A stretch of DNA of 64,000 nucleotides from positions 27,051 through 91,050 of the forward strand of contig WFMF01000610.1 of the NCBI GenBank assembly GCA_011033025.1, read 5' to 3'. Numbering within the stretch: position 1 is the first letter of the stretch; each line of letters starts with the position of its first letter. Shown here in pieces: positions 1 to 64,000 of this stretch. The notes beneath the pieces were generated by a model. That model saw nothing but the letters and a program-made list of their open reading frames with translations, did not search any database and was not told the origin of the DNA. The translations under genes and the position numbers were made by a program. This stretch comes from Beroe forskalii (Eukaryota; Ctenophora; Nuda; Beroida; Beroidae).

Positions 1-212
1 TTCCAAGGAAGTGTTCCATCACCAACAGGATCATCTCCGCCAAAGACCACGCCTCCGTGCAGATCAACATCGGAGAGCTCGATGAGAATGGTACCCTGAC
101 CGGCAAGAACTTCACCTTCGCCAGCTGTGGCTTCGTCAGAGAAATGGGGGAGGCTGACGATTCCTTCAACAAGTTGTGTTCAGACGCCAAGATCCTGAAC
201 TTCAACAACTAA
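1..212 (+). CDS. RPS21: Ribosomal protein eS21 (RPS21), C-terminal exon, partial
   Basis: The window opens inside an open frame (first complete codon at 3) that reads PRKCSITNRIISAKDHASVQ and ends at TAA 210-212. The PRKC-S-NRII-AKDHASVQ core and the later CGFVREMGEADDS segment match the small eS21 family, a 40S subunit surface protein of about 83 residues, so roughly the last 69 residues are present. The N-terminus lies before base 1. The C-terminal tail (about the last 15 residues) differs from the vertebrate form, as is usual in this family. NAXE begins about 200 bases downstream on the same strand. Identification is from recognisable family residues; the missing start cannot be judged. 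Confidence 0.9.
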   Translation, partial: PRKCSITNRIISAKDHASVQINIGELDENGTLTGKNFTFASCGFVREMGEADDSFNKLCSDAKILNFNN

Positions 213-416
213 TCAGAAGATTATTTCCTGCCCTAAAGCGATCTGAAGGATCTAGATACTCAGTGATATATTGGATTATATATTGCTTTTTATTTATTAA
301 GTTGTCGTCATCACTTGTTTTCCGAACACTGCTTTTCGTGCAAGTTATTGTTTCACACACCCTTAGTGATTGAAATATCACAAGGTCTAATCCGCTGTCT
401 CTCTGCTCTAGGATGA

Positions 417-3400
417 ATGGTATGGTATAGGAAGCATGTTGTTTTCGTGTGTATGACTGCAGCACTTGTCACCCATTTTGTGAGAAACTCGTGGAAGCTC
501 GGGTTCGCAAACATGTCATCCACAGTCACCTACCTAGGACAGAAACAGGCTCAACTCATTGATCAGGAACTGTTCAATGATTACCGCTACTCTATCGACC
601 AGCTCATGGAACTAGCAGGTAACTGCCTCAAAATAACTGATTTTTAATTCATTGTCTTCCTGGTAGTGACACTGATAGAACTTGATGTTTTGGTTGCTCT
701 ATGATTTTTTTTTCCAAGTGTAGTCATCTTGTTGGTTGTCAGTTTAGGTTACTTTGGACCCATTCCCCCTTAATAACAGCGATTAGACTCTGAAAATGGA
801 CCGTGTGATTCAATAACTATGACCGATTATACTTAATAAGGGGTGATAACTTTCATGCCATCAAAAAATTGGGTACAGAAGCTGTGTTTTTAGGGTGTCT
901 GGATGTGTCAAGCCATTCTCGCCGTTTTCAATCCATGTTGCCCGCCCATATGTGTGCAGAGTTGCAGACCGCTCGATAGAAAAAGGCCCCGATAAAGACG
1001 CGCGAAATTGTGTGCTTTTGACAGAATTGGCGAAAGTGTCACACAGGATTACAGGGTAGCACATATCACCAATGGTGCCACTAAATGGCACCAATGGATC
1101 TCCATTGGTACCAATGGCGATTGCTGAAATGGCACCAATGGTGCACCCTATCTCCATTGGTACCATTGGCGATCGCCATTGGATGCCAATGGTACTATTT
1201 ATAAATGGTGCCAATGGCGCCATAAAGAAGCGATACTAAATTCAAGATCTCCATTTAAGAGGGTAGAAGCACCAATGGTGCCATTTGCGACAAAGATGCC
1301 AATGGTGCCATTAAAATGGCGCCAATGGTATTAATGGTGCCATTGGCACCATTGTTTGCAATGATGCCATTTAAATAGCGACAATGGTGTCATTGGCATC
1401 AAATTCAATGGAACATTTGACAGTTGACACCATTGGACTTATTGGTACCAATGGTGCCACTGGCACCATTTAAATTCAACCAATGGTGCCATTGGTTCTA
1501 TTGCTACCATTGGCACCAATGGTGCCATTGGCACCAATGGTGCCATTGGCACCATTTAAATGGCGCCAATGGTGATTTAATTGCGATGACGATGGCAATG
1601 ATTTAAATGACACCATTCATTAGTGGCACCATTGGAATCATTGCCATCTTGTCAGGCGTTGCCTGACCCCCCTGACGACGTCAGACAATTGCCATCGTCA
1701 TCGCAATTCTATCATCATTGGCGCCAATGGCATCATTGGCGCCAATGGCACCATTGGTGCCATTGCTGCTTCTACCCTCTAATGGTGATCTCGACTTTAG
1801 TATCGCTTCTTAATGGCACCAATGGCGATCGCCAATGGTAACATGGAGTAAGATAGGGCGCACCATTGGTGCCATTTCACTTTTCAGCAATCACCATTGG
1901 TACCAATGGAGATCCATTGGTGCCATTTATTAATGGCACCAATGGTGCCACTTTAAATGATTTAAAGTGGCGCCATTGGTGATATGTGCTATCCTGTAGG
2001 ACACTTTCGCCAACAGAATTTATATAGAAAGTTGAAACGCGCAGAGGAAATCCGCGCGTCTTTATCGAGGCCAGGCCTCTGTCAATCGAGCGGTTCACAC
2101 ATGCGTTGTGTACCAACTGCAAAATGGGGGCAGTTTGACATTTTTATTGATATTCGGAACGAACGTGCTGCGCCGGATAGGTCAGAAACTGAACACAGTT
2201 TCCGAACCATCCACTTTCTTTTAAGGGGAACTGAAGGAGGTTCACCTCATGTTTTGGAAAACGCGAATTTGGACGTACTCAAAATTTTGACGGTGGTCTT
2301 GAAGTTGAGTCCATAGGTCATCATTAGTCATACACAGCTCATGTGGAGGTAATGGTATCGGAGAAATGGGGTCCAAAGTCGAAAATTTACGCTAAATGGG
2401 CTCAAAATTTTGGAGGCAAAATACGGCTCGATTTCTTTCTGAGTAATTTGGTCTCCTAACTTAATAATGCAAAAAGAATCATGCAAAAATATTATTCGTA
2501 GCCGAAGTTATAAATATAAGCCTTTGAATGTAGGACACTTTGGAAAAATCGGCTTTTGAGAATGAGATATACGCAATCGGCAATGAAGGGTACGTCTCCC
2601 ATATAAACGGGAGCCTTCATTATCTATGACAATGACGTCACTCAGAAAAATATAATCAAGCGCACCTAGCGCTTTAAGGACTAGGGTTAGGGTCAGGATT
2701 AGGGTCAGGATTAGGGTCAGGATTTGTTAGGGTTAGGGTTAGGATTAAGGTTAGGGTTTTGGTTAGGGCTATGGTTAGGTTTAGGATACAGAAAAATTGA
2801 CGTTTAGATCTGTGACGTCACTCAGGGCCGTTTATATGGGCGAGATACCCAATGAAGGTCTTTTTTAGAAAACACGAATTTGAGATATGAGTTGGCCAGG
2901 GTGTGTACCAATATTTTGACGGTGGTCTTGAGTCCATAGGTCCAACATTGCCCATGTGAGGCCTCGGAGCAAAAATGGCGTCCAAAATCGAAATTTTATC
3001 TGATGGAGATAGAGCTTAGCTTTTGATTGCATTCGATTCGTCTCGACGAGCTGATCATTTCAGTGTATTTGTTTGTCAAAATTGGATGAAAAATGGCCAA
3101 GTTATGCCCATGCGAAGCCCGCGTGCCAAAGTGGCAGTTGGCCTATTTTGGGCCTTAAGATGGCCATTTTGGCCACATTTTTAGAGATATGAGCTTCAAA
3201 CTTGTTTTGCCCATCATTTAGGTCAGAATTGATGGGCAAACCAATTTTTAAGTGAATTGGACCTTATTTGGCCATTTTAACCCATAAAAACCTTCAAAAA
3301 TCCACTAAATCGCTTTTATCTCAGTTTTTTTTTTTAATTTCAAAATTCAAATTTTACATGAAATATATTTTACAATGTCATTCAGGTTAAAACATTCTGT

Positions 3401-6400
3401 CTTTCCTACTTGGCCAAAATAGCACAGTAAAATATAAATCAAGTGCAAAATCTGGGCTAAACTCCCAACACAGCGTTAACCATTATTACAGGGAGGCCCG
3501 TCATAAACATCAATCAATAAATAGGTTATTTATATGTAATAAATAATAACAATAGTAATCAATAATTATGTCATCTGATAAAATTAAATCACAAACTCAC
3601 AAATTTGGTAAATTAACCAAAATTGAAATAATATGGTTGTCAATTGTAATCAATTGACAACCCAAATGGACTTTACTTTTTTCGCTACTCCTCCGCCATT
3701 TTTCAATGTTTCTGCATGAAATTTTCAGAATCGCTTTGAAACTTAATTTCGCACTTATGTTATTGACCAAAATTTTGAGTTAGGCCTCCAAAAATTTTTA
3801 TGCCCATGAGAGCCAAAATCCCCGGGGATTTTGGCTCTCATGGGCATAAAAAAATTTTCTGAAAATTTCATGCAGAAACATTGAAAAATAAGATAATAAA
3901 TCCATGCATTAATTAAACAATCCCAACGGCCAACAATGTACAATTACATTCAATTCAAAACTCAAACGGCAATCAGAGTCCCCACAGCCTTCAGGAAGGT
4001 CAGCTTGTTGTCGTAGGCGTCGATCAGTCTGACAAGGTTCTCGTACTTCACCCAGCGATGATCCCGAGGAGGAGGAGGAGGCTTCCTCATCGTCTGCTGA
4101 GACATTTTCCACTCAGTGATGTCCTTCTCCTTTCTGAGGACGTCGAGGAACTTCCACATGGTAGGTTTGCAGGCGCCCATCAGGGAGTGGAATCCTCTGT
4201 GCCAACCCTCTGCGATGTTGCTGCTCCTAGGAAGAGAGGCGATGACAGAGTGATGGTGGTTCCACATGTAGGGGGAGAAGAGACACACAGGACTGATACA
4301 GGAGCTCCATTGGACTGGTAGTCCCAGAGTACTTACTGTATGGGATTCCCGTAGTGTTCCCTGTCCCATGGGACTGCTTTTTCACATGACAGTATTCCCG
4401 TGGGGTCCTGTAGTACTTACCGCATGCAATCAGCAATGGGTCCCTGTCAGTTGCCCTGAGGTTTCGATCTTTTAAGGCGCGGCATATTACGCCACGCTCG
4501 GGCATTTTTTTTGCGGCGCATTATGTACTTATTAAAGTACATTTGCGCGCTGTTACGCGCTGCAAAAAAATTTTCAAGCGCGGCATGACACGCCGCGCCT
4601 GAAAGGTATTGGCTTATGGCTATTTTCACATATGTGACAATAGTTCGTTCAGTAAGGAACCCCCCAGTTTCAATTCCAGTTCCCTGTTTAACATGCCGTA
4701 CACTTACAGCAAGGGCACAACTGAGTGAGACATAAATTGTATTTGAAGGTTAATAATCTTGTAAAAAGACACAACATTGAAGTTGGCAATTAGAATTGTC
4801 TTAAAAAATATTAATATTCAAATTTTGGAGTCTTAAGCAGTGATTGTTCATCAGTTTCCTCGCACGGCCACAATAAGTTCACTAAAATTAAAAGGTTTTA
4901 AAAGGTCCTTGAAGGTGATATTTTATCTCGCTCCTATAAAAGTTCTATTGTAGTTGGTCAATGTAATTTAATCTAACATTGGCTGCGTTCGGGAAGATTT
5001 AAAACACAAGGGTCCACTCTTATGCAAGGATTTTCATAGCTCAGAAGTCGCAGAAGAACTGTCTCTGAATCTATTAGTATTAGCTTGTAGTATCTTCTCA
5101 TAATTTGTATGAGCAATACTCTCTTGTATGAGTAATGTTATCTGGATGTATGATGCACATGCTTCTGATAGTTCCTCATGCCAGGAATTTGGTGCACGCT
5201 CTTAATGGTATCCACGATGAGCTTAGGGTTGTGTGAGTTGCACAGGTTGCTCAGTCTGTAGGTGTACTTGGTGATGGGGATGCGTCTGTCTGCGGTAACA
5301 CTTCCCTGTAAAACGTGCTGAGCACGTCCTTGTTGCATTGGGGATTGTTGATCCTCTGCCTCTCTCCCTCCCATCCCGTCCCCATATTCCCTGCCGTCCC
5401 CTCCCTGCCACAGACACCACTATCCTCAGCACCGTCCTCCCTCGCCTCCTCCTCCATCTTCTCATGGTACTCTCTATCTCCATCCCCACGTTCAGGTTGA
5501 GTCTGTCTCGTCTGCGTCTCAGTGTCTCCAGCAGCACATCAGGAGTGGCTACTGGGTCTCGAGGAGGAGACAGTACGGGAGGAGGGCTCTCCAGTTCATC
5601 ACCAAGGAAGGGGTGCCCCAGAAATACTGACAACTTGTCGTGGTAGGTCCTACGGAGGTCCCCGAACACAGAAGCGTGGCTCTCCGTGGTCATGTTCTTC
5701 ACAATCTGGTACTGCTGCTCCACACTCTCCTTGTACAGTCGCGGGTATATCTGCTCGGTGTTGTTCATCCAGTTGAGGCTCCAGCAGTCGCCCAGGAAGA
5801 CTCCCAATGTCATCGTCCCACACAGGCGTAGGAGGACTCCATGGAGTTGGCTGCTGTCAGAGCGGTCATGTTCAGGTCCGGACTAAGTCCTTGGAACATG
5901 GATCCGGAGAAGCAGGCCTCCACATACCAGAGCATCTGGGAGTACCTGCCCATCCTGTGCATGTCGTGCAGTGTCTGGTTCAGGTCCACCAAGTGCAGCT
6001 CGTCGTTAGGGAAGCCCAGCACGCCGTTATCTCCATGGTCCACGAAGTTCACGAAGACATGGTCCTTGGGGCCGCTAGCCAGCGTCTTCCTGCTCCCAAC
6101 CCTCATTTCCTCACCTCGCAGTACCTTCAGGAAGTTCTCCGGGTTGACATCTTGACCCATGTAGTCTATCATGGTGCCCTCGTACACATCCGTACCGTGC
6201 AGGGCGTTGATGATTTGACCAGGGTACTTGTTAGCCTTGTTGAATGCTATGTCGTTGTACATCATCACCACGACTTGAGCCTTGGGTATGCCGTGGTGTT
6301 TGGTTAGGAGTCTGTAGAGGTGGCACACGTCGGACTGGTGTCTGTAGTTCATCCAGCCAGCAGATCCCGCCACCATAACCACCCATATCTTACCATGCCT

Positions 6401-8053
6401 GCTCTCCACATCAGCTTTAGCTTCGTTCACCAAAGCATCAAACTTTGATCCTTGAGCAACAAGGAACAAGGCTACTAGGCAAACGATCGATGGTCTCATT
6501 GTTAAACGAACGGATTGATTCGAAAAGTAAAGCGAACGCCAATGAATTAGATTTTTGCCCTGTTATTGCATTAAGAAGTTCGAAGTGTCAGGTTACAGTG
6601 TCATTACTCATCATGCGATTCAGAAGTCATATGATTCATTGATTTACTGTCACGAGAAACTGTTATCTGACGCCACTGATATCATTGTGTACATTCTAAG
6701 AACTCGTGTTGAATGATTAATCAATTTCAAATTATCTGTAAAATTGCGAAATAAGATAATAGCACTTCTTCACTACAACCACACCAACTAACCACTTGAG
6801 GTTAGTTGGAAATGGTTCACACTCGCAGTTCATGCTGCAAAACTTTTTGGGTATCGAGGAGACCTGACTTGGTTCGACATTGAGTGTGTCCCATAACCAA
6901 GGACATTGTCTAAACGTTCGGTAAAACTGGACCTATATGGCGAGTTCCTCGATATGCAAAAAAAAAAAATAGCACTTCTAGATCCTCGAATCTGATTGGT
7001 ATCACAATAATTATCTATTTTCTCAGTAGACTGTACCCGACCTCATACCTAGGTCTGGCAGTAGCTACAGCAGTACAGAAGTCGTACCCCAGCTCAGGAG
7101 ACAATAAAGTGCTTGTAGTGTGTGGTCCGGGTAACAATGGGGGCGATGGTCTGGTGGCGGCCAGACACCTGGCTCTCTTCGGGTACACCCCCTCTGTGGT
7201 GTACCCCAAACAACCCGACAAACACCCCTTCACCCCACTCCTGCACCAGGTAACTTAACAAACACCCCTTCACCCCACTCCTGCACCAGGTAACTTAACA
7301 ATCCGCCCCTTTACTCTCCTTCACCAGGTAACTTAACAAACACCCCTTCACCCCACTCTTGCACCAGGTAACTTAACAAACACCCCTTTACTTTCCTGCA
7401 CCAGGTTAGTGACGCTTACTCAAGCGTTTTATATGTCGTTGTATAGCAGGACCGAGGGTAACTTTCACTTTTCAGTAGATAACATTGCAATTCGCATCAA
7501 CTTCATCAAATCGCATGTATGTGCTGTACTCACTACCATTTCTTGCAGATAAGAGGCATGGGTATTCCGGTCACCACAGACCTTCCTGAAGACCTCACCG
7601 CCTACACCTGCATTGTAGACGCTGTCTTCGGGTTCAGTTTTCAGGGCTCCATCAGGTCTCCCTTCCACACCATTATACCTGCCCTTGCTAACACCAGCAC
7701 TCCTGTTGCCAGTGTGGACGTTCCTTCAGGTGAGATAAGTTAACCTTTACAAATTACAACTGAATGAGCTGTGAACTAAACCCACCACCTTCACCCACAC
7801 TCCTCACCCACCCCCTTCACCTACCCTCTTCACCAACCCTCAATCCTCAGGATGGAACGTGGAGGAAGGGAGTCCCCCGGAGGGTCTACAGCCAGACATC
7901 CTGGTGTCTCTGACTGCCCCCAAACTCTGCGCTAAGAACTTCACGGGGCGCCACCATTGGTTGGGAGGCAGGTTTGTGCCCCCAGACCTCGCTAAGAAAC
8001 ACGAGCTACATCTCCCTGAGTACCCGGGCTCCGAACAAGTAGTCCTCATTTGA
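417..8053 (+). CDS. NAXE: NAD(P)HX epimerase (NAXE / APOA1BP), four exons, intact copy
   Basis: NAXE interconverts the R and S forms of hydrated NAD(P)H so that the NAXD dehydratase can repair them. Exons by splice sites and phase: 417-618, 7053-7249, 7549-7729, 7851-8053, totalling 783 nt (260 residues), against 288 in human. Exon 1 encodes [20 protein letters not shown] and DQLMELAG; exon 2 has the nucleotide-binding [17 protein letters not shown]; exon 3 has [11 protein letters not shown] and SVDVPSG; exon 4 has [29 protein letters not shown] 417 gives a basic, hydrophobic leader that could be a mitochondrial targeting peptide; ATG 513 (MSSTVTYLG) would give a cytosolic form. Intron 1 is 6.4 kb and contains an antisense legumain copy and several repeats. 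A truncated inverted copy lies at 16827-19402. All phases agree, so this appears to be the functional copy. Confidence 0.9.
905..2105. repeat. Foldback-type element of iterated CCAATGGTGCCATTGG palindromes
   Basis: About 1.1-1.2 kb in NAXE intron 1. The sides form a long imperfect inverted repeat: roughly 960-1271 pairs with 1768-2105. For example GGCGAAAGTGTC...AGCACATATCACC on the left matches the reverse complement of GGTGATATGTGCTATCC...GACACTTTCGCC on the right, and AAAGACGCGCG occurs in both arms. The centre (1272-1767) and inner arms are built from short palindromes such as CCAATGGTGCC and GGCACCATTGG, repeated dozens of times with CCATTTAAAT links. Apparent ORFs (for example 861-1223 minus, 1424-1606 plus) are products of the repeat and are not called. 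It looks like a non-autonomous foldback/MITE element; no transposase is present. Confidence 0.7.
2106..2680. other. Intron sequence with diverged repeat pieces, no gene seen
   Basis: No coding exon recognised. A stretch around 2276-2320 (TTTTGACGGTGGTCTTGA) recurs near 2913-2935. A block at about 2580-2645 (AATGAAGGGTACGTCTCCCATATAAACGG, given here only in outline, then GACGTCACTCAG) reappears inverted around 2810-2870, enclosing the TTAGGG-like tract, so the region 2580-2870 is itself a small inverted-repeat element. Confidence 0.45.
2681..2795 (+). repeat. Degenerate telomere-like (TTAGGG)n tract
   Basis: Runs of TTAGGG and variants (TTAGGGTCAGGA, TTAGGATTAAGG, TTAGGGCTATGG) fill about 110 bases on the plus strand. 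TTAGGG is the ancestral animal telomere repeat. Here it is degenerate and interstitial, sitting in the loop between inverted segments at about 2580-2640 and 2810-2870, so it may be cargo of a small element rather than a former chromosome end. Confidence 0.6.
2871..3698. other. NAXE intron 1 sequence, AT-rich, no gene seen
   Basis: No open reading frame with recognisable protein similarity. The stretch 2940-3300 has repeated-looking phrases (AAAATGGC, GGCCATTTT) but no clear unit; 3480-3660 is very AT-rich and simple. Confidence 0.4.
3699..3889. repeat. Nested hairpin with a near-perfect palindrome
   Basis: Outer arms TTTCAATGTTTCTGCATGAA (about 3701-3720) and its complement (about 3868-3888) enclose an inner palindrome at about 3795-3852. 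Its arms read TATGCCCATGAGAGCC then AAAATCCCC and mirror exactly around the central CCCC/GGGG at 3823/3824, with no loop. Likely a small foldback element or the remnant of one; no TSD was identified. Confidence 0.65.
3962..4267 (-). pseudogene. Fragment of a MULE/FLYWCH-associated transposase-like protein
   Basis: The minus-strand frame ends at a stop near 3962 and reads [20 protein letters not shown] followed by [20 protein letters not shown]. The pattern N-xx-EGWH-xx-F...PTxWKF...L resembles the C-terminal part of MULE-like transposase proteins that often carry FLYWCH zinc fingers. Only the last 90 or so residues are present, with no DDE catalytic region, so this is a remnant. The left arm of the large inverted duplication begins inside this fragment at about 4268, and the right arm stops at the matching point near 22002. 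Family assignment rests on a short motif and is tentative. Confidence 0.4.
4475..4600. mobile_element. GC-rich hairpin MITE (AGGCGCGGCAT ends), left-arm copy
   Basis: About 126 bases with inverted ends AGGCGCGGCAT...ATGACACGCCGCGCCT and inner inverted GCGGCGCA / TGCGCGC blocks around TACTTTAATAAGTAC. No coding capacity. The same element sits in the right arm at about 21658-21784, so it was inserted before the duplication. Confidence 0.6.
5138..6499 (-). pseudogene. Legumain-like protease, frameshifted left-arm copy
   Basis: The minus-strand reading from ATG 6499 is nearly identical to the intact copy at 19747-21075 for about 226 codons, covering the signal peptide, the YRHQ substrate-pocket motif, VDHG with the catalytic His and EACFSGSM with the catalytic Cys. 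Near 5810-5815 a 2-nt loss and a 1-nt gain relative to the other copy break the frame. Similarity continues in the 5223-5813 frame through the linker, then shifts again around 5460-5470 and in the C-terminal prodomain. The gene is intronless, lies in NAXE intron 1 on the opposite strand, and probably makes no full protein unless the indels are assembly errors. A truncated product would retain the catalytic dyad but lose the S1-pocket Asp region and prodomain. Confidence 0.85.
7220..7404 (+). repeat. Tandem 40-bp repeat duplicating the NAXE exon 2 splice donor
   Basis: The unit is the last 30 nt of NAXE exon 2 (codons for [10 protein letters not shown]) plus the first 10 nt of the intron (GTAACTTAAC). 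Donor-like CAG|GTAACTT junctions occur at 7249/7250, 7289/7290, 7327/7328 (TTCACCAG variant) and 7367/7368, with a final CAG|GTTAGT at 7404/7405. The first donor keeps the exon 3 phase. Use of any later donor adds GTA ACT TAA, an immediate in-frame stop. The array is larger in the right arm. Confidence 0.85.
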
Positions 8054-8571
8054 GAGGGAACAGCCAGTGCTCAGGTTTGATAAGTTCAAGTTTAAACACA
8101 TCAAGTAAATTACAGATTACGATTGAAAGTATGATCCTCAACTACCTCTTAATATGATTTTCGCCCAAAAAAGCGATTGATGTTTTGTAAAATGTGGTTA
8201 ATTTTGAATTGTAATTACCTAGATATGAAGAGATTTGTAATATTGTATTTTTGCTTTAAAATTTTTATCAGTTTTGAATTGCATGTTACCGTATATTATT
8301 ATTTTTTGTATTACACTCAGAACAGAATTCCGAAGACGAATGTGACTAGTGAAACACATTACAGAACAAATCTTGGAAGGAATCTGAAGTATTCAATCAT
8401 TATTGCAAACATTATTGAATCAAAAACACTCAATAAGTCATAACTCATGAGAGGCTTAAGTAAAAGTTTATTAATATTCATATCTAGGCATTTCTTTCAT
8501 TTACATGTGTAATTACATCGGCTTTGTCCATAATTTCTGAAGACAAGTTGTGCTGTTGTACAACTTCACGT
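8054..8571. other. Region between convergent NAXE and membrane ORF, no gene seen
   Basis: AT-rich 3' flank of NAXE and of the opposing small ORF. A minus-strand polyadenylation-like AATAAA lies near 8460-8480 (plus strand TTTATTAATATT). An ORF of 88 codons at 8177-8443 is AT-driven and has no similarity I recognise. Confidence 0.4.
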
Positions 8572-8880
8572 TCACTTCACTGTCCCTGACTGATCGTTTA
8601 GTATCTCCTCTTCTCTGATATGTTGTTCTCCCCGTTCAACGTCAGATAACATCGCCTCATCCCATAATGTCACGTTATCTCCGTCAGTAACTAATGCCTG
8701 CTCCTCATTGGTTGATCTCTTTGTCACGTGACTGTGTTTGAAGTGGGGTGTTCCGCACAGGCAGCACCCGGAGCAGCAGAGACACACGTACACCACAAGG
8801 CCCAGGAAGGCGCCCGCCACCAGCGCCATATACACGTACACCAGCGTGCAGCTAACCGGGGCGTCGGAGGGTTCGTGCAT
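8572..8880 (-). CDS. Small single-pass membrane protein ORF, unknown
   Basis: A 102-codon ORF from ATG 8880. Residues about 10-45 are strongly hydrophobic and cysteine-rich ([20 protein letters not shown] then [10 protein letters not shown]), fitting one transmembrane helix with a juxtamembrane cluster that could be palmitoylated. A charged tail of about 55 residues follows, containing [21 protein letters not shown] do not recognise a family. It could also be the last exon of a longer gene, as no promoter or start context is visible and a 21-bp minisatellite abuts the start. The right-arm copy (16000-16300) is frameshifted, but the tail amino-acid frame is conserved there. It is divergent from separase exon 1, about 270 bases away. 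Confidence 0.45.
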   Translation of the reverse strand: MHEPSDAPVSCTLVYVYMALVAGAFLGLVVYVCLCCSGCCLCGTPHFKHSHVTKRSTNEEQALVTDGDNVTLWDEAMLSDVERGEQHIREEEILNDQSGTVK

Positions 8881-8883
8881 CAC

Positions 8884-9060
8884 GCGTTACTTAGTGTCTG
8901 TTAGCGTTACTTAGTGCCCTGTAACGCATTACTTGGTAACGCGTTACTTAGTAACTTAATGATCTGTCACGTGTTACTTAGTGTCCTTTCAGGCTTTACT
9001 TAGTACTCTATCACGCGTTACTTAGTGTCCTGTCACGCGATACTTAGTGCCCTGTCATGC
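8884..9060. repeat. 21-22-bp minisatellite (GTTACTTAGTGTCCTGTCACGC) between divergent starts
   Basis: About eight imperfect units built on ACGCGTTACTTAGTG and CCTGTCACG fill the gap between the small membrane ORF (minus) and separase exon 1 (plus). The matching block in the right arm is at about 15820-15990. Units contain ACGCGT and CACGTG/CACGCG cores. Confidence 0.7.
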
Positions 9061-9150
9061 ATGATAGTTTGATGTTATCTTCTAAAATCTGAATTGAGTT
9101 ATATCATGAAATTCTTCTGGCAGGAAATGACCCTTTCTTTCTTCTTGTAG

Positions 9151-12100
9151 GATGTGAGATTTCAGGAGATGGGCAGCTCGATATGGGACACGGTGAGGCA
9201 GCAACTTGAGGAATCAGACGACAAGCTACAATTTGTCAAGGTTAGTGGGTGTGTATTGGAAGGATATTTTTAAGGTTATTTTAAGGTTGTTTAAAGAACA
9301 AATGCAATATTCGTTTCTCCGTCCAACAACACCTCGATATGTTAAGGCAATGTGAACATGTTTCAGTATGATTCAAAGTACTTTCATAATACCGTGAAAA
9401 TTTAAATTGAACAAAAAGGGGCGTCACCTCTCATCAGGTGCATCATTACTGATATCAGAAACACAAAAGGTTCGGCGTAATCCATCATAAATGTTAATTA
9501 TAATCAGGGCTTGGCCAATCAGAACTCCACCAAGTGAATAATGGTTTCATATTAGTTTCTAAGATTATTACGATCAGTAGCTTGAAATAGTATTATTTCG
9601 CCTCTTCAGATTTCAATAATATACGGAGTTGTGGAATGAAATGAAAATTTTGCAAAAAATTCACAGATCGCAATTTATTGAAGCAAATTACAGGCGAAAT
9701 TTAAATCCAGTGGTGCAAGGAACATGCACCCCAAGCAAAATGCAACAACGCAGATAATCACATTTGAGCAATGAGCATGTGGTTAGTGGGTAGAGGTGTG
9801 TACTGTATAGAGGCAATGTGACAAATGGTCATTGGTCATGTATCTCAGCATTCGATTGTAAGATAGGAATGGTTGTCATGACAACGATAGATTGATACAT
9901 AGCCATTACTTGTGGAAACCACTCTATGATGATCATGACATTAATATTTTACTTCTAACTTATCACTTCCTACAATTCGAATATATTTTAGATTTTCAGG
10001 TGTCGCTATAGTTGGAGAAATTAGATTCATCCTGGAATTTCCAAGTCGTGCGGCGCAATAAACGTTCAATGTTCATGGATATTCTTTAAAATCAGTATCA
10101 TGGACGTACAAAATATGGCAGTTATGTGGAAATTTCAAAAGATGTTCTCAGGACTCGCAACATCTACGGCATATTTTTCACGAGTGCAAGTTATAAAACT
10201 CCGTTAATACAAATATATAAATAGAAAATATTAATAACAAATGTAAATGAAAATATTGAATGATAGACTATCGAGTAGTTTATATAAAGCAAAGGTATAC
10301 TATAAACGAGTATTGGAATTGCGTTAATGAGAAATACCCCGTGGATAATACGTTTCTACACCGCTCTTTGCTTCCCCTCACAGCCATGTACATATTACAA
10401 CATGTACTATACTTCTAATGAGTAGCTTTATCTTCGAGGATATTTGATCATAAGCTAGCAACGTCCCAAATAGAAAAAAGGCCCCATACAAACGTAAAAG
10501 CAGGACCGTATAGATCATACTGGTTTCAAGTTACGGGTTTTAGAATGAAACAATTATAGTCAGAGATTGAAGGAGTGAATTCATGACAGAATTATCAGGG
10601 GTTGGGTGTGAAGTCAAACTACATGAAGTACCCTCTGGTGCACGAGAATTTTACTTTGTCAGTAGTTAATTAGACTTGTGTACACAACACGACGTATGTC
10701 AGTATCCCTTCCCTTATCTAACTTTATTTCAGGAAAAGTTGGCTAAGTATGAAGCAGGGTCCAAGCATGCGCCGGCGCTGTGTAACCTTGGAAACCACCT
10801 GATCAAGTACGTTTTGGACTGCTTGGTCAAGAAGTCGGGGAATGCCAAGGAGCTCACATCGCTCGCTTTAGAGGTACGGTTATTATAATGGGACATGTTC
10901 ATTGTTCAAGTTATAGGTTGGTTTCACCCAATTGCTATTATCAGTTTTCTCAGATTGCTATTATCAGTTTTCTCAGATTGCTATTATCAGTTTTCTCAGA
11001 TTGCTATTATCAGTTTTCAGATTGCTATTATCAGTTTTCAGATTGCTATTATCAGTTTTCAGATTGCTATTATCAGTTTTCTTGTGTGTGTTAATTCTGC
11101 AGCTCGCTTATCAGTTATCTCAAATCTGCAACACGCACACAATTACTCTGTGCAACACTGTGTACAAGGAGTACACAAAATGGTGTTTTCATTGGAAAAC
11201 CTATACGCAGTGGAACATGATGTGGACTCAGTATTCAGTGGATTGTTTGGTGACAAGTGGCAGGAGTTGACGAAGGCAGCATTGATGAAGTGTGACAAAG
11301 CGACCCTTTCAACCCTCGTTTTGTCAGCTGTGGGCGTTCTGGGGAAGAGTAAGACCATGCTACGATCAGCGGCTGTGTACGTGGAAGAGCTACACAAGGA
11401 ACAGATTGAGTGCCAGAAGGCACTACTAAAAGGTAAACTCCAGGAGAGCCTGTTAATGAGCAACTGCGACAAGATTGAAGCTCTAGAGACTACTGTGAAG
11501 AAGGAGATGAAGAGTTTCAGCGACGTGGTGAAGCAGGGCTGTGATGAGAAGATCACGGCAACGCAGGTGAAAGCGGCAGTCAAGTCGGCTGTAATGGACG
11601 ATGACAGAAGGAGAACCGTGATGGTTTTCGGTCTTGAGGAGGCATCCAACGAAGTCGTGCGGGAGAAGATCGATGAAGTTCTCTGTGTCAGCTGTCCGAC
11701 GGAGAAGCCTGCAGTTAGTGACTGTGTTCGTGTTGGGAGTGTAAGAGCAGGAGCCCGGCGTCCAGTCAAGATCGTGTTTCGCAGCAACGAAGGAGCAGCG
11801 GCGGTGTTACGGAGTGCCAAGAACTTGCGGGAGACTCGTTTCAGCCGAGTGTTCATCTCCCCCGATAGAACGCGCGAAGAAAGAGCAGAACGGAATGGAC
11901 TTGTGAGCAAGATGAAGGAGAATATCAGGAGCCAGCCACAGCTTTATCATTACATCAGTAATGGACAAGTGTGCAGCAGAGAAAAGGTGCAACCCTCTCC
12001 TCTCAATGTATCGCGTTCGTCTCAACCTCAGCCTATCACGCCTCAGACAACGCCACGGATTACATCATCCACGAACATTCAAATCACGGGCCGTGATCCC

Positions 12101-15100
12101 TCACACAGGACAGGACTGGGTGGAAACCCTCCGCCAAGTCCTTTTCCACCGTTTTAAGTGTGCTATGTTGTATGTATTTGAGTGCTGATTTTGAGTGTCA
12201 GATTGGAAATAGACATGATACAGTCGCAATTTCAGACTGCACTGTACTGCGAACACATGGCTTTCAGCCATCTCAATGTCTCTGTGGTTTTATTTATAAT
12301 TTTTATTGTACACATTATATTTGTTTCAAAGCCCTTAGTGGTGCCCCACCGTGGGTTTCAATCAATCAATCAATTTTTCGTATCCGGCTAGAGCACATGA
12401 TTGCGATTTAGACTATTCCCAACGTAGCCATGAAGTAGCCAACCTATCGTTGAGATTGACTGTTGGTATATGGAAATTATGCACCTTCCAGGCATGTTTT
12501 TGCTGAATTTAAAAATCCCTATAGGCACCAAGGTACCGTGCGCAATGAATTATTACGCACTGAAGTGCTAAAATCTGAATTTATTATTATTACGCACTCC
12601 AGGTTATAATAATTTACGCACTCCAGGTTATAATAATTTATTATGGTCCAGTGCATAATTCAGTTTAATAACTCGTAAAAGACGCAAACCTCTGCAATAA
12701 AAACCTCGGCCTTCGGCCTCGGTATTTAATGAAGGGTTTAGTAACGAGTAAAAAGTACTAAGCGTCATATTACACGAGGGCCGAAGGCCCGAGTGTAATA
12801 TGGCATTAAAACCGAGGCCGAAGGCCGAGGTTTAAATCTTAGTTTAGTACTTTTTACGAGTTATTAAACTGAATTATGCAACTTCTAAGGAGGTTTACAC
12901 GCAGTGCTCCTTTATACCCATTATGCACGCTAAAACAGTTACAGTTTTGAAAAGTGTAACTACAGTGCCAAAAAAGTGGAACTACAGTTGATAATAAAAA
13001 CCATTTTGGCATTGTTCCCCAGTGTTTTCAAAACGTGACCCTTACTATAGCGGGAGAGGTGTTAAAAATGAACACTGGGGTGACAGACCACAGATTTCAC
13101 ACTGAAAGATACAGTAGCTGCTCTTATCACAATAGCTCAAATATTATATAGACAAGCCATTAACACTACATACCTATTCTCATATTCTTGCTTGAATTAT
13201 GCATAATTACGTAATATATGCCTACATGTATTGTCGTTGCATAATTCGGTTTTGTAACTCGCAAAAACTGCAAACCTTCCATTAAAACCTCGGCCTTCGG
13301 CCTCGGTCTTAATGTGTTATTATGCCCTCGCGCTTCGCGCTCGGTGCATAATATCGCGGTTTGCAACTTTTGCTAGTTACAAAACCTCTCATTATACACC
13401 GACTTTACTCGAAAAAATGGCAATATTTTCATACACAAGGAAATGTTTTAAATTAAGATATGAAGGTACAGTTTGCTCAACTGTGTGAAATAAATTATTA
13501 CGCACTGTTCCACTGCACCATGATAAATTATGACCTACAGTGCGTAATAAATCCGGATTTCGGCACTACAGTGTAATAATTTATTGCGCACGGTACCCTG
13601 AATGCCTATAGGGTTTTTGAATACATAGCATAAACATGCCTGGAAAGGTGCATAATGCGATATTACACTGGGGCCTTCGGCCTGTGTATAATATCCCGGT
13701 TAACAATTTTTAATCGTTACTAAACCCTTCATTTTGAACGTGTTCAAAAAAGAATAGAAAAAATTAAAATACACGCCACTTTTGCATTTTGATTGGTTTG
13801 AGGAACAAAGTAGGAAACCGTAAAAAGAAGTCATGAACCTTGCTCGCGGAAATGGAAATAGGAAATTATTCAAATGCCAGAAGCCAAATAGCGAACTAAA
13901 TAGTGCACTAAGAGAAATGCCTTTTACTTTGGAATAATATGAAGATATAAACTTTACTTTGGATATAAAAGTAGAGAACTGAATTTTCCGTCTAAAACGA
14001 TACTTCTCTCTAAAATAAAATCGCGTTACTACTCCGTCAAAAACTTATCTGACCACGAGCTAACTCCAACTGCCTAAAATCATTCTGATGAATTAATTAA
14101 GAAGAAAGTACCGTTTACGACTTAATACTTATCCTAAAAATATTCAGAAAAAATATTCCGACAAAATATTCAGAAAAGTACTATTCAGAAAAGCACGTCC
14201 TAAAACTATAGCTAACACGGTTCAAGTACTAATGAGACTTCCTCCGATAATCCGATATTTCTCTTAGTTTCTTACATAGCTTGGTGGAAGTGATTCCATA
14301 ATCCATTGTTCCTTGAGAAGAGGAGAAGTTCTATCAATTTTCTGTTTTCGTCAATCATCAGATCTACTCATCGGCTTCCATCCGAGTCTGTCATCTATAA
14401 AAATATCTTGAGCATGGTTCGGTCTCAGTTATGTCTTTACATCAGCAGCCCTATTTCTCAACTTAAAAATATCTCAAAAGGAAGCTGAGATATCTTTATT
14501 CAAAATTTGGGCTAACGCTGGGTCAAAAAAGGGGTTGGAAAAAGGGGGTTCCTCATGAAATATCTTGGACAGCTTTTTTCTGGTACAACTTTAGTCTATT
14601 TACAACCGATACATGTATTTGAAATCATAATAAGTGCCAATTTACCCACAGCATGGCCATATTTACATGAACCGGTTTTTGCCCCTTTGCGTATGGTGAA
14701 AAAGGGGTTTTGGCGATTATCTCGAAAACGGAGCAAGATAGCGACTTGGAACCATGATCCGCCCGACCTAATGTGACCATTGCGAACATTTTAGTGTGGT
14801 TATTGAGCTTTCTATCTCAAAAGGAAGCTGAGATATCGGCAATCGAAGTTTTACCCTGCACGCGTGGTAAAAAGGGGTAAAAAATCAAGGTTCCCCAAGG
14901 AATTTTCTGGACAACTTTTTTTTGGTGGTTCTTGACCCTATGGACTACCAAATTCCATTCTAACATCTATGGGAGGATTTACTTCACTGGGGGTTATGGA
15001 TCCATCCCTTACTACATTCCTATCTTACAATCGAATGCTGAGATGCATGACCAATGACCATTTGTCACATTGCCTCTATACAGTACACACCTCTACCCAC

Positions 15101-18100
15101 TAACTACATGCTCAAATGTGATTATCTGCGTTGTTGCATTTTGCTTGGGGTGCATGTTCCTTGCACCACTGGATTAAAATTTCGCCTGTAATTTGCTTCA
15201 ATAAATTGCGATCTGTGAATTTTTTGCAAAATTTTCATTTCATTCCACAACTCCGTATATTGAAATCTGAAGAGGCGAAATAATACTATTTCAAGCTACT
15301 GATCGTAATAATCTTAGAAACTAATATGAAACCATTATTCACTTGGTGGAGTTCTGATTGGCCAAGCCCTGATTATAATTACATTTATGATGGATTACGC
15401 CGAACCTTTTGTGTTTCTGATATCAGTAATGATGCACCTGATGAGAGGTGACGCCCCTTTTTGTTCAATTTAAAATTTCACGGTATTATGAAAGTACTTT
15501 GAATCATACTGAAACATGTTCACATTGCCTTAACATATCGAGGTGTTGGACGGAGAAACGAATATTGCATTTGTTCTTTAAACAACCTTAAAAATAACCT
15601 TTAAAAATATCCTTCCAATACACACCCACTAACCTTCGACAAATTGTGGCCATCGTCTTGATTCCTCAAGTTGCTGCCTCACCGTGTCCCATCGAGCTGC
15701 CCATCTCCTGAAATCTCATCCCACAAGAAGCAGAAAGAAAGGGTCATTTTCTGCCAGAAGAATTTCATGATATAACTCAATTCAGATTTTAGAAGATAAC
15801 ATCAAACTATCATGCATGACAGGGGCACTAAGTATCGCGTGACAGGACTAAGTAACGCGTGATAGAGTACTAAGTAAAGCCTGAAAGGACACTAAGTAAC
15901 ACGTGACAGATCATTAAGTTACTAAGTAACGCGTTACCGGCAATGCGTTACAGGGCACTAAGTAACGCTAACAGACACTGGCAACGCGTGATGCAGAACC
16001 CTCCGACGCCCCGGGTTAGCTGCGCTGGTGAACGTGTATATGGCGCTGGTGGTGGCGGGCGCCTTCCTGGGCCTTGTGGTGTACGTGTGTCTCTGCTGCT
16101 CCGGGTGCTGCCTGTGCAACACCCCACTTCAAACACAGTCACGTGACAAAGAGATCAACCAATGAGGAGCAGGCATTAGTTACTGACGGAGATAACGTGA
16201 CATTATGGGATGAGGCGATGTTATCTGACGTTGAACGGGGGAGAACAACATATCAGAGAAGAGGAGATACTAAACGATCAGTCAGGGACAGTGAAGTGAA
16301 CGTGAAGTTGTACAACAGCACAACTTGTCTTCAGAAATTATGGATAAAGCCGATGTAATTACACATGTAAATGAAAGAAATGCCTAGGATATGAATATTA
16401 ATAAACTTTTACTTAAGCCTCTCATGAGTTATGACTTATTGAGTGTTTTTGATGCAATAATGTTTGCAATAATGATTGAATATTTCAGATTCCTTCCAAG
16501 ATTTGTTCTGTAATGTGTTTCATTAGTCACATTCGTCTTCGAATTCTGTTCTGAGTGTAATACAAAAAATAATAATATACGGTAACATGCAATTCAAAAC
16601 TGATAAAAAATTTTAAAGCAAAAATACAATATTACAAATCTCTTCATATCTAGGTAATTACAATTCAAAATTAACCACATTTTACAAAACATCAATCGCT
16701 TTTTTGGGCGAAAATCATATTAATAAGAGGTAGTTGAGGATCATACTTTCAATCGTAATCTGTAATTTACTTGATGTGTTTAAACTTGAATTTATCAAAC
16801 CTGAGCACTGGCTGTTCCCTCTCAAATGAGGACTACTTGTTCGAGCCCGGGTACTCAGGGAGATGTAGCTCGTGTTTCTTAGCGAGGTCTGGGGGCACAA
16901 ACCTGCCTCCCAACCAATGGTGGCGCCCCGTGAAGTTCTTAGCGCAGAGTTTGGGGGCAGTCAGAGACACCAGGATGTCTGGCTGTAGACCCTCCGGGGG
17001 ACTCCCTTCCTCCACGTTCCATCCTGAGGATTGAGGGTTGGTGAAGAGGGTAGGTGAAGGGGTGGGTGAGGAGTGTGGGTGAAGGTGGTGGGTTTAGTTC
17101 ACAGCTCATTCAGTTGTAATTTGTAAAGGTTAACTTATCTCACCTGAAGGAACGTCCACACTGGCAACAGGAGTGCTGGTGTTAGCAAGGGCAGGTATAA
17201 TGGTGTGGAAGGGAGACCTGATGGAGCCCTGAAAACTGAACCCGAAGACAGCGTCTACAATGCAGGTGTAGGCAGTGAGGTCTTCAGGAAGGTCTGTGGT
17301 GACCGGAATACCCATGCCTCTTATCTGCAAGAAATGGTAGTGAGTACAGCACATACATGCGATTTGATGAAGTTGATGCGAATTGCAATGTTATCTACTG
17401 AAAAGTGAAAGTTACCCTCGGTCCTGCTATAGAACGACATATAAAACGCTTGAGTAAGCGTCACTAACCTGGTGCAGGAAAGTAAGGGGGTGTAAGGACC
17501 AATACACTATACTGAAGTTGCCGATTTTATTTTACTACCAGCTTCATTTCATAAAATTATGCAGATTAGTGAAAACCCGAGCTCTCTATCTGCTTTCTAC
17601 ACTGAGTTACAGCGATATTAAGTGTACGTAATTTGATCATGCTGCTACGTCATAAATCACTGATTCGCAGGAAGAGGAATGTATCACGCACTGCGTAATA
17701 TCATAGTTTACATTAGAACGTAGTCGGAAATCATTGTTTGCTTGTCGTGTATTGTTCCACCCTGTTTACTAATATTTTTGAGGGACAATAATTACATAGT
17801 TTGGAATTGATATTAATTACTAGGGATCAACTAACTAATAAGCTAACAGTATATTTGCATTACTGATTAATATGATATATCAAATCAAGGGAAGTGAGCA
17901 ACTGAGCACATTAGCTTTATGAATAGCACCGTACAGATAGGAAATTAACTCCTACTGCTCTAGTGTTTTACTGTCTCCACTTCTAAAATCAGTTCAGAAC
18001 TCAGTTTCCTAGAGTATGAACTAGAGTATGAACACTGTAGGTCCTGGTCTGTAGTCCATGGAATCCACTTAGATTCATTCATCAGAATGGTCAATGGACA

Positions 18101-21100
18101 TGTCAAGTTCATCGTCATTGGACTATTGAACTTATGATTTCGAATGTCCCTCATTGGATTTGATCATTAACTGTTAGTTTCAATCCTATCAGATGGTTTT
18201 ATGATTACGTACTTGGACCCATCAGAAATTTTAGATTATAGGACTTATGATGTTCATCGGACCACAATTACCATAATCACATCAACATTAGCTGAATTTT
18301 CTTAGCCAAGTTAGATTTGCCCAGAACATACATTGCGTTTGTTTAAGAAGTTAAAAAAGTTAGAAACATATTAATATTGCAATGAATATTGTCAATAAAT
18401 CAATTAAGCATTGTCAACCCATTACTATACTTAATCGGACCAAATTTTTGGGAATTTGGGGTGTCAGATGGGCACAATTGGACAATACCATCTATGATCA
18501 ACGGATGTTTCGACCGACGACTCCTGGAAGTAACTTAAAGATCAATATTTAATGATACCTTCAATATAAAAGACAAGATTTGCTAATTTTTACCGCTTTT
18601 AATATGTATGATCCAGAAGCATTTGCTTCATCATTTTTCAAAGATTTTACCAAATTAGATAATTAGCACAATAATAGACACCAGTTGATATCATCCATAG
18701 TCACCAATTTGAGTAAACAATGCACCCCTGAACCAAAACAAAACAACACAAAACACATCATTATACAGTGTTTATACAGCGCTCAGAGGCGTAGCAGCAC
18801 TAATTGTAATCGATATCAGTGATTCGTGACGTATCATAGCGGAATACGGAGTTACACTTTACACGCTTGTATCTCAGAAATTAGATCACGTAGAGAGATC
18901 GGAATTTCACTAAAGTGTGTGTAATAAATTGCTGCGTAATATTGGATGATTAATCATTTAATTTTTTAAACTCGATTCTATAGTGTATTGGTCCTTTAAG
19001 TTACCTGGTGCAGGAGGGGAGTGAAGGGGTGTTTGTTAAGTTACCTGGTGCAGGAGGGGAGTGAAGGGGTGTTTGTTAAGTTACCTGTTGCAGGAGGGGA
19101 GTGAAGGGGTGTTTGTTAAGTTACCTGGTGCAGGAGGGGAGTGAAGGGGTGTTTGTTAAGTTACCTGTTGCAGGAGGGGAGTGAAGGGGTGTTTTTTTAA
19201 GTTACCTGGTGCAGGAGGGGAGTGAAGGGGTGTTTGTCGGGTTGTTTGGGGTACACCACAGAGGGGGTGTACCCGAAGAGAGCCAGGTGTCTGGCCGCCA
19301 CCAGACCATCGCCCCCATTGTTACCCGGACCACACACTACAAGCACTTTATTGTCTCCTGAGCTGGGGTACGACTTCTGTACTGCTGTAGCTACTGCCAG
19401 ACCTAGGTATGAGGTCGAGGTACAGTCTACTGAGAAAATAGATAATTATTGTGATACCAATCAGATTCGAGGATCTAGAAGTGCTATTATCTTATTTCGC
19501 AATTTCACAGATAATTTGAAATTGATTAATCATTCAACACGAGTTCTTAGAATGTACACAATGATATCAGTGGCGTCAGATAACAGTTTCTCGTGACAGT
19601 AAATCAATGAATCATATGACTTCTGAATCGCATGATGAGTAATGACACTGTAACCTGACACTTCGAACTTCTTAATGCAATAACAGGGCAAAAATCTAAT
19701 TCATTGGCGTTCGCTTTACTTTTCGAATCAATCCGTTCGTTTAACAATGAGATCATCGATCGTTTGGCTAGTAGCCTTGTTCCTTGTTGCTCAAGGATCA
19801 AAGTTTGATGCTATGGTGAACGATGCTAAAGCTGATGTGGAGAGCAGGCATGGTAAGATATGGGTGGTTATGGTGGCGGGATCTGCTGGCTGGATGAATT
19901 ACAGACACCAGTCCGACGTGTGCCACCTCTACAGACTCCTAACCAAACACCACGGCATACCCAAGGCTCAAGTCGTGGTGATGATGTACAACGACATTGC
20001 ATTTAACAAGGCTAACAAGTACCCCGGTCAAATCATCAACGCCCTGCACGGAACGGATGTCTACGAGGGCACCATGATAGACTACATGGGGCAGGATGTC
20101 AACCCAGAGAACTTCCTGAAGGTACTGCGAGGCGAGGAAATGAGGGTTGGGAGCAGGAAGACGCTGGCTAGCGGCCCCAAGGACCATGTCTTCGTGAACT
20201 TCGTGGATCATGGAGATAACGGCGTGCTGGGCTTCCCTAACGACGAGCTGCACTTGGTGGACCTGAACCAGACACTGCATGACATGCACAGGATGGGCAG
20301 GTACTCCCAGATGCTCTGGTATGTGGAGGCCTGCTTCTCAGGATCCATGTTCCAAGGACTTAGTCCGGACCTGAACATGACCGCTCTGACAGCAGCCAAC
20401 TCCATGGAGTCCTCCTACGCCTGTGTGTGGGACGATGACATTGGAGTCTTCCTGGGCGACTGCTGGAGCCTCAACTGGATGAACAACACCGAGCAGATAT
20501 ACCCGCGACTGTACAAGGAGAGTGTGGAGCAGCAGTACCAGATTGTGAAGAACATGACCACGGAGAGCCACGCTTCTGTGTTCGGGGACCTCCGTAGGAC
20601 TTACCACGACAAGTTGTCGGTATTCCTGGGGCACCCCTTCCTTGGTGATGAACTGGAGAGCCCTCCTCCCGTACTCTCTCCTCCTAGAGACCCAGTAGCC
20701 ACTCCTGATGTGCTGCTGGAGACACTGAGACGCAGACGAGACAGACTCAACCTGAACGTGGGGATGGAGATAGAGTACCACGAGAAGATGGAGGAGGAGG
20801 CGAGGAGGACGGTGCTGAGGATAGTGGTGTCTGTGGCAGGGGAGGGGACGGCAGGGAATATGGGGAAGCGATGGGAGGCAGAGGAGAGGCAGAGGATCAA
20901 CAATCCTCAGTGCAACAAGGACGTGCTCAGCACGTTTTACAGGGAATGTTACCGCAGACAGACGCATCCCTACATCACCAAGTACACCTACAGACTGAGC
21001 AACCTGTGCAATTCACACAACTCTAAGCTGATCGTGGATACCATTAAAAGAGCGTGCACCAAATTCCTGGCATGAGGAACTATCAGAAGCATGTGCATCA

Positions 21101-24100
21101 TACATCAAGATAACATTACTCATACAAATGAGTATTGCTCATACAAATTAGAGGTTATGAGAAGATACTATTACTCAAGCTAATAGATTCAGCGACTGTT
21201 CATCTGCGACTTCTGAGCTATGAAAATCCTTGCATAAGAGTGGACCCTTGTGTTTTAAATCTTCCCGAACGCAGCCAATGTTAGATTAAATTACATTGAC
21301 CAACTACAATAGAACTTTTATAGGAGCGAGATAAAATATCACCTTCGAGGACCTTTTAGAACCTTTTAATTTTAGTGAACTTATTGTGGCCGTGCGAGGA
21401 AACTGATGAACAATCACTGCTTCAGACTCCAAAAATTTGAATATTAATATTTTTAAGACAATTCTAATTGCCAACTTCAATGTTGTGTCTTTTTACAAGA
21501 TTATTAACCTTCAAATACAATTTATGTCTCACTCAGTTGTGCCCTTGCTGTAAGTGTACGGCATGTTAAACAGGGAACTGGAATTGAAACTGGGGGGTTC
21601 CTTACTGAACGAACTATTGTCACATATGTGAAAATAGCCATAAGCCAATACCTTTCAGGCGCGGCGTGTCATGCCGCGCTTGAAAATTTTTTTGCAGCGC
21701 GTAACAGCGCGCAAATGTACTTTAATAAGTACATAATGCGCCGCAAAAAAAAATGCCCGAGCGTGGCGTAATATGCCGCGCCTTAAAAGATCGAAACCTC
21801 AGGGCAACTGACAGGGACCCATTGCTGATTGCATGCGGTAAGTACTACAGGACCCCACGGGAATACTGTCATGTGAAAAAGCAGTCCCATGGGACAGGGA
21901 ACACTACGGGAATCCCATACTGATAGTGATACAGTAAGTACTCTGGGACTACCAGTCCAATGGAGCTCCTGTATCACTCCTGTGTGTCTCTTCTCCCCCT
22001 ACCCAGCCGGCACAAAGAAACCAAACCAAAAATAAACCAATAAAAAACGTTTTTCTTTTGTTTAATTTTGGTTTTCGTCAAACGTTATTTCTAAACGTTT
22101 TTGATACGTTTAATAGACGGATCTGTAGAAACGTTTACACCAAAACCAAAATTAAACGTTTCTGATACGTTTATTTTTGGTTTATCTATAACGTTTTTTC
22201 TATAAAACCATAAATAAACGTATGTGGAACGTTTATTTATGGTTCACAGAAAACTAATTTGTGGATTGAAGTTTCGTTCCATAGAAACCTCAAGTAAACG
22301 TTTAAAACCCTATGTGTAGCACCCACAAGGGCTTTGAAATGAAACTTAATCAGTTAATCAGTACAATAACCATGGAATCCTCCTGGACTTGCGACGGGAA
22401 GATCCACACCCAAGGATACCACGAGTCCCCAACCTAGTTGGGACTCGACGGAACCCCGGAATACCAACACTGGGCACTGGGCAGGAAGTTCTTCCAGTTT
22501 CCCGTATCCATGTTGGCGACACCAACATGGGAGGTACGGGATTCGTTCCCATCCCAGCCCTGGCAACAGAACAAGAACAAACAGCATCACCGCCCTTTCT
22601 TTCACTTTCAGTCGTCGTGTTTCTCAGCAAATTTCACCGCCGCTTTCAGCTCTCTTTTCTTTCTTCATACCCCAGCTCATGCTTGACCGCATCACTGACA
22701 CTCCTCAAACTCACTCTTGAATTGCTCACATTTACTCTGCTGTAGCCGAGTTTCCTGATTTTTGATCGGAGTCCGCCTCAACTGATGAATCGATCCAGCT
22801 GCTGACTCTGCTCTTGCTCTCTTGACAAGAAAACCGCAGACAGCTGTCAAAACCAAATTTGACTGAGTAGACTAGACTTGTCAAACTTCATCACTGCCGT
22901 CTTGCAGTACAGTTGACCTCGTCCCACTTTTCACCAAACACAGCATTGAAAGTTCATTTCCTTCGCCACACTGTGCAGATTTTCTAGCGAGAATTTAATG
23001 CATAATCTTTGAACACTATATAACTAAAAGTAAGTATATAAGGCCCCAAAACCGCAAAAGAGTCGTCGCTGAATTACCTCCCTTAAAATTGGATGAGGCC
23101 GTTCAAACCCATGCGACTCCTCCGAACACACTTTGGGTCCACTTTGGGCCATAGCGGCAATAGTCCCGAGTGGACAACTTCCATATTCCATAACCCCTTG
23201 CCATTGCGGCAAAACGGATTGATACCCATCTGATCCACTTAAAAAACACAAAATTCCCAAAAGACATCAACTGACAACTCGCCACATCAAATTGCCACAC
23301 CAACTCAAATGTCACACACCAACTCAAGGGTCCTGAAGCCCCATAGCGGGATACCAGTCCCACCCTTACCAAGGGTTCTGAAGCCCTGCTGGGATACCAG
23401 TCCCCCCTTACCAAGGATCTAGCCCCAAGTGGGATACCAATTACCAGTCCTTCCTTTACCAAGGATCTGAAGCCCCAAGGGATACCAGTCCCACCCTTAC
23501 CAAGGGTTCTGAAGCCCCAAGTGGGATACCAGTCCTTCCCTTATCAAGGATCTGAAGCCCCAAGCGGGATACCAGTCATTCCCTTACTAAGGATCTGAAG
23601 CCCCAAGTGGGATACCAATTACCAGTCCTTCCCTTACCAAGGATCTGAAGACCCAAGTGGGATACCAGTCCCACCCTTACCAAGGGTTCTGAAGCCCCAA
23701 AAGGGATACCAGTCCCTCCCTTACCAAGAATCTGAAGCCCCAAGTGGGATACCAATTACCAGTCCTTCCCTTACCAAGGATCTGAAGCCCCAAGCGGGAT
23801 ACCAGTCCTTCCCTTATCAAGGATCTGAAGCCCCAAGCAGGATACAAGTCCATCTCTTATCAAGGGTTCTGAAGCCCCACAGCGGGGATACCAGTCCTCC
23901 CAACCAAGGGTTCTGAAGCCCCACAGCGGGATACCAGTCCCTTAGTCTGACTCTAGCCTCAGCTAAGATGCTTAAAATCCTGAAACTTTTTCGGGTATAT
24001 GCTTACAATCTTGACACTTGTCCCACGTTTTTCTTCAAATACACTCTGTTCTGCTTTCTGAAGCAAATACCAGGCATCGTAATGGATATTGCATCATTAA

Positions 24101-27100
24101 ATACACTTTCTAAAACATATCTAACAATTATTTGAGTACCTAAGACCGCCTTGGAGCCGTCATAAATGCCAAAATACAAGCATAAACGTGTAGAAACCTG
24201 ACCCTAACAACCTATCAACAATGTCAATTCATCGTCAAGACATACCTATAACAACTTGATGACTGTCCTGGTTAACTCTGGCCTCAGTTAATATGCATAT
24301 GCAATCTTGACACTTTTAGCGTATATGCTTACAATCTTGACACATTTTAAAATGCACTTGGTTCCACTTTCTGAGGCGATTACCACACGTCGTACGGATA
24401 CTGTATGATTTGATATACCTCCTAGAACATTATATAGCAACATTTGAGTACCTATGACTTACTTGGAACCGTCAGAAACTCCCAATTTGTGGCATAAACT
24501 TGTTTATCAATTCAATGTCTCTATACTCTATAGTCTATATCTATATCATCATCATCATGAATTTAACCCAGATCTAAATCTGGCCTCAGGTTATATGCTT
24601 ACAACCTCACTCTGTTTCGTGTATATGAGTATATTATTGACATTTTTACTCCTTTTGTGGCGGCACCATAGGGCAGCCTGAGCCTAAAATTTCTAAACTA
24701 TGTGAGAAGGAACATACATGTCATGTCTACAAACCAGAACTGCCTAATTAACAGCAAGAGCAAGAGGGCCCAAACTCCTCCCTTTATTTTAACACTGTCC
24801 CGGAGTTAATCACCTTAGATCACTTCTTTGGGAGTGCCTTGCTTACTCCCATACTAGCATAAAAAGGCAGCTGATTTTGGCATCCTATGCAAAAGCCTTA
24901 CACGCAGAAATAGGACCAAGCAGTCATTCACTAAAGATTTTACCTCCCATAGTCATATTATAGTGTCAGACATTATGATCTCCCCATTGCAAACATTTTA
25001 ATGTAGTTATTGAGCTTTCTATCTCAAAAGGAAGCTGAGATATCGGCAATCGAAGTTTTACCCTATGCGTGGGTAAAAAAGGGGTAAGAAAAGGGGGGTT
25101 CCTCATGAAATATCTTGGACAACTTTTTTCTGGTACAACTTTAGTCTATTTACAACCGATACATGCATTTCAAATCATAATAAGTGCCAATTTACCCACA
25201 GTATGGCCATATTTACCTGAACCGTTTTTTGCCCCTTTGCGTATGGTGAAAAAGGGGGTTTTGGCGATTATCTCGAAAACGGAGCAAGATAGCGACTTGG
25301 AACCATGATCCGCCCGACCTAATGTGGCCATCGTGAACATTTTAGTGTGGTTATTGAGCTTTCTATCCTAAGATGAGAAGTACGTATGATACCGGGCCAC
25401 AAGTACGTACTAGTACGAACCATTTGAAAAGTACGTACCCGTACCGGGCGTACGATTGAACAATATTTTTTGAAGATCAAAATTTATTGTGGAGGATCGA
25501 TCATTATTGTTACACACATTTGTACGTGAATCACGCCCTAAAACGCATCAGCAGAGTTCTAGAATTTGTCTCATATATCCTTTGTGCCACATGCTCCGTC
25601 TTTTCCCGCGTTTAGCAATATAATTCATGAATTTACTTATACGTACTTTTCACCAGGATTTAAAAAGTACGTACTAGTACGGTTCATTTAAAAGTACGTA
25701 CCGTACGTACTTCTCATCTTAGTTTCTATCTCAAAAGGAAGCTGAGTTATCGGCAATCGAAGTTTTACCCTACGCGCGGGTAAAAAAGGGGTAAAAAATC
25801 AAGGTTCCCCAAGGAATTTTTTGGACAACTTTTTTTTGGTGGTTCTTGACCCTATGAACTACCAAAATCCGCTCTAACATCTATGGGAGGATTTACTTCA
25901 CTGGGGGGTACAGCCTGGGGCAGATACATCCCTTACTAATGGTTGTCATGACAACGATAGATTGATACATAGCCATTACTTGTGGAAACCACTCTATGAT
26001 GATCATGACATTAATATTTTACTTCTAACTTATCACTTCCTACAATTCGAATATATTTTAGATTTTCAGGTGTCGCTATAGTTGGAGAAATTAGATTCAT
26101 CCTGGAATTTCCAAGTCGTGCGGCGCAATAAACGTTCAATGTTCATGGATATTCTTTAAAATCAGTATCATGGACGTACAAAATATGGCAGTTATGTGGA
26201 AATTTCAAAAAGATGTTCTCAGGACTCGCAACATCTACGGCATATTTTTCACGAGTGCAAGTTATAAAACTCCGTTAATACAAATATATAAATAGAAAAT
26301 ATTAATAACAAATGTAAATGAAAATATTGAATGATAGACTATCGAGTAGTTTATATAAAGCAAAGGTATACTATAAACGAGTATTGGAATTGCGTTAATG
26401 AGAAATACCCCGTGGATAATACGTTTCTACACCGCTCTTTGCTTCCCCTCACAGCCATGTACATTACAACATGTACTATACCTCGAATGAGTAGCTTTAT
26501 CTTCGAGGATATTTGATCATAAGCTAGCAACGTCCCAAATAGAAAAAAGGCCCCATACAAACGTAAAAGCAGGACCGTATAGATCATACTGGTTTCAAGT
26601 TACGGGTTTTAGAATGAAACAATTATAGTCAGAGATTGAAGGAGTGAATTCATGACAGAATTATCAGGGGTTGGGTGTGAAGTCAAACTACATGAAGTAC
26701 CCTCTGGTGCACGAGAATTTTACTTTGTCAGTAGTTAATTAGACTTGTGTACACAACACGACGTATGTCAGTATCCCTTCCCTTATCTAACTTTATTTCA
26801 GGAAAAGTTGGCTAAGTATGAAGCAGGGTCCAAGCATGCGCCGGCGCTGTGTAACCTTGGAAACCACCTGATCAAGTACGTTTTGGACTGCTTGGTCAAG
26901 AAGTCGGGGAATGCCAAGGAGCTCACATCGCTCGCTTTAGAGGTACGGTTATTATAATGGGACATGTTCATTGTTCAAGTTATAGGTTGGTTTCACCCAA
27001 TTTTTCGTATCCGGCTAGAGCACATGATTGCGATTTAGACTATTCCCAACGTAGCCATGAAGTAGCCAACCTATCGTTGAGATTGACTGTTAAGTATATG

Positions 27101-30100
27101 GAAATTATGCACCTTCCAGGCATGTTTTTGCTATGAATTTAAAATCCCTATAGGCACCAAGGTACCGTGCGCAATGAATTATTACGCACTGAAGTGCTAA
27201 AATCTGAATTTATTATTATTACGCACTCCAGGTTATAATAATTTACGCACTCCAGGTTATAATAATTTATTATGGTCCAGTGCATAATTCAGTTTAATAA
27301 CTCGTAAAAAGTGCAAACCTCTGCAATAAAAACCTCGGCCTTCGGCCTCGGTATTTAATGAAGGGTTTAGTAACGAGTAAAAAGTACTAAGCGTCATATT
27401 ACACACGAGGGCCGAAGGCCCGAGTGTGTAATATGGCATTAAAAACCGAGGCCGAAGGCCGAGGTTTTTAATGCTTAGTTTAGTACTTTTTACGAGTTAT
27501 TAAACTGAATTATGCACCGACTTTACTCGAAAAAATGGCAATATTTTCATACACAAGGAAATGTTTTAAATTAAGATATGAAGGTACAGTTTGCTCAACT
27601 GTGTGAAATAAATTATTACGCACTGTTCCACTGCACCATGATAAATTATTATGACCTACAGTGCGTAATAAATCCGGATTTCGGCACTACTGTGCGTAAT
27701 AATTTATTGCGCACGGTACCCTGGTGCCTATAGGGTTTTTGAATACATAGCATAAAAATGCCTGGAAGGTGCATAATGCGATATTACACACTGGGGCCTT
27801 CGGCCCTCGTGTGTAATATCCCGGTTAGCAATTTTTAATCGTTACTAAACCCTTCATTTTGAACGTGTTCAAAAAGAATGAGAAAAATTAAAATACACGC
27901 CACTTTTGCATTTGATTGGTTTGAGGAACGTAAAGTAGGAAACCGTAAAAAGAAGTCATGAACCTTGCTCGCGGAAATGGAAATAGGAAATTATTCAAAT
28001 GCCAGAAGCCAAATAGCGAACTAAATAGTGCACTAAGAGAAATGCCTTTTACTTTGGAATAATATGAAGATATAAACTTTACTTTGGATATAAAAGTAGA
28101 GAACTGAATTTTCCGTCTAAAAACGATACTTCCTCCCAAAAATAAAATCGCGTTACTACTCCGTCAAAACTTATCTGACCACGAGCTAACTCCAACTGCC
28201 TAAAATCATTCTGATGAATTAATTAAGAAGAGAAAGTACCGTTTACGACTTAATACTTATCCTAAAAATATTCAGAAAAAATATTCCGACAAAATATTCA
28301 GAAAAGTACTATTCAGAAAAGCACGTCCTAAAACCCCTGATCGATATCATTGGGAACGAAGGTCTAAATGGGGACGACAAAATCTCACAGAATTTTATGT
28401 CATTTTATTTTTGTCATTTTTATGTCATTTTATTTTTGTCAGAAGAAATTCTAAAAACACACTTTCGCTCTCTGGAAAATTATACACTATGCTTGATACA
28501 TGTCATTCTATTTCCTCCCGTTACCATATCTCATAACATGGTGTTATTTTTAGAGCTTGATGCACTGATCACGGTAAGGCATAATATGCTACTGAATATG
28601 ATGTAGTCCTCTAATTTTCTCTCTTGTGTTCTACTTGAGGCTCCCGACGATAAGTCTAGCGTTACCCCCGCGGTATCGCGCCGTTCCTCACTTTCCATAC
28701 GTAAAGCTATGATATTAATGATTTTTGGAATCGGAGGATGTCTTTAATTAATCGAATTTGATGTTGTCCTCTTCTCACCCCCCTGCGAAAAAGTGGAGGT
28801 TCAACGTCATCAACTCAACACACTGTTCTATGATATTAACGACATTTTAACCGCCGACTTATGATCTGTGGGCATATTAATCCTTGGCGGATATCAAGCT
28901 TGATGTATCATAATATTGCCATGTAGTATTCAACCGCAATGAATAATTGCCTATGGAACTTGAGGGTAAATGTGAAAGGCTATGATGAGGATCAGCACCC
29001 TAAAGTAATTGTGATAATTTCATACCATATTCATAAATCATATGGCGCATTATGAAATCTAATTTTATCATGATAGGCCACAATCGTTCATTTTGGCTGA
29101 AGTGGACTGTGGAGCCATTGCTACCATTGTATATCAAAGCTTAAATTTGTTACTTTACACGTCGCCTTTTTCGCACTGTACGGTATTATGTACATAGAAA
29201 ATTTGCTAATTAATAAAAGTTAATTCAATTAGGACATCCTTTGAAATTTTTGGGGCCGACCAATTAACAATGATATCGATCTGGGCCTAAAACTATAGCT
29301 AACACGGTTCATGTACTAATGAGACTTCCTCCGATAATCCGATATTTCTCTCAGTTTCTTACATAGCTTGGTGGAAGTGATTCCATAATCCATTGTTCCT
29401 TGAGAAGAGGAGAAGTTCTATCGAATTTTCTGTTTTTCATCAATCATCAGATCTACTCATCAGCTTCCATCCGAGTCTGTCATCTATAAAAATATCTTGA
29501 GCATGGTTCAGTCTCGGATTATGTCTTTGTCAGCGCCCCTATTTCTCAGCTTAAAAACCCGCGCATTCAACGTCATCAACACACTACATTTCGTTCTGAT
29601 AATGACGTCATTTTAGCCTTACAGCGCGCATATTAATGTACAGGGTGAATATTGCTCATGTCTCTCAGGTGGTAGGAGTTCTGGGCTCAGAGGGAACTGT
29701 GGGGAAGTTCACTAATCAGATCGCCCCTCACCTCGTACTAGCCCTCTCTAAATCATCAGGTACGTCTAGCCTTGAACTGCATGGGGGGAATATGACTGAG
29801 AATGTGTGGGGGTTAACACTTAACATGCTGACAAACTGAAAACTAGTGATACTGAGTTCCGTCAAAGTGATCGCAAATTATACAACTTATAAAATTTGGT
29901 AGGGGAACTGAACTTATAATATCAAAGTCAATAACTGTATTTCTAAAATTTCTAATTTCTTTCTAGATCCCGGTGCAGCAGAGTGTATGTGTGATGTTGC
30001 TGATGGGTTGTTACAAATCGTCGCAAGCTTCGGGAAGCAGTCCCACAATAATGCTACTGTGGGGAACATATTCAAAACTCTACAGAAACAGGTTCGATAG

Positions 30101-33100
30101 TAGAAGCTTTCTTGGGTAGAAGTAACGTGTTTTATTATTCATGTATCAGGTGGCTTGCGATTGAGTTTAGCTACTAACTTTATTTCATTGCGCACCAGGC
30201 TACACTAAGACATGTATATCTGCATTCTGCAATACTATAAAAAACTGAAACAGATTCTCGAGCAGATGTAATGATTAAGTGATTATTTCATTGAGATGAT
30301 TCAGAAGTGAGAATAATAAAAGCAAATACCTAATTAAAAAACAATGATTGTATCGATACTAATACATGTGTTTGATGCGAATGAAACTCTGAATTCTGAA
30401 ACTGCTGCAAACAAACGCAATACAAGCAAACTTGTAACTGCGCTGTCCAGAACACCATGAGTGAGATATACAATAACAAGCATCAACAAGTTTCACACAC
30501 TGTGCCAACTCATGATGACCTAATAGATCTACTAGCTCTTGTTTTATATTAGTTCTAGCTTTATGTATTGTCCGAGTAGTGCCATGCTACGTTGTACGTG
30601 ATTACTCGACAATACAATTATTCCAATGCATGAAGTGAGCGGCTGCTCTTCACGTCACCATCATAGTCATAGCTTTATTACAGTCCTAGCATAAATACAA
30701 ACCAGAAAACTGAAAACAGTACACCGCAGATCAGACTAGAATCAGACATCATTCAAAATCAGGCATCCCTCGAAAAATACGCACTAGTCATATCAAAATT
30801 AATTCAAATTGAGAGTACCAGCTATGTCGGGCTCTGCAGCTCGTGTTCTGCCTTCAGGCATAATCGCCGTTGAAACTAAAAGCAGGAACCACCTGAAACC
30901 AACTGAAACCACCGAAACCACAGGAAAATATGGTTTTGATAATATTTATTGCCTCGTAGAAAATATTAAGATAGCCCGAATTAATGCAAAATGTACGAGA
31001 CCAACCTAAACACAGTCCGGAACGAGCTAAAATTTAGCTAAAATGTGGAACCACTTGAAACCACTCGAACCCACCCAAAATGAGCGGTGGGTTCGATGGT
31101 TTCAGATTGGTTCGGGTGGTTTTAAGACCAAATTCGGTGAATTCGGGTGGGTTCGGTGTGTGCTGGCTCGTTTTGGGTGGTTCCTGCTATTAGACGGTAT
31201 AATAATCGCAGGAGAAGGAGGGGGTGAAGGTGCGCATGTTTGTGAGTATCATCCCCTACCTTCCTCTCTGTACCAGCACCCAACACTTCTCCTCCCTCCC
31301 TTCCAACTGTCTCCTACTCATCCGGGGCTCCGAGCATGCCTTCAGAGTCCTCCACAAGGACAGGTAATGTGTGGGAACTGTCACGAGGTACTACTGACTA
31401 ACTGTGACTCCACCATAAGGTTCCGTGTTTTTGGGTGTTTTGGTTACTTCATCTGGGATAATTCGTGTAGGTTCTAGGTCATCTGGCCTAACTGGACATT
31501 TGGCCTAAAGCCTTAAACTCAAGAAATACTCAAGAAATTTTGAATTTATCTCTCTCTCTCTCCCTGACTCTAACCAGTGTTAGGCCAGATGTCCAGTTAG
31601 GCCAAATGACCGAAAACCTTCGTGTAAACGTGTAAATTTGAGTTCTCAGATAATGTACTGCAACATTTTACAATACTCTTTGAAGTTTATTCGCCGGTGT
31701 AATCGCAAGCTAAATCGTAGTGTCTTCTTTGATTTACTGATTTGATAAGCGTACTCATGAATGCATCGAGCGAGGTAATGCAATGGTCGTTCAGTGCAAA
31801 AAACAATTTGCAAATTTGGCCTTCGGCTTCATCATATTTCACTTATCAATGAGGTAAATAAGAACCCGTTCAGTTAACCTTTTTTACCCTGTTTGACGCC
31901 ATTGCCACCCCTCAGATTGTGGGAGTTTGTAAGTTGGTGCCTGGAGGTGGACATCACCACGCGGCTTCCTGACCTGATCTTCCAGCTCATACAGTTCAGT
32001 AAGTGTCCCTTTAATTACATTCACAATTGTGGTTATGTATACTGAATGAACAGTCCAGTCTTGAGGGCTTATTGGTGGATGAATTGAATCGAGCAGCCTT
32101 CATTACACGATTTACATCGGGGACTTGGTCACGGTTTTGTGGTTGTCCTCAGTCCTGATGTCCAAAATTGGAAAATTTGCACCAGTACTACCCCTATAAT
32201 CTATATACTTTGAATACACCCTTGAAACTCCTGACTAGTGACTGTCTGACTGAAATCCAATAATTGTTTTTCAAGGCCAATTCCCCATACTCCTTTAATC
32301 CTTAAACGTCTTATCTGAGAATATAATTTGCCCCACTACCCAAAACCCATTATATTACCCCTCACCTATGAATACAAATGTAAACTCAAAAACTTCCCCC
32401 TAACCAAAGATTCGAAAATAAACAACAGTTACTAGTTTAAATTGCCATCATTATGGGGATTAATTACTAATACCGTTAGATTAAAGAATACTTCTTATCT
32501 TCCTTGTCCTTTCGTATCACGATGCTTTTATCTTAGCACGCTGCTATTGGTTTAGCCGAGGAAATTTGGTCTGCAAAACCGTGGGCAGCTAATTCGTCAT
32601 GATTCATTTCCTGTCCCTCACAGATTGCCAAGCTGTTTCCTTCGAAATTGTTGTCCTCGTACAACATCCATGCGCCACCATTAGCTCTGACAGTTGATGC
32701 CTCGTCATTGAAGGAAGGGAGAGATGAGGTTGCAAATTGGATTGTTTTCTTGGTGCTTCCTTTGTTCGCGTCTGCCCACATCTCCAAACTGCATGCATTG
32801 TCGTCTCTTGCTGCAGACGAAGCTTCCCTGTACATTTCCTTCTCGCCCAATATTTTGGCTCCATACGTTACTCCTTGACAGATAGAAATTGAATGTCCAG
32901 CACCTTTCTCGTGCTGGTAGAGCTTCCAGTTGCCTTCCATAGCGGTGACAGCTCCAATGTTATCATTAAGACTGATCCGCCAGAACTGATTTATTCCGTT
33001 GGCGGACCTATCTAGGGTCTTTTCTTTGTAAAATACCTTGAGTTGTCCTGAAAACAGAGTTATTAACAATGAAACACCAAAGACCTCTCGATTAATATGA

Positions 33101-36100
33101 GAAAAAGGTATATTGAACATTAAAGTGCCATTGGCACCGTTTATCCAGAGTTATTTGAATCTTATGCTTAAATCGTACTATGTTCAAAAATCAATTATTT
33201 TAATTATTGCAAGTGCTCAGTTACTCACCCTCAGTAAGACCCAACAGCATAGCTGCTACGAACCAAGCAGAAATCATCTTCAAAATGTTATCCTAACGAT
33301 AAGTGTTGAGTAAAATTTAATCTTTAAATGTCTTTAAACGTCTTATCTGAGAATATTATTTGCCCTACTACCTAAAACCTATTATATTACTCCTCACCTG
33401 TGAATACAAATGTAAATTCAAAACTTCCTCTCAAACCAAAGATACGAAAATAAACAACAGTTACTAGTTTAAATTGCCATTATAATGGGGATTAATTACT
33501 AATACCGTTAGATTATAGAATATATCTTATCATCCTTGTCCTTTCGCATCACGATGCTTTTATCTTAGCACGCTGCTATTGGTTTAGCCGAGGAAATTTG
33601 GTCTGCGAAACCGTGGGCAGCTAATTCGTCGTGATTCATTTCCTGTCCCTCACAGATTGCCAAGCTGTTTCCTGTGAAATCGTTGTTCTCGTACAACATC
33701 CATGCGCCACCATTAGCCCTGACAGTTGATGCCTCGTTATTGAAGTAAGAGAAAGATGAGGTTGCAAATTGGATTGTTTTCTTGGTGCTTCCCTTGTTCG
33801 CGTCTGCCCACATCTCCAAGCTGCATGCATTGTCGTCTCTTGCTGCAGACGAAGCTTGGTTGTAGAATCCCTTCTCACCCAATATTTTGGCTCCATACGT
33901 CACTCCTTGACAGATAGACATGGAATTTCCACCTTGGTGCTCGTGCTCGTACAGTTTCCAGTTACCTCCCATAGCTGTGACAGCTCCAATGTTATCATTA
34001 AGATCGTGCTCCGTGAACCGATTAGTAGTCGAATCTAAATCCTTCTCCGCATAGAATACCTTGAGTTCTCCTGAAAACAGAGTTAACAATGAAACACCAA
34101 TGACCTCTCGATCAATATGAGGCAAAGGTATAATTTAGTACCATTGTCACCGTTTATCAAGAGTCATTTGAATTTTATAATTCTTTGATAATCAAGTGTT
34201 TTATTTATTGCAAGTGCTCAGTTACTCACCCTGAGTAAGACCCAACAGCATAGCCGCAACGAACCAACCAGAAATCATCTTCAAAATATTATTCTAACGA
34301 ATAGCAGAGTTTAATGCACTATACTCGCCGTATTGGAAAATATCGGATTGCTCGTATTTTATACAGCCTACCACGTGATCTCCTTTGTGTGTGATACCAC
34401 ATGAACCAATCAGATGGTTGTATCTGATATTGCCAACGTCAGATACAGCCATCTGATTGGTCCATTTCTATCACATTTCTATCACATTTCTATCACATTT
34501 CTATCACATTTCTATCACATACGAAGGAGATCAAGTGATAGTCTGCCGAAACTCCGAGCAATCGCCAATCAGCTAATTTCTAATTCGACGAGTATAAACC
34601 TGTATTTGCGATACGTATGTTCATGGTACATTGAATGTTCATTTGTATTTTGATATCGGACCAAAACCAAGGAATTTACGCTCTAAAATGGCGACTAGAA
34701 CCATGTATACTTAATTAATTGCATCAAAAGACTCAAATCCCGGTCTAACATGGTTATTAAGGTCATTATCGTGTTATAAAATGATGTTCAAGAGAATACA
34801 ACATAGTATAAGGCAAGTCATATAAGTTTGATTTGAGCAAATCAATTGCCCTAAAATTTTATCGGCCCCACTTCAACCGGCCCTTTCAAATTCATTTTTG
34901 TCCTAATATTCAAAGAAAGAGAAACGCAGGGCTTTTTATCTAAGCTGACAGAACATCAATGGTGAAGCCCGGAAATTTAAGGCCCGTTAAATAAAGGCCA
35001 ATCAGGTATACTGTTTAATTGGTTATTAGCTATTTAGCTATATTACGTTGTTGGCCGCAAGATTTGTTATATAATTTTAGGTTCATTGGCGTGAGGATCA
35101 TACTTTTACCTTATTATCACTAACATTAAAGAACTCTATGTAGGTGCCCTTCATTTAGAGAAAGTGGGTTAAAGATAATCTATTGGGGGGCCAAGTGTGA
35201 GTGGAAATATGTGGTGCAGTAAGAATGGGTACCCATCTCAACTGAAGATTGGCAGAGATGACCGAGAATGACTCGAACATCAAGATGGATCCTTTATATA
35301 TGTGAATTTTAGCACAACGGTACAAAGCGAGAAGGGTGGTGTCAAAGACTAATTATCATATAATAAAGATAACCCGAGGCTTAAAGTCAAAGACTAATTA
35401 TCTTTAGAATTTCAGGAAAACTTATATTAACAAAAACTCATTAAACTTCTGTTGTGAACTTTTACAATGCATTCAATTGTGTCCCTTTTGTCCTTACTCC
35501 ATTTCATGACAGCAGCACAATTCTTAACTGCCTCATGGAACCATAATATGAAAATTCGTGTGGCGTTTTTAATTGAGATTCCATGAAAAATGGTGAGCGC
35601 TCAATAGAATAAATTCTTGTATTCCATCCTTCAATCGCAATATTTTATCTTCTAAAGATCTTGACCATCCGTGATCCGAAGAGAATACCAGTGATTTATG
35701 ACAGATGTGCCTAGTCTGAAAAGAATTGCATGCTTGCAGCATAATTGATTTTAGGAAAAATAATCTGTACTGGTAGATTGAGCGGGATAGATGATTATAA
35801 AGCTAGATCGGGCTGTGATGAACGCGGAAGGACCCAGATATAAATCCATATGAAAATGTGCTTGACTCCCATATCAAAATAGGACATCATTTGCTCTAAT
35901 CGTTATCAGCGCTGTCTCCTGCTAAGTCTCTCTGCTCAGGATACTGAACTTCCCTCTTCAGATGCAGTGGACGAGTGTGTGGACGCAGCTGCTGTTGACA
36001 GCTCCCTGTCTGCCATGTCTAACAAGTTGTCCTCTGCCCCCCTCCGGGGACTCTTCTCTTTCGTCACTAACGTCACTCGTCTGGTGACGTCATCAACCAA

Positions 36101-39100
36101 CCTCTCCCAAATCACTCTTCCTCAGCAAGGTTGGTATCCGAGATCATTTCAACGAATATCTTAATTATTAGTGAGCCCAAATCATCTCAATCCCAAACAA
36201 TCTTCCTGCATTTCGAAACCACTGCTAGATTTTGACCTTGTTAAGACCATATTTTTCCATACCATCTGTCCTACCCAAGATGTGTACGAGTTGTTCGGTA
36301 CAAACCACAAGGAAACGATCCTAATCCTACTGGCAGTATCACAACATATAGCATTCTGTCTTAACCGACAAACGTCACTTTCTCCAGACTGGCTTAAACT
36401 CATCTTTGAGGTTAGTTGTGTTGGAGGGTGAAGTCCAATTTATTAAACAAGCCCATCCCTTTTTTTACTAGTTGGACGATTTCATAGGGCTACGTTTTCT
36501 TGATATTTAGTATAATCAGAATCTTCTATATTTGAGTTAAAAAGCTTAAATTGCATAGATTTATAGATAGAATTCCACCGAACTCTCCTATAATAATATA
36601 AACTCTCATAATAATTAGTTCATTGTGTTATCGCCCAGAGTTTAAAACAATAAAGACATGAAAAGAACTTAATGGGTTCCATTTAAGAAAGATGTAGTTT
36701 AAGAGGCTTTAAGTGTAAGTGTTTAGTCAAGTCTGAACTGTGGGTCCCGCCATTATGTTTATAGAAATGCTTTTGATAGCTCTGACAGGCTCTTTAAATT
36801 TTACACAGAAAAGCTTAAAGCCAGCTTCATAAACTAATGACGGAATTGAAGCTTGTTTACGCTTTAAATCACCTCTTATTCATCTTAAGGTTCGGGAAAT
36901 TTTCCTTTCATTAGAAGTGATGATATCTTTACCAGGGATATTAATAGCAGAAGTATGATGCGCCGTCAATAGCCTTGGGCAGTAGTTATTAACTTATCGA
37001 AGGTTATTTGGGATTAGCCATTTCATTGTTGGCAAAAGGCACAGTTATATTCTTTGGGGGCAGGTAATCATTAACAGGAGTCAATTGGACAAAGTTCAGA
37101 AAAGATAAAATGAACATAGAATCAAGATGATAAAATAGGTAAAAGGGTATAAATTGATGCGATTTGATCAGCCAATCCAGATGAATAAATAGCCTAAATT
37201 TGGAATACATACTAAATGCATAGGTACGCAGTGCGTTCCTATGCATTTATTATGCAATTTACAATTATGCAAAATATTATCGAATATTAGGAGTGATTGG
37301 GCGAAAATAATGTTTTTTGAACATCCCTAGTACGCACGTGATTGGAAAATTCATTTCAACTTTTAGTTCATTTCTGATTTTGGATTTTATTTACTCGGCG
37401 GGTTTGAGCCACAGAACACGTAGGATATCACAAATTTGACATTATCTCCGCTCACATATATATTTATAACTAGATTTGATAAAGTTGCACTGTAGATGCT
37501 AATGATACCACAGATCGTTTCCACGTCAGGTGTGTCAGCTGTTGTACCGGAGTCCACAAGACCCCCACAAACACTTTAGTTCTAAACTCCTGGACCACGC
37601 CCTGGACTCCCTCTCCTTCCCCCAATCCCACAAGGACTCCTTCACCTCCTTCACTCGCCTCCTCAACCTCAGAGCTCAGAGTCTCAAAACTCCAACGCGT
37701 GATAATGACGAAGTCACGCGTTATCTGGATCGCTTGCGGAGAATAGCAGACGGGTTGGAGGATGATGTGAGCGGGAAGATTCAGATCCTGGAGTTCGGAA
37801 CGCTGCTAGATAAGTCCCGTCTCTCGGGGGACTATTTTCAGCTCCTCGCATCATTGTATCGCAAACAAGGGTGAGGATCTCAATCATTGCTTATCAGTTA
37901 TATCGCATTATTTCCCCGACGCCATTTTCTTTTAAAAACTTACAAAAAGGCATTGAGGTAGGTTCTTAACGTTAAATAGTAACTTGACGCAAAGCAGGTC
38001 AGAGTCTATAATTGCTGTCATTTCTGGAAAAAGCACAGAAATTTGAAGGGTAGTCCACAAATTGAAATTTGTGAAGGAGATGTACAAAAATTTGAGGTTG
38101 TTGTCCTTACTTTTTTCCACCCCGTCACGAACGAAATATTCAAATATATTTCATATGACAAGTCATAATTCATAGTATTCGCAATACGACGTCACTCCCA
38201 TACGATTTCATGTTACCCTCACGGGGATGTTGAATAAATTACTCGGTACCTCGAATTCGAGGTTGAAGTTCACAGTACTATCATTTTGTCTATCTTACTA
38301 CTTATAATTCTTCCTCATATATATCTGTCTGTCCGGTCTTCCTTATATATAGCCACAGACCTCTCTGCCACCACTCAGTACACAATCAAGCATACCGATG
38401 ATCGGAATGTTCATACAAAAGTACCAGTGACGTTTGACACCACCAGGTATATAGACATCACTTAGAGGAGTTGGCACACCCGATTAAAATATGACCTCAT
38501 CACTGATCCGAATCTGAAGTCTGATGGGTCCCTCAAAGCAAAGAAGAAGCGAATAAGCCAGCTTCTAACAGGCAGCAAGCAACAAAATAATCTCAGCGGG
38601 TCGTCATTCGAAACTCGCCTCGAAGTTCTTGAAAAGTCTAGCCTCATGATGAGTAATAAGCTGGAGAGCCTCGAGAAATCATCCATTGCCTGTGGAAAAA
38701 AATTGACATTCTTCTTGCTGAAATACGATCCATGAATGCTCAGCAACCATCGAAGCATCTCCATCTCCTGTTAATAATGCTGAAATTCATGGTTGTATGA
38801 TTGAAAAACTCAAGAACCTCAATCAGGAATCCAATATGTTGCTTGAGAAGAATGAGAAATGTATTCAAAACCTCAGGGAAACACTCAGGGAAACGGTAGT
38901 GCTGAAACGAGACCTTGAAACTTGGCGTGACAGTGTCTTCAAAAGCTGTGATAGTGAACGGGGAACGGACATTTCATCTCACGACACTTCATCTCAGGAC
39001 ACTTTATCTCGCAATAAGTCAGCTCTACGCAAATTCAGCTCTAGCATCGCCCAAAAAGCGCCAGAAGCTATCTACATCCATCTTGGCACTCATGATCTAG

Positions 39101-42100
39101 TGGAGAAGGTACCTGTTGATGAGGCCGTAGATATGCTTACCTCATCAGTTGACAAAGTTCTCCGTGAGACATCTCAATCCTGCAAAGTGTTCATCTCCCA
39201 TGTGCTCTCTTGTGGTAGTGAGCAAGAAAAGGCTAGCGAATTCAGAGATGCTCTTTCTGATAAGATTGAATACCTTTCAAAATCTGCTGACTCATCAGAC
39301 TTTTGGGCCAGAGTGAAACAGAACCTGAACAGGAACTTCTTTGCCAATGGAACTGGGTCCCCTTATCATTACATGTTCAGGGACGGCACTATCCATCTCA
39401 CCCTAAGAGGAATCAAAGTCATCATGGGCAACTTCAGAACCAGTCTCCATCAAGCTTTCCTCTCCAGTTGATCTTTTTCTGTCAAATTGCACCTCTGTAT
39501 TTCCTCAGCTTTTTCGTGCTCTCTCCTCTCTGGTCGATATTCTCTTTGCTGCTCCCTTTCTCTGTCTCACCCATCCCCCTTTCTGCATCTGTCAGCTTTC
39601 CTTGATCCACACTCTTCTTTCTGCTTCTTCACTCCATGGATAATGTCCCATCTATCATCACCTGGAACATTGCCAACGCCAGCGGCATCCTTGGGCAAAA
39701 ATCAGACGATCCTGAGTTCACGAAAATCCTGCTGACTCATAAGATTGTCTGTCTCCAAGAAACCGTATCAGAAGTAAACATCGAGGGCTACAAAGCATTC
39801 AGTAACCTCCGCAAACAGGGCAAAGGTGGTGGAGTAACAACCTTGATAAGTAATGACTTGCTCCATCATTGCAAGCTCATCAAGTTACACAATGATAAGA
39901 CCACATCAGCAAATTTAGTTGTGGTCAAGTTTTATAACCCAGCCACTAAAATACGGACCTTTGTTGTGAATTGCTACATCCCTCCTTCCAACAGTGTCAC
40001 TAAAGGGCTAAAGCATGACTCCTCACAGAATTTTGACTATCTGCACACCACTATCAGCAGGCTTCGTGAACAACCAGATGACGAAATACTGCTCTGTGGT
40101 GACCTCAATGCCAGAATTGGTGATGCTTCAGGCTACAACGATCCTTCTCTTAGCAGATCTGACTTCCACCCTGATGCTGACGATTCAAACAGCGCAGACT
40201 TCATCGATGAATCTGCTCCTGTCTCTATCCACAGATCTAGCTCCGATCAAGGCACTAACAGTCACAAGAAGCTTCTCCTTGACCTTGTCGGATCCCAGAA
40301 CCTTATAGTACTTAACGGTCGCACTCTTGGTGACTGTGCTGGAAAGTACACATGCTTCAAGTGGAATGGAAACAGCGTTGTTGACCTTTTTGTCAGCTCT
40401 GGTAGCTTCACACATCGTATCAGAAATCTTGTGGTAGCTAGTCACACTCTCTTTTCAGATCACAGCCCTGTTATCCTTCATCTTTGGAATCATAGCCCGG
40501 TGATAACACCAACAAAAGCTCCTACTCACTTCGAGCCTGCTCCTTTCAAATACAAGATCACTCCTGAAGGTCTTGACAAGTTTCAGAACATTCTCAATAC
40601 TCAATCAATCCTAGCCCAGATAGAAACCCTCAACGAACGGCTTACATCAGATAACATCAGCAGTAATGAAGCTGAATCCCTCAATAAAGATATCTTGTCC
40701 CTTATCAATTCAGTTGCTGGTGAAAGCTTTGATATTCCCAAACAAAGTGAAAAGAGCAGGCCAAAGCATGAAGCATGGTTTGACCCTGCCTGTAATACAG
40801 CCAGGAGACTTTTGAAACGATCTATTCGTGTGATGGACAACAATCCTGATAACACAAGTATAAAAGATCGACATCGTCTCAATGTCAAAGATTACCGAGC
40901 CATTGTGGAGTCTAAAAAAGACAAGTTCATTCGTAAACTGAATGAAAAAATCAAAACAGGAAAGGTATTGTCCTGGAGAGACTTCAAGAAGCTCAAAAAA
41001 TACAAGCAAAAAGACATCAAACTTGACGAATCCGAACACCTTGATAACTTTCAGAAGTTCTATGCTCAGCTCTATTCTGACAAGCACCCGACTGTTGATC
41101 AACTGACTAAGCAGGCTCTGCTCAATGATGCCGTAGACACTGCCAACTCCAGTCTACCTGATGAAGAGCTCAACAAACCATTCACAATGGATGAACTGGA
41201 AGACGCCATTAGCAGCCTCAAATCAGGAAAAGCATCTTCATTCGACCACATCAGCAATGAGATCATCAAGGCACTCAATGCTGAAATGCTCCATCTTCTG
41301 CTCAATCTTTTCAACATCTGTCTCAAACTGGGTGTCTACTTCTGGAGCCAAAGTGTCATTACCCCGCTTCACAAGAAGGGCTGTACCTCTGACCCTGACA
41401 ACTACAGGGCTATTGCTGTTTGTAGCTGTGTTGGAAAACTCCTTTCCTGATGCTTCTGAGTCGCTTGATAAACCATCGTGACTCAAACTTTCCCGACCCT
41501 CCCAACCAAGTGCCAGGCTTCAAGAAGGGTAGCCAGTGTAATGATCATATTTTTTACATTGTTAACACTGATGGAAAAGTACAAAAAGAGTCAAGCAAAA
41601 GGTCTATGCTGTCTTCATTGACCTGAGAAAGCCTTTGATCTTGTCTGCCGTCAAGCATTGCTCTTCAAGCTTGCCTGCTATGGAATAAATGGCGGTTTCT
41701 TTAACATCATCAAAAGCATGTACAGTTACTCTTCTGGAAACATCAAAATCAACAACAAGATCAGCAAAGCTTTGATATTTCCAAAGGGACAGAACAAGGT
41801 CACCCTCTTAGCCCTGAACTCTTCAAAGTCTATTTTCTCAAGCTTTCCAAGTTGCTCAACGAATTGGACGTCAACTGCCCCACCTTATCTGGTCTGAAAA
41901 TATCACATCTTGCATGGGCTGATGACCTTGTTATCCTGGCTTTAGATACCCAGTCACTTCAAAAACAACTGAATGTTATTGAGAACTACTGCAATGCCTG
42001 GGGTCTCGAAGTTAATATCTCTAAAACTAAGTTCATGGTTATGAATGGACTCGATCCTCCAAGTGCCACCTGGAGGCCGATCATTAATGGAGATGAGATC

Positions 42101-45100
42101 GTGCTTGTTACCTCCTACTGCTACCTGGGTATTATCATCAGCAACAAAGGGAATTTCAGCCAGGCCGAAGACTCGCTTTACAAGAAAGGCCTCGGGGCAT
42201 ACTTCAGTCTTAGGAACACTGTTGACAGGAGATACGTGGATCCCAAGAACCTACAGCAACTCTTTGGTTCCCTTGTCACACCCATCCTAACCTACGGGTG
42301 CCAGGTCTGGCTTCCTAGTCGACCTGTTGTGAAACACCTTATCTCCTGCTTTGACCGTGACTGTAACATCAACAATTGCATCTCCAAAATTGCCAAGATG
42401 CGCCTTGAGCAGGTTCACCTACGCCACCTCAAGTATCTGCTAGGTATAAGGCGCAATGCATCCAACTCTGCTGCCTGGGGTGAAACTGGCAGATTTCAAC
42501 TTGTTATTGATAGTCTGAAGCTCTGCGTCAAATACTTCAAGAGACTGGCTGAGATGGAAGATTCAAACCTTGCCAAGGCAGCATTCAATGAACAGGTAAA
42601 TCTTGGCTTATTATGGTACTCCAACATGAAGTCTATCATCGAAAGTTTTGCGACAGACGGCAATAATCAGCATCAACTGACAGCTGTTTCGGCCACTCAT
42701 CTTGCTGAAGCTGCGTCTCCCATGTTACTGGTCAAGAACCTTCAGGATCATTTCACTGAGGCATGGAGATTTACCTTGGAGCAATCAAGCAGGCTCTCAT
42801 TTTACAGAGAGGTCAAAGACAAGATCACGTGGGAGCATTACCTTGACCATGCCCGCAATTTTGAGGACAGGAAATTTACTGCAAGGATCCGCTGTAGTGC
42901 TCACAAACTCAATATTGAAACTGGAAGGCACAAAAACATTCCTAAAGCAGAAAGGATCTGTGACTTCTGCTCTTCAAAAGGAATCGACATCTCAGCCATT
43001 GAAGACGAAGAACACATCCTTGCCAATTGTCCGCTAGCAGCATCACATAGGCAAAAGATGGCTTCATTGATCAACAGTCTTGACATCAACCACGGTGATA
43101 TTCCTCTCAATGGCATTCAGATAGCCAGGACAACTCCAACAGGTCCTGCTGAATCAAACAATGATGCACTTGTGAGACATATTCAAATCACGACCAGGGC
43201 AATCAAAATTATGTACAAGAGCATTCTAAAGTACAAAAAGGAACTGTCTCAACAAGGTAAAAGCTCATCTTAGATCTCCTGTGATCCCACCTTCAATCTC
43301 TCACTCTCTCTCCTCAGTCTTTCCCTCCTTCCGCTTCCTGTTCTTTGTTTGTCCAGCCTTGTCTGCTCTTTTCATCTTCCGAGTCCTCATCTCTTAGGGC
43401 CTGGGTGTTGTCTAAGTGTCCCACTCAGTTTGGATCTCAGATGGCTGAGTGGAAAAGAGGGGGTGTTTCCGACTTGCGCTGGTAGTGATCCAGCCACCTG
43501 CTACATATGTGTGGGAAGCGGGTGCCCCTCCAATGCTCACTTGGCTGCGTACCGATTTGGGCTTAACTGTGTCCCATGCGTGGGGCATGCGTAGGCCGGG
43601 GGACAACATCAACCCTATCCATTTCTTCTTTTTCTCATTCTCCTTCTCCAGGTCTTCGTGAGTTCTTGTTGCTTTGCTCCTCCTGCACCATCACTCCTGT
43701 TACCTCAGCTCTCATCAGTTCTTATTTCTCTTCAGCATCTCTCTGTTGGCTCTTTGGTACGTGCTCGCATTATGATCCCAAAGCTCACCTAGATCCTATA
43801 ATTATCTCAAATTGTGAACCCCTTTTTGTATACTTTTTCTTCCTCGAATCAGTACATTGATGACTCCGCATCAAATCAATTCCATCAACATAACACATCA
43901 CCAGATCACAATATCATCTCCGTTTAACATAAGCTACTGACTTGTGTGTGATTTGAATGACATTGCTTTTGTCACAAATTATATTTTAAAATTCTTGTAG
44001 AAAATTCTTGTAAAATTCTGATAAGAACTACAGTACTACATTGTACTGTACGAATTGCTGAAGCGAAAAAATGGTGAACGGTGGCCAGAGGCCACGGGCC
44101 CTGCTAGTTGTTCCTAATCCTCTCAAAATTTAATATAGGAATAACACACATTGTTGTTGAGTTTTTCTTTTGTGTTTCTCTAGAATTATCGTCGTTTCTC
44201 AAGTTGGTACCCATACGTAAAATAGCCGATTCAATTCCGCGGAATCAACACTCCTCATTATAATGTCCCTATTTTTATCTACAAACTACAGTACAGAAAT
44301 GCTGAAGTCTGTTCACCAAGTCTTTGTAGTTAGTAAACAAAAAATATTAAAAGGAGTAATTTAATATCATGCTCATATCATGCTCATAGATTTATGCAAG
44401 CATCAAATTGAATGAATAAAAGAGGTTCAATGAATTTGATAATAATTTAAGGCCTAAAAACCAACAAGTGCTCTGGGCTTACAAAGGGTCATCAGTTGGG
44501 CAAGGGTGATTATGAGGCACAAAATGTACCGCACATGGTTTTTCGGCTCCCTATCCCAAGAAACCTACACCCCCGGGAGCCATGGACACAGACAGTGAGC
44601 ACACTGTACTGCATCCATCCCGAACTGAAACCAGACTCAAAATAAGATCACTCAAATATATGAAAAGCATTCTGTGGTGGGGGTTGTTGAGACTATAATT
44701 GACACGAGGTTGGTTAGTTGGTAGCTTTCAAATAGCATACATGCTAATCGTCTTCAGCCAGGGGTGAATGATGTGTGGGTGAATGATGTGTGAATGATGT
44801 GTGGGGTGTTTATGTATGAAAAGCATGTTTAGATACAAAACGCCTATTTTTAGATTTTTCACTCGCCTCGCTCCAGGATTGGAACATAAATCAGATCGAC
44901 CCAATGTTTTGAACTACTGTGTTGGTTCGACGTTTTACCTCCTTTGTCCCTTAGGCACCTCTCTGATGCTATAGTACTACTCCGAGAGAATGCTGACCCC
45001 AACCCACAAAGCCTGCTTCTCCTGTCTCTTTGTCACGTTGGAATGTTGGATTGTGAGCCAGCTTTAGCTGCAATTAGCAGGTACAATTACCTTCTGACAT

Positions 45101-48100
45101 CGAATACCAAGGATGTCTTCAAGCTACACACGCCTGTTATTAAGTGCTTCCATTCAATCAAAATTGTTCCATTGTGCTACTCTTGGTTTTGCCTATGAAA
45201 TGTATAGAACAGAATTTATATTTGTTTTAGCTAATAATAGCACTCATTCACAATCACTGAAGCTGATGAACTATTATGTTTATTGATAGCAGATAATTTT
45301 AAGATGATGCTACCCCACATTCCAGGGTAGATAGCTCGGATGAGGTGATCCGGAGCTCGGTGGCAATCCTAGTGACTTACTGCAACTTCATAATCGCTAC
45401 CAAAGCAAAGGCAGAGCTGCAGCCTTATGACCCCGTACAGTTCTGTAAGGTAACAACCCTCTAAAACCGTACAGTATATTGATTGGATAACCCATGATAT
45501 GTATGTGCATGGATCCATAAAACGCGTAAAAAGACAGTACTTTCGACAGAAATTCTAAATTTCGCACACTGTAAAATAGCGCTGTAAAATGCGCGTCTTT
45601 ATCAATGCCTTCATCGATCGATGTATGTGTACACGTATGGGTAAGGAACTAGTACTTCAGTTAGGATGATCATAATCGATATGCTCATGAAGCTAATTTG
45701 ATACCACTAATTAAACCTGTGCAATCACGACATGTCCTCTGTCCAGGACGCCCACGTGCTCCTGACTTCCTCCCCTCCTCTTCCCCATGACGATGTTCTG
45801 CTGACCGTGACGATGTTCCTGTCAGGACTCTTTGGTTTGAGCCGAATGACAGCCCGGTGTGCAGCCCTGCTCTCCCCCCGGCCAGACAACCAGGTGTCTG
45901 TGCTGTCTGCAGTGCCTGCCCTCCTCTCTCACGACATCACTCTATCCTGGTCTCCGGAGGTGGAGACCCTCACTAACAGGGACTCAGACAGACAGGATAT
46001 TCAGGCAGTATGGAGCACGCATGAGACATCCTCTGGAGATGGTCAGACGAACAGTGACAGGGATAAAGCTGACAGCACACCTAACACTGAGGATGTCCTA
46101 TTTTGTGCAGTTAGTGCCTATGTCCTCATAGATAAGACTCTCGCTGCGAATGAGAAAGTTTATGACGTCATGGATAAATGTACGAGTCTTAGCCTTCAAG
46201 CTGCTTTCACAAAGCTGAAAAGCTGGAAGAACACGAGGATGTCCATGAGAGCCTTACTGTGAGTTTCACGAATTACTACCTTGATTTGTCTTCATTGATG
46301 TAAAACCAAAAATCCAGTTCGGAGAAAAATTCCGAGTTTTCATTGAATCATCATTACTAGTATGAATATGAACCCATTCCAGCCTCCCTATAAGTAACAC
46401 ACTCATTGACAGGTGGAAGAACTGCTGCATGATTCCCTACCTGTTGCACGTGTTGGCGCGTTACATCACTCTTCTTAACACGTGGGGGTCAGTTCACCTG
46501 ACGATCTCCTTCCTAGACAGGCTCTGTCAACTCGCCAAGTTCACTGCCTCCGAGTATTGGATATCTAAACACGCGCACCTCTCAGCGATTGTCAGAACGA
46601 CCCTCTGCAAAGCCGTCCAGGTGCCACCTGTCAGACAGGCCATCGATAAGGCTGCATTAAAACACTGTCAGGGTGACAGCAACGAGTTCCTGTCTGATTA
46701 CATTGAGGTGGACAGGTACCTGACAGCGGAGAATCAGATAGTGGTGGGTGCTGCTGATAGGAGCAACTCCGAGCAGGAAAACTCGGAGGAGAGTGGGGTC
46801 AGGGAGGTGGTGTACCCAGTCTTCTCATCCTCCCTCCCCCCTCTCCACCTCACCAAACTCACGCTCCTCACGCTGGAGCTGTCCTGGTGTCACGCGCCAC
46901 CTTCCCTGAGGTTGTGGTGGAGTACTACCACCTCCTCAAAACAACGCGTGAGTCACGCGACATGCCCCACGAGTTAGATAAGCTGTCGTCAGCGTGGCTG
47001 TCATTGCTGGCGGACTGCCAACCAAGTCTTGCAACCAAGCCTAGGAAGAGCAAGCCTGCTCCCCGGAGAGGGCGGTCCCGGAGGAACTCAGGGAGTAAAG
47101 CCACCCTGCGTCCGGTGACCACCAGGTCAGGAAGAACTGCTGCCAAAGGAGCTAGCAGTCAGAAAAGCAGTGTTTCTACCAGGACCACTAGTGGAAGGGG
47201 GAGGAAGCGACAGGAACCAAAGAGTGAACGGAAATCTTACGAAGATCATATCGGAGCAGGTATGTGAGATGGAATTATGTACATGGAATGCAAGAATTTT
47301 AAAGATTTTGAGCGGACAATGTAAAATTGTTGACTCCTGACTAAAGATTTTCACTCACTTGCTAATCTTTTGATCTAATGATCTTATCATTCCATCCTCA
47401 GGTCTTGCTGCTTGTTCTGGTCTAGAGCCTGTGCTTATCAAGCGGGAACTGCTGAAGCGCAAGATCAGGAGGGCTCCCGTGTGGGATGATGTTGAGGAGT
47501 ACCATGACATGCCCTTCAAACACCAGCTCCTCAAGTTCAGCAGTCCGTCAGGTCACTCCTGTGCTACAGGGGACTCTGAGCAGCCTTCCGAAATACCTTA
47601 TTCATGGACCGTGGTCAGCATTACTAAAATAGATAACATGTTGTACATAGGACAACGACGGAGTGACAGTAAAGTCCTGTTCTCGCGGGAACTCCCTTAC
47701 TCCGTCAAATCACAGGTCAGTAGACAGGACACATTATCTGCCATTCAAGGCTTGCCTTAACATTATCGACTGTGCCTCTGATCAATATATGCAATAGTTT
47801 GATGACATACTATTCTCCTACATGACTCCCCACCCGATCCCCCATATTCTGTCCAGGTGGTTGGAGGAGACAACACGTGTTGTGTAGATGAGATGCGGCA
47901 CATCATCGCCAGTAACGACGCAAGTGTGATGCACGTACGGGACAAGGTACAGTTCTGGGAGAGCAGGTTCACACTGGACAACAGCCTGGACGCGCTTTGC
48001 GGTCGACTGGAGGAGGACTGGCTTGGGCCCTGGAGAGGCTTGCTAGCTGGACGACCTGCCAGTCAAACGTACAGAGAGAAAGTGGTGCAGGGAGCAGAGA

Positions 48101-49705
48101 ACTTCAGGAAGGAGATGGTGAAGAAATACCAGGTACAATTTGCATAGTTCTTTGCGGAATGGAGTAGGTGTTACAGTTTTAGGAGGACGTTTCAGCATTA
48201 AAAGGCATGTTGATTTTATTGATGCCTGAGTAGATCTCAAGCTCCTGGAATGCAATGATGAGAGTCTTCTCCACCCTTGAATCCCCTGCAGGTCGAGGTA
48301 GAGGTGTTCGTGTCGGAATATGTCCTGGACCACTACTCGCTCCTTTCAGAGGATCACGTGACAGAGCTGCTGCCTGGTCTCCCTATCCAGGATGTCCTGG
48401 ATACATTGCACGACCTGGCACCCCCAGCACCCCCCAACACGAGACACCCCACCCTCCTCCTTCTAGGTGAAGTAGCTTAGTCCTTTAACTTTGTTAATTA
48501 TGGGTGTGATTATCAATTGTTTTAAGCCTAGAATTTTATAACATGGCGAATTTTACCAATCTGAATTTTCAGGCCCAGAGACTGCCATATTACCATGGGA
48601 GGCATGCAGAAGCTTCAAAATCCAGCCTATATCACGGGTTCCGAGCGTGAACTTTGCTTTAGCTCTACTAGCTGTGAGTATATAGATAGGCTCAGGTGCG
48701 TTTTCTTTGTTAAACCATACCATAACGCTGCATGATGATCTTCGACTCATGCCATTTACTTGACAGTATAGTATACCATGAAGATAACCACTAATTTTCC
48801 TCCTCTTCTCCGTCCAGTTGAAGACGCTCCCAGTGAAACTAGCGCCCCAGGAGACATTCTACATCCTGAACCCTTCTCAGGACCTGCCCTCCACCCAGGC
48901 CTGTTTCGAGACCTGGTTGGAGGAGCAGGAGGGGTGGCGAGGGGTAGCTGCCAAACCTCCCTCCCTGCCCGAGTACGAGGACGGCTTGAAGTGCGACATG
49001 TTCCTCTACTTAGGTCACGGTTCAGGAAAAAAGTTCTTAGGAGGTAAGGCATCAAATAGTTATAGTTACATAGCATTAAATCGGAATTCAGTGACTGGGA
49101 ATGTTCAACATGATAAATTAGTAAATTGTATCCCCATTTCTCGAGCGTGAACCCCCCTCCCCAGTAAATGTGACCACTCAGTAGAGAAGTAACGTCTCAC
49201 AGGTAAGCCGATACAGGACCTGGAGAGCCGTGCAGTGGCTCTTCTCATGGGCTGCAGCAGTGGCAAGATCAGCCAGACCCCTGTCGGCGGGACTGGGTCC
49301 CCCATCGAGTACTTGTTGAGCGGTTGCCCGGCAGTTCTGGGCTTCTTGTGGAACATCACTGACAGAGACTGCGACAGGTAAATCTTTAGAGGCACAGGTT
49401 GCCGCTGTAGAGATGCTAAGACTAAAGAAAAACTTAATTTCTTGGTCTTTTAATGCACAGCCGTTAGTTGAGTGACTAATCAAGCTGACAGTGAACACAT
49501 AAGTTGACATCATCCCTTATCATTTCCCCGTCTCTCCGTCAGGTATTCTAAGAAGTTGCTGGAACTCTGGCTCACAGAAGGGGGTTCTACCTCACTGCTG
49601 TCTTTGATGAACCCTGCCAGGGACGCGTGTAAGCTTCCCTTCCTGGTAGGTGCAGCTCCTGTCTTATACGGCTTACCTGAAATACTCGCCAAGTCGGAGC
49701 TCTGA
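9151..49705 (+). CDS. ESPL1: Separase (separin), about 20 exons
   Basis: Separase is the caspase-fold protease that cleaves cohesin at anaphase. Exons by eye: 9151/9169-9240, 10733-10873 (or 26802-26942), 29669-29759, 29967-30091, 31212-31363, 31916-31998, 35962-36129, 36280-36410, 37530-37870, 44955-45080, 45326-45449, 45747-46258, 46413-47259, 47402-47715, 47857-48132, 48292-48466, 48573-48673, 48818-49043, 49203-49377, 49543-49705. Joins are phase-consistent, giving about 1447 residues against about 2100 in vertebrates. The catalytic His is in FLYLGHGSG (exon 18) and the catalytic Cys in [10 protein letters not shown] (exon 19). LPWEACRSF and [16 protein letters not shown] are family signatures. 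The N-terminal exons are helical-repeat-like. Exon 13 appears to lack one base near 46870-46886; after it the frame gives a basic linker ([11 protein letters not shown]) that may be a regulatory segment. The first exon is preceded by an acceptor-like TTCTTCTTGTAG, so the true 5' end is uncertain. Confidence 0.85.
9241..10732 (+). other. Separase intron 1 and duplication boundary, no gene seen
   Basis: Intron from GTTAGT at 9241 to the exon 2 acceptor. The left inverted-repeat arm ends at about 9866; after that the sequence matches the direct copy starting at 25936. No coding exon recognised. Confidence 0.5.
10733..10873 (+). CDS. ESPL1: Separase exon 2, copy A
   Basis: A 141-nt exon bounded by TTTATTTCAG and GTACGG, phase 0 at both ends, encoding 47 residues that begin [20 protein letters not shown]. 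An identical-looking exon in the same orientation lies at 26802-26942. Including either, both or neither would keep the reading frame. Copy A is nearest to exon 1. Confidence 0.75.
10931..11081 (+). repeat. Tandem monomers ATTGCTATTATCAGTTTTC(TCAG)
   Basis: Seven units at the 5' end of the retroelement: the first three are about 23 bp (with TCTCAG) and the last four about 18 bp (with TTTCAG). Tandem 5' monomers of this kind act as promoters in some LINEs; here that role is inference. Each unit also ends in TTTTC(TC)AG, a potential splice acceptor. Confidence 0.75.
10934..12370 (+). mobile_element. ORF1-only (HAL-like) non-LTR retroelement
   Basis: About 1.44 kb present in copy A of the spacer and absent from copy B. 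The empty site in B reads CACCCAATTTTTCG, and here CAATT flanks both sides (10929-10933 and 12371-12375), a likely target duplication merged with a (CAAT)n tail. The element has tandem 18-23-bp monomers at its 5' end, one ORF (11180-12157), a 3' stretch and the tail TCAATCAATCAATCAATT. No endonuclease or reverse transcriptase is encoded, as in mammalian HAL1 elements that keep only ORF1, so it would depend on a partner LINE in trans. Confidence 0.8.
11180..12157 (+). CDS. Retroelement ORF1 protein (RNA-binding, RRM-like)
   Basis: A 325-codon ORF from ATG 11180 ([20 protein letters not shown]). The same frame is open upstream to 10895 through the monomers, but that part is repeat-derived. The N-terminal half is helical and charged and may form a coiled coil. 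The middle, around residues 150-240, reads [20 protein letters not shown] ... [19 protein letters not shown] ... [19 protein letters not shown], the pattern of the RRM-like domain of LINE ORF1 proteins. The tail is rich in Ser, Pro and Gln. It has no disabling mutation, unlike the LINE at 38-44 kb, which suggests recent insertion. Role: binds element RNA in an RNP. ORF2 is absent. Confidence 0.75.
   Translation: MVFSLENLYAVEHDVDSVFSGLFGDKWQELTKAALMKCDKATLSTLVLSAVGVLGKSKTMLRSAAVYVEELHKEQIECQKALLKGKLQESLLMSNCDKIEALETTVKKEMKSFSDVVKQGCDEKITATQVKAAVKSAVMDDDRRRTVMVFGLEEASNEVVREKIDEVLCVSCPTEKPAVSDCVRVGSVRAGARRPVKIVFRSNEGAAAVLRSAKNLRETRFSRVFISPDRTREERAERNGLVSKMKENIRSQPQLYHYISNGQVCSREKVQPSPLNVSRSSQPQPITPQTTPRITSSTNIQITGRDPSHRTGLGGNPPPSPFPPF
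12158..12476 (+). other. Retroelement 3' region and junction, no gene seen
   Basis: 12158-12370 is the 3' untranslated part of the ORF1-only element, ending in GCCCCACCGTGGGTTTC and (AATC)n. 12376-12476 returns to spacer sequence shared with 27000-27106. Confidence 0.6.
12477..13655. mobile_element. TIR element with nested GGCCTTCGGCC hairpins, copy A
   Basis: Outer inverted repeats: ATTATGCACCTTCCAGGCAT at the left and its complement at the right, extending inward through CCTATAGG, GGTACCGTGCGCAAT and ATTATTACGCACTG. Inside sit smaller hairpins with CCTCGGCCTTCGGCCTCGG cores. The unit at about 12655-12876 has 27-bp ends including AATTCAGTTTAATAACTCG. A related unit at about 13235-13400 has GCAAACCTT-type ends. 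No coding capacity. Copy B (27107-27775) lacks the middle part. Confidence 0.65.
14470..15018 (+). repeat. Dispersed repeat ending CATCCCTTACTA, first copy
   Basis: Contains phrases such as CTCAAAAGGAAGCTGAGATATC, AAAAAGGGGTAAAAAATCAAGG (each given in part), GGTTCTTGACCCTATG and GGAGGATTTACTTCACTGGGG. It matches 24990-25935 and sits directly at the inner breakpoint of the right inverted arm. ORF 14555-14776 lies in the repeat; it recurs in altered form at 25069-25308 and shows no known domain. Probably a transposable element fragment. Confidence 0.6.
15640..15725 (-). pseudogene. Separase exon 1, decayed right-arm copy
   Basis: Minus-strand copy of the exon at 9151-9240. The start context TTCAGGAGATGGGCAGCTCG is kept, but three bases are lost soon after (ATATGGGACA becomes ATGGGACA or similar) and further changes alter the 3' part. 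It is isolated from the rest of separase and points the other way, so it is non-functional. Confidence 0.6.
15820..15990. repeat. Right-arm copy of the 21-22-bp minisatellite
   Basis: Reverse complement of the 8884-9060 array, with units such as CACTAAGTAACGCGTGACAG, and a slightly different unit number and order. It lies between the decayed copies of separase exon 1 and the small membrane ORF. Confidence 0.7.
15995..16310 (+). pseudogene. Small membrane-protein ORF, broken right-arm copy
   Basis: Plus-strand counterpart of 8572-8880. The hydrophobic segment is split by indels near 16027 and 16110, and the tail frame shifts again near 16245 (GGGGAGAACAACA against GGGGAGAACAACATATC), so no continuous protein results. 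Tail residues [20 protein letters not shown] are still readable in the 16074-16358 frame. Confidence 0.65.
17494..18996. mobile_element. 1.5-kb non-autonomous TIR element
   Basis: The ends are perfect 18-bp inverted repeats AAGGACCAATACACTATA (17494-17511 and complement at 18979-18996). The element is absent from the matching intron in the left arm, so it inserted after the duplication. Flanking TAA-like bases (TGT|AAGG and CCTT|TAAG) do not settle the target duplication, partly because it landed in a tandem repeat. Subterminal CGTCATAAATCACTGATTCG and a partial inverted match near 18818-18838 look like transposase-binding repeats. No ORF of note. Confidence 0.75.
19004..19245 (-). repeat. 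Expanded right-arm copy of the 40-bp splice-donor repeat
   Basis: On the plus strand six units of TTACCTGGTGCAGGAGGGGA then GTGAAGGGGTGTTTGTTAAG follow each other, with the last running into the exon 2 copy (19206-19402). This is the reverse complement of the 7220-7404 array with more units. The distal end is interrupted by the TIR element at 17494-18996. Confidence 0.85.
19747..21075 (+). CDS. LGMN: Legumain-like asparaginyl endopeptidase, intact intronless copy
   Basis: A single-exon ORF of 442 codons, the normal length of animal legumain (about 433). The N-terminal signal peptide is [18 protein letters not shown]. The C13 peptidase core follows: [20 protein letters not shown] (Arg-His of the S1 pocket), [11 protein letters not shown] with the catalytic His near residue 145, [10 protein letters not shown] with the catalytic Cys (the usual EACESGSM has Phe for Glu), and [11 protein letters not shown] with the pocket Asp. 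A C-terminal prodomain of about 120 residues ends with [14 protein letters not shown]. Legumain is a lysosomal/secreted cysteine protease cutting after Asn. Animal legumain genes usually have many introns; the lack of introns suggests a retrocopy. It lies in separase intron 1 or 2 and in the right arm of the inverted duplication. Confidence 0.9.
   Translation: MRSSIVWLVALFLVAQGSKFDAMVNDAKADVESRHGKIWVVMVAGSAGWMNYRHQSDVCHLYRLLTKHHGIPKAQVVVMMYNDIAFNKANKYPGQIINALHGTDVYEGTMIDYMGQDVNPENFLKVLRGEEMRVGSRKTLASGPKDHVFVNFVDHGDNGVLGFPNDELHLVDLNQTLHDMHRMGRYSQMLWYVEACFSGSMFQGLSPDLNMTALTAANSMESSYACVWDDDIGVFLGDCWSLNWMNNTEQIYPRLYKESVEQQYQIVKNMTTESHASVFGDLRRTYHDKLSVFLGHPFLGDELESPPPVLSPPRDPVATPDVLLETLRRRRDRLNLNVGMEIEYHEKMEEEARRTVLRIVVSVAGEGTAGNMGKRWEAEERQRINNPQCNKDVLSTFYRECYRRQTHPYITKYTYRLSNLCNSHNSKLIVDTIKRACTKFLA
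21658..21784. mobile_element. GC-rich hairpin MITE, right-arm copy
   Basis: Reverse-complement counterpart of the element at 4475-4600, in the same relative position of the duplication, with the same GCGCGGCGTGTCATGCCGCGC-type ends (described in outline). No coding capacity. Confidence 0.6.
22003..22330. repeat. AAACGTTT-rich repeat just outside the right arm
   Basis: About 330 AT-rich bases with repeated AAACGTTTnTGATACGTTTA and GGTTTTATTTTTGG-type phrases in both orientations, between AGCCGGCACAAAG and ACCCACAAGGGC. The inverted phrases suggest a small foldback or MITE. No coding content. Confidence 0.5.
22331..23320. other. Unique-looking stretch, no gene supported
   Basis: ORFs of 80-119 codons on both strands around 22354-22745 and 23024-23462 overlap each other in several frames and have no recognisable domain. 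Short inverted pieces occur (AGTCCCCAACCTAGTTGGGACT near 22420, given in outline; GTTGGCGACACCAAC near 22512). The last ORFs run into the minisatellite. I see no supported exon here. Confidence 0.35.
23321..23945. repeat. About 43-bp minisatellite (GGATACCAGTCC...GAAGCCCCAAG)
   Basis: Fourteen or so imperfect units of TCTGAAGCCCCAAGTGGGAT + ACCAGTCCTTCCCTTACCAAGGA, some with an extra ACCAATT or CACAGC. It is a tandem array in a separase intron. Reading frames through it vary in length and are not coding. Confidence 0.8.
23946..24680. repeat. Two diverged tandem copies of a 300-bp unit
   Basis: The stretch from about 23990 (TATATGCTTACAATCTTGAC) to 24260 resembles 24320-24590, sharing TTTGAGTACCTA, TTGGAxCCGTC and AATGTC phrases, with a partial third start near 24590. 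Diverged, non-coding. Confidence 0.5.
24990..25935 (+). repeat. Dispersed repeat ending CATCCCTTACTA, second copy
   Basis: Same family as 14470-15018, interrupted by a hAT-like MITE at 25368-25722. It ends at the breakpoint where spacer copy B starts. The shared terminal segment is GGAGGATTTACTTCACTGGG, followed by different short linkers and CATCCCTTACT. Confidence 0.6.
25368..25722. mobile_element. hAT-like MITE with GTACGTAC motifs
   Basis: 355 bases with inverted ends CTAAGATGAGAAGTACGTA and perfect 8-bp target duplications TTTCTATC (25360-25367 and 25723-25730). The interior repeats AGTACGTACTAGTACG. The uninserted sequence is present in the sister copy of the dispersed repeat near 14805 (GAGCTTTCTATCTCAAAAGG). 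An 8-bp duplication fits the hAT superfamily. No coding capacity. Confidence 0.8.
26802..26942 (+). CDS. ESPL1: Separase exon 2, copy B (duplicate)
   Basis: Second copy of the 141-nt phase 0-0 exon, with the same splice sites and the same visible protein sequence as copy A. It lies in the direct duplicate of the spacer (25936-29558), upstream of exon 3 at 29669. Copy B is contiguous with the rest of the gene without the inverted arm in between, so it is at least as likely to be the exon used. Confidence 0.75.
27107..27775. mobile_element. TIR element with nested GGCCTTCGGCC hairpins, copy B
   Basis: Shorter counterpart of 12477-13655, with the same outer TIRs and one inner hairpin unit at about 27284-27514 whose arms (ACCTCGGCCTTCGGCCTCGG) are more complete than in copy A. 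The extra block of copy A (about 12876-13399) is absent. Confidence 0.65.
28335..29285. mobile_element. 0.95-kb hAT-like non-autonomous element
   Basis: Inverted ends CCCTGATCGATATCATTG and CCCAGATCGATATCATTG (one mismatch), flanked by 8-bp target duplications CCTAAAAC (28327-28334 and 29286-29293). The empty site is in spacer copy A at 14199-14206. The interior has a short TTTTATGTCATTTTATTTTTGTC direct repeat near 28398-28441 (outlined) and no meaningful ORF. Confidence 0.8.
30092..30876 (+). other. Separase intron, no gene seen
   Basis: Follows exon 4. AT-rich, with no recognised repeat before the element at 30877. Confidence 0.4.
30877..31192. mobile_element. MITE with AGCAGGAACCACC inverted ends
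   Basis: About 316 bases bounded by TAAAAGCAGGAACCACCTGA and its near complement GGTGGTTCCTGCTATTA. The subterminal parts are repeated GAAACCACNNGAACC phrases and complements. It ends about 20 bases before separase exon 5. No target duplication could be fixed. Confidence 0.6.
31470..31618. mobile_element. 149-bp MITE with 8-bp target duplications
   Basis: Inverted ends starting GGTTNTNGGTCAT and including TGGCCTAACTGGACAT, with (TCTC)n in the middle. Flanked by perfect 8-bp repeats TTCGTGTA (31462-31469 and 31619-31626). Fits a hAT-derived MITE in the separase intron between exons 5 and 6. Confidence 0.75.
32533..33277 (-). CDS. Secreted beta/gamma-crystallin-like protein, copy 1
   Basis: Two exons on the minus strand: 33229-33277 (16 codons plus one base) and 32533-33047, about 187 residues. 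Exon 1 encodes the hydrophobic signal peptide [17 protein letters not shown]. The body has two Greek-key-like repeats, each with an aromatic anchor and a Gly: [20 protein letters not shown] and [20 protein letters not shown]. Each is followed by an acidic D/N-x-x-S stretch ([15 protein letters not shown]) typical of beta/gamma-crystallin folds that can bind calcium. It ends IAAC. The gene lies antisense within a separase intron, next to copy 2. Function is unknown; the fold is inferred from motif pattern. Confidence 0.75.
33565..34278 (-). CDS. Secreted beta/gamma-crystallin-like protein, copy 2
   Basis: Same structure as copy 1: exon 1 at 34230-34278 ([17 protein letters not shown] signal peptide) and exon 2 at 33565-34070, about 184 residues, with the same splice phase. 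Greek-key-like repeats [20 protein letters not shown] and [20 protein letters not shown] are present. Relative to copy 1 the region after the signal peptide is three residues shorter ([11 protein letters not shown]). A TATAAAA on the minus strand (34357-34363) lies about 80 bases before the ATG, and the upstream region is palindromic. Copies 1 and 2 are a recent tandem duplication, with even their 3' flanks near identical. Confidence 0.75.
34357..34363 (-). promoter_or_regulatory. TATA box of the crystallin-like gene copy 2
   Basis: TATAAAA read on the minus strand, about 80 bases upstream of the ATG at 34278, at a spacing that would place transcription start near 34330. No equivalent was seen upstream of copy 1. 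Confidence 0.5.
34370..34550. repeat. Palindrome enclosing (CATTTCTATCA)n upstream of crystallin-like copy 2
   Basis: Outer inverted pieces GTGATCTCCTTTGT and ACGAAGGAGATCAAGTGAT, and inner pieces ACCAATCAGATGG and CCATCTGATTGGT, flank about five tandem 11-bp TTTCTATCACA units. It could be a small MITE or a regulatory palindrome. Confidence 0.6.
34551..35961 (+). other. Separase intron, no gene seen
   Basis: AT-rich intron between crystallin-like copy 2 and separase exon 7. GTCAAAGACTAATTATC occurs twice (about 35341 and 35387). No coding sequence recognised. Confidence 0.4.
36411..37529 (+). other. Separase intron between exons 8 and 9, no gene seen
   Basis: No ORF with similarity. A short palindrome ATGCATAGG...CCTATGCAT lies near 37215-37245. 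Confidence 0.4.
38797..39471 (+). pseudogene. LINE ORF1 with SGNH/esterase-like domain
   Basis: A 224-codon frame that continues, after a break, a helical region at about 38470-38715 ([20 protein letters not shown]). The C-terminal 140 residues include [15 protein letters not shown] and [20 protein letters not shown], and end [23 protein letters not shown] and the late D-x-x-H(L) pattern resemble the SGNH-hydrolase block V region found in esterase-type ORF1 proteins of CR1/L2-like LINEs. The block I nucleophile Ser is not evident, probably because the preceding part is broken. Confidence 0.55.
39636..43273 (+). pseudogene. LINE ORF2: endonuclease and reverse transcriptase, frameshifted
   Basis: 39636-41450 is open: the endonuclease part has [38 protein letters not shown] and FSDHSPVIL, the standard EEP motifs. 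RT starts near residue 510 ([20 protein letters not shown]) and has the NYRAIAVCS motif. A frameshift ends the frame at 41450. Motif A (KAFDLV) is readable in another frame near 41630 and motif C as AWADDLVIL near 41910 in the 41852-43273 frame. The latter continues through the thumb and a C-terminal region with ICDFCSSKG...[12 protein letters not shown], the Cys/His knuckle typical of these LINEs. At least three frame changes make it inactive. Confidence 0.8.
43442..43495 (+). other. tRNA-like A and B box pair in the LINE 3' region
   Basis: TGGCTGAGTGG (43442-43452) matches the pol III A-box consensus TRGYNNARNGG exactly. GATCCAGCC (43487-43495) matches the B-box consensus GWTCRANNC except at one position, at a spacing of about 35 bases, normal for tRNA-derived SINEs. 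The stretch does not fold obviously into a full tRNA. Probably a SINE-like segment shared with or fused to the LINE tail. Confidence 0.35.
43861..44954 (+). other. Separase intron 3' part, no gene seen
   Basis: AT-rich, no exon recognised. A short GGGTGAATGATGTGTG repeat at about 44761-44810. Confidence 0.4.
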
Positions 49706-50307
49706 CCCGCCCTGCCGAAACGCGTCCTACTCTTCCGAAACTTAACAAGCGAAGCACTTAGCATCCTTGGCTCTCGCTTAGCAGAAGATTACTTCTAATC
49801 AAATCAAGACTTGTCATGGCATTTCCAGAGCTGTTTTCTCCCAATGAGAAGGGTTTCTCTCTTATCGTCTCTCAAGAAAACTCCCATCTCTGAGCGATGA
49901 AGGGCATTGAAAGTCGCAGTTTCAAATAATTTCTGTAATGAGTGATGTAACTTAAAAACTTAAGAACAAATCATTGTTTATTACTGACCTATCTGAATCT
50001 CCAGTATTTTAACTTATAGTTTCAGTATTTAGTTTCAGACGAAATAGTACTTCAGTTATAAAATAATGTGCGTATTAATATTATTTGTCCTTTTTTCTAT
50101 CTAGAATTGATTTTCAATCATGTTATTGACTTACTATCACTAGAAATTGTTTTAATTCTGAGTGGTACTGGTATACTGAAGGGTTTAGCAACGAGTAAAA
50201 AGTGCACTGAGCGCGTAGTCGTACCCATTTAACGAATATTATTTGTGTTTTTTCAAAATTAATATATTTATTGTTCTGTTTTTTCTTTTGAAGATAAAAT
50301 CAATAAC
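49706..50307 (+). other. 3' flank of separase, no gene seen
   Basis: AT-rich intergenic sequence after the separase stop. A fragment near 50175-50205 (GAAGGGTTTAGCAACGAGTAAAAAGT in outline) resembles the hairpin MITEs at 12.7 and 27.3 kb, suggesting a remnant. Confidence 0.4.
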
Positions 50308-50833
50308 TACCTTAGGGGGTCTATTTATATGGGTCGAAATTGCGGTGTTTGAAATTTTGTTAGGTTGAAAATATGGAGATTTTTTTCAAAAATCCCCAAA
50401 TTTCACCCACCAAATAAAATTGGGTGATTTTTCTAACTTTTGCTGACAAATGAAAGATTTTTTGCGGAAAACAATGGAAAAATAGATTAATTCTAATATT
50501 ACAAATCGAATTCTTGATCGTCTTCTTGAGCCTCTGCTTCATTGAAATTCAAAAATTTAGAACAGTAATTAATATTAATTACTGTTCTAAATTTTTGAAT
50601 TTCAATTGTTTAAACCATTTGACTTTGACTAAATTATCTGTAACTATCTGAAAACTCATCTCTGAAACGAAATTGTACTGTTTTAGTACAGATAGTTCAA
50701 GAAATTTCGAGAGCGGGTTGAATTAAATCGGGGAGTAAAATTGTGGCGGGCAAAATTTTGGTAGGTTGAAAATATGGGGATTTTTTCGAAAAATCCCCAA
50801 ATTACAACCTTTATAAATAGACCTCCTAAGGTA
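50308..50833. mobile_element. 525-bp MITE with a central perfect palindrome
   Basis: Ends are 22-bp inverted repeats beginning TACCTTAGG (left) and ending CCTAAGGTA (right), with one mismatch; TA at both ends could be the target duplication. Inside, TTAGGTTGAAAATATGGGGA-like segments occur near both ends in the same orientation, each followed by its own AAAATCCCC complement. The centre (about 50549-50605) is a perfect palindrome around TTAATATTAA with arms AATTCAAAAATTTAGAACAG. No coding capacity. Confidence 0.75.
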
Positions 50834-52890
50834 TTCATTTAACGTCAATCTTAATATAAATGTTGTGAAATATTGATATATACTTCGATACATTACCAAA
50901 CTTATGGAAAGTTTGTATATCTTCTCTTGAAGTTGAAAAGTTGTTGATTTCTAGATTCTGAAATTATCATTGATGAAGTTATAAAGGGTGAGGGGAATTC
51001 CAATTTTGAGCAATCATGTCCAAGGTTTTCCTCATTTTCAGGAAATGTCATTGCTGGGAATAGAGGTGCTTTTTTATGGAACATATGATAACTTTTCAGC
51101 CATAAATGTTTATATAATACCCACCCTTTTCAGTTTCACGAAAGAGAAGAGACAGTTTAAAGCAACTGTCGAGGCTGCTCATTTGATTCCCGTGCTACGA
51201 GTCATTGCATTTGCTGCAATTGATAGCAGAAGTTTGGTAGTTTTGTTGAAACTGAAAGCTGAGAATGGTGCTGAATGAAATTGAATTGGATCTTGCATCA
51301 AGTATTCTGTGATAGCTGGTAAGTTACTGGTAGTTAGTATTGGGCCCATCTACAAAATAAATTCAATGATGAATGAATTTTAGATTTCATGTCGGTTTCA
51401 ACTTCAAGTTTTACGCTTCTCCTGGTTTCAATATCATTCATGATCATCACCAATCTAATCATGACTCTGTTCAGATCTGCCTAATTACTAAATTATTATG
51501 AACGGAGTGCTGTGATCAGTGTGTTGAATCTATTGAGTTGACTATGGATTATTGAATTAAATATACGTCTTTCCCAAACTACGAGTAAATTGAACTTCAA
51601 TTTACTCTTTGCAGGTGTCAAGTGTACTTATGTTGAACTTGAAGCACTTGCTCAAAGATTCCAAAGAAGAAACTACGATGCTATCTGAGTATGAAGATGA
51701 AATCAAAGATGTTTGTTAACAGCCTGAGAGGTATGAAATGATTTAATTATGAATTTTTTTGATTATAAATTTCGCTGGGGTCTGGGGCACAGCCCCTTGC
51801 AAGGTTCTGGGGAGAGCCTTCGGTGGGGGTTAGGGGCTAAACCCCCCGAAAAAAATTTCTGAAGGCGGAGAAAGTTTGGAATAGAATCGTTTCCTTTAAA
51901 AGTTTTGTTGAATGTTGGCTACTGGCAGTTCAGTAGTTCACGGAACAGCGAGGACGAAATTTAAAAATTTCGCACGTGATTGACACGTCATATTCACGAT
52001 ACAGCGTGACAATGACCATTGACATGACCAAATTTTTCAAGGATAAATCAATTATTATTCAAACGATATAGATGCAATTTTGAAGCGAAAAATACGGTAA
52101 TCTCTGCCAAAAGAATTCGGATCGTATTTTTTGTCATCTTTAGAAAAATGCGTATTTAACAACCTTTAGACTGAAGAAAGGTTAGATTAGTTTCGGGATT
52201 CGGTTTTATTATTAGAATAACGGTAATTGTGAAGCTTTTGGTCTGAAAAGTTTGATAGGGTATAACTGGTCCTAAATTGTTTAAGCCCTCGTCCTTAGGA
52301 TGAAATATAAGCAGGTTGAGGAATTTAAATGCTAACTTTTTACCTAAAATATAAAAGGACTATAGGAGTTCCATCGAAGTTCCATTCACATGGTTATTGC
52401 ATTTGCAGTTATAGTTCCATTCACAGTTATAGTTCCATTCACACTTCATCGTCATATACTCTGCAATATGGTGCCATTCACTGAGTAATGGTGTGCTTTA
52501 CGCGACAGTTTCAGACAAAGAGTCAATTGTGTTGAAGCCATTTTTCGCTTCTGTCACTTATTGAGATAATGATTGATGAGTTTGGATTTCAGAGGCACTT
52601 GTCAATTCTCACAACTTGGAACAGATTTTCAATGAACAGCTGCATCGAAATAATGCTGTGACTTGAAGGGAAATTGACCATTTTCTCCCATGATTGGTCC
52701 AGACTTGATAATTCTACCATGAACCATCTTGATGAAATAGGAGATTGTGCTACTTTTCGCCGTACCAACCTTATGAAAGTACAATAAAGCTGACAGTTTT
52801 TATATCGAGCTACATTCTCATCTCACATAATTGTCTGAGAGCAGTCAATCATGTTACTATCTTTAGTTTTACTTATTCCTGTTCTTACAG
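50834..52890 (+). other. Intergenic, possible decayed exons, none supported
   Basis: Two short open stretches (50988-51278 and about 51615-51720, the latter after a CTCTTTGCAG acceptor-like site) carry no recognisable domain. 51770-51870 is a GC-rich repeat fragment (CTGGGGTCTGGGGCACAGCC). AGTTCCATTCACA recurs at about 52370-52450. The signal-peptide exon of the downstream protease may lie here, but I could not identify it. Confidence 0.35.
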
Positions 52891-54127
52891 AAGACCCTCT
52901 GAGGAACACTTTAAGGTCTCACACTGCAAACACTAAAGCTCTACAATAACTACAAGAAATCTCAAAACCTGGAGTTTTCTCCTTGGGAAGATAGAAAAAG
53001 ATTTAAGTTGTTTTTGGCCAATATTGAAAATATTGCGACTTACAATGAAGATCAGGAGGACACAGGGCACTATGGAGTAAACAAATTCTCTGTTATGAGC
53101 CCAGAAGAGAAGAGTAAGTACCATGGCATCAATGTCACTGAGATGGACCTTCCACAAGAGTACAATGGAAAGCTAGACAATAATATAAGACTTCGAAGTG
53201 ACACCTCAACTTCTGAATTTCTGTGGACAAATAAAGATGCTGTGACAGATGTTAAAGACCAGAAAGACTGTGGTTCTTGCTGGGCTTTTGGTGCAGTTGG
53301 AGCACTTGAAACCAGATATAAACTCAAGTCTGGGGTTCTTCGACGATTTTCAGAACAAGAGTTGCTAGATTGCACCTATGAAAAGGATAATTCCAGAGAC
53401 GGTTGTACCAGTGGGTCAACAGTAAGAGCATACGAATGGTCTATAAGTAACGGAGGTCGAATGGCTGCAGAAAAAGATCTTCCATACATGGAAAAAGACT
53501 TTCCGGGATGCAAGTCCACTTCAACACCAAATGCCCTGAAAGCATACCGCATTTCTGGACTTCGAGGAGTTGGTAAAGATGAAGAGAGTCACATATGGAG
53601 CCTGCAGTTCAGTGCTATTGCGTCAGTAATAGAAGCTACAGACAAGTTCCATCAGTACGATGGGTCTATCATGAAGGACACTACCTGTTCTGGTACAGTT
53701 AACCACAGGGTAACACTAATCGGGTACACTCAGCTATTTCTACTCTTGAAGAATTCGTGGGGCAAGGAGTGGGGAGATAGAGGATTTGTTAGAGTTACAA
53801 GAAACTACGAAAACTGTGGACTTTACACGGCTTCTATATATCCTGCCCTCGAAGCTACAGGAGAAAGTTGACTCTGGATCAGATCCAGCCACCTCTTACC
53901 GACCACCGAAAGACTACAATAAACCCTGCTGGGACAGGGAACCGCTCGTATGTGAGCAGATAGAGTGCTGTACATGCATCGAGTCGTTCTGGTTGTTGCT
54001 ATGGGCTGTCAACAACTGCCAGAAAACTTGTGACACTTGTGAGAAGAGTTACGAGGGGGAATGTCCACCAGGGACTGAAAAGTGCGAAGATGGAGTTTGT
54101 AGACATCAACACATGTGTAAACAATAA
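52891..54127 (+). CDS. Papain-family cysteine protease with C-terminal ShKT-like Cys-rich region, frame-broken
   Basis: The main frame (to TGA at 53869-53871) reads the end of an I29 propeptide (SPWEDRKRFKLFLANIENIA, GVNKFSVMSPEE) and the mature peptidase: DCGSCWAFGAV with the catalytic Cys, NHRVTLIGY with the catalytic His and KNSWGKEWGDRGF with the catalytic Asn. The propeptide start (SEEHFKVSHCKH) is in another frame after a good acceptor at 52890. From about 53860 a +1 frame continues to 54127 with PPKDYNKPCWDREPLVC and NNCQKTCDTC, a pattern like an ShKT domain, then a CPPGTEKCEDGVCRHQHMC tail. So one propeptide break and one break before the tail exist. The signal peptide was not found. 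It is a likely lysosomal or secreted protease, or a young pseudogene. Confidence 0.65.
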
Positions 54128-54741
54128 ATTAAGTTCAAAATTCACGCCATTTCGATGAGATCTTTTACAAGACTATGACTATGACTTAGTGTGCAATAAT
54201 CTTCATGATCTTGTATCTTCCAAAATAGTTCGCGAATTTTGAAATTTAGGTATTCCTGTACAATTTGATCCAACTAAGAAAATGCTGCGTTCAACATTGT
54301 GAATTTAGGCAAATTTCAAGATTTGCAGCCCCTTGGAAACCCCAATTTCTGGCTAAAATAGACTTTTTTGTCCATCAGTGGCCGAAAATATGACTAAATA
54401 CTGCTTTTCTTCATGTAAAGTGATTATATTGCGGAGTGCGTTAGAACCCAATGATGCAGTTTTACACAGATTTTCCCTCGTGTACATTGTCCAAATGAGT
54501 CAAAGGATTTTCAGAATTTTGATCTGGGTGTCAAGGGGTTCGTCATTTTCAAGATTGTTTAGTTTTACAAGAGTTGGGTTTGAGCATGATCTATTAACAT
54601 TTCCTTGAGGAAAGTTTAATTTTCTTTGTCTTAAGATACACCTAAATCCCTGATAAGAAAATTAGCATACTTCGGATGGGACATCTTTTAAGGAAGGGGG
54701 ATTTTACAATGCCAATGCATATTTTGGATATCACCTCTAAT
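54128..54741 (+). other. Intergenic, no gene seen
   Basis: AT-rich sequence after the protease; an ORF of 76 codons (54378-54608) has no recognisable features. Confidence 0.4.
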
Positions 54742-54861
54742 CAAGGGCGTAGCCAGGGGGGAGGCGACACAGGCGGCTGCCTCCCCCTTTTTGGACAGAA
54801 AACGTGAAAATGATTAATGCAACTCGCCGCCCCCCTTTTCAAAAATCTGGCTACGCCCCTG
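54742..54861. mobile_element. 120-bp hAT-type MITE
   Basis: Inverted ends CAAGGGCGTAGCCAG and CTGGCTACGCCCCTG, flanked by perfect 8-bp target duplications CCTCTAAT (54734-54741 and 54862-54869). The C-A-(A/G)GGGCGTAGCCAGG terminus is a common hAT end in many animals. No coding capacity. Confidence 0.85.
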
Positions 54862-55468
54862 CCTCTAATCAAGAAGTATGAATCCAGAAATGATCATCAT
54901 TATTTTAAATATGTTTTGGAAATGATGAGGCAGTGATGAGGTATAATGCATGTAGGAAGTCGGTATGTAAAATGATCAGGTCGTCATGAATTATCATCTA
55001 GCAAAAGAGGTAATATTTTGGGAATCAAAATTTATAAAAATGTGAATTTTGATCAGGTAATTTCCATCCATAATCCGAAATGAGGAATAAACGCCACATA
55101 TAAATTTAAATTGAAAAATAAAATCTTTACCTTTTAAGCGTTACACGTATTTAGTGTTGAAAATATCGGAATCAACATTCGAAGCGAATTTAACTTGGTG
55201 TAGATCACATTTCTTTAAGCACTTATTGATCAACTATTTAACAGTCGGTTATTCGACGCAGTGGATCTCAATTAGGTACTATAATAGTATATGTTCCATT
55301 TTCGCTCCTCGCTGACACAAAGTTGAGGATTTTGAAATTCATTCATTTTATTTTACTTCAGTCTTCACCAGTTTTGCCACAGTGATTACTATCACAATAC
55401 CAAAATTATAGCGAAAAAGGTTATTTCTTTGAACCCGCAGTGATAGTCAGAATGAGAATGAAAATCTT
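54862..55468. other. Intergenic, no gene seen
   Basis: AT-rich. It contains the 3' flank of the ABHD14-like gene on the minus strand. Confidence 0.4.
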
Positions 55469-57684
55469 CTATGGTCTAGGACCTCCCCGATTTATTTGAT
55501 TGAACCTGTTTGCTGGATCATACTTGAAATCGTTATGAGTTCGCTGCTTCTGTTGAAACTTTGCAAATAAATCACCATTAGTCTGAGTATTCTGATTATA
55601 GTCTGCAGCTTGAGCTTGGTTTTGAGCTTGATAGGAATTGAAACTCTTTGCTGCTGCCTCTGCCTGGTGCTGCTCTCTGATTTCTTTGAGTTCCATGTCG
55701 TAGGTGTACTGCAGGCCTTCAATGAACGCCTGGAGGGCAGCGTGAAAGTAGGATGTCCCTCCCCGCAAGTAAAAGTTGTTCCTCAAGTCCGGGAGTTCGT
55801 GCAGCTGGAATAATAGCGGTGATTATTGCCAGGGCTGTTTATACTTAAATAAATACCTGCAAAAGCGACATATTTGCTACAGGAGAAAAATGTGCGTACG
55901 TTTCTGCAAAATACGTGACTTGCTATGAAAACGAAAAATCTCGATGTATGTTGTTATGTGAGATACGCGGTTATTCCAAGTGCAGGGTATGCTCGGGTCT
56001 GGATGACTGGCGTGTGTGAGTTCGCGCTCAGGAACAGTGTGAATCAATCTAGATCCCACTGTTAATGGTCAATTACTCGCCCCGAATCCCCGATGAGTCG
56101 CCATTGTAATCAATCATTTCAACTCTTGGTACAAACCTCTGATCTGGGTACCAATCGGAGCTGGTTGTTGACTTCTGTGTTGATATAGCTGTCCTTTTCT
56201 CCGTTGACAACCACAGTCCTGGTTGCTGTGGGCAGCGTTGCTTTCCCTGGCAACACGTATTTACTGTACCGAGAGCCGCGGGGTGATATGTACAACGCTC
56301 CCTCAATGAAGGTGTTGTTTGGACTGTAAACCCCCTTGTGAAGGTAGTACGGTGTGATCTTCTCACAGCCTTCCTCAACACAAACCAATATCAGGTTGTA
56401 CTCCAGATCAAACAGCTGCACCACCTGCAGGATTTAACAAGATTTTCAATTCTATATTCCATGGAATTAAATAGCTACGCTGAAAATATTCATGGCGCTG
56501 TATGCAGATTAATGTTAACTGACTGAGGGCCGATTTCATTTTTCACGGGATCAAACGTTATGATTATTTCGTTTATGATTATTCAAAATAGACGGATGAT
56601 CATGTAACTGTATGATAATGCAACCTCTTCGAAGAATTCCTGGTAACTGTCCTGCAGGTGGATAGGAGGATCGCTCCTCCCGTAGCCCACCACATCCACT
56701 GCCACGGCCCGGACTCCGTGCTCGCTCAGGAAGTTCAGAGTACCTGTCTTCCTGAACACTTCACCTGTGGGAACAGACTTGCTGTCACTGAGTTGCTGAC
56801 TGTTGTACATGCAGTTAGCTAACTACAAGTACAGTAGTCAGCAACGCAGTGACAGTACATTGGCCAATATTAGACTTCGACATAAAATCAGCAAATCAGG
56901 AACATCAGCAAACGCTTTTTAAAAAAACAGAATCTAAATGTTGGGTTGTGGTTGCGAATTGAGATCATGCTATGCATCTCACCACAGCCAGTAACAAAAG
57001 ACCTATATGAGTTGTGAGACCGATACCGTTCTGAGAGTTTCCATGCACGAGCAGTACTTGATGTTTTGCCATCCCGTCCTTATCTGCGCTCTCTACCATC
57101 CTGAAGTAGATCCTCCTGTTGCCCAGCCTCCGCTCCTTGAAACCACTCTCCTCACGCCTCATCGCCTCCAGATCAACCTCTTCCACGGTGTCTGCAGAGT
57201 TAGTGTCATGGACTGCGATGTATACACTCAATGTGATCACAGTGATGATGAAAATCACACAGTAGCTCTTCAGACACACCAAACACCACTTTGCTTTGCG
57301 TGATATTTCTTCATCCTTCAAGGTGATGTCAAAGTCCATCTTTTCATCGCCAGAGTTAGACTCTTTGAGGAAGGGGGTTTTCTCCATGACATCGAACACC
57401 ACGCCGGAATCCAGGTCGTCCTGGCTACCGTATTTGGGGGGTGCTCCGTAGGGCTTACCACCTGCCCTCACTAGGTCGTAGTGATCGTAAGATAGTCCGT
57501 CCTCCTCCTCGAAGTACACGGGAGTATTGGGAACTCGGGCTGCATTGTCCCCATAGTTCCCTCCTCCCTCACGTGATCCTCCTTCTGGAACCTTGTCTGG
57601 AGGCCCAGTATTGTTATCCGAGTCAAAATAGGAATCAGCGTCAAATTCAAATGGATTTGTGGGCACTAAATCTTCCCCAGACAT
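55469..57684 (-). CDS. ABHD14-like type II membrane protein, catalytic residues lost
   Basis: Exons on the minus strand: 57027-57684 (ATG 57684), 56625-56764, 56137-56424, 55469-55804; phases agree, giving about 473 residues. Residues 1-135 are acidic and disordered (FEFDADSYFDSDNNTGPP). A transmembrane helix follows (YCVIFIITVITLSVYIAV), then an alpha/beta-hydrolase region: HQVLLVHGNSQNG, GTLNFLSEHGVRAVAVDVVG and YGRSDPP, as in ABHD14. Where ABHD14 has its nucleophile Ser this protein has LVCVEEGCEK. The Asp position is kept (VVVNGEKD), and the catalytic GH is replaced by GGTSYFH. The C-terminal tail is rich in Gln and Asn (YQAQNQAQAADYNQNTQTNG). Probably a non-enzymatic binding protein. The acceptor-like CTTCCCACCAG 18 bases before the ATG suggests a 5'UTR intron or trans-splicing. 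Confidence 0.65.
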
Positions 57685-58633
57685 AATGGATGTGCAATCG
57701 GACTGGTGGGAAGACACACAGCAAATACAGAGAAGTTATAAGCAATGACGGACCGAGTGTTGTGTACATTACTCATGGAACATTTCTCCATGAGGGTTGT
57801 AGTACATGACCGCCATGATGGTACTGCAGAAACGATAAACTAGTTTCGGTGATGGTACCATAATAACGACAGAAAACGACTAGTTGGTACCTGGTTTCAT
57901 GAGGGAAAATAATTGAAGTCAGAGAAGCTATTGGGTTGCAGGCGTATGTTTCCAACAAATTGTCTCCTTGCCACGGACATGTTCAATAAAATATGCTTTA
58001 CAACCATGGTGTCTAAAGATTTGAGTGTGTGATTTGTGAAGTAGTTCACAGCAATTGCAGAATTGATTCAAATTGAAAATTAATTCATTTTATTTAATTA
58101 TTATCGGTTAATCAATCAATTCAGAATTGCTTGATAATGATTGACCGATCAATCGAAGGAAATAAGTATTTTTCAATTTCGCTAAATCGTGAACCAATTA
58201 TGAGTGAAGCATTCAAGACACTAAATTCATAAAAACAATGATAAATAAGAAATTCAATTATAAATTTTAGCCAATATCTACATTCTAAAGCACCATTCAA
58301 AAATAAAAACAAAAACGTCAATCACAACCAACCTCATGAAAAATATTCATATTTTAATTTTTTAGACTAAATGTTGATAAATGTGCCTCGTAATTTTAGT
58401 GCCCAATTTAACATTTATGCATTCTAAAGTATTAGTTTTCAAATATATGACCAAAACAATATAAGTACACAATCTCAATAAGAGAACACTTTATTATTAG
58501 TGTAAGGTCTCAAAATCGCACTATATAATCTAGTGTCGTACTATTTAAGTGCACTGAGGCATAAAAATTACGGTATTCGAAATTTTGGCGAGCCAAAAAC
58601 ATTGGTCAGGAGAAAGTTGCCACCCGTAGGAAG
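57685..58633. other. Intergenic between two minus-strand genes, no gene seen
   Basis: Strongly AT-rich; short ORFs at 57773-57958 and 58121-58321 have no recognisable domain. 57830-57900 contains inverted GATGGTACC / GGTACC pieces. Confidence 0.4.
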
Positions 58634-61600
58634 CTATGACGCTGCAGTATCTTCCAAGAGAATGTCTTCCATGCTGGTAGTTCTGTGTGTTATTGTAAAT
58701 TTCCTCTTAGCGTAAATCAGAACAAATGCAGTGATGACCACAAACGTGGCTATTATAATGGCAAGGATAGTAATGACTCTATCCTTATCTGTGTTCTTAC
58801 TTTTCAATTCACCCACCAAAGTAGCGGTGATTGATAACAATTCGTCAATTTGACTGACACATTTTCCTGCCTCCATTTGCAGATTTGAAGGACAGGGTGA
58901 ACACTTCTCACCATCTCCGTACAAATCCTCCGGACACTTGGAGCAAGTGTAGTTATTCCAGTAGTGCCCGAATGAGCAGGATCCACAAGACCCTGATGCC
59001 ATGGGGGCAACACTCTGAGGTGGGCACAAGGTGCAGGTAACTGCCCCTCTATCCGAGTAGTGATTGGCTGGGCAGTAGTCGCACCTCTTGGTGCTCATGT
59101 TCCATGACATGCCGGGACTGCACTGACAAGTGAAGGACTCTGCTGGTGAGGTGCTCCCTTCTGGACAAGGCTTGCACCCCGTGTACTGGAACCACTTGAA
59201 GTCGAAGTAGGTGTTAGCAGGGCAGGAGACGCACGTGATGTAGACCCCGTGTAGAGAGTTCAGACAGTCAGGGGCCGGCCCTCGCAGGTGGGAACACTCC
59301 CCGAATGAGGTGGCTGAATCATTGCACTTCATGTTAGACATCACTACAGGATACTCGTCTTGGATCGTCCAGTGGTAGCGGTCTATGTCAATAGCTCTAC
59401 CAATGTAGCCCATGTTTAAGCAAACCACTCTGACGAAGTTTAGGAAGTTACTTGATGTGAGGTCGCACGATGCCGCTAGACCTCTCTCATAGCTGTTATC
59501 TGCCATGAGAAGTCCCTGGCTAACTCCTGATGTCCCATTCTCAGCAACCAAGTAAAATTTCCACTCCAAACACTTGTGATGATTGAAGTCCCAGTAGAAT
59601 CCTACTTCAGAACATTCGCAAGATTCAGTGCCCTTCCTTGATGTGGAGTTGGCAGGACACTCAATACAATCCTGCGTATCTGAGTTCCAGTATTTGCCAG
59701 CCGGACAAAGGCACAGCAGTGTGTTCCCACGTGAGTTCGAGCCGGACGGGCAGGCCACACATTTCCTGAGTTCCTTACTGTAGTAGTAGCCATGAGTACA
59801 TGAAGCGCAGGAGACAAAGACATCCTCGTTATGGGTACAGTCGTGATGGGTGGAGTAGCGGCAATCTGTATACGTGGAGGAAGTATTTCTACATGTGAAT
59901 TCGTCTAATAAAATTGGATATGTACATTGTAGACTCCAATAGTCCCCGCCAAACCACCACTTTTCAAATCCGGGAAAGCCCATATCGAGGCAGTTGACTC
60001 GTGCAGTGAGGTCACTGTATCGGTCATCACAGACTGTGCCCCTACCCTGACCATTCTGAGTCAGTAATAATCCGCTGGTGACATCCGATGTTCCGTTCTC
60101 ATCCACCAACATGAAGCTGTATCTCAAGCAATAGCGCGACAACGCGTCCCAGTAGTAGCCCCGGGGGCAATTGCAGGATGTGGACCCGAACCCTGAGGTT
60201 GAGTTATAAGGACATTTCGAACATTGATTGTTATCAGAGTCCCAGTAATACTGGGCAGGGCAATCGCAGTACTCTTGATTGGGCCTGGAGGTGGAGTTGG
60301 CTGGGCACGGTGTGCAGGTGTAACCCCCTACTGAGGGAAAGAAGGTGTTGTTAGGGCAGGAGAAACACTCCAGAAACATATCGTCATCATGATCACACCC
60401 GTGTAGGTAGCTGGAACCTCTGAGGAAGAAACAGTCGGACAATGACTTGGATTTCCTGCCGCAACTTAAGCTGGTGAGGATGCTGGTGTAATTCCCTTGT
60501 ATATCCCATTCCGTATCAAAACTACCCTGATTACTCCGGAAGAAACCCACGTATCCCATCGATCTGCATAGGGTAAGTCCCATACTAAGGCTGATGAGTT
60601 CGGAACCATCGTACCGCCGTGCACACACAGTTCCCCGTTCACTGCCTATGCCTGCCACTAGAAGACCCTGAGAGACTCCCTCCCTGCCATCCTCACCCAC
60701 CAATGTGAGGATGAGTTCAGAGCACGTGCCTGACACCCCGTCCCACACCCTCCCCCCAGGACACTGGCAGGACCTAGCACCGTACTGTGAGGTAGCGCCT
60801 TCAGGACACAAGGCGCAGCGGTCAGAAGCCCAGTAGGAGTTCGGGGGACAGTAGCAGTAGGTGGAGTTGGCTTTGGAGGAGGTGGACGCCGGGCACTCCA
60901 CGCAGCTATGTGAGTTGTAGTAGGAGTTCTGCGGACACGCAGCAGTGCTGCATGTCAGGAAGATGTCTTGATCGTGATCACAGAGCGATCTCAGAGGTGT
61001 GGCAACCGTGTAACGACAGTCATTGTAGCTTTTATCTGCTTCTGTACAGTTGAAGTCTTTTACAATGACCTGGAAATTGTCTTGGATGTTCCAACGTTTT
61101 CCGTATGACCATTGCTCATAGCCTGTAAAACCCATATCGATACAGTTCACTCTGGCAGAATTATTTTCGTAATTAGGGGAATCTTCGTCATCCACACATA
61201 CAGTTCCCCTGGTTCGTCCATTATCAGCCAGCAGTAAGCCACTCCTCACTCCGGGGTTACCCTGCCGGTCTACCAGTACAAAAGTCCACTTAAGACAGAG
61301 GTGGGAATCGAACTCCCAGTAGAAGTCCGGAGGACAGTCACATGAGGTGGATCCTGCCTGGGAGGTAGAGTTGTCAGGACACGGTACACAGGTGTGCTGG
61401 TTAGAGTTCCAGTAGGACATGGCCTGACACTCGCAGGATACCGTGGTGTTCCCCCCAGAAGTGGTTCCAGGTGGACACGCCTCACAGAGATCTACAAGAC
61501 TGTTGTAAAAGTAATTCTGTGGACAGGATAGACTGGCACACGTGATCATGACATCCGATGCATGGGTACAATCACCTGCTTTAGCAGGGTGGTAGACACA

Positions 61601-61927
61601 CTCCTTGTAAGATTTGGCATGGGAAGTGCACCACATGTAAGACAAAGCGAATGTGTATCTGTCTTGTATAGACCAGGTGGAGTTGGAGGCGAGACTCCAC
61701 TTTACCAAACCACTGAATCCCATGTCCAGACACATCACCTTGGCACTGTGACTGCTGAAGCTGATCTTTGACCCTTTGCACACGGTGCCCTGGATTTGCC
61801 CATTGTCTGCAATCAGTAGCCCCGTGTTTCGACCACCTACACCATCCTTGTCAATAATAGAAAACCTCCAGTACGTGGTACTGGTGCTGAAGAGACAGAG
61901 TACGATTTGAAGGAAGAGGAAGACCAT
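58634..61927 (-). CDS. SRCR / GCC2-GCC3 Cys-rich transmembrane receptor, intronless
   Basis: A 1097-codon single ORF from ATG 61927. A signal peptide (MVFLFLQIVLCLFSTSTTYW) is followed by five SRCR-type domains. Each starts near a D/E-x-G...SGLLLADNG motif, continues with RGTVC, R-V-x-C-x-DMGF and W-x-I-Q, and ends with three Cys. Domains begin at about residues 22, 213, 403, 608 and 800, by spacing of the motifs. Between and after them are TNFR/ephrin-receptor-like Cys-rich repeats (CPANSTS, CPPGTTSGGNTTVSCECQ). A transmembrane helix lies near residue 1060 (TILAIIIATFVVITAFVLIY) with a short cytoplasmic tail. SRCR proteins of this kind act in adhesion or pattern recognition; the ligand is unknown. 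The ATG is preceded by TTTTTGGTTATTACAGTAA, an acceptor-like site. No introns and no breaks. Confidence 0.85.
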   Translation of the reverse strand: MVFLFLQIVLCLFSTSTTYWRFSIIDKDGVGGRNTGLLIADNGQIQGTVCKGSKISFSSHSAKVMCLDMGFSGLVKWSLASNSTWSIQDRYTFALSYMWCTSHAKSYKECVYHPAKAGDCTHASDVMITCASLSCPQNYFYNSLVDLCEACPPGTTSGGNTTVSCECQAMSYWNSNQHTCVPCPDNSTSQAGSTSCDCPPDFYWEFDSHLCLKWTFVLVDRQGNPGVRSGLLLADNGRTRGTVCVDDEDSPNYENNSARVNCIDMGFTGYEQWSYGKRWNIQDNFQVIVKDFNCTEADKSYNDCRYTVATPLRSLCDHDQDIFLTCSTAACPQNSYYNSHSCVECPASTSSKANSTYCYCPPNSYWASDRCALCPEGATSQYGARSCQCPGGRVWDGVSGTCSELILTLVGEDGREGVSQGLLVAGIGSERGTVCARRYDGSELISLSMGLTLCRSMGYVGFFRSNQGSFDTEWDIQGNYTSILTSLSCGRKSKSLSDCFFLRGSSYLHGCDHDDDMFLECFSCPNNTFFPSVGGYTCTPCPANSTSRPNQEYCDCPAQYYWDSDNNQCSKCPYNSTSGFGSTSCNCPRGYYWDALSRYCLRYSFMLVDENGTSDVTSGLLLTQNGQGRGTVCDDRYSDLTARVNCLDMGFPGFEKWWFGGDYWSLQCTYPILLDEFTCRNTSSTYTDCRYSTHHDCTHNEDVFVSCASCTHGYYYSKELRKCVACPSGSNSRGNTLLCLCPAGKYWNSDTQDCIECPANSTSRKGTESCECSEVGFYWDFNHHKCLEWKFYLVAENGTSGVSQGLLMADNSYERGLAASCDLTSSNFLNFVRVVCLNMGYIGRAIDIDRYHWTIQDEYPVVMSNMKCNDSATSFGECSHLRGPAPDCLNSLHGVYITCVSCPANTYFDFKWFQYTGCKPCPEGSTSPAESFTCQCSPGMSWNMSTKRCDYCPANHYSDRGAVTCTLCPPQSVAPMASGSCGSCSFGHYWNNYTCSKCPEDLYGDGEKCSPCPSNLQMEAGKCVSQIDELLSITATLVGELKSKNTDKDRVITILAIIIATFVVITAFVLIYAKRKFTITHRTTSMEDILLEDTAAS

Positions 61928-62488
61928 TTACTGTAATAACCAAAAAGTAGAATTATTAAATTACCGAACAAGTTAACAAATATTCAATGAAATGAGTAAA
62001 TGTATTGATTCTAACCGTTGTAAGAATAAAATAAAAATTATGAAATCTTATCTAGTCCGGCAATTCAGCCTCTGTATTGGATTACACAGGTCACACGGTG
62101 AACTTGAAGTTATAAATACCAGGAAACAACTCTATTGTTTTGCTTTTTTATCGTTTTTTTACGAAGAAACTGGTCCATGCTCAGGAATTTATCTCTTCCT
62201 GTTTTTGTTTGAAATTGAAACGAACCTCCCACTCAAAGTGTCGAACTGGAGAAATTTAATCACAAGGAAATTGTTCAAAAGCTGAAGGATGGATGTGATC
62301 AGAGAATGAGACCAAGTTGCCAAATTATCTCTTTTCATATACGTTGCTAACTTAGCGCTTATCGCAACTTGTTTAGTTTTTCTCGTTATGATGGCGCATA
62401 GACAGCCATTATCACATAGGGATATTGTTGCATTAATTTCAACGAGGGGAAGCCGAGCGCCAATTATTAATGTACAAATCACCTTTGG
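61928..62488. other. 5' flank of the SRCR gene, no gene seen
   Basis: AT-rich. Frames crossing into the minisatellite (62189-63307 minus and 62388-63329 plus) begin here but have no independent coding evidence. Confidence 0.4.
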
Positions 62489-63950
62489 CACTGATTTCAA
62501 GGCATACGCTGACACTGATGTCAAGGCATACGCTGACACCGGTGTCAAGGCATACGCTGACACTGATGTCAAGGCATATGCTGACACTGATGTCAAGGCA
62601 TACGCTGACACCGGTGTCAAGGCATACGCTGACACTGGTGTCAAGGCATACGCTGACGCAGATGTCAAGACATACGATGTCACCGGTGTCAAGGCATACA
62701 ATGACACCGGTGTCAAGGCATACGCTGACACTGATGTCAAGATATACTCTGACACCAGTGTCAAGGCATACAATGACACCGGTGTCAAGGCATACGCTGA
62801 CACTGATGTCAAGATATACTCTGACACCAGTGTCAAGGCATACGCTGATACTGATGTCAAGGCAAACGCTGTCAACGGTGTCAAGGCATACGCTGACACC
62901 AGTGTCAAGGCATACAATGATACAGATGTCAAGGCATACACTGACACTGATGTCAAGGTATACGCTGACACCGGTGTCAAGACATCCGCTGACACCGGTG
63001 TCAAGGCATATGCTGACACCGGTGTCAAGGCATACGCTGACACTGATGTCAAGGCAAACGCTGACACCGATGTCAAAGCATACGCTGACACCGGTGTCAA
63101 AGCATACGCTGACACCGGTGTCAAGTCATACGCTGACACCGGTGTCAAGGCATACGCTGACACTGATGTCAAGGCAAACGCTGACACCGGTGTCAAGGCA
63201 TCCGGTGACACCGGTGTCAAGACATATGCTGACACTGGTGTCAAGGCATACACTGACACCGGTGTCAAGGCATACGCTGGCACCGGTGTCAAGGTATACG
63301 CTGACACTGGTGTCAGGGGTATACGCTGACACCAGTGTCAAGGTATACGCTGACACCGGTGTCAAGGCATACGCTGACACCGGTGTCAAAGCATACGCTG
63401 ACACCGGTGTCAAGGCATACGCTGACACTGGTGTCAAGGCTTACGCTGACACTAGTGTTAAGGCATACGCCGACACTGATGTCAAGGCATACGCTGACAC
63501 TGATGTCAAGGCATACGCTGACACTAGTGTCAAGGCATACGCTGACACCGGTGTCAAGGCATACGCTGACACCGGTGTCAAGGCATACGCTGACACTTGT
63601 GTAAAGGGTAAACGCTGACACCGGTGTCAAGGTATACGCTGACACCGGTGTCAAGGCATACTCTGACACTGGTGTCAAGGCATACGCTGTCACAGATGTC
63701 ACAAATGTCAAGGCATACGCTGACACTGATGTCAAGGTATACGCTGACATTGATGTCAAGGCATATGCTGATACTGGTATCAAGGCATACGCTGGCACTG
63801 GTGTCAAGGTATACGCTGACACCGGTGTCAAGGCATACGCCGACAACAGTGTCAGAGCTGGCTGACACCAGTGTCAAGGCATACAAAGCACCGGTGTCAC
63901 AGCTGTACAAAATGACACCGGGGTCAAGGCATACGCTGAAAACGGATTTT
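62489..63950. repeat. 24-bp palindromic minisatellite (GACACCGGTGTCAAGGCATACGCT)
   Basis: About 60 units by length. Each contains the perfect palindrome GACACCGGTGTC or a one-base variant such as GACACTGATGTC, joined by AAGGCATACGCT. Because 24 is a multiple of three, several frames on both strands stay open for hundreds of codons (KAYADTGV, SRHTLTPV, SAYALTPV, VCLDTGVS), which explains the long overlapping ORFs; they are not taken as genes. A 1-nt slip at about 63316 and irregular units after 63600 break the frame register. Confidence 0.9.
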
Positions 63951-64000
63951 CAAGGATACGCTACCTGAACTAATTCAGTGTCAGGCATAATGAACTAAGA

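Follow-up and report, generated by a model that had tools for sequence, protein, structure and literature searches.

Two copies of a NAXE-legumain locus in one contig of Beroe forskalii: possibly two alleles joined by assembly

We analysed a window of 64,000 nucleotides from a contig of Beroe forskalii (WFMF01000610.1); positions refer to this window unless contig positions are indicated. The region carries genes for NAXE, legumain and separase, and we found that a locus of about 20 kb, which consists of a flank (F), an arm (A) and a segment (B), is present twice within this single 91-kb contig. The first-pass annotation had described a large inverted duplication at 4268-22002. This duplication exists in the assembled sequence, but it is not the full pattern: a direct repeat had been missed, and there is a second inverted repeat. 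The arms A1 (4268-9871, plus strand) and A2 (15015-22002, inverted, minus strand) are about 97% identical in BLAST, which is far above chance. They match in three blocks of 2533 bp (96.7%), 460 bp (93.7%, minisatellite) and 2510 bp (97.2%), and the bounds given before (4268-9866 and 15019-22002) were corrected to a left-arm end at 9871 and a right-arm start at 15015. Segment B (copy 1, 9868-14469, plus strand) recurs in direct orientation at 25938-29557 (plus strand). The second inverted repeat pairs contig positions 4708-11861 with 21561-29566 and lies mostly outside the window; it repeats the flank with exon 1 of NAXE (F1, window part 1-2516, plus strand; inverted copy F2 at contig 4708-11861). 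Copy 1 of the locus is complete and ordered (contig 21561-41519), copy 2 consists of three pieces, two of them inverted, and F, A and B are each paired one-to-one within the contig. When the left-arm stretch 5000-5800 was compared with the 216-Mb assembly, the two strong matches were the two arms themselves; the remaining three matches were short (123-129 bp) and 73-83% identical. For the downstream region 44600-50200, no second copy was found among the 40 of 412 candidates that were scored. With 29558-49550 as query, matches to a retrotransposon family dominated.

The two copies differ by several repeat insertions that are present in one copy only. A SINE-like element with poly-A and a 12-bp target duplication (6759-6967, plus strand) sits in the left arm, and the right arm has the empty site. 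Conversely, the dispersed repeat TE5 (17494-18996, no strand assigned) is inserted in the right-arm minisatellite and is lacking in the left arm. Segment B carries two dispersed-repeat inserts in copy 1 (about 10934-12371 and 12881-13391), and its copy 2 has an insert at about 28335-29286. Dispersed repeats also make up a large part of the spacer and almost the whole of 22003-25937, which had been overlooked before. Divergence between the copies ranges from 0% to 4.35% across 11 blocks (chi-square 102, 10 df), and such unevenness would be expected for alleles with recombination. The copies show the allele-like divergence and the insertion polymorphisms of uncollapsed haplotypes, although the same picture could come from older duplicates that underwent gene conversion.

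The joins between the pieces lie inside transposons. One end of a transposon T (14470-15014, plus strand; 545 bp, GGATCC-type) has its tip at 15014 next to A2 and breaks off at 14470, and the other end (24988-25937, plus strand; GATACA-type) has its tip adjoining the second copy of segment B. A2 ends with GGAATG at the one tip, the second B segment starts with ATGGTTG at the other, and copy 1 reads GGAATGGTTG without T, which corresponds to a 3-bp target duplication (ATG). All three other elements with both ends compared (C625, C292, C426) have the same pair of end types and are flanked by 3-bp duplications (ATA, AGA, AAT). Since both T ends with matching target duplications sit on A2 and on the second B segment, the assembled letters show that these two pieces were once neighbours in the order of copy 1. 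The two T ends differ by 7.7%, which might seem to contradict young copies. This objection was dropped, since each element has one end of either type and the ends of two other elements differ by 3.6% and 6.8%. Between A2 and the second T end lie TE2 (22003-23142, plus strand), which apparently starts at its own terminus beside the arm and is cut at 23142, and TE3 (23148-24987, plus strand), which is cut at both ends. No obvious shared homology was seen at the joins 14469/14470 and TE2/TE3, and a simple repeat-collapse misjoin at T is not supported by the former. The TE2/TE3 join carries a repeated CACTTTGGG, which resembles DNA end joining more than an assembler jump through a repeat.

Legumain is encoded in both arms. 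In the right arm it forms a single open frame (coding sequence 19747-21075, plus strand), and the frame 19684-21075 carries both the C13 catalytic domain and the legumain prodomain (Pfam C13, E 5.6e-89; PDB legumain 4nok, E 1.7e-91). In the left arm (5142-6499, minus strand) the C-terminal part is frame-broken by nine indels, eight of which are not multiples of three. The earlier claim that legumain is intact in the right arm only is correct as a comparison of the arms; this gene is, however, not the only working copy, since three other loci (C307, C969, C425) carry intact single-frame legumain genes. The substitutions give a different picture from the indels. We counted 23 synonymous and 7 nonsynonymous differences (pS 0.081, pN 0.007, pN/pS 0.09), which shows that both legumain copies remained under selection with strong constraint. 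When the 32 legumain differences were polarised with two paralogues, the paralogue base was found in the right copy alone in 13 cases, in the left copy alone in 10, in both in 3 and in neither in 6. With 13 versus 10 changes neither copy looks relaxed, and relaxed selection on the disabled copy, a mark of reciprocal gene loss, was not detected by either measure. Paralogue matches are mixed along the gene, and a clear tract of gene conversion from the other legumain loci was not seen.

Copy 1 encodes a complete NAXE protein of 228 residues (exons at 513-618, 7053-7249, 7549-7729 and 7851-8053), which matches PDB 2dg2 (apolipoprotein A-I binding protein, for which NAXE is another name) over residues 3-225 (E 7.5e-87), a near full-length match to the YjeF_N family. 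Exons 2-4 (7053-8053, plus strand) are intact in the left arm, and the right-arm exons differ from them by only three substitutions and two indels; a one-base loss in right-arm exon 4 alters the last residues. NAXE had been reported as intact in the left arm only. This agrees with the complete protein of copy 1 and the damaged right exon 4, but exon 1 is located outside the arm, in the flank, and shows no differences between its two copies. A minisatellite with a period of about 40 (7218-7406, plus strand) overlaps the end of exon 2. A small open frame for a possible membrane protein (8572-8886, minus strand) is intact in the left arm and differs between the arms by one substitution and six indels. 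The putative exon 1 of separase (9164-9240, plus strand), which carries indels in the right arm, is suggested only by its position and splice donor, whereas separase itself was confirmed downstream by two catalytic exons with the C50 protease domain of Pfam (47806-48144 and 48788-49147, plus strand, within 47806-49147).

The relation of indels to substitutions was 44:68 in the arms, 28:22 in the inner arm and 6:1 in the small open frame. Transposon TE1 pairs, all of which share the window copy, gave 36:398 (arms, p 6e-14), and private changes of non-window copies, summed over seven blocks, gave 70:302 (arms, p 2e-5). TE3 behaved differently: 11 comparisons with its window copy, among them a tandem array, gave 362:447 (arms, p 0.31), and the private changes found in its non-window copies gave 30:65, which the arms again matched (p 0.31) but the inner arm did not (p 0.007). 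Thus, indels are in excess in the arms relative to most transposon controls, and TE3 is the exception. Nine legumain indels predict 29 nonsynonymous changes under the seven-block control and 75 under TE1, compared with 7 seen; the strength of this argument depends on the control, since the TE3 ratio (362:447) predicts only about 8. In the window copies of TE1, TE2 and the T ends, no block tested had more than one short private indel, and the simple idea of errors throughout the region was therefore rejected.

We favour, with an even chance, the reading that two diverged alleles of one locus were joined by assembly and that the frame-breaking indels are mostly consensus errors. Both alleles would have been built into one contig, with neither set aside as an alternative haplotype, and the joins would be made by the assembly. 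The indels in each arm would mostly be uncorrected errors of noisy long reads, which fit the broken genes better than decay does. Correction reads would go to the cleaner copy, so that the breaks alternate between the arms and a reciprocal pattern arises. One report on bacterial assemblies describes repeats as the main place of residual errors, which may persist as reads prefer the error-free copy (PMC8812927). Another describes that several long-read assemblers yield uncollapsed haplotypes (PMC8178825). The first-pass annotation had named misjoined haplotypes as its alternative, and this alternative, though unproven, fits better than complementary loss. Several observations speak against this reading: the TE3 control equals the arms in its share of indels, the joins lack obvious homology and the errors would be unevenly spread. 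In addition, the proteasome family occupies 13 contigs with no evident near-identical pair, although a haplotig on another contig would be indistinguishable and two neighbouring matches in C269 overlap in the profile. Thus, the assembly is probably mostly haploid, which counts against the allele model.

The internal position of the joins in T, TE2 and TE3, the repeated motif between TE2 and TE3 and the proteasome family, which gave no hint that the assembly is generally duplicated, would all suit a real duplication in cis, perhaps between homologues, to which we assign an appreciable but minor probability. T would have inserted between A2 and the second B segment, breakage in T and TE2 would have inverted A2 and F2, and the gene breaks would again mostly be consensus errors; separase splicing across the long intron may still be possible. 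Such a history needs several rearrangements, has to accommodate the uneven divergence and requires gene conversion or another special cause for a legumain pS of 8% compared with 0.9% in the inner arm. The first-pass annotation had instead proposed complementary loss after a real duplication, the right arm having lost NAXE and the inner genes and the left arm legumain, so that each arm keeps one working gene. In the reading frames of the assembled letters the two duplicates do have different disabled genes, distributed as proposed, and the legumain indels would be proportionate if indels really arose in this genome at the rate seen in TE3. However, nine legumain indels stand beside a total of seven nonsynonymous changes (far below the non-TE3 expectations), both legumain lineages changed about equally, the small open frame has six indels to one substitution, and three other legumain loci are intact. 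With legumain constrained, neither copy relaxed and indels in excess of most controls, the proposal is unsupported and we regard it as improbable. An amplification or fold-back artefact built into the contig from palindromic chimeric reads is more doubtful still. One account describes such reads as frequent after MDA and as impairing long-read assembly (PMC13265396), but if one molecule had folded back, both arms would represent a single allele. With 23 synonymous legumain differences and different transposon insertions between the arms, a missed adapter or same-molecule fold-back was rejected.

The locus resembles uncollapsed haplotypes in that two diverged alleles would be kept in an assembly meant as haploid; here, however, a single contig holds both, and the second is fragmented and partly inverted. 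In one description, the allelic palindromes of the 2013 Adineta vaga assembly place homologous copies on a single scaffold in mirrored order, and an assembly artefact is named as one possible reason (PMC5916493). They are multi-gene blocks, whereas the present locus measures about 20 kb and is broken into three pieces. In DUP-TRP/INV-DUP rearrangements an inverted copy also lies between direct duplicated segments (A-B-A'-B), but the junctions described for them fall within inverted repeats (PMC4352052) and those found here inside unrelated transposons.

Under the joined-allele reading, an uncorrected duplicate can mimic complementary gene loss, the tidy reciprocal pattern included. Simple checks are the ratio of indels to substitutions, set beside that of several controls, the pN/pS of the two copies and the target duplications of transposons. 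Tentatively, and with a probability well short of even, one chromosome may carry two diverged NAXE-legumain-separase alleles in cis, the second broken inside a transposon with two pieces inverted, and an intron in the 5' part of separase would then hold the genes upstream of it a second time, in inverted orientation. A real rearrangement would illustrate well how breakage within a transposon scrambles one copy of an essential locus.

The assembly comprises 216 Mb in 1134 contigs; the window covers C704:27051-91050, and its right end is the end of that contig. BLAST comparison bore out the first-pass annotation in that two arms of opposite orientation are present, a left arm (A1) at 4268-9871 and a right arm (A2) at 15015-22002. 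They align in three blocks of 2533 bp (96.7% identity, 46 mismatches), 460 bp (a minisatellite; 93.7%, 20 mismatches) and 2510 bp (97.2%, 22 mismatches). When a piece of the left arm was used to probe the assembly, both arms were the strong matches and three short places matched more weakly. Putative separase exon 1 lies in the arms, where it is assigned by position only. Segment B at 9868-14469 (B1) recurs as a direct repeat at 25938-29557 (B2). Self-comparison of the contig, which took in 27 kb left of the window, yielded a second inverted repeat (contig 4708-11861 vs. 21561-29566) with block identities from 90.7% to 100%; it includes NAXE exon 1, which does not differ between its two copies. 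This repeat (loci L006-L008 together with window 1-2516) measures about 7-8 kb, and its 9.7-kb loop is not palindromic itself and consists in part of dispersed repeats. Downstream, at 44600-50200, no second copy was seen among the 40 of 412 candidates scored, and part of the loop (contig 12900-18400) had none except repeat pieces among 40 of 3590 scored. The contig therefore has a two-copy layout of flank (F), arm and segment B. Copy 1 is F1-A1-B1 in order, and copy 2 is F2 (inverted), A2 (inverted) and B2 (direct), followed by the region with the rest of separase.

Copy 2 carries two ends of a transposon (T) of a dispersed family, a GGATCC-type end at 14470-15014 adjoining the inner end of A2 and a GATACA-type end at 24988-25937 adjoining the start of B2. 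In this family, the ends often occur as inverted pairs a few kb apart and the tip is CCCTTACTA in most copies shown. The inverted ends (window ends and loci L050-L068) are built from tandem units of about 344 bp. The three other elements for which both ends were compared (C625, L061/L050; C292, L058/L060; C426, L055/L067) all have one end of each type and 3-bp flanking duplications (ATA, AGA and AAT). Because ATG flanks both T ends, on A2 and on B2, respectively, and copy 1 reads GGAATGGTTG at the insertion point without the element, we infer that T landed between A2 and B2 while these still adjoined each other as A1 and B1 do in copy 1. The present inversion of A2 postdates this insertion and is either a change in the animal's own DNA or a product of assembly. 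On the outer side of A2, the dispersed repeat TE2 (22003-23142) appears to begin at its own terminus, since one other copy (L035) sets in at that base too, preceded by unrelated sequence, and it is cut at 23142. The repeat TE3 (23148-24987) is truncated on either side; among the 11 other copies shown, every one extends past the right cut and 10 extend past the left.

Further features of the window are a ~1 kb tandem duplicate (87%) at 32293-34300 with a beta/gamma-crystallin domain in its first copy, a retrotransposon at 39035-44024 (reverse transcriptase at 41705-43270) of a dispersed family that dominated a search of this region (39 candidates scored), and an uninterrupted 1097-aa frame at 58637-61927 with five SRCR stretches and ephrin-receptor-like repeats. 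A 24-bp minisatellite at the right end of the contig (62497-63962; 50 copies within 62497-63701) has long open frames on both strands.

The first-pass annotation had proposed that each arm keeps one working gene. Copy-1 NAXE is indeed complete (228 aa, four exons; E 7.5e-87 against PDB 2dg2), and outside the two arms NAXE exons gave one weak match only, on C527. The right-arm legumain (R) is open as described and the left (L) is broken by nine indels, eight of them not multiples of three, but R is not the sole intact copy: intact frames of 461-468 aa, each match within a single frame, were found at C307:220233-221003, C969:129664-130434 and C425:610437-611207. Among 32 differences, the base of two paralogues was present in R alone at 13, in L alone at 10, in both at 3 and in neither at 6. 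Over 434 codons (8 of 442 touching a gap were omitted), L and R differ by 23 synonymous vs. 7 nonsynonymous changes (pS 0.081, pN 0.007, Fisher p 1.4e-10), which speaks against complementary loss.

Outside the minisatellite block, the arms show 44 gap openings vs. 68 mismatches; the inner arm has an indel-to-substitution ratio of 28:22 and the small ORF (8572-8886 in A1) one of 6:1. Controls gave 36:398 for the repeat TE1 (contig copy against other copies, ten comparisons; 12:8 with L010 alone), 70:302 for private changes in non-window copies of seven blocks, 8:67 for TE4 and 14:68 for TE2. For TE3, the ratio was 362:447 with the window copy in 11 comparisons (tandem array included) and 30:65 for private changes in non-window copies. 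Arms and inner arm were clearly indel-rich relative to the first four controls (arms p 6e-14 to 9e-4), but the arms were not set apart from TE3 (p 0.31 for both counts), which the inner arm exceeded in the private-change count only (p 0.007); pair p-values for TE1 and TE3 are optimistic because one sequence is common to each set of pairs. The TE3 control speaks against reading the arm indels as sequence errors. Either some TE3 copies (L022, L025 and that of the window) may themselves contain error-rich patches, or a high share of indels may simply be how this repeat varies.

Single-base events make up 23 of the 41 short arm indels, and 17 of the 23 lie in runs of at least two. Within the window, TE1, TE2 (except 22311-22585), the left T end and the part of the right T end covered by the comparison are nearly clean, with no more than one private short indel per block, and the TE3 window copy has 6 in 1042 bp. 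Many private short indels occur in single transposon copies (L010 on C809, L022 on C183, L025 on C382, L034 on C574), hinting at error-rich patches elsewhere in the assembly. Patchy errors are expected where correction reads choose among near-identical places, as described in a study of bacterial assemblies (PMC8812927).

For the legumain copies, the number of nonsynonymous changes predicted to accompany nine indels is 29 if the seven-block rate applies, 15 with the private TE3 rate and 8 with that of the TE3 pairs; the probability of seeing no more than 7 is then 1e-6, 0.02 and 0.41, respectively. If the last rate held for this genome, the indels would be in proportion, which would count in favor of true complementary loss of genes; we consider such loss improbable. 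An amplification artefact is very improbable. Substitution density is highly uneven among blocks (chi-square 102, 10 df): it is 0% over a block of 253 bp and 0.19% over one of 1067 bp, and reaches 2.7% over 2572 bp and 4.35% in the minisatellite block of 460 bp. Each copy has private insertions: the left arm has a SINE-like piece bounded by a target duplication, the right-arm minisatellite holds TE5 (17494-18996), B1 contains TE1 plus another repeat, B2 has an insert of about 950 bp, and T is confined to copy 2. Such a pattern would suit two alleles in an outbred animal, and older duplicates with gene conversion could also explain it. Proteasome matches, with all 34 of 34 candidates scored, fell on 13 contigs and included no evident near-identical pair, although this search does not distinguish a haplotig placed on a separate contig; on C269, two neighbouring matches overlap in profile. 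The joins between the pieces look like end joining, which would fit a real rearranged duplication, and we hold this explanation to be possible, if doubtful. That misassembled alleles account for the duplicated locus has, in our judgement, about an even chance of being correct.
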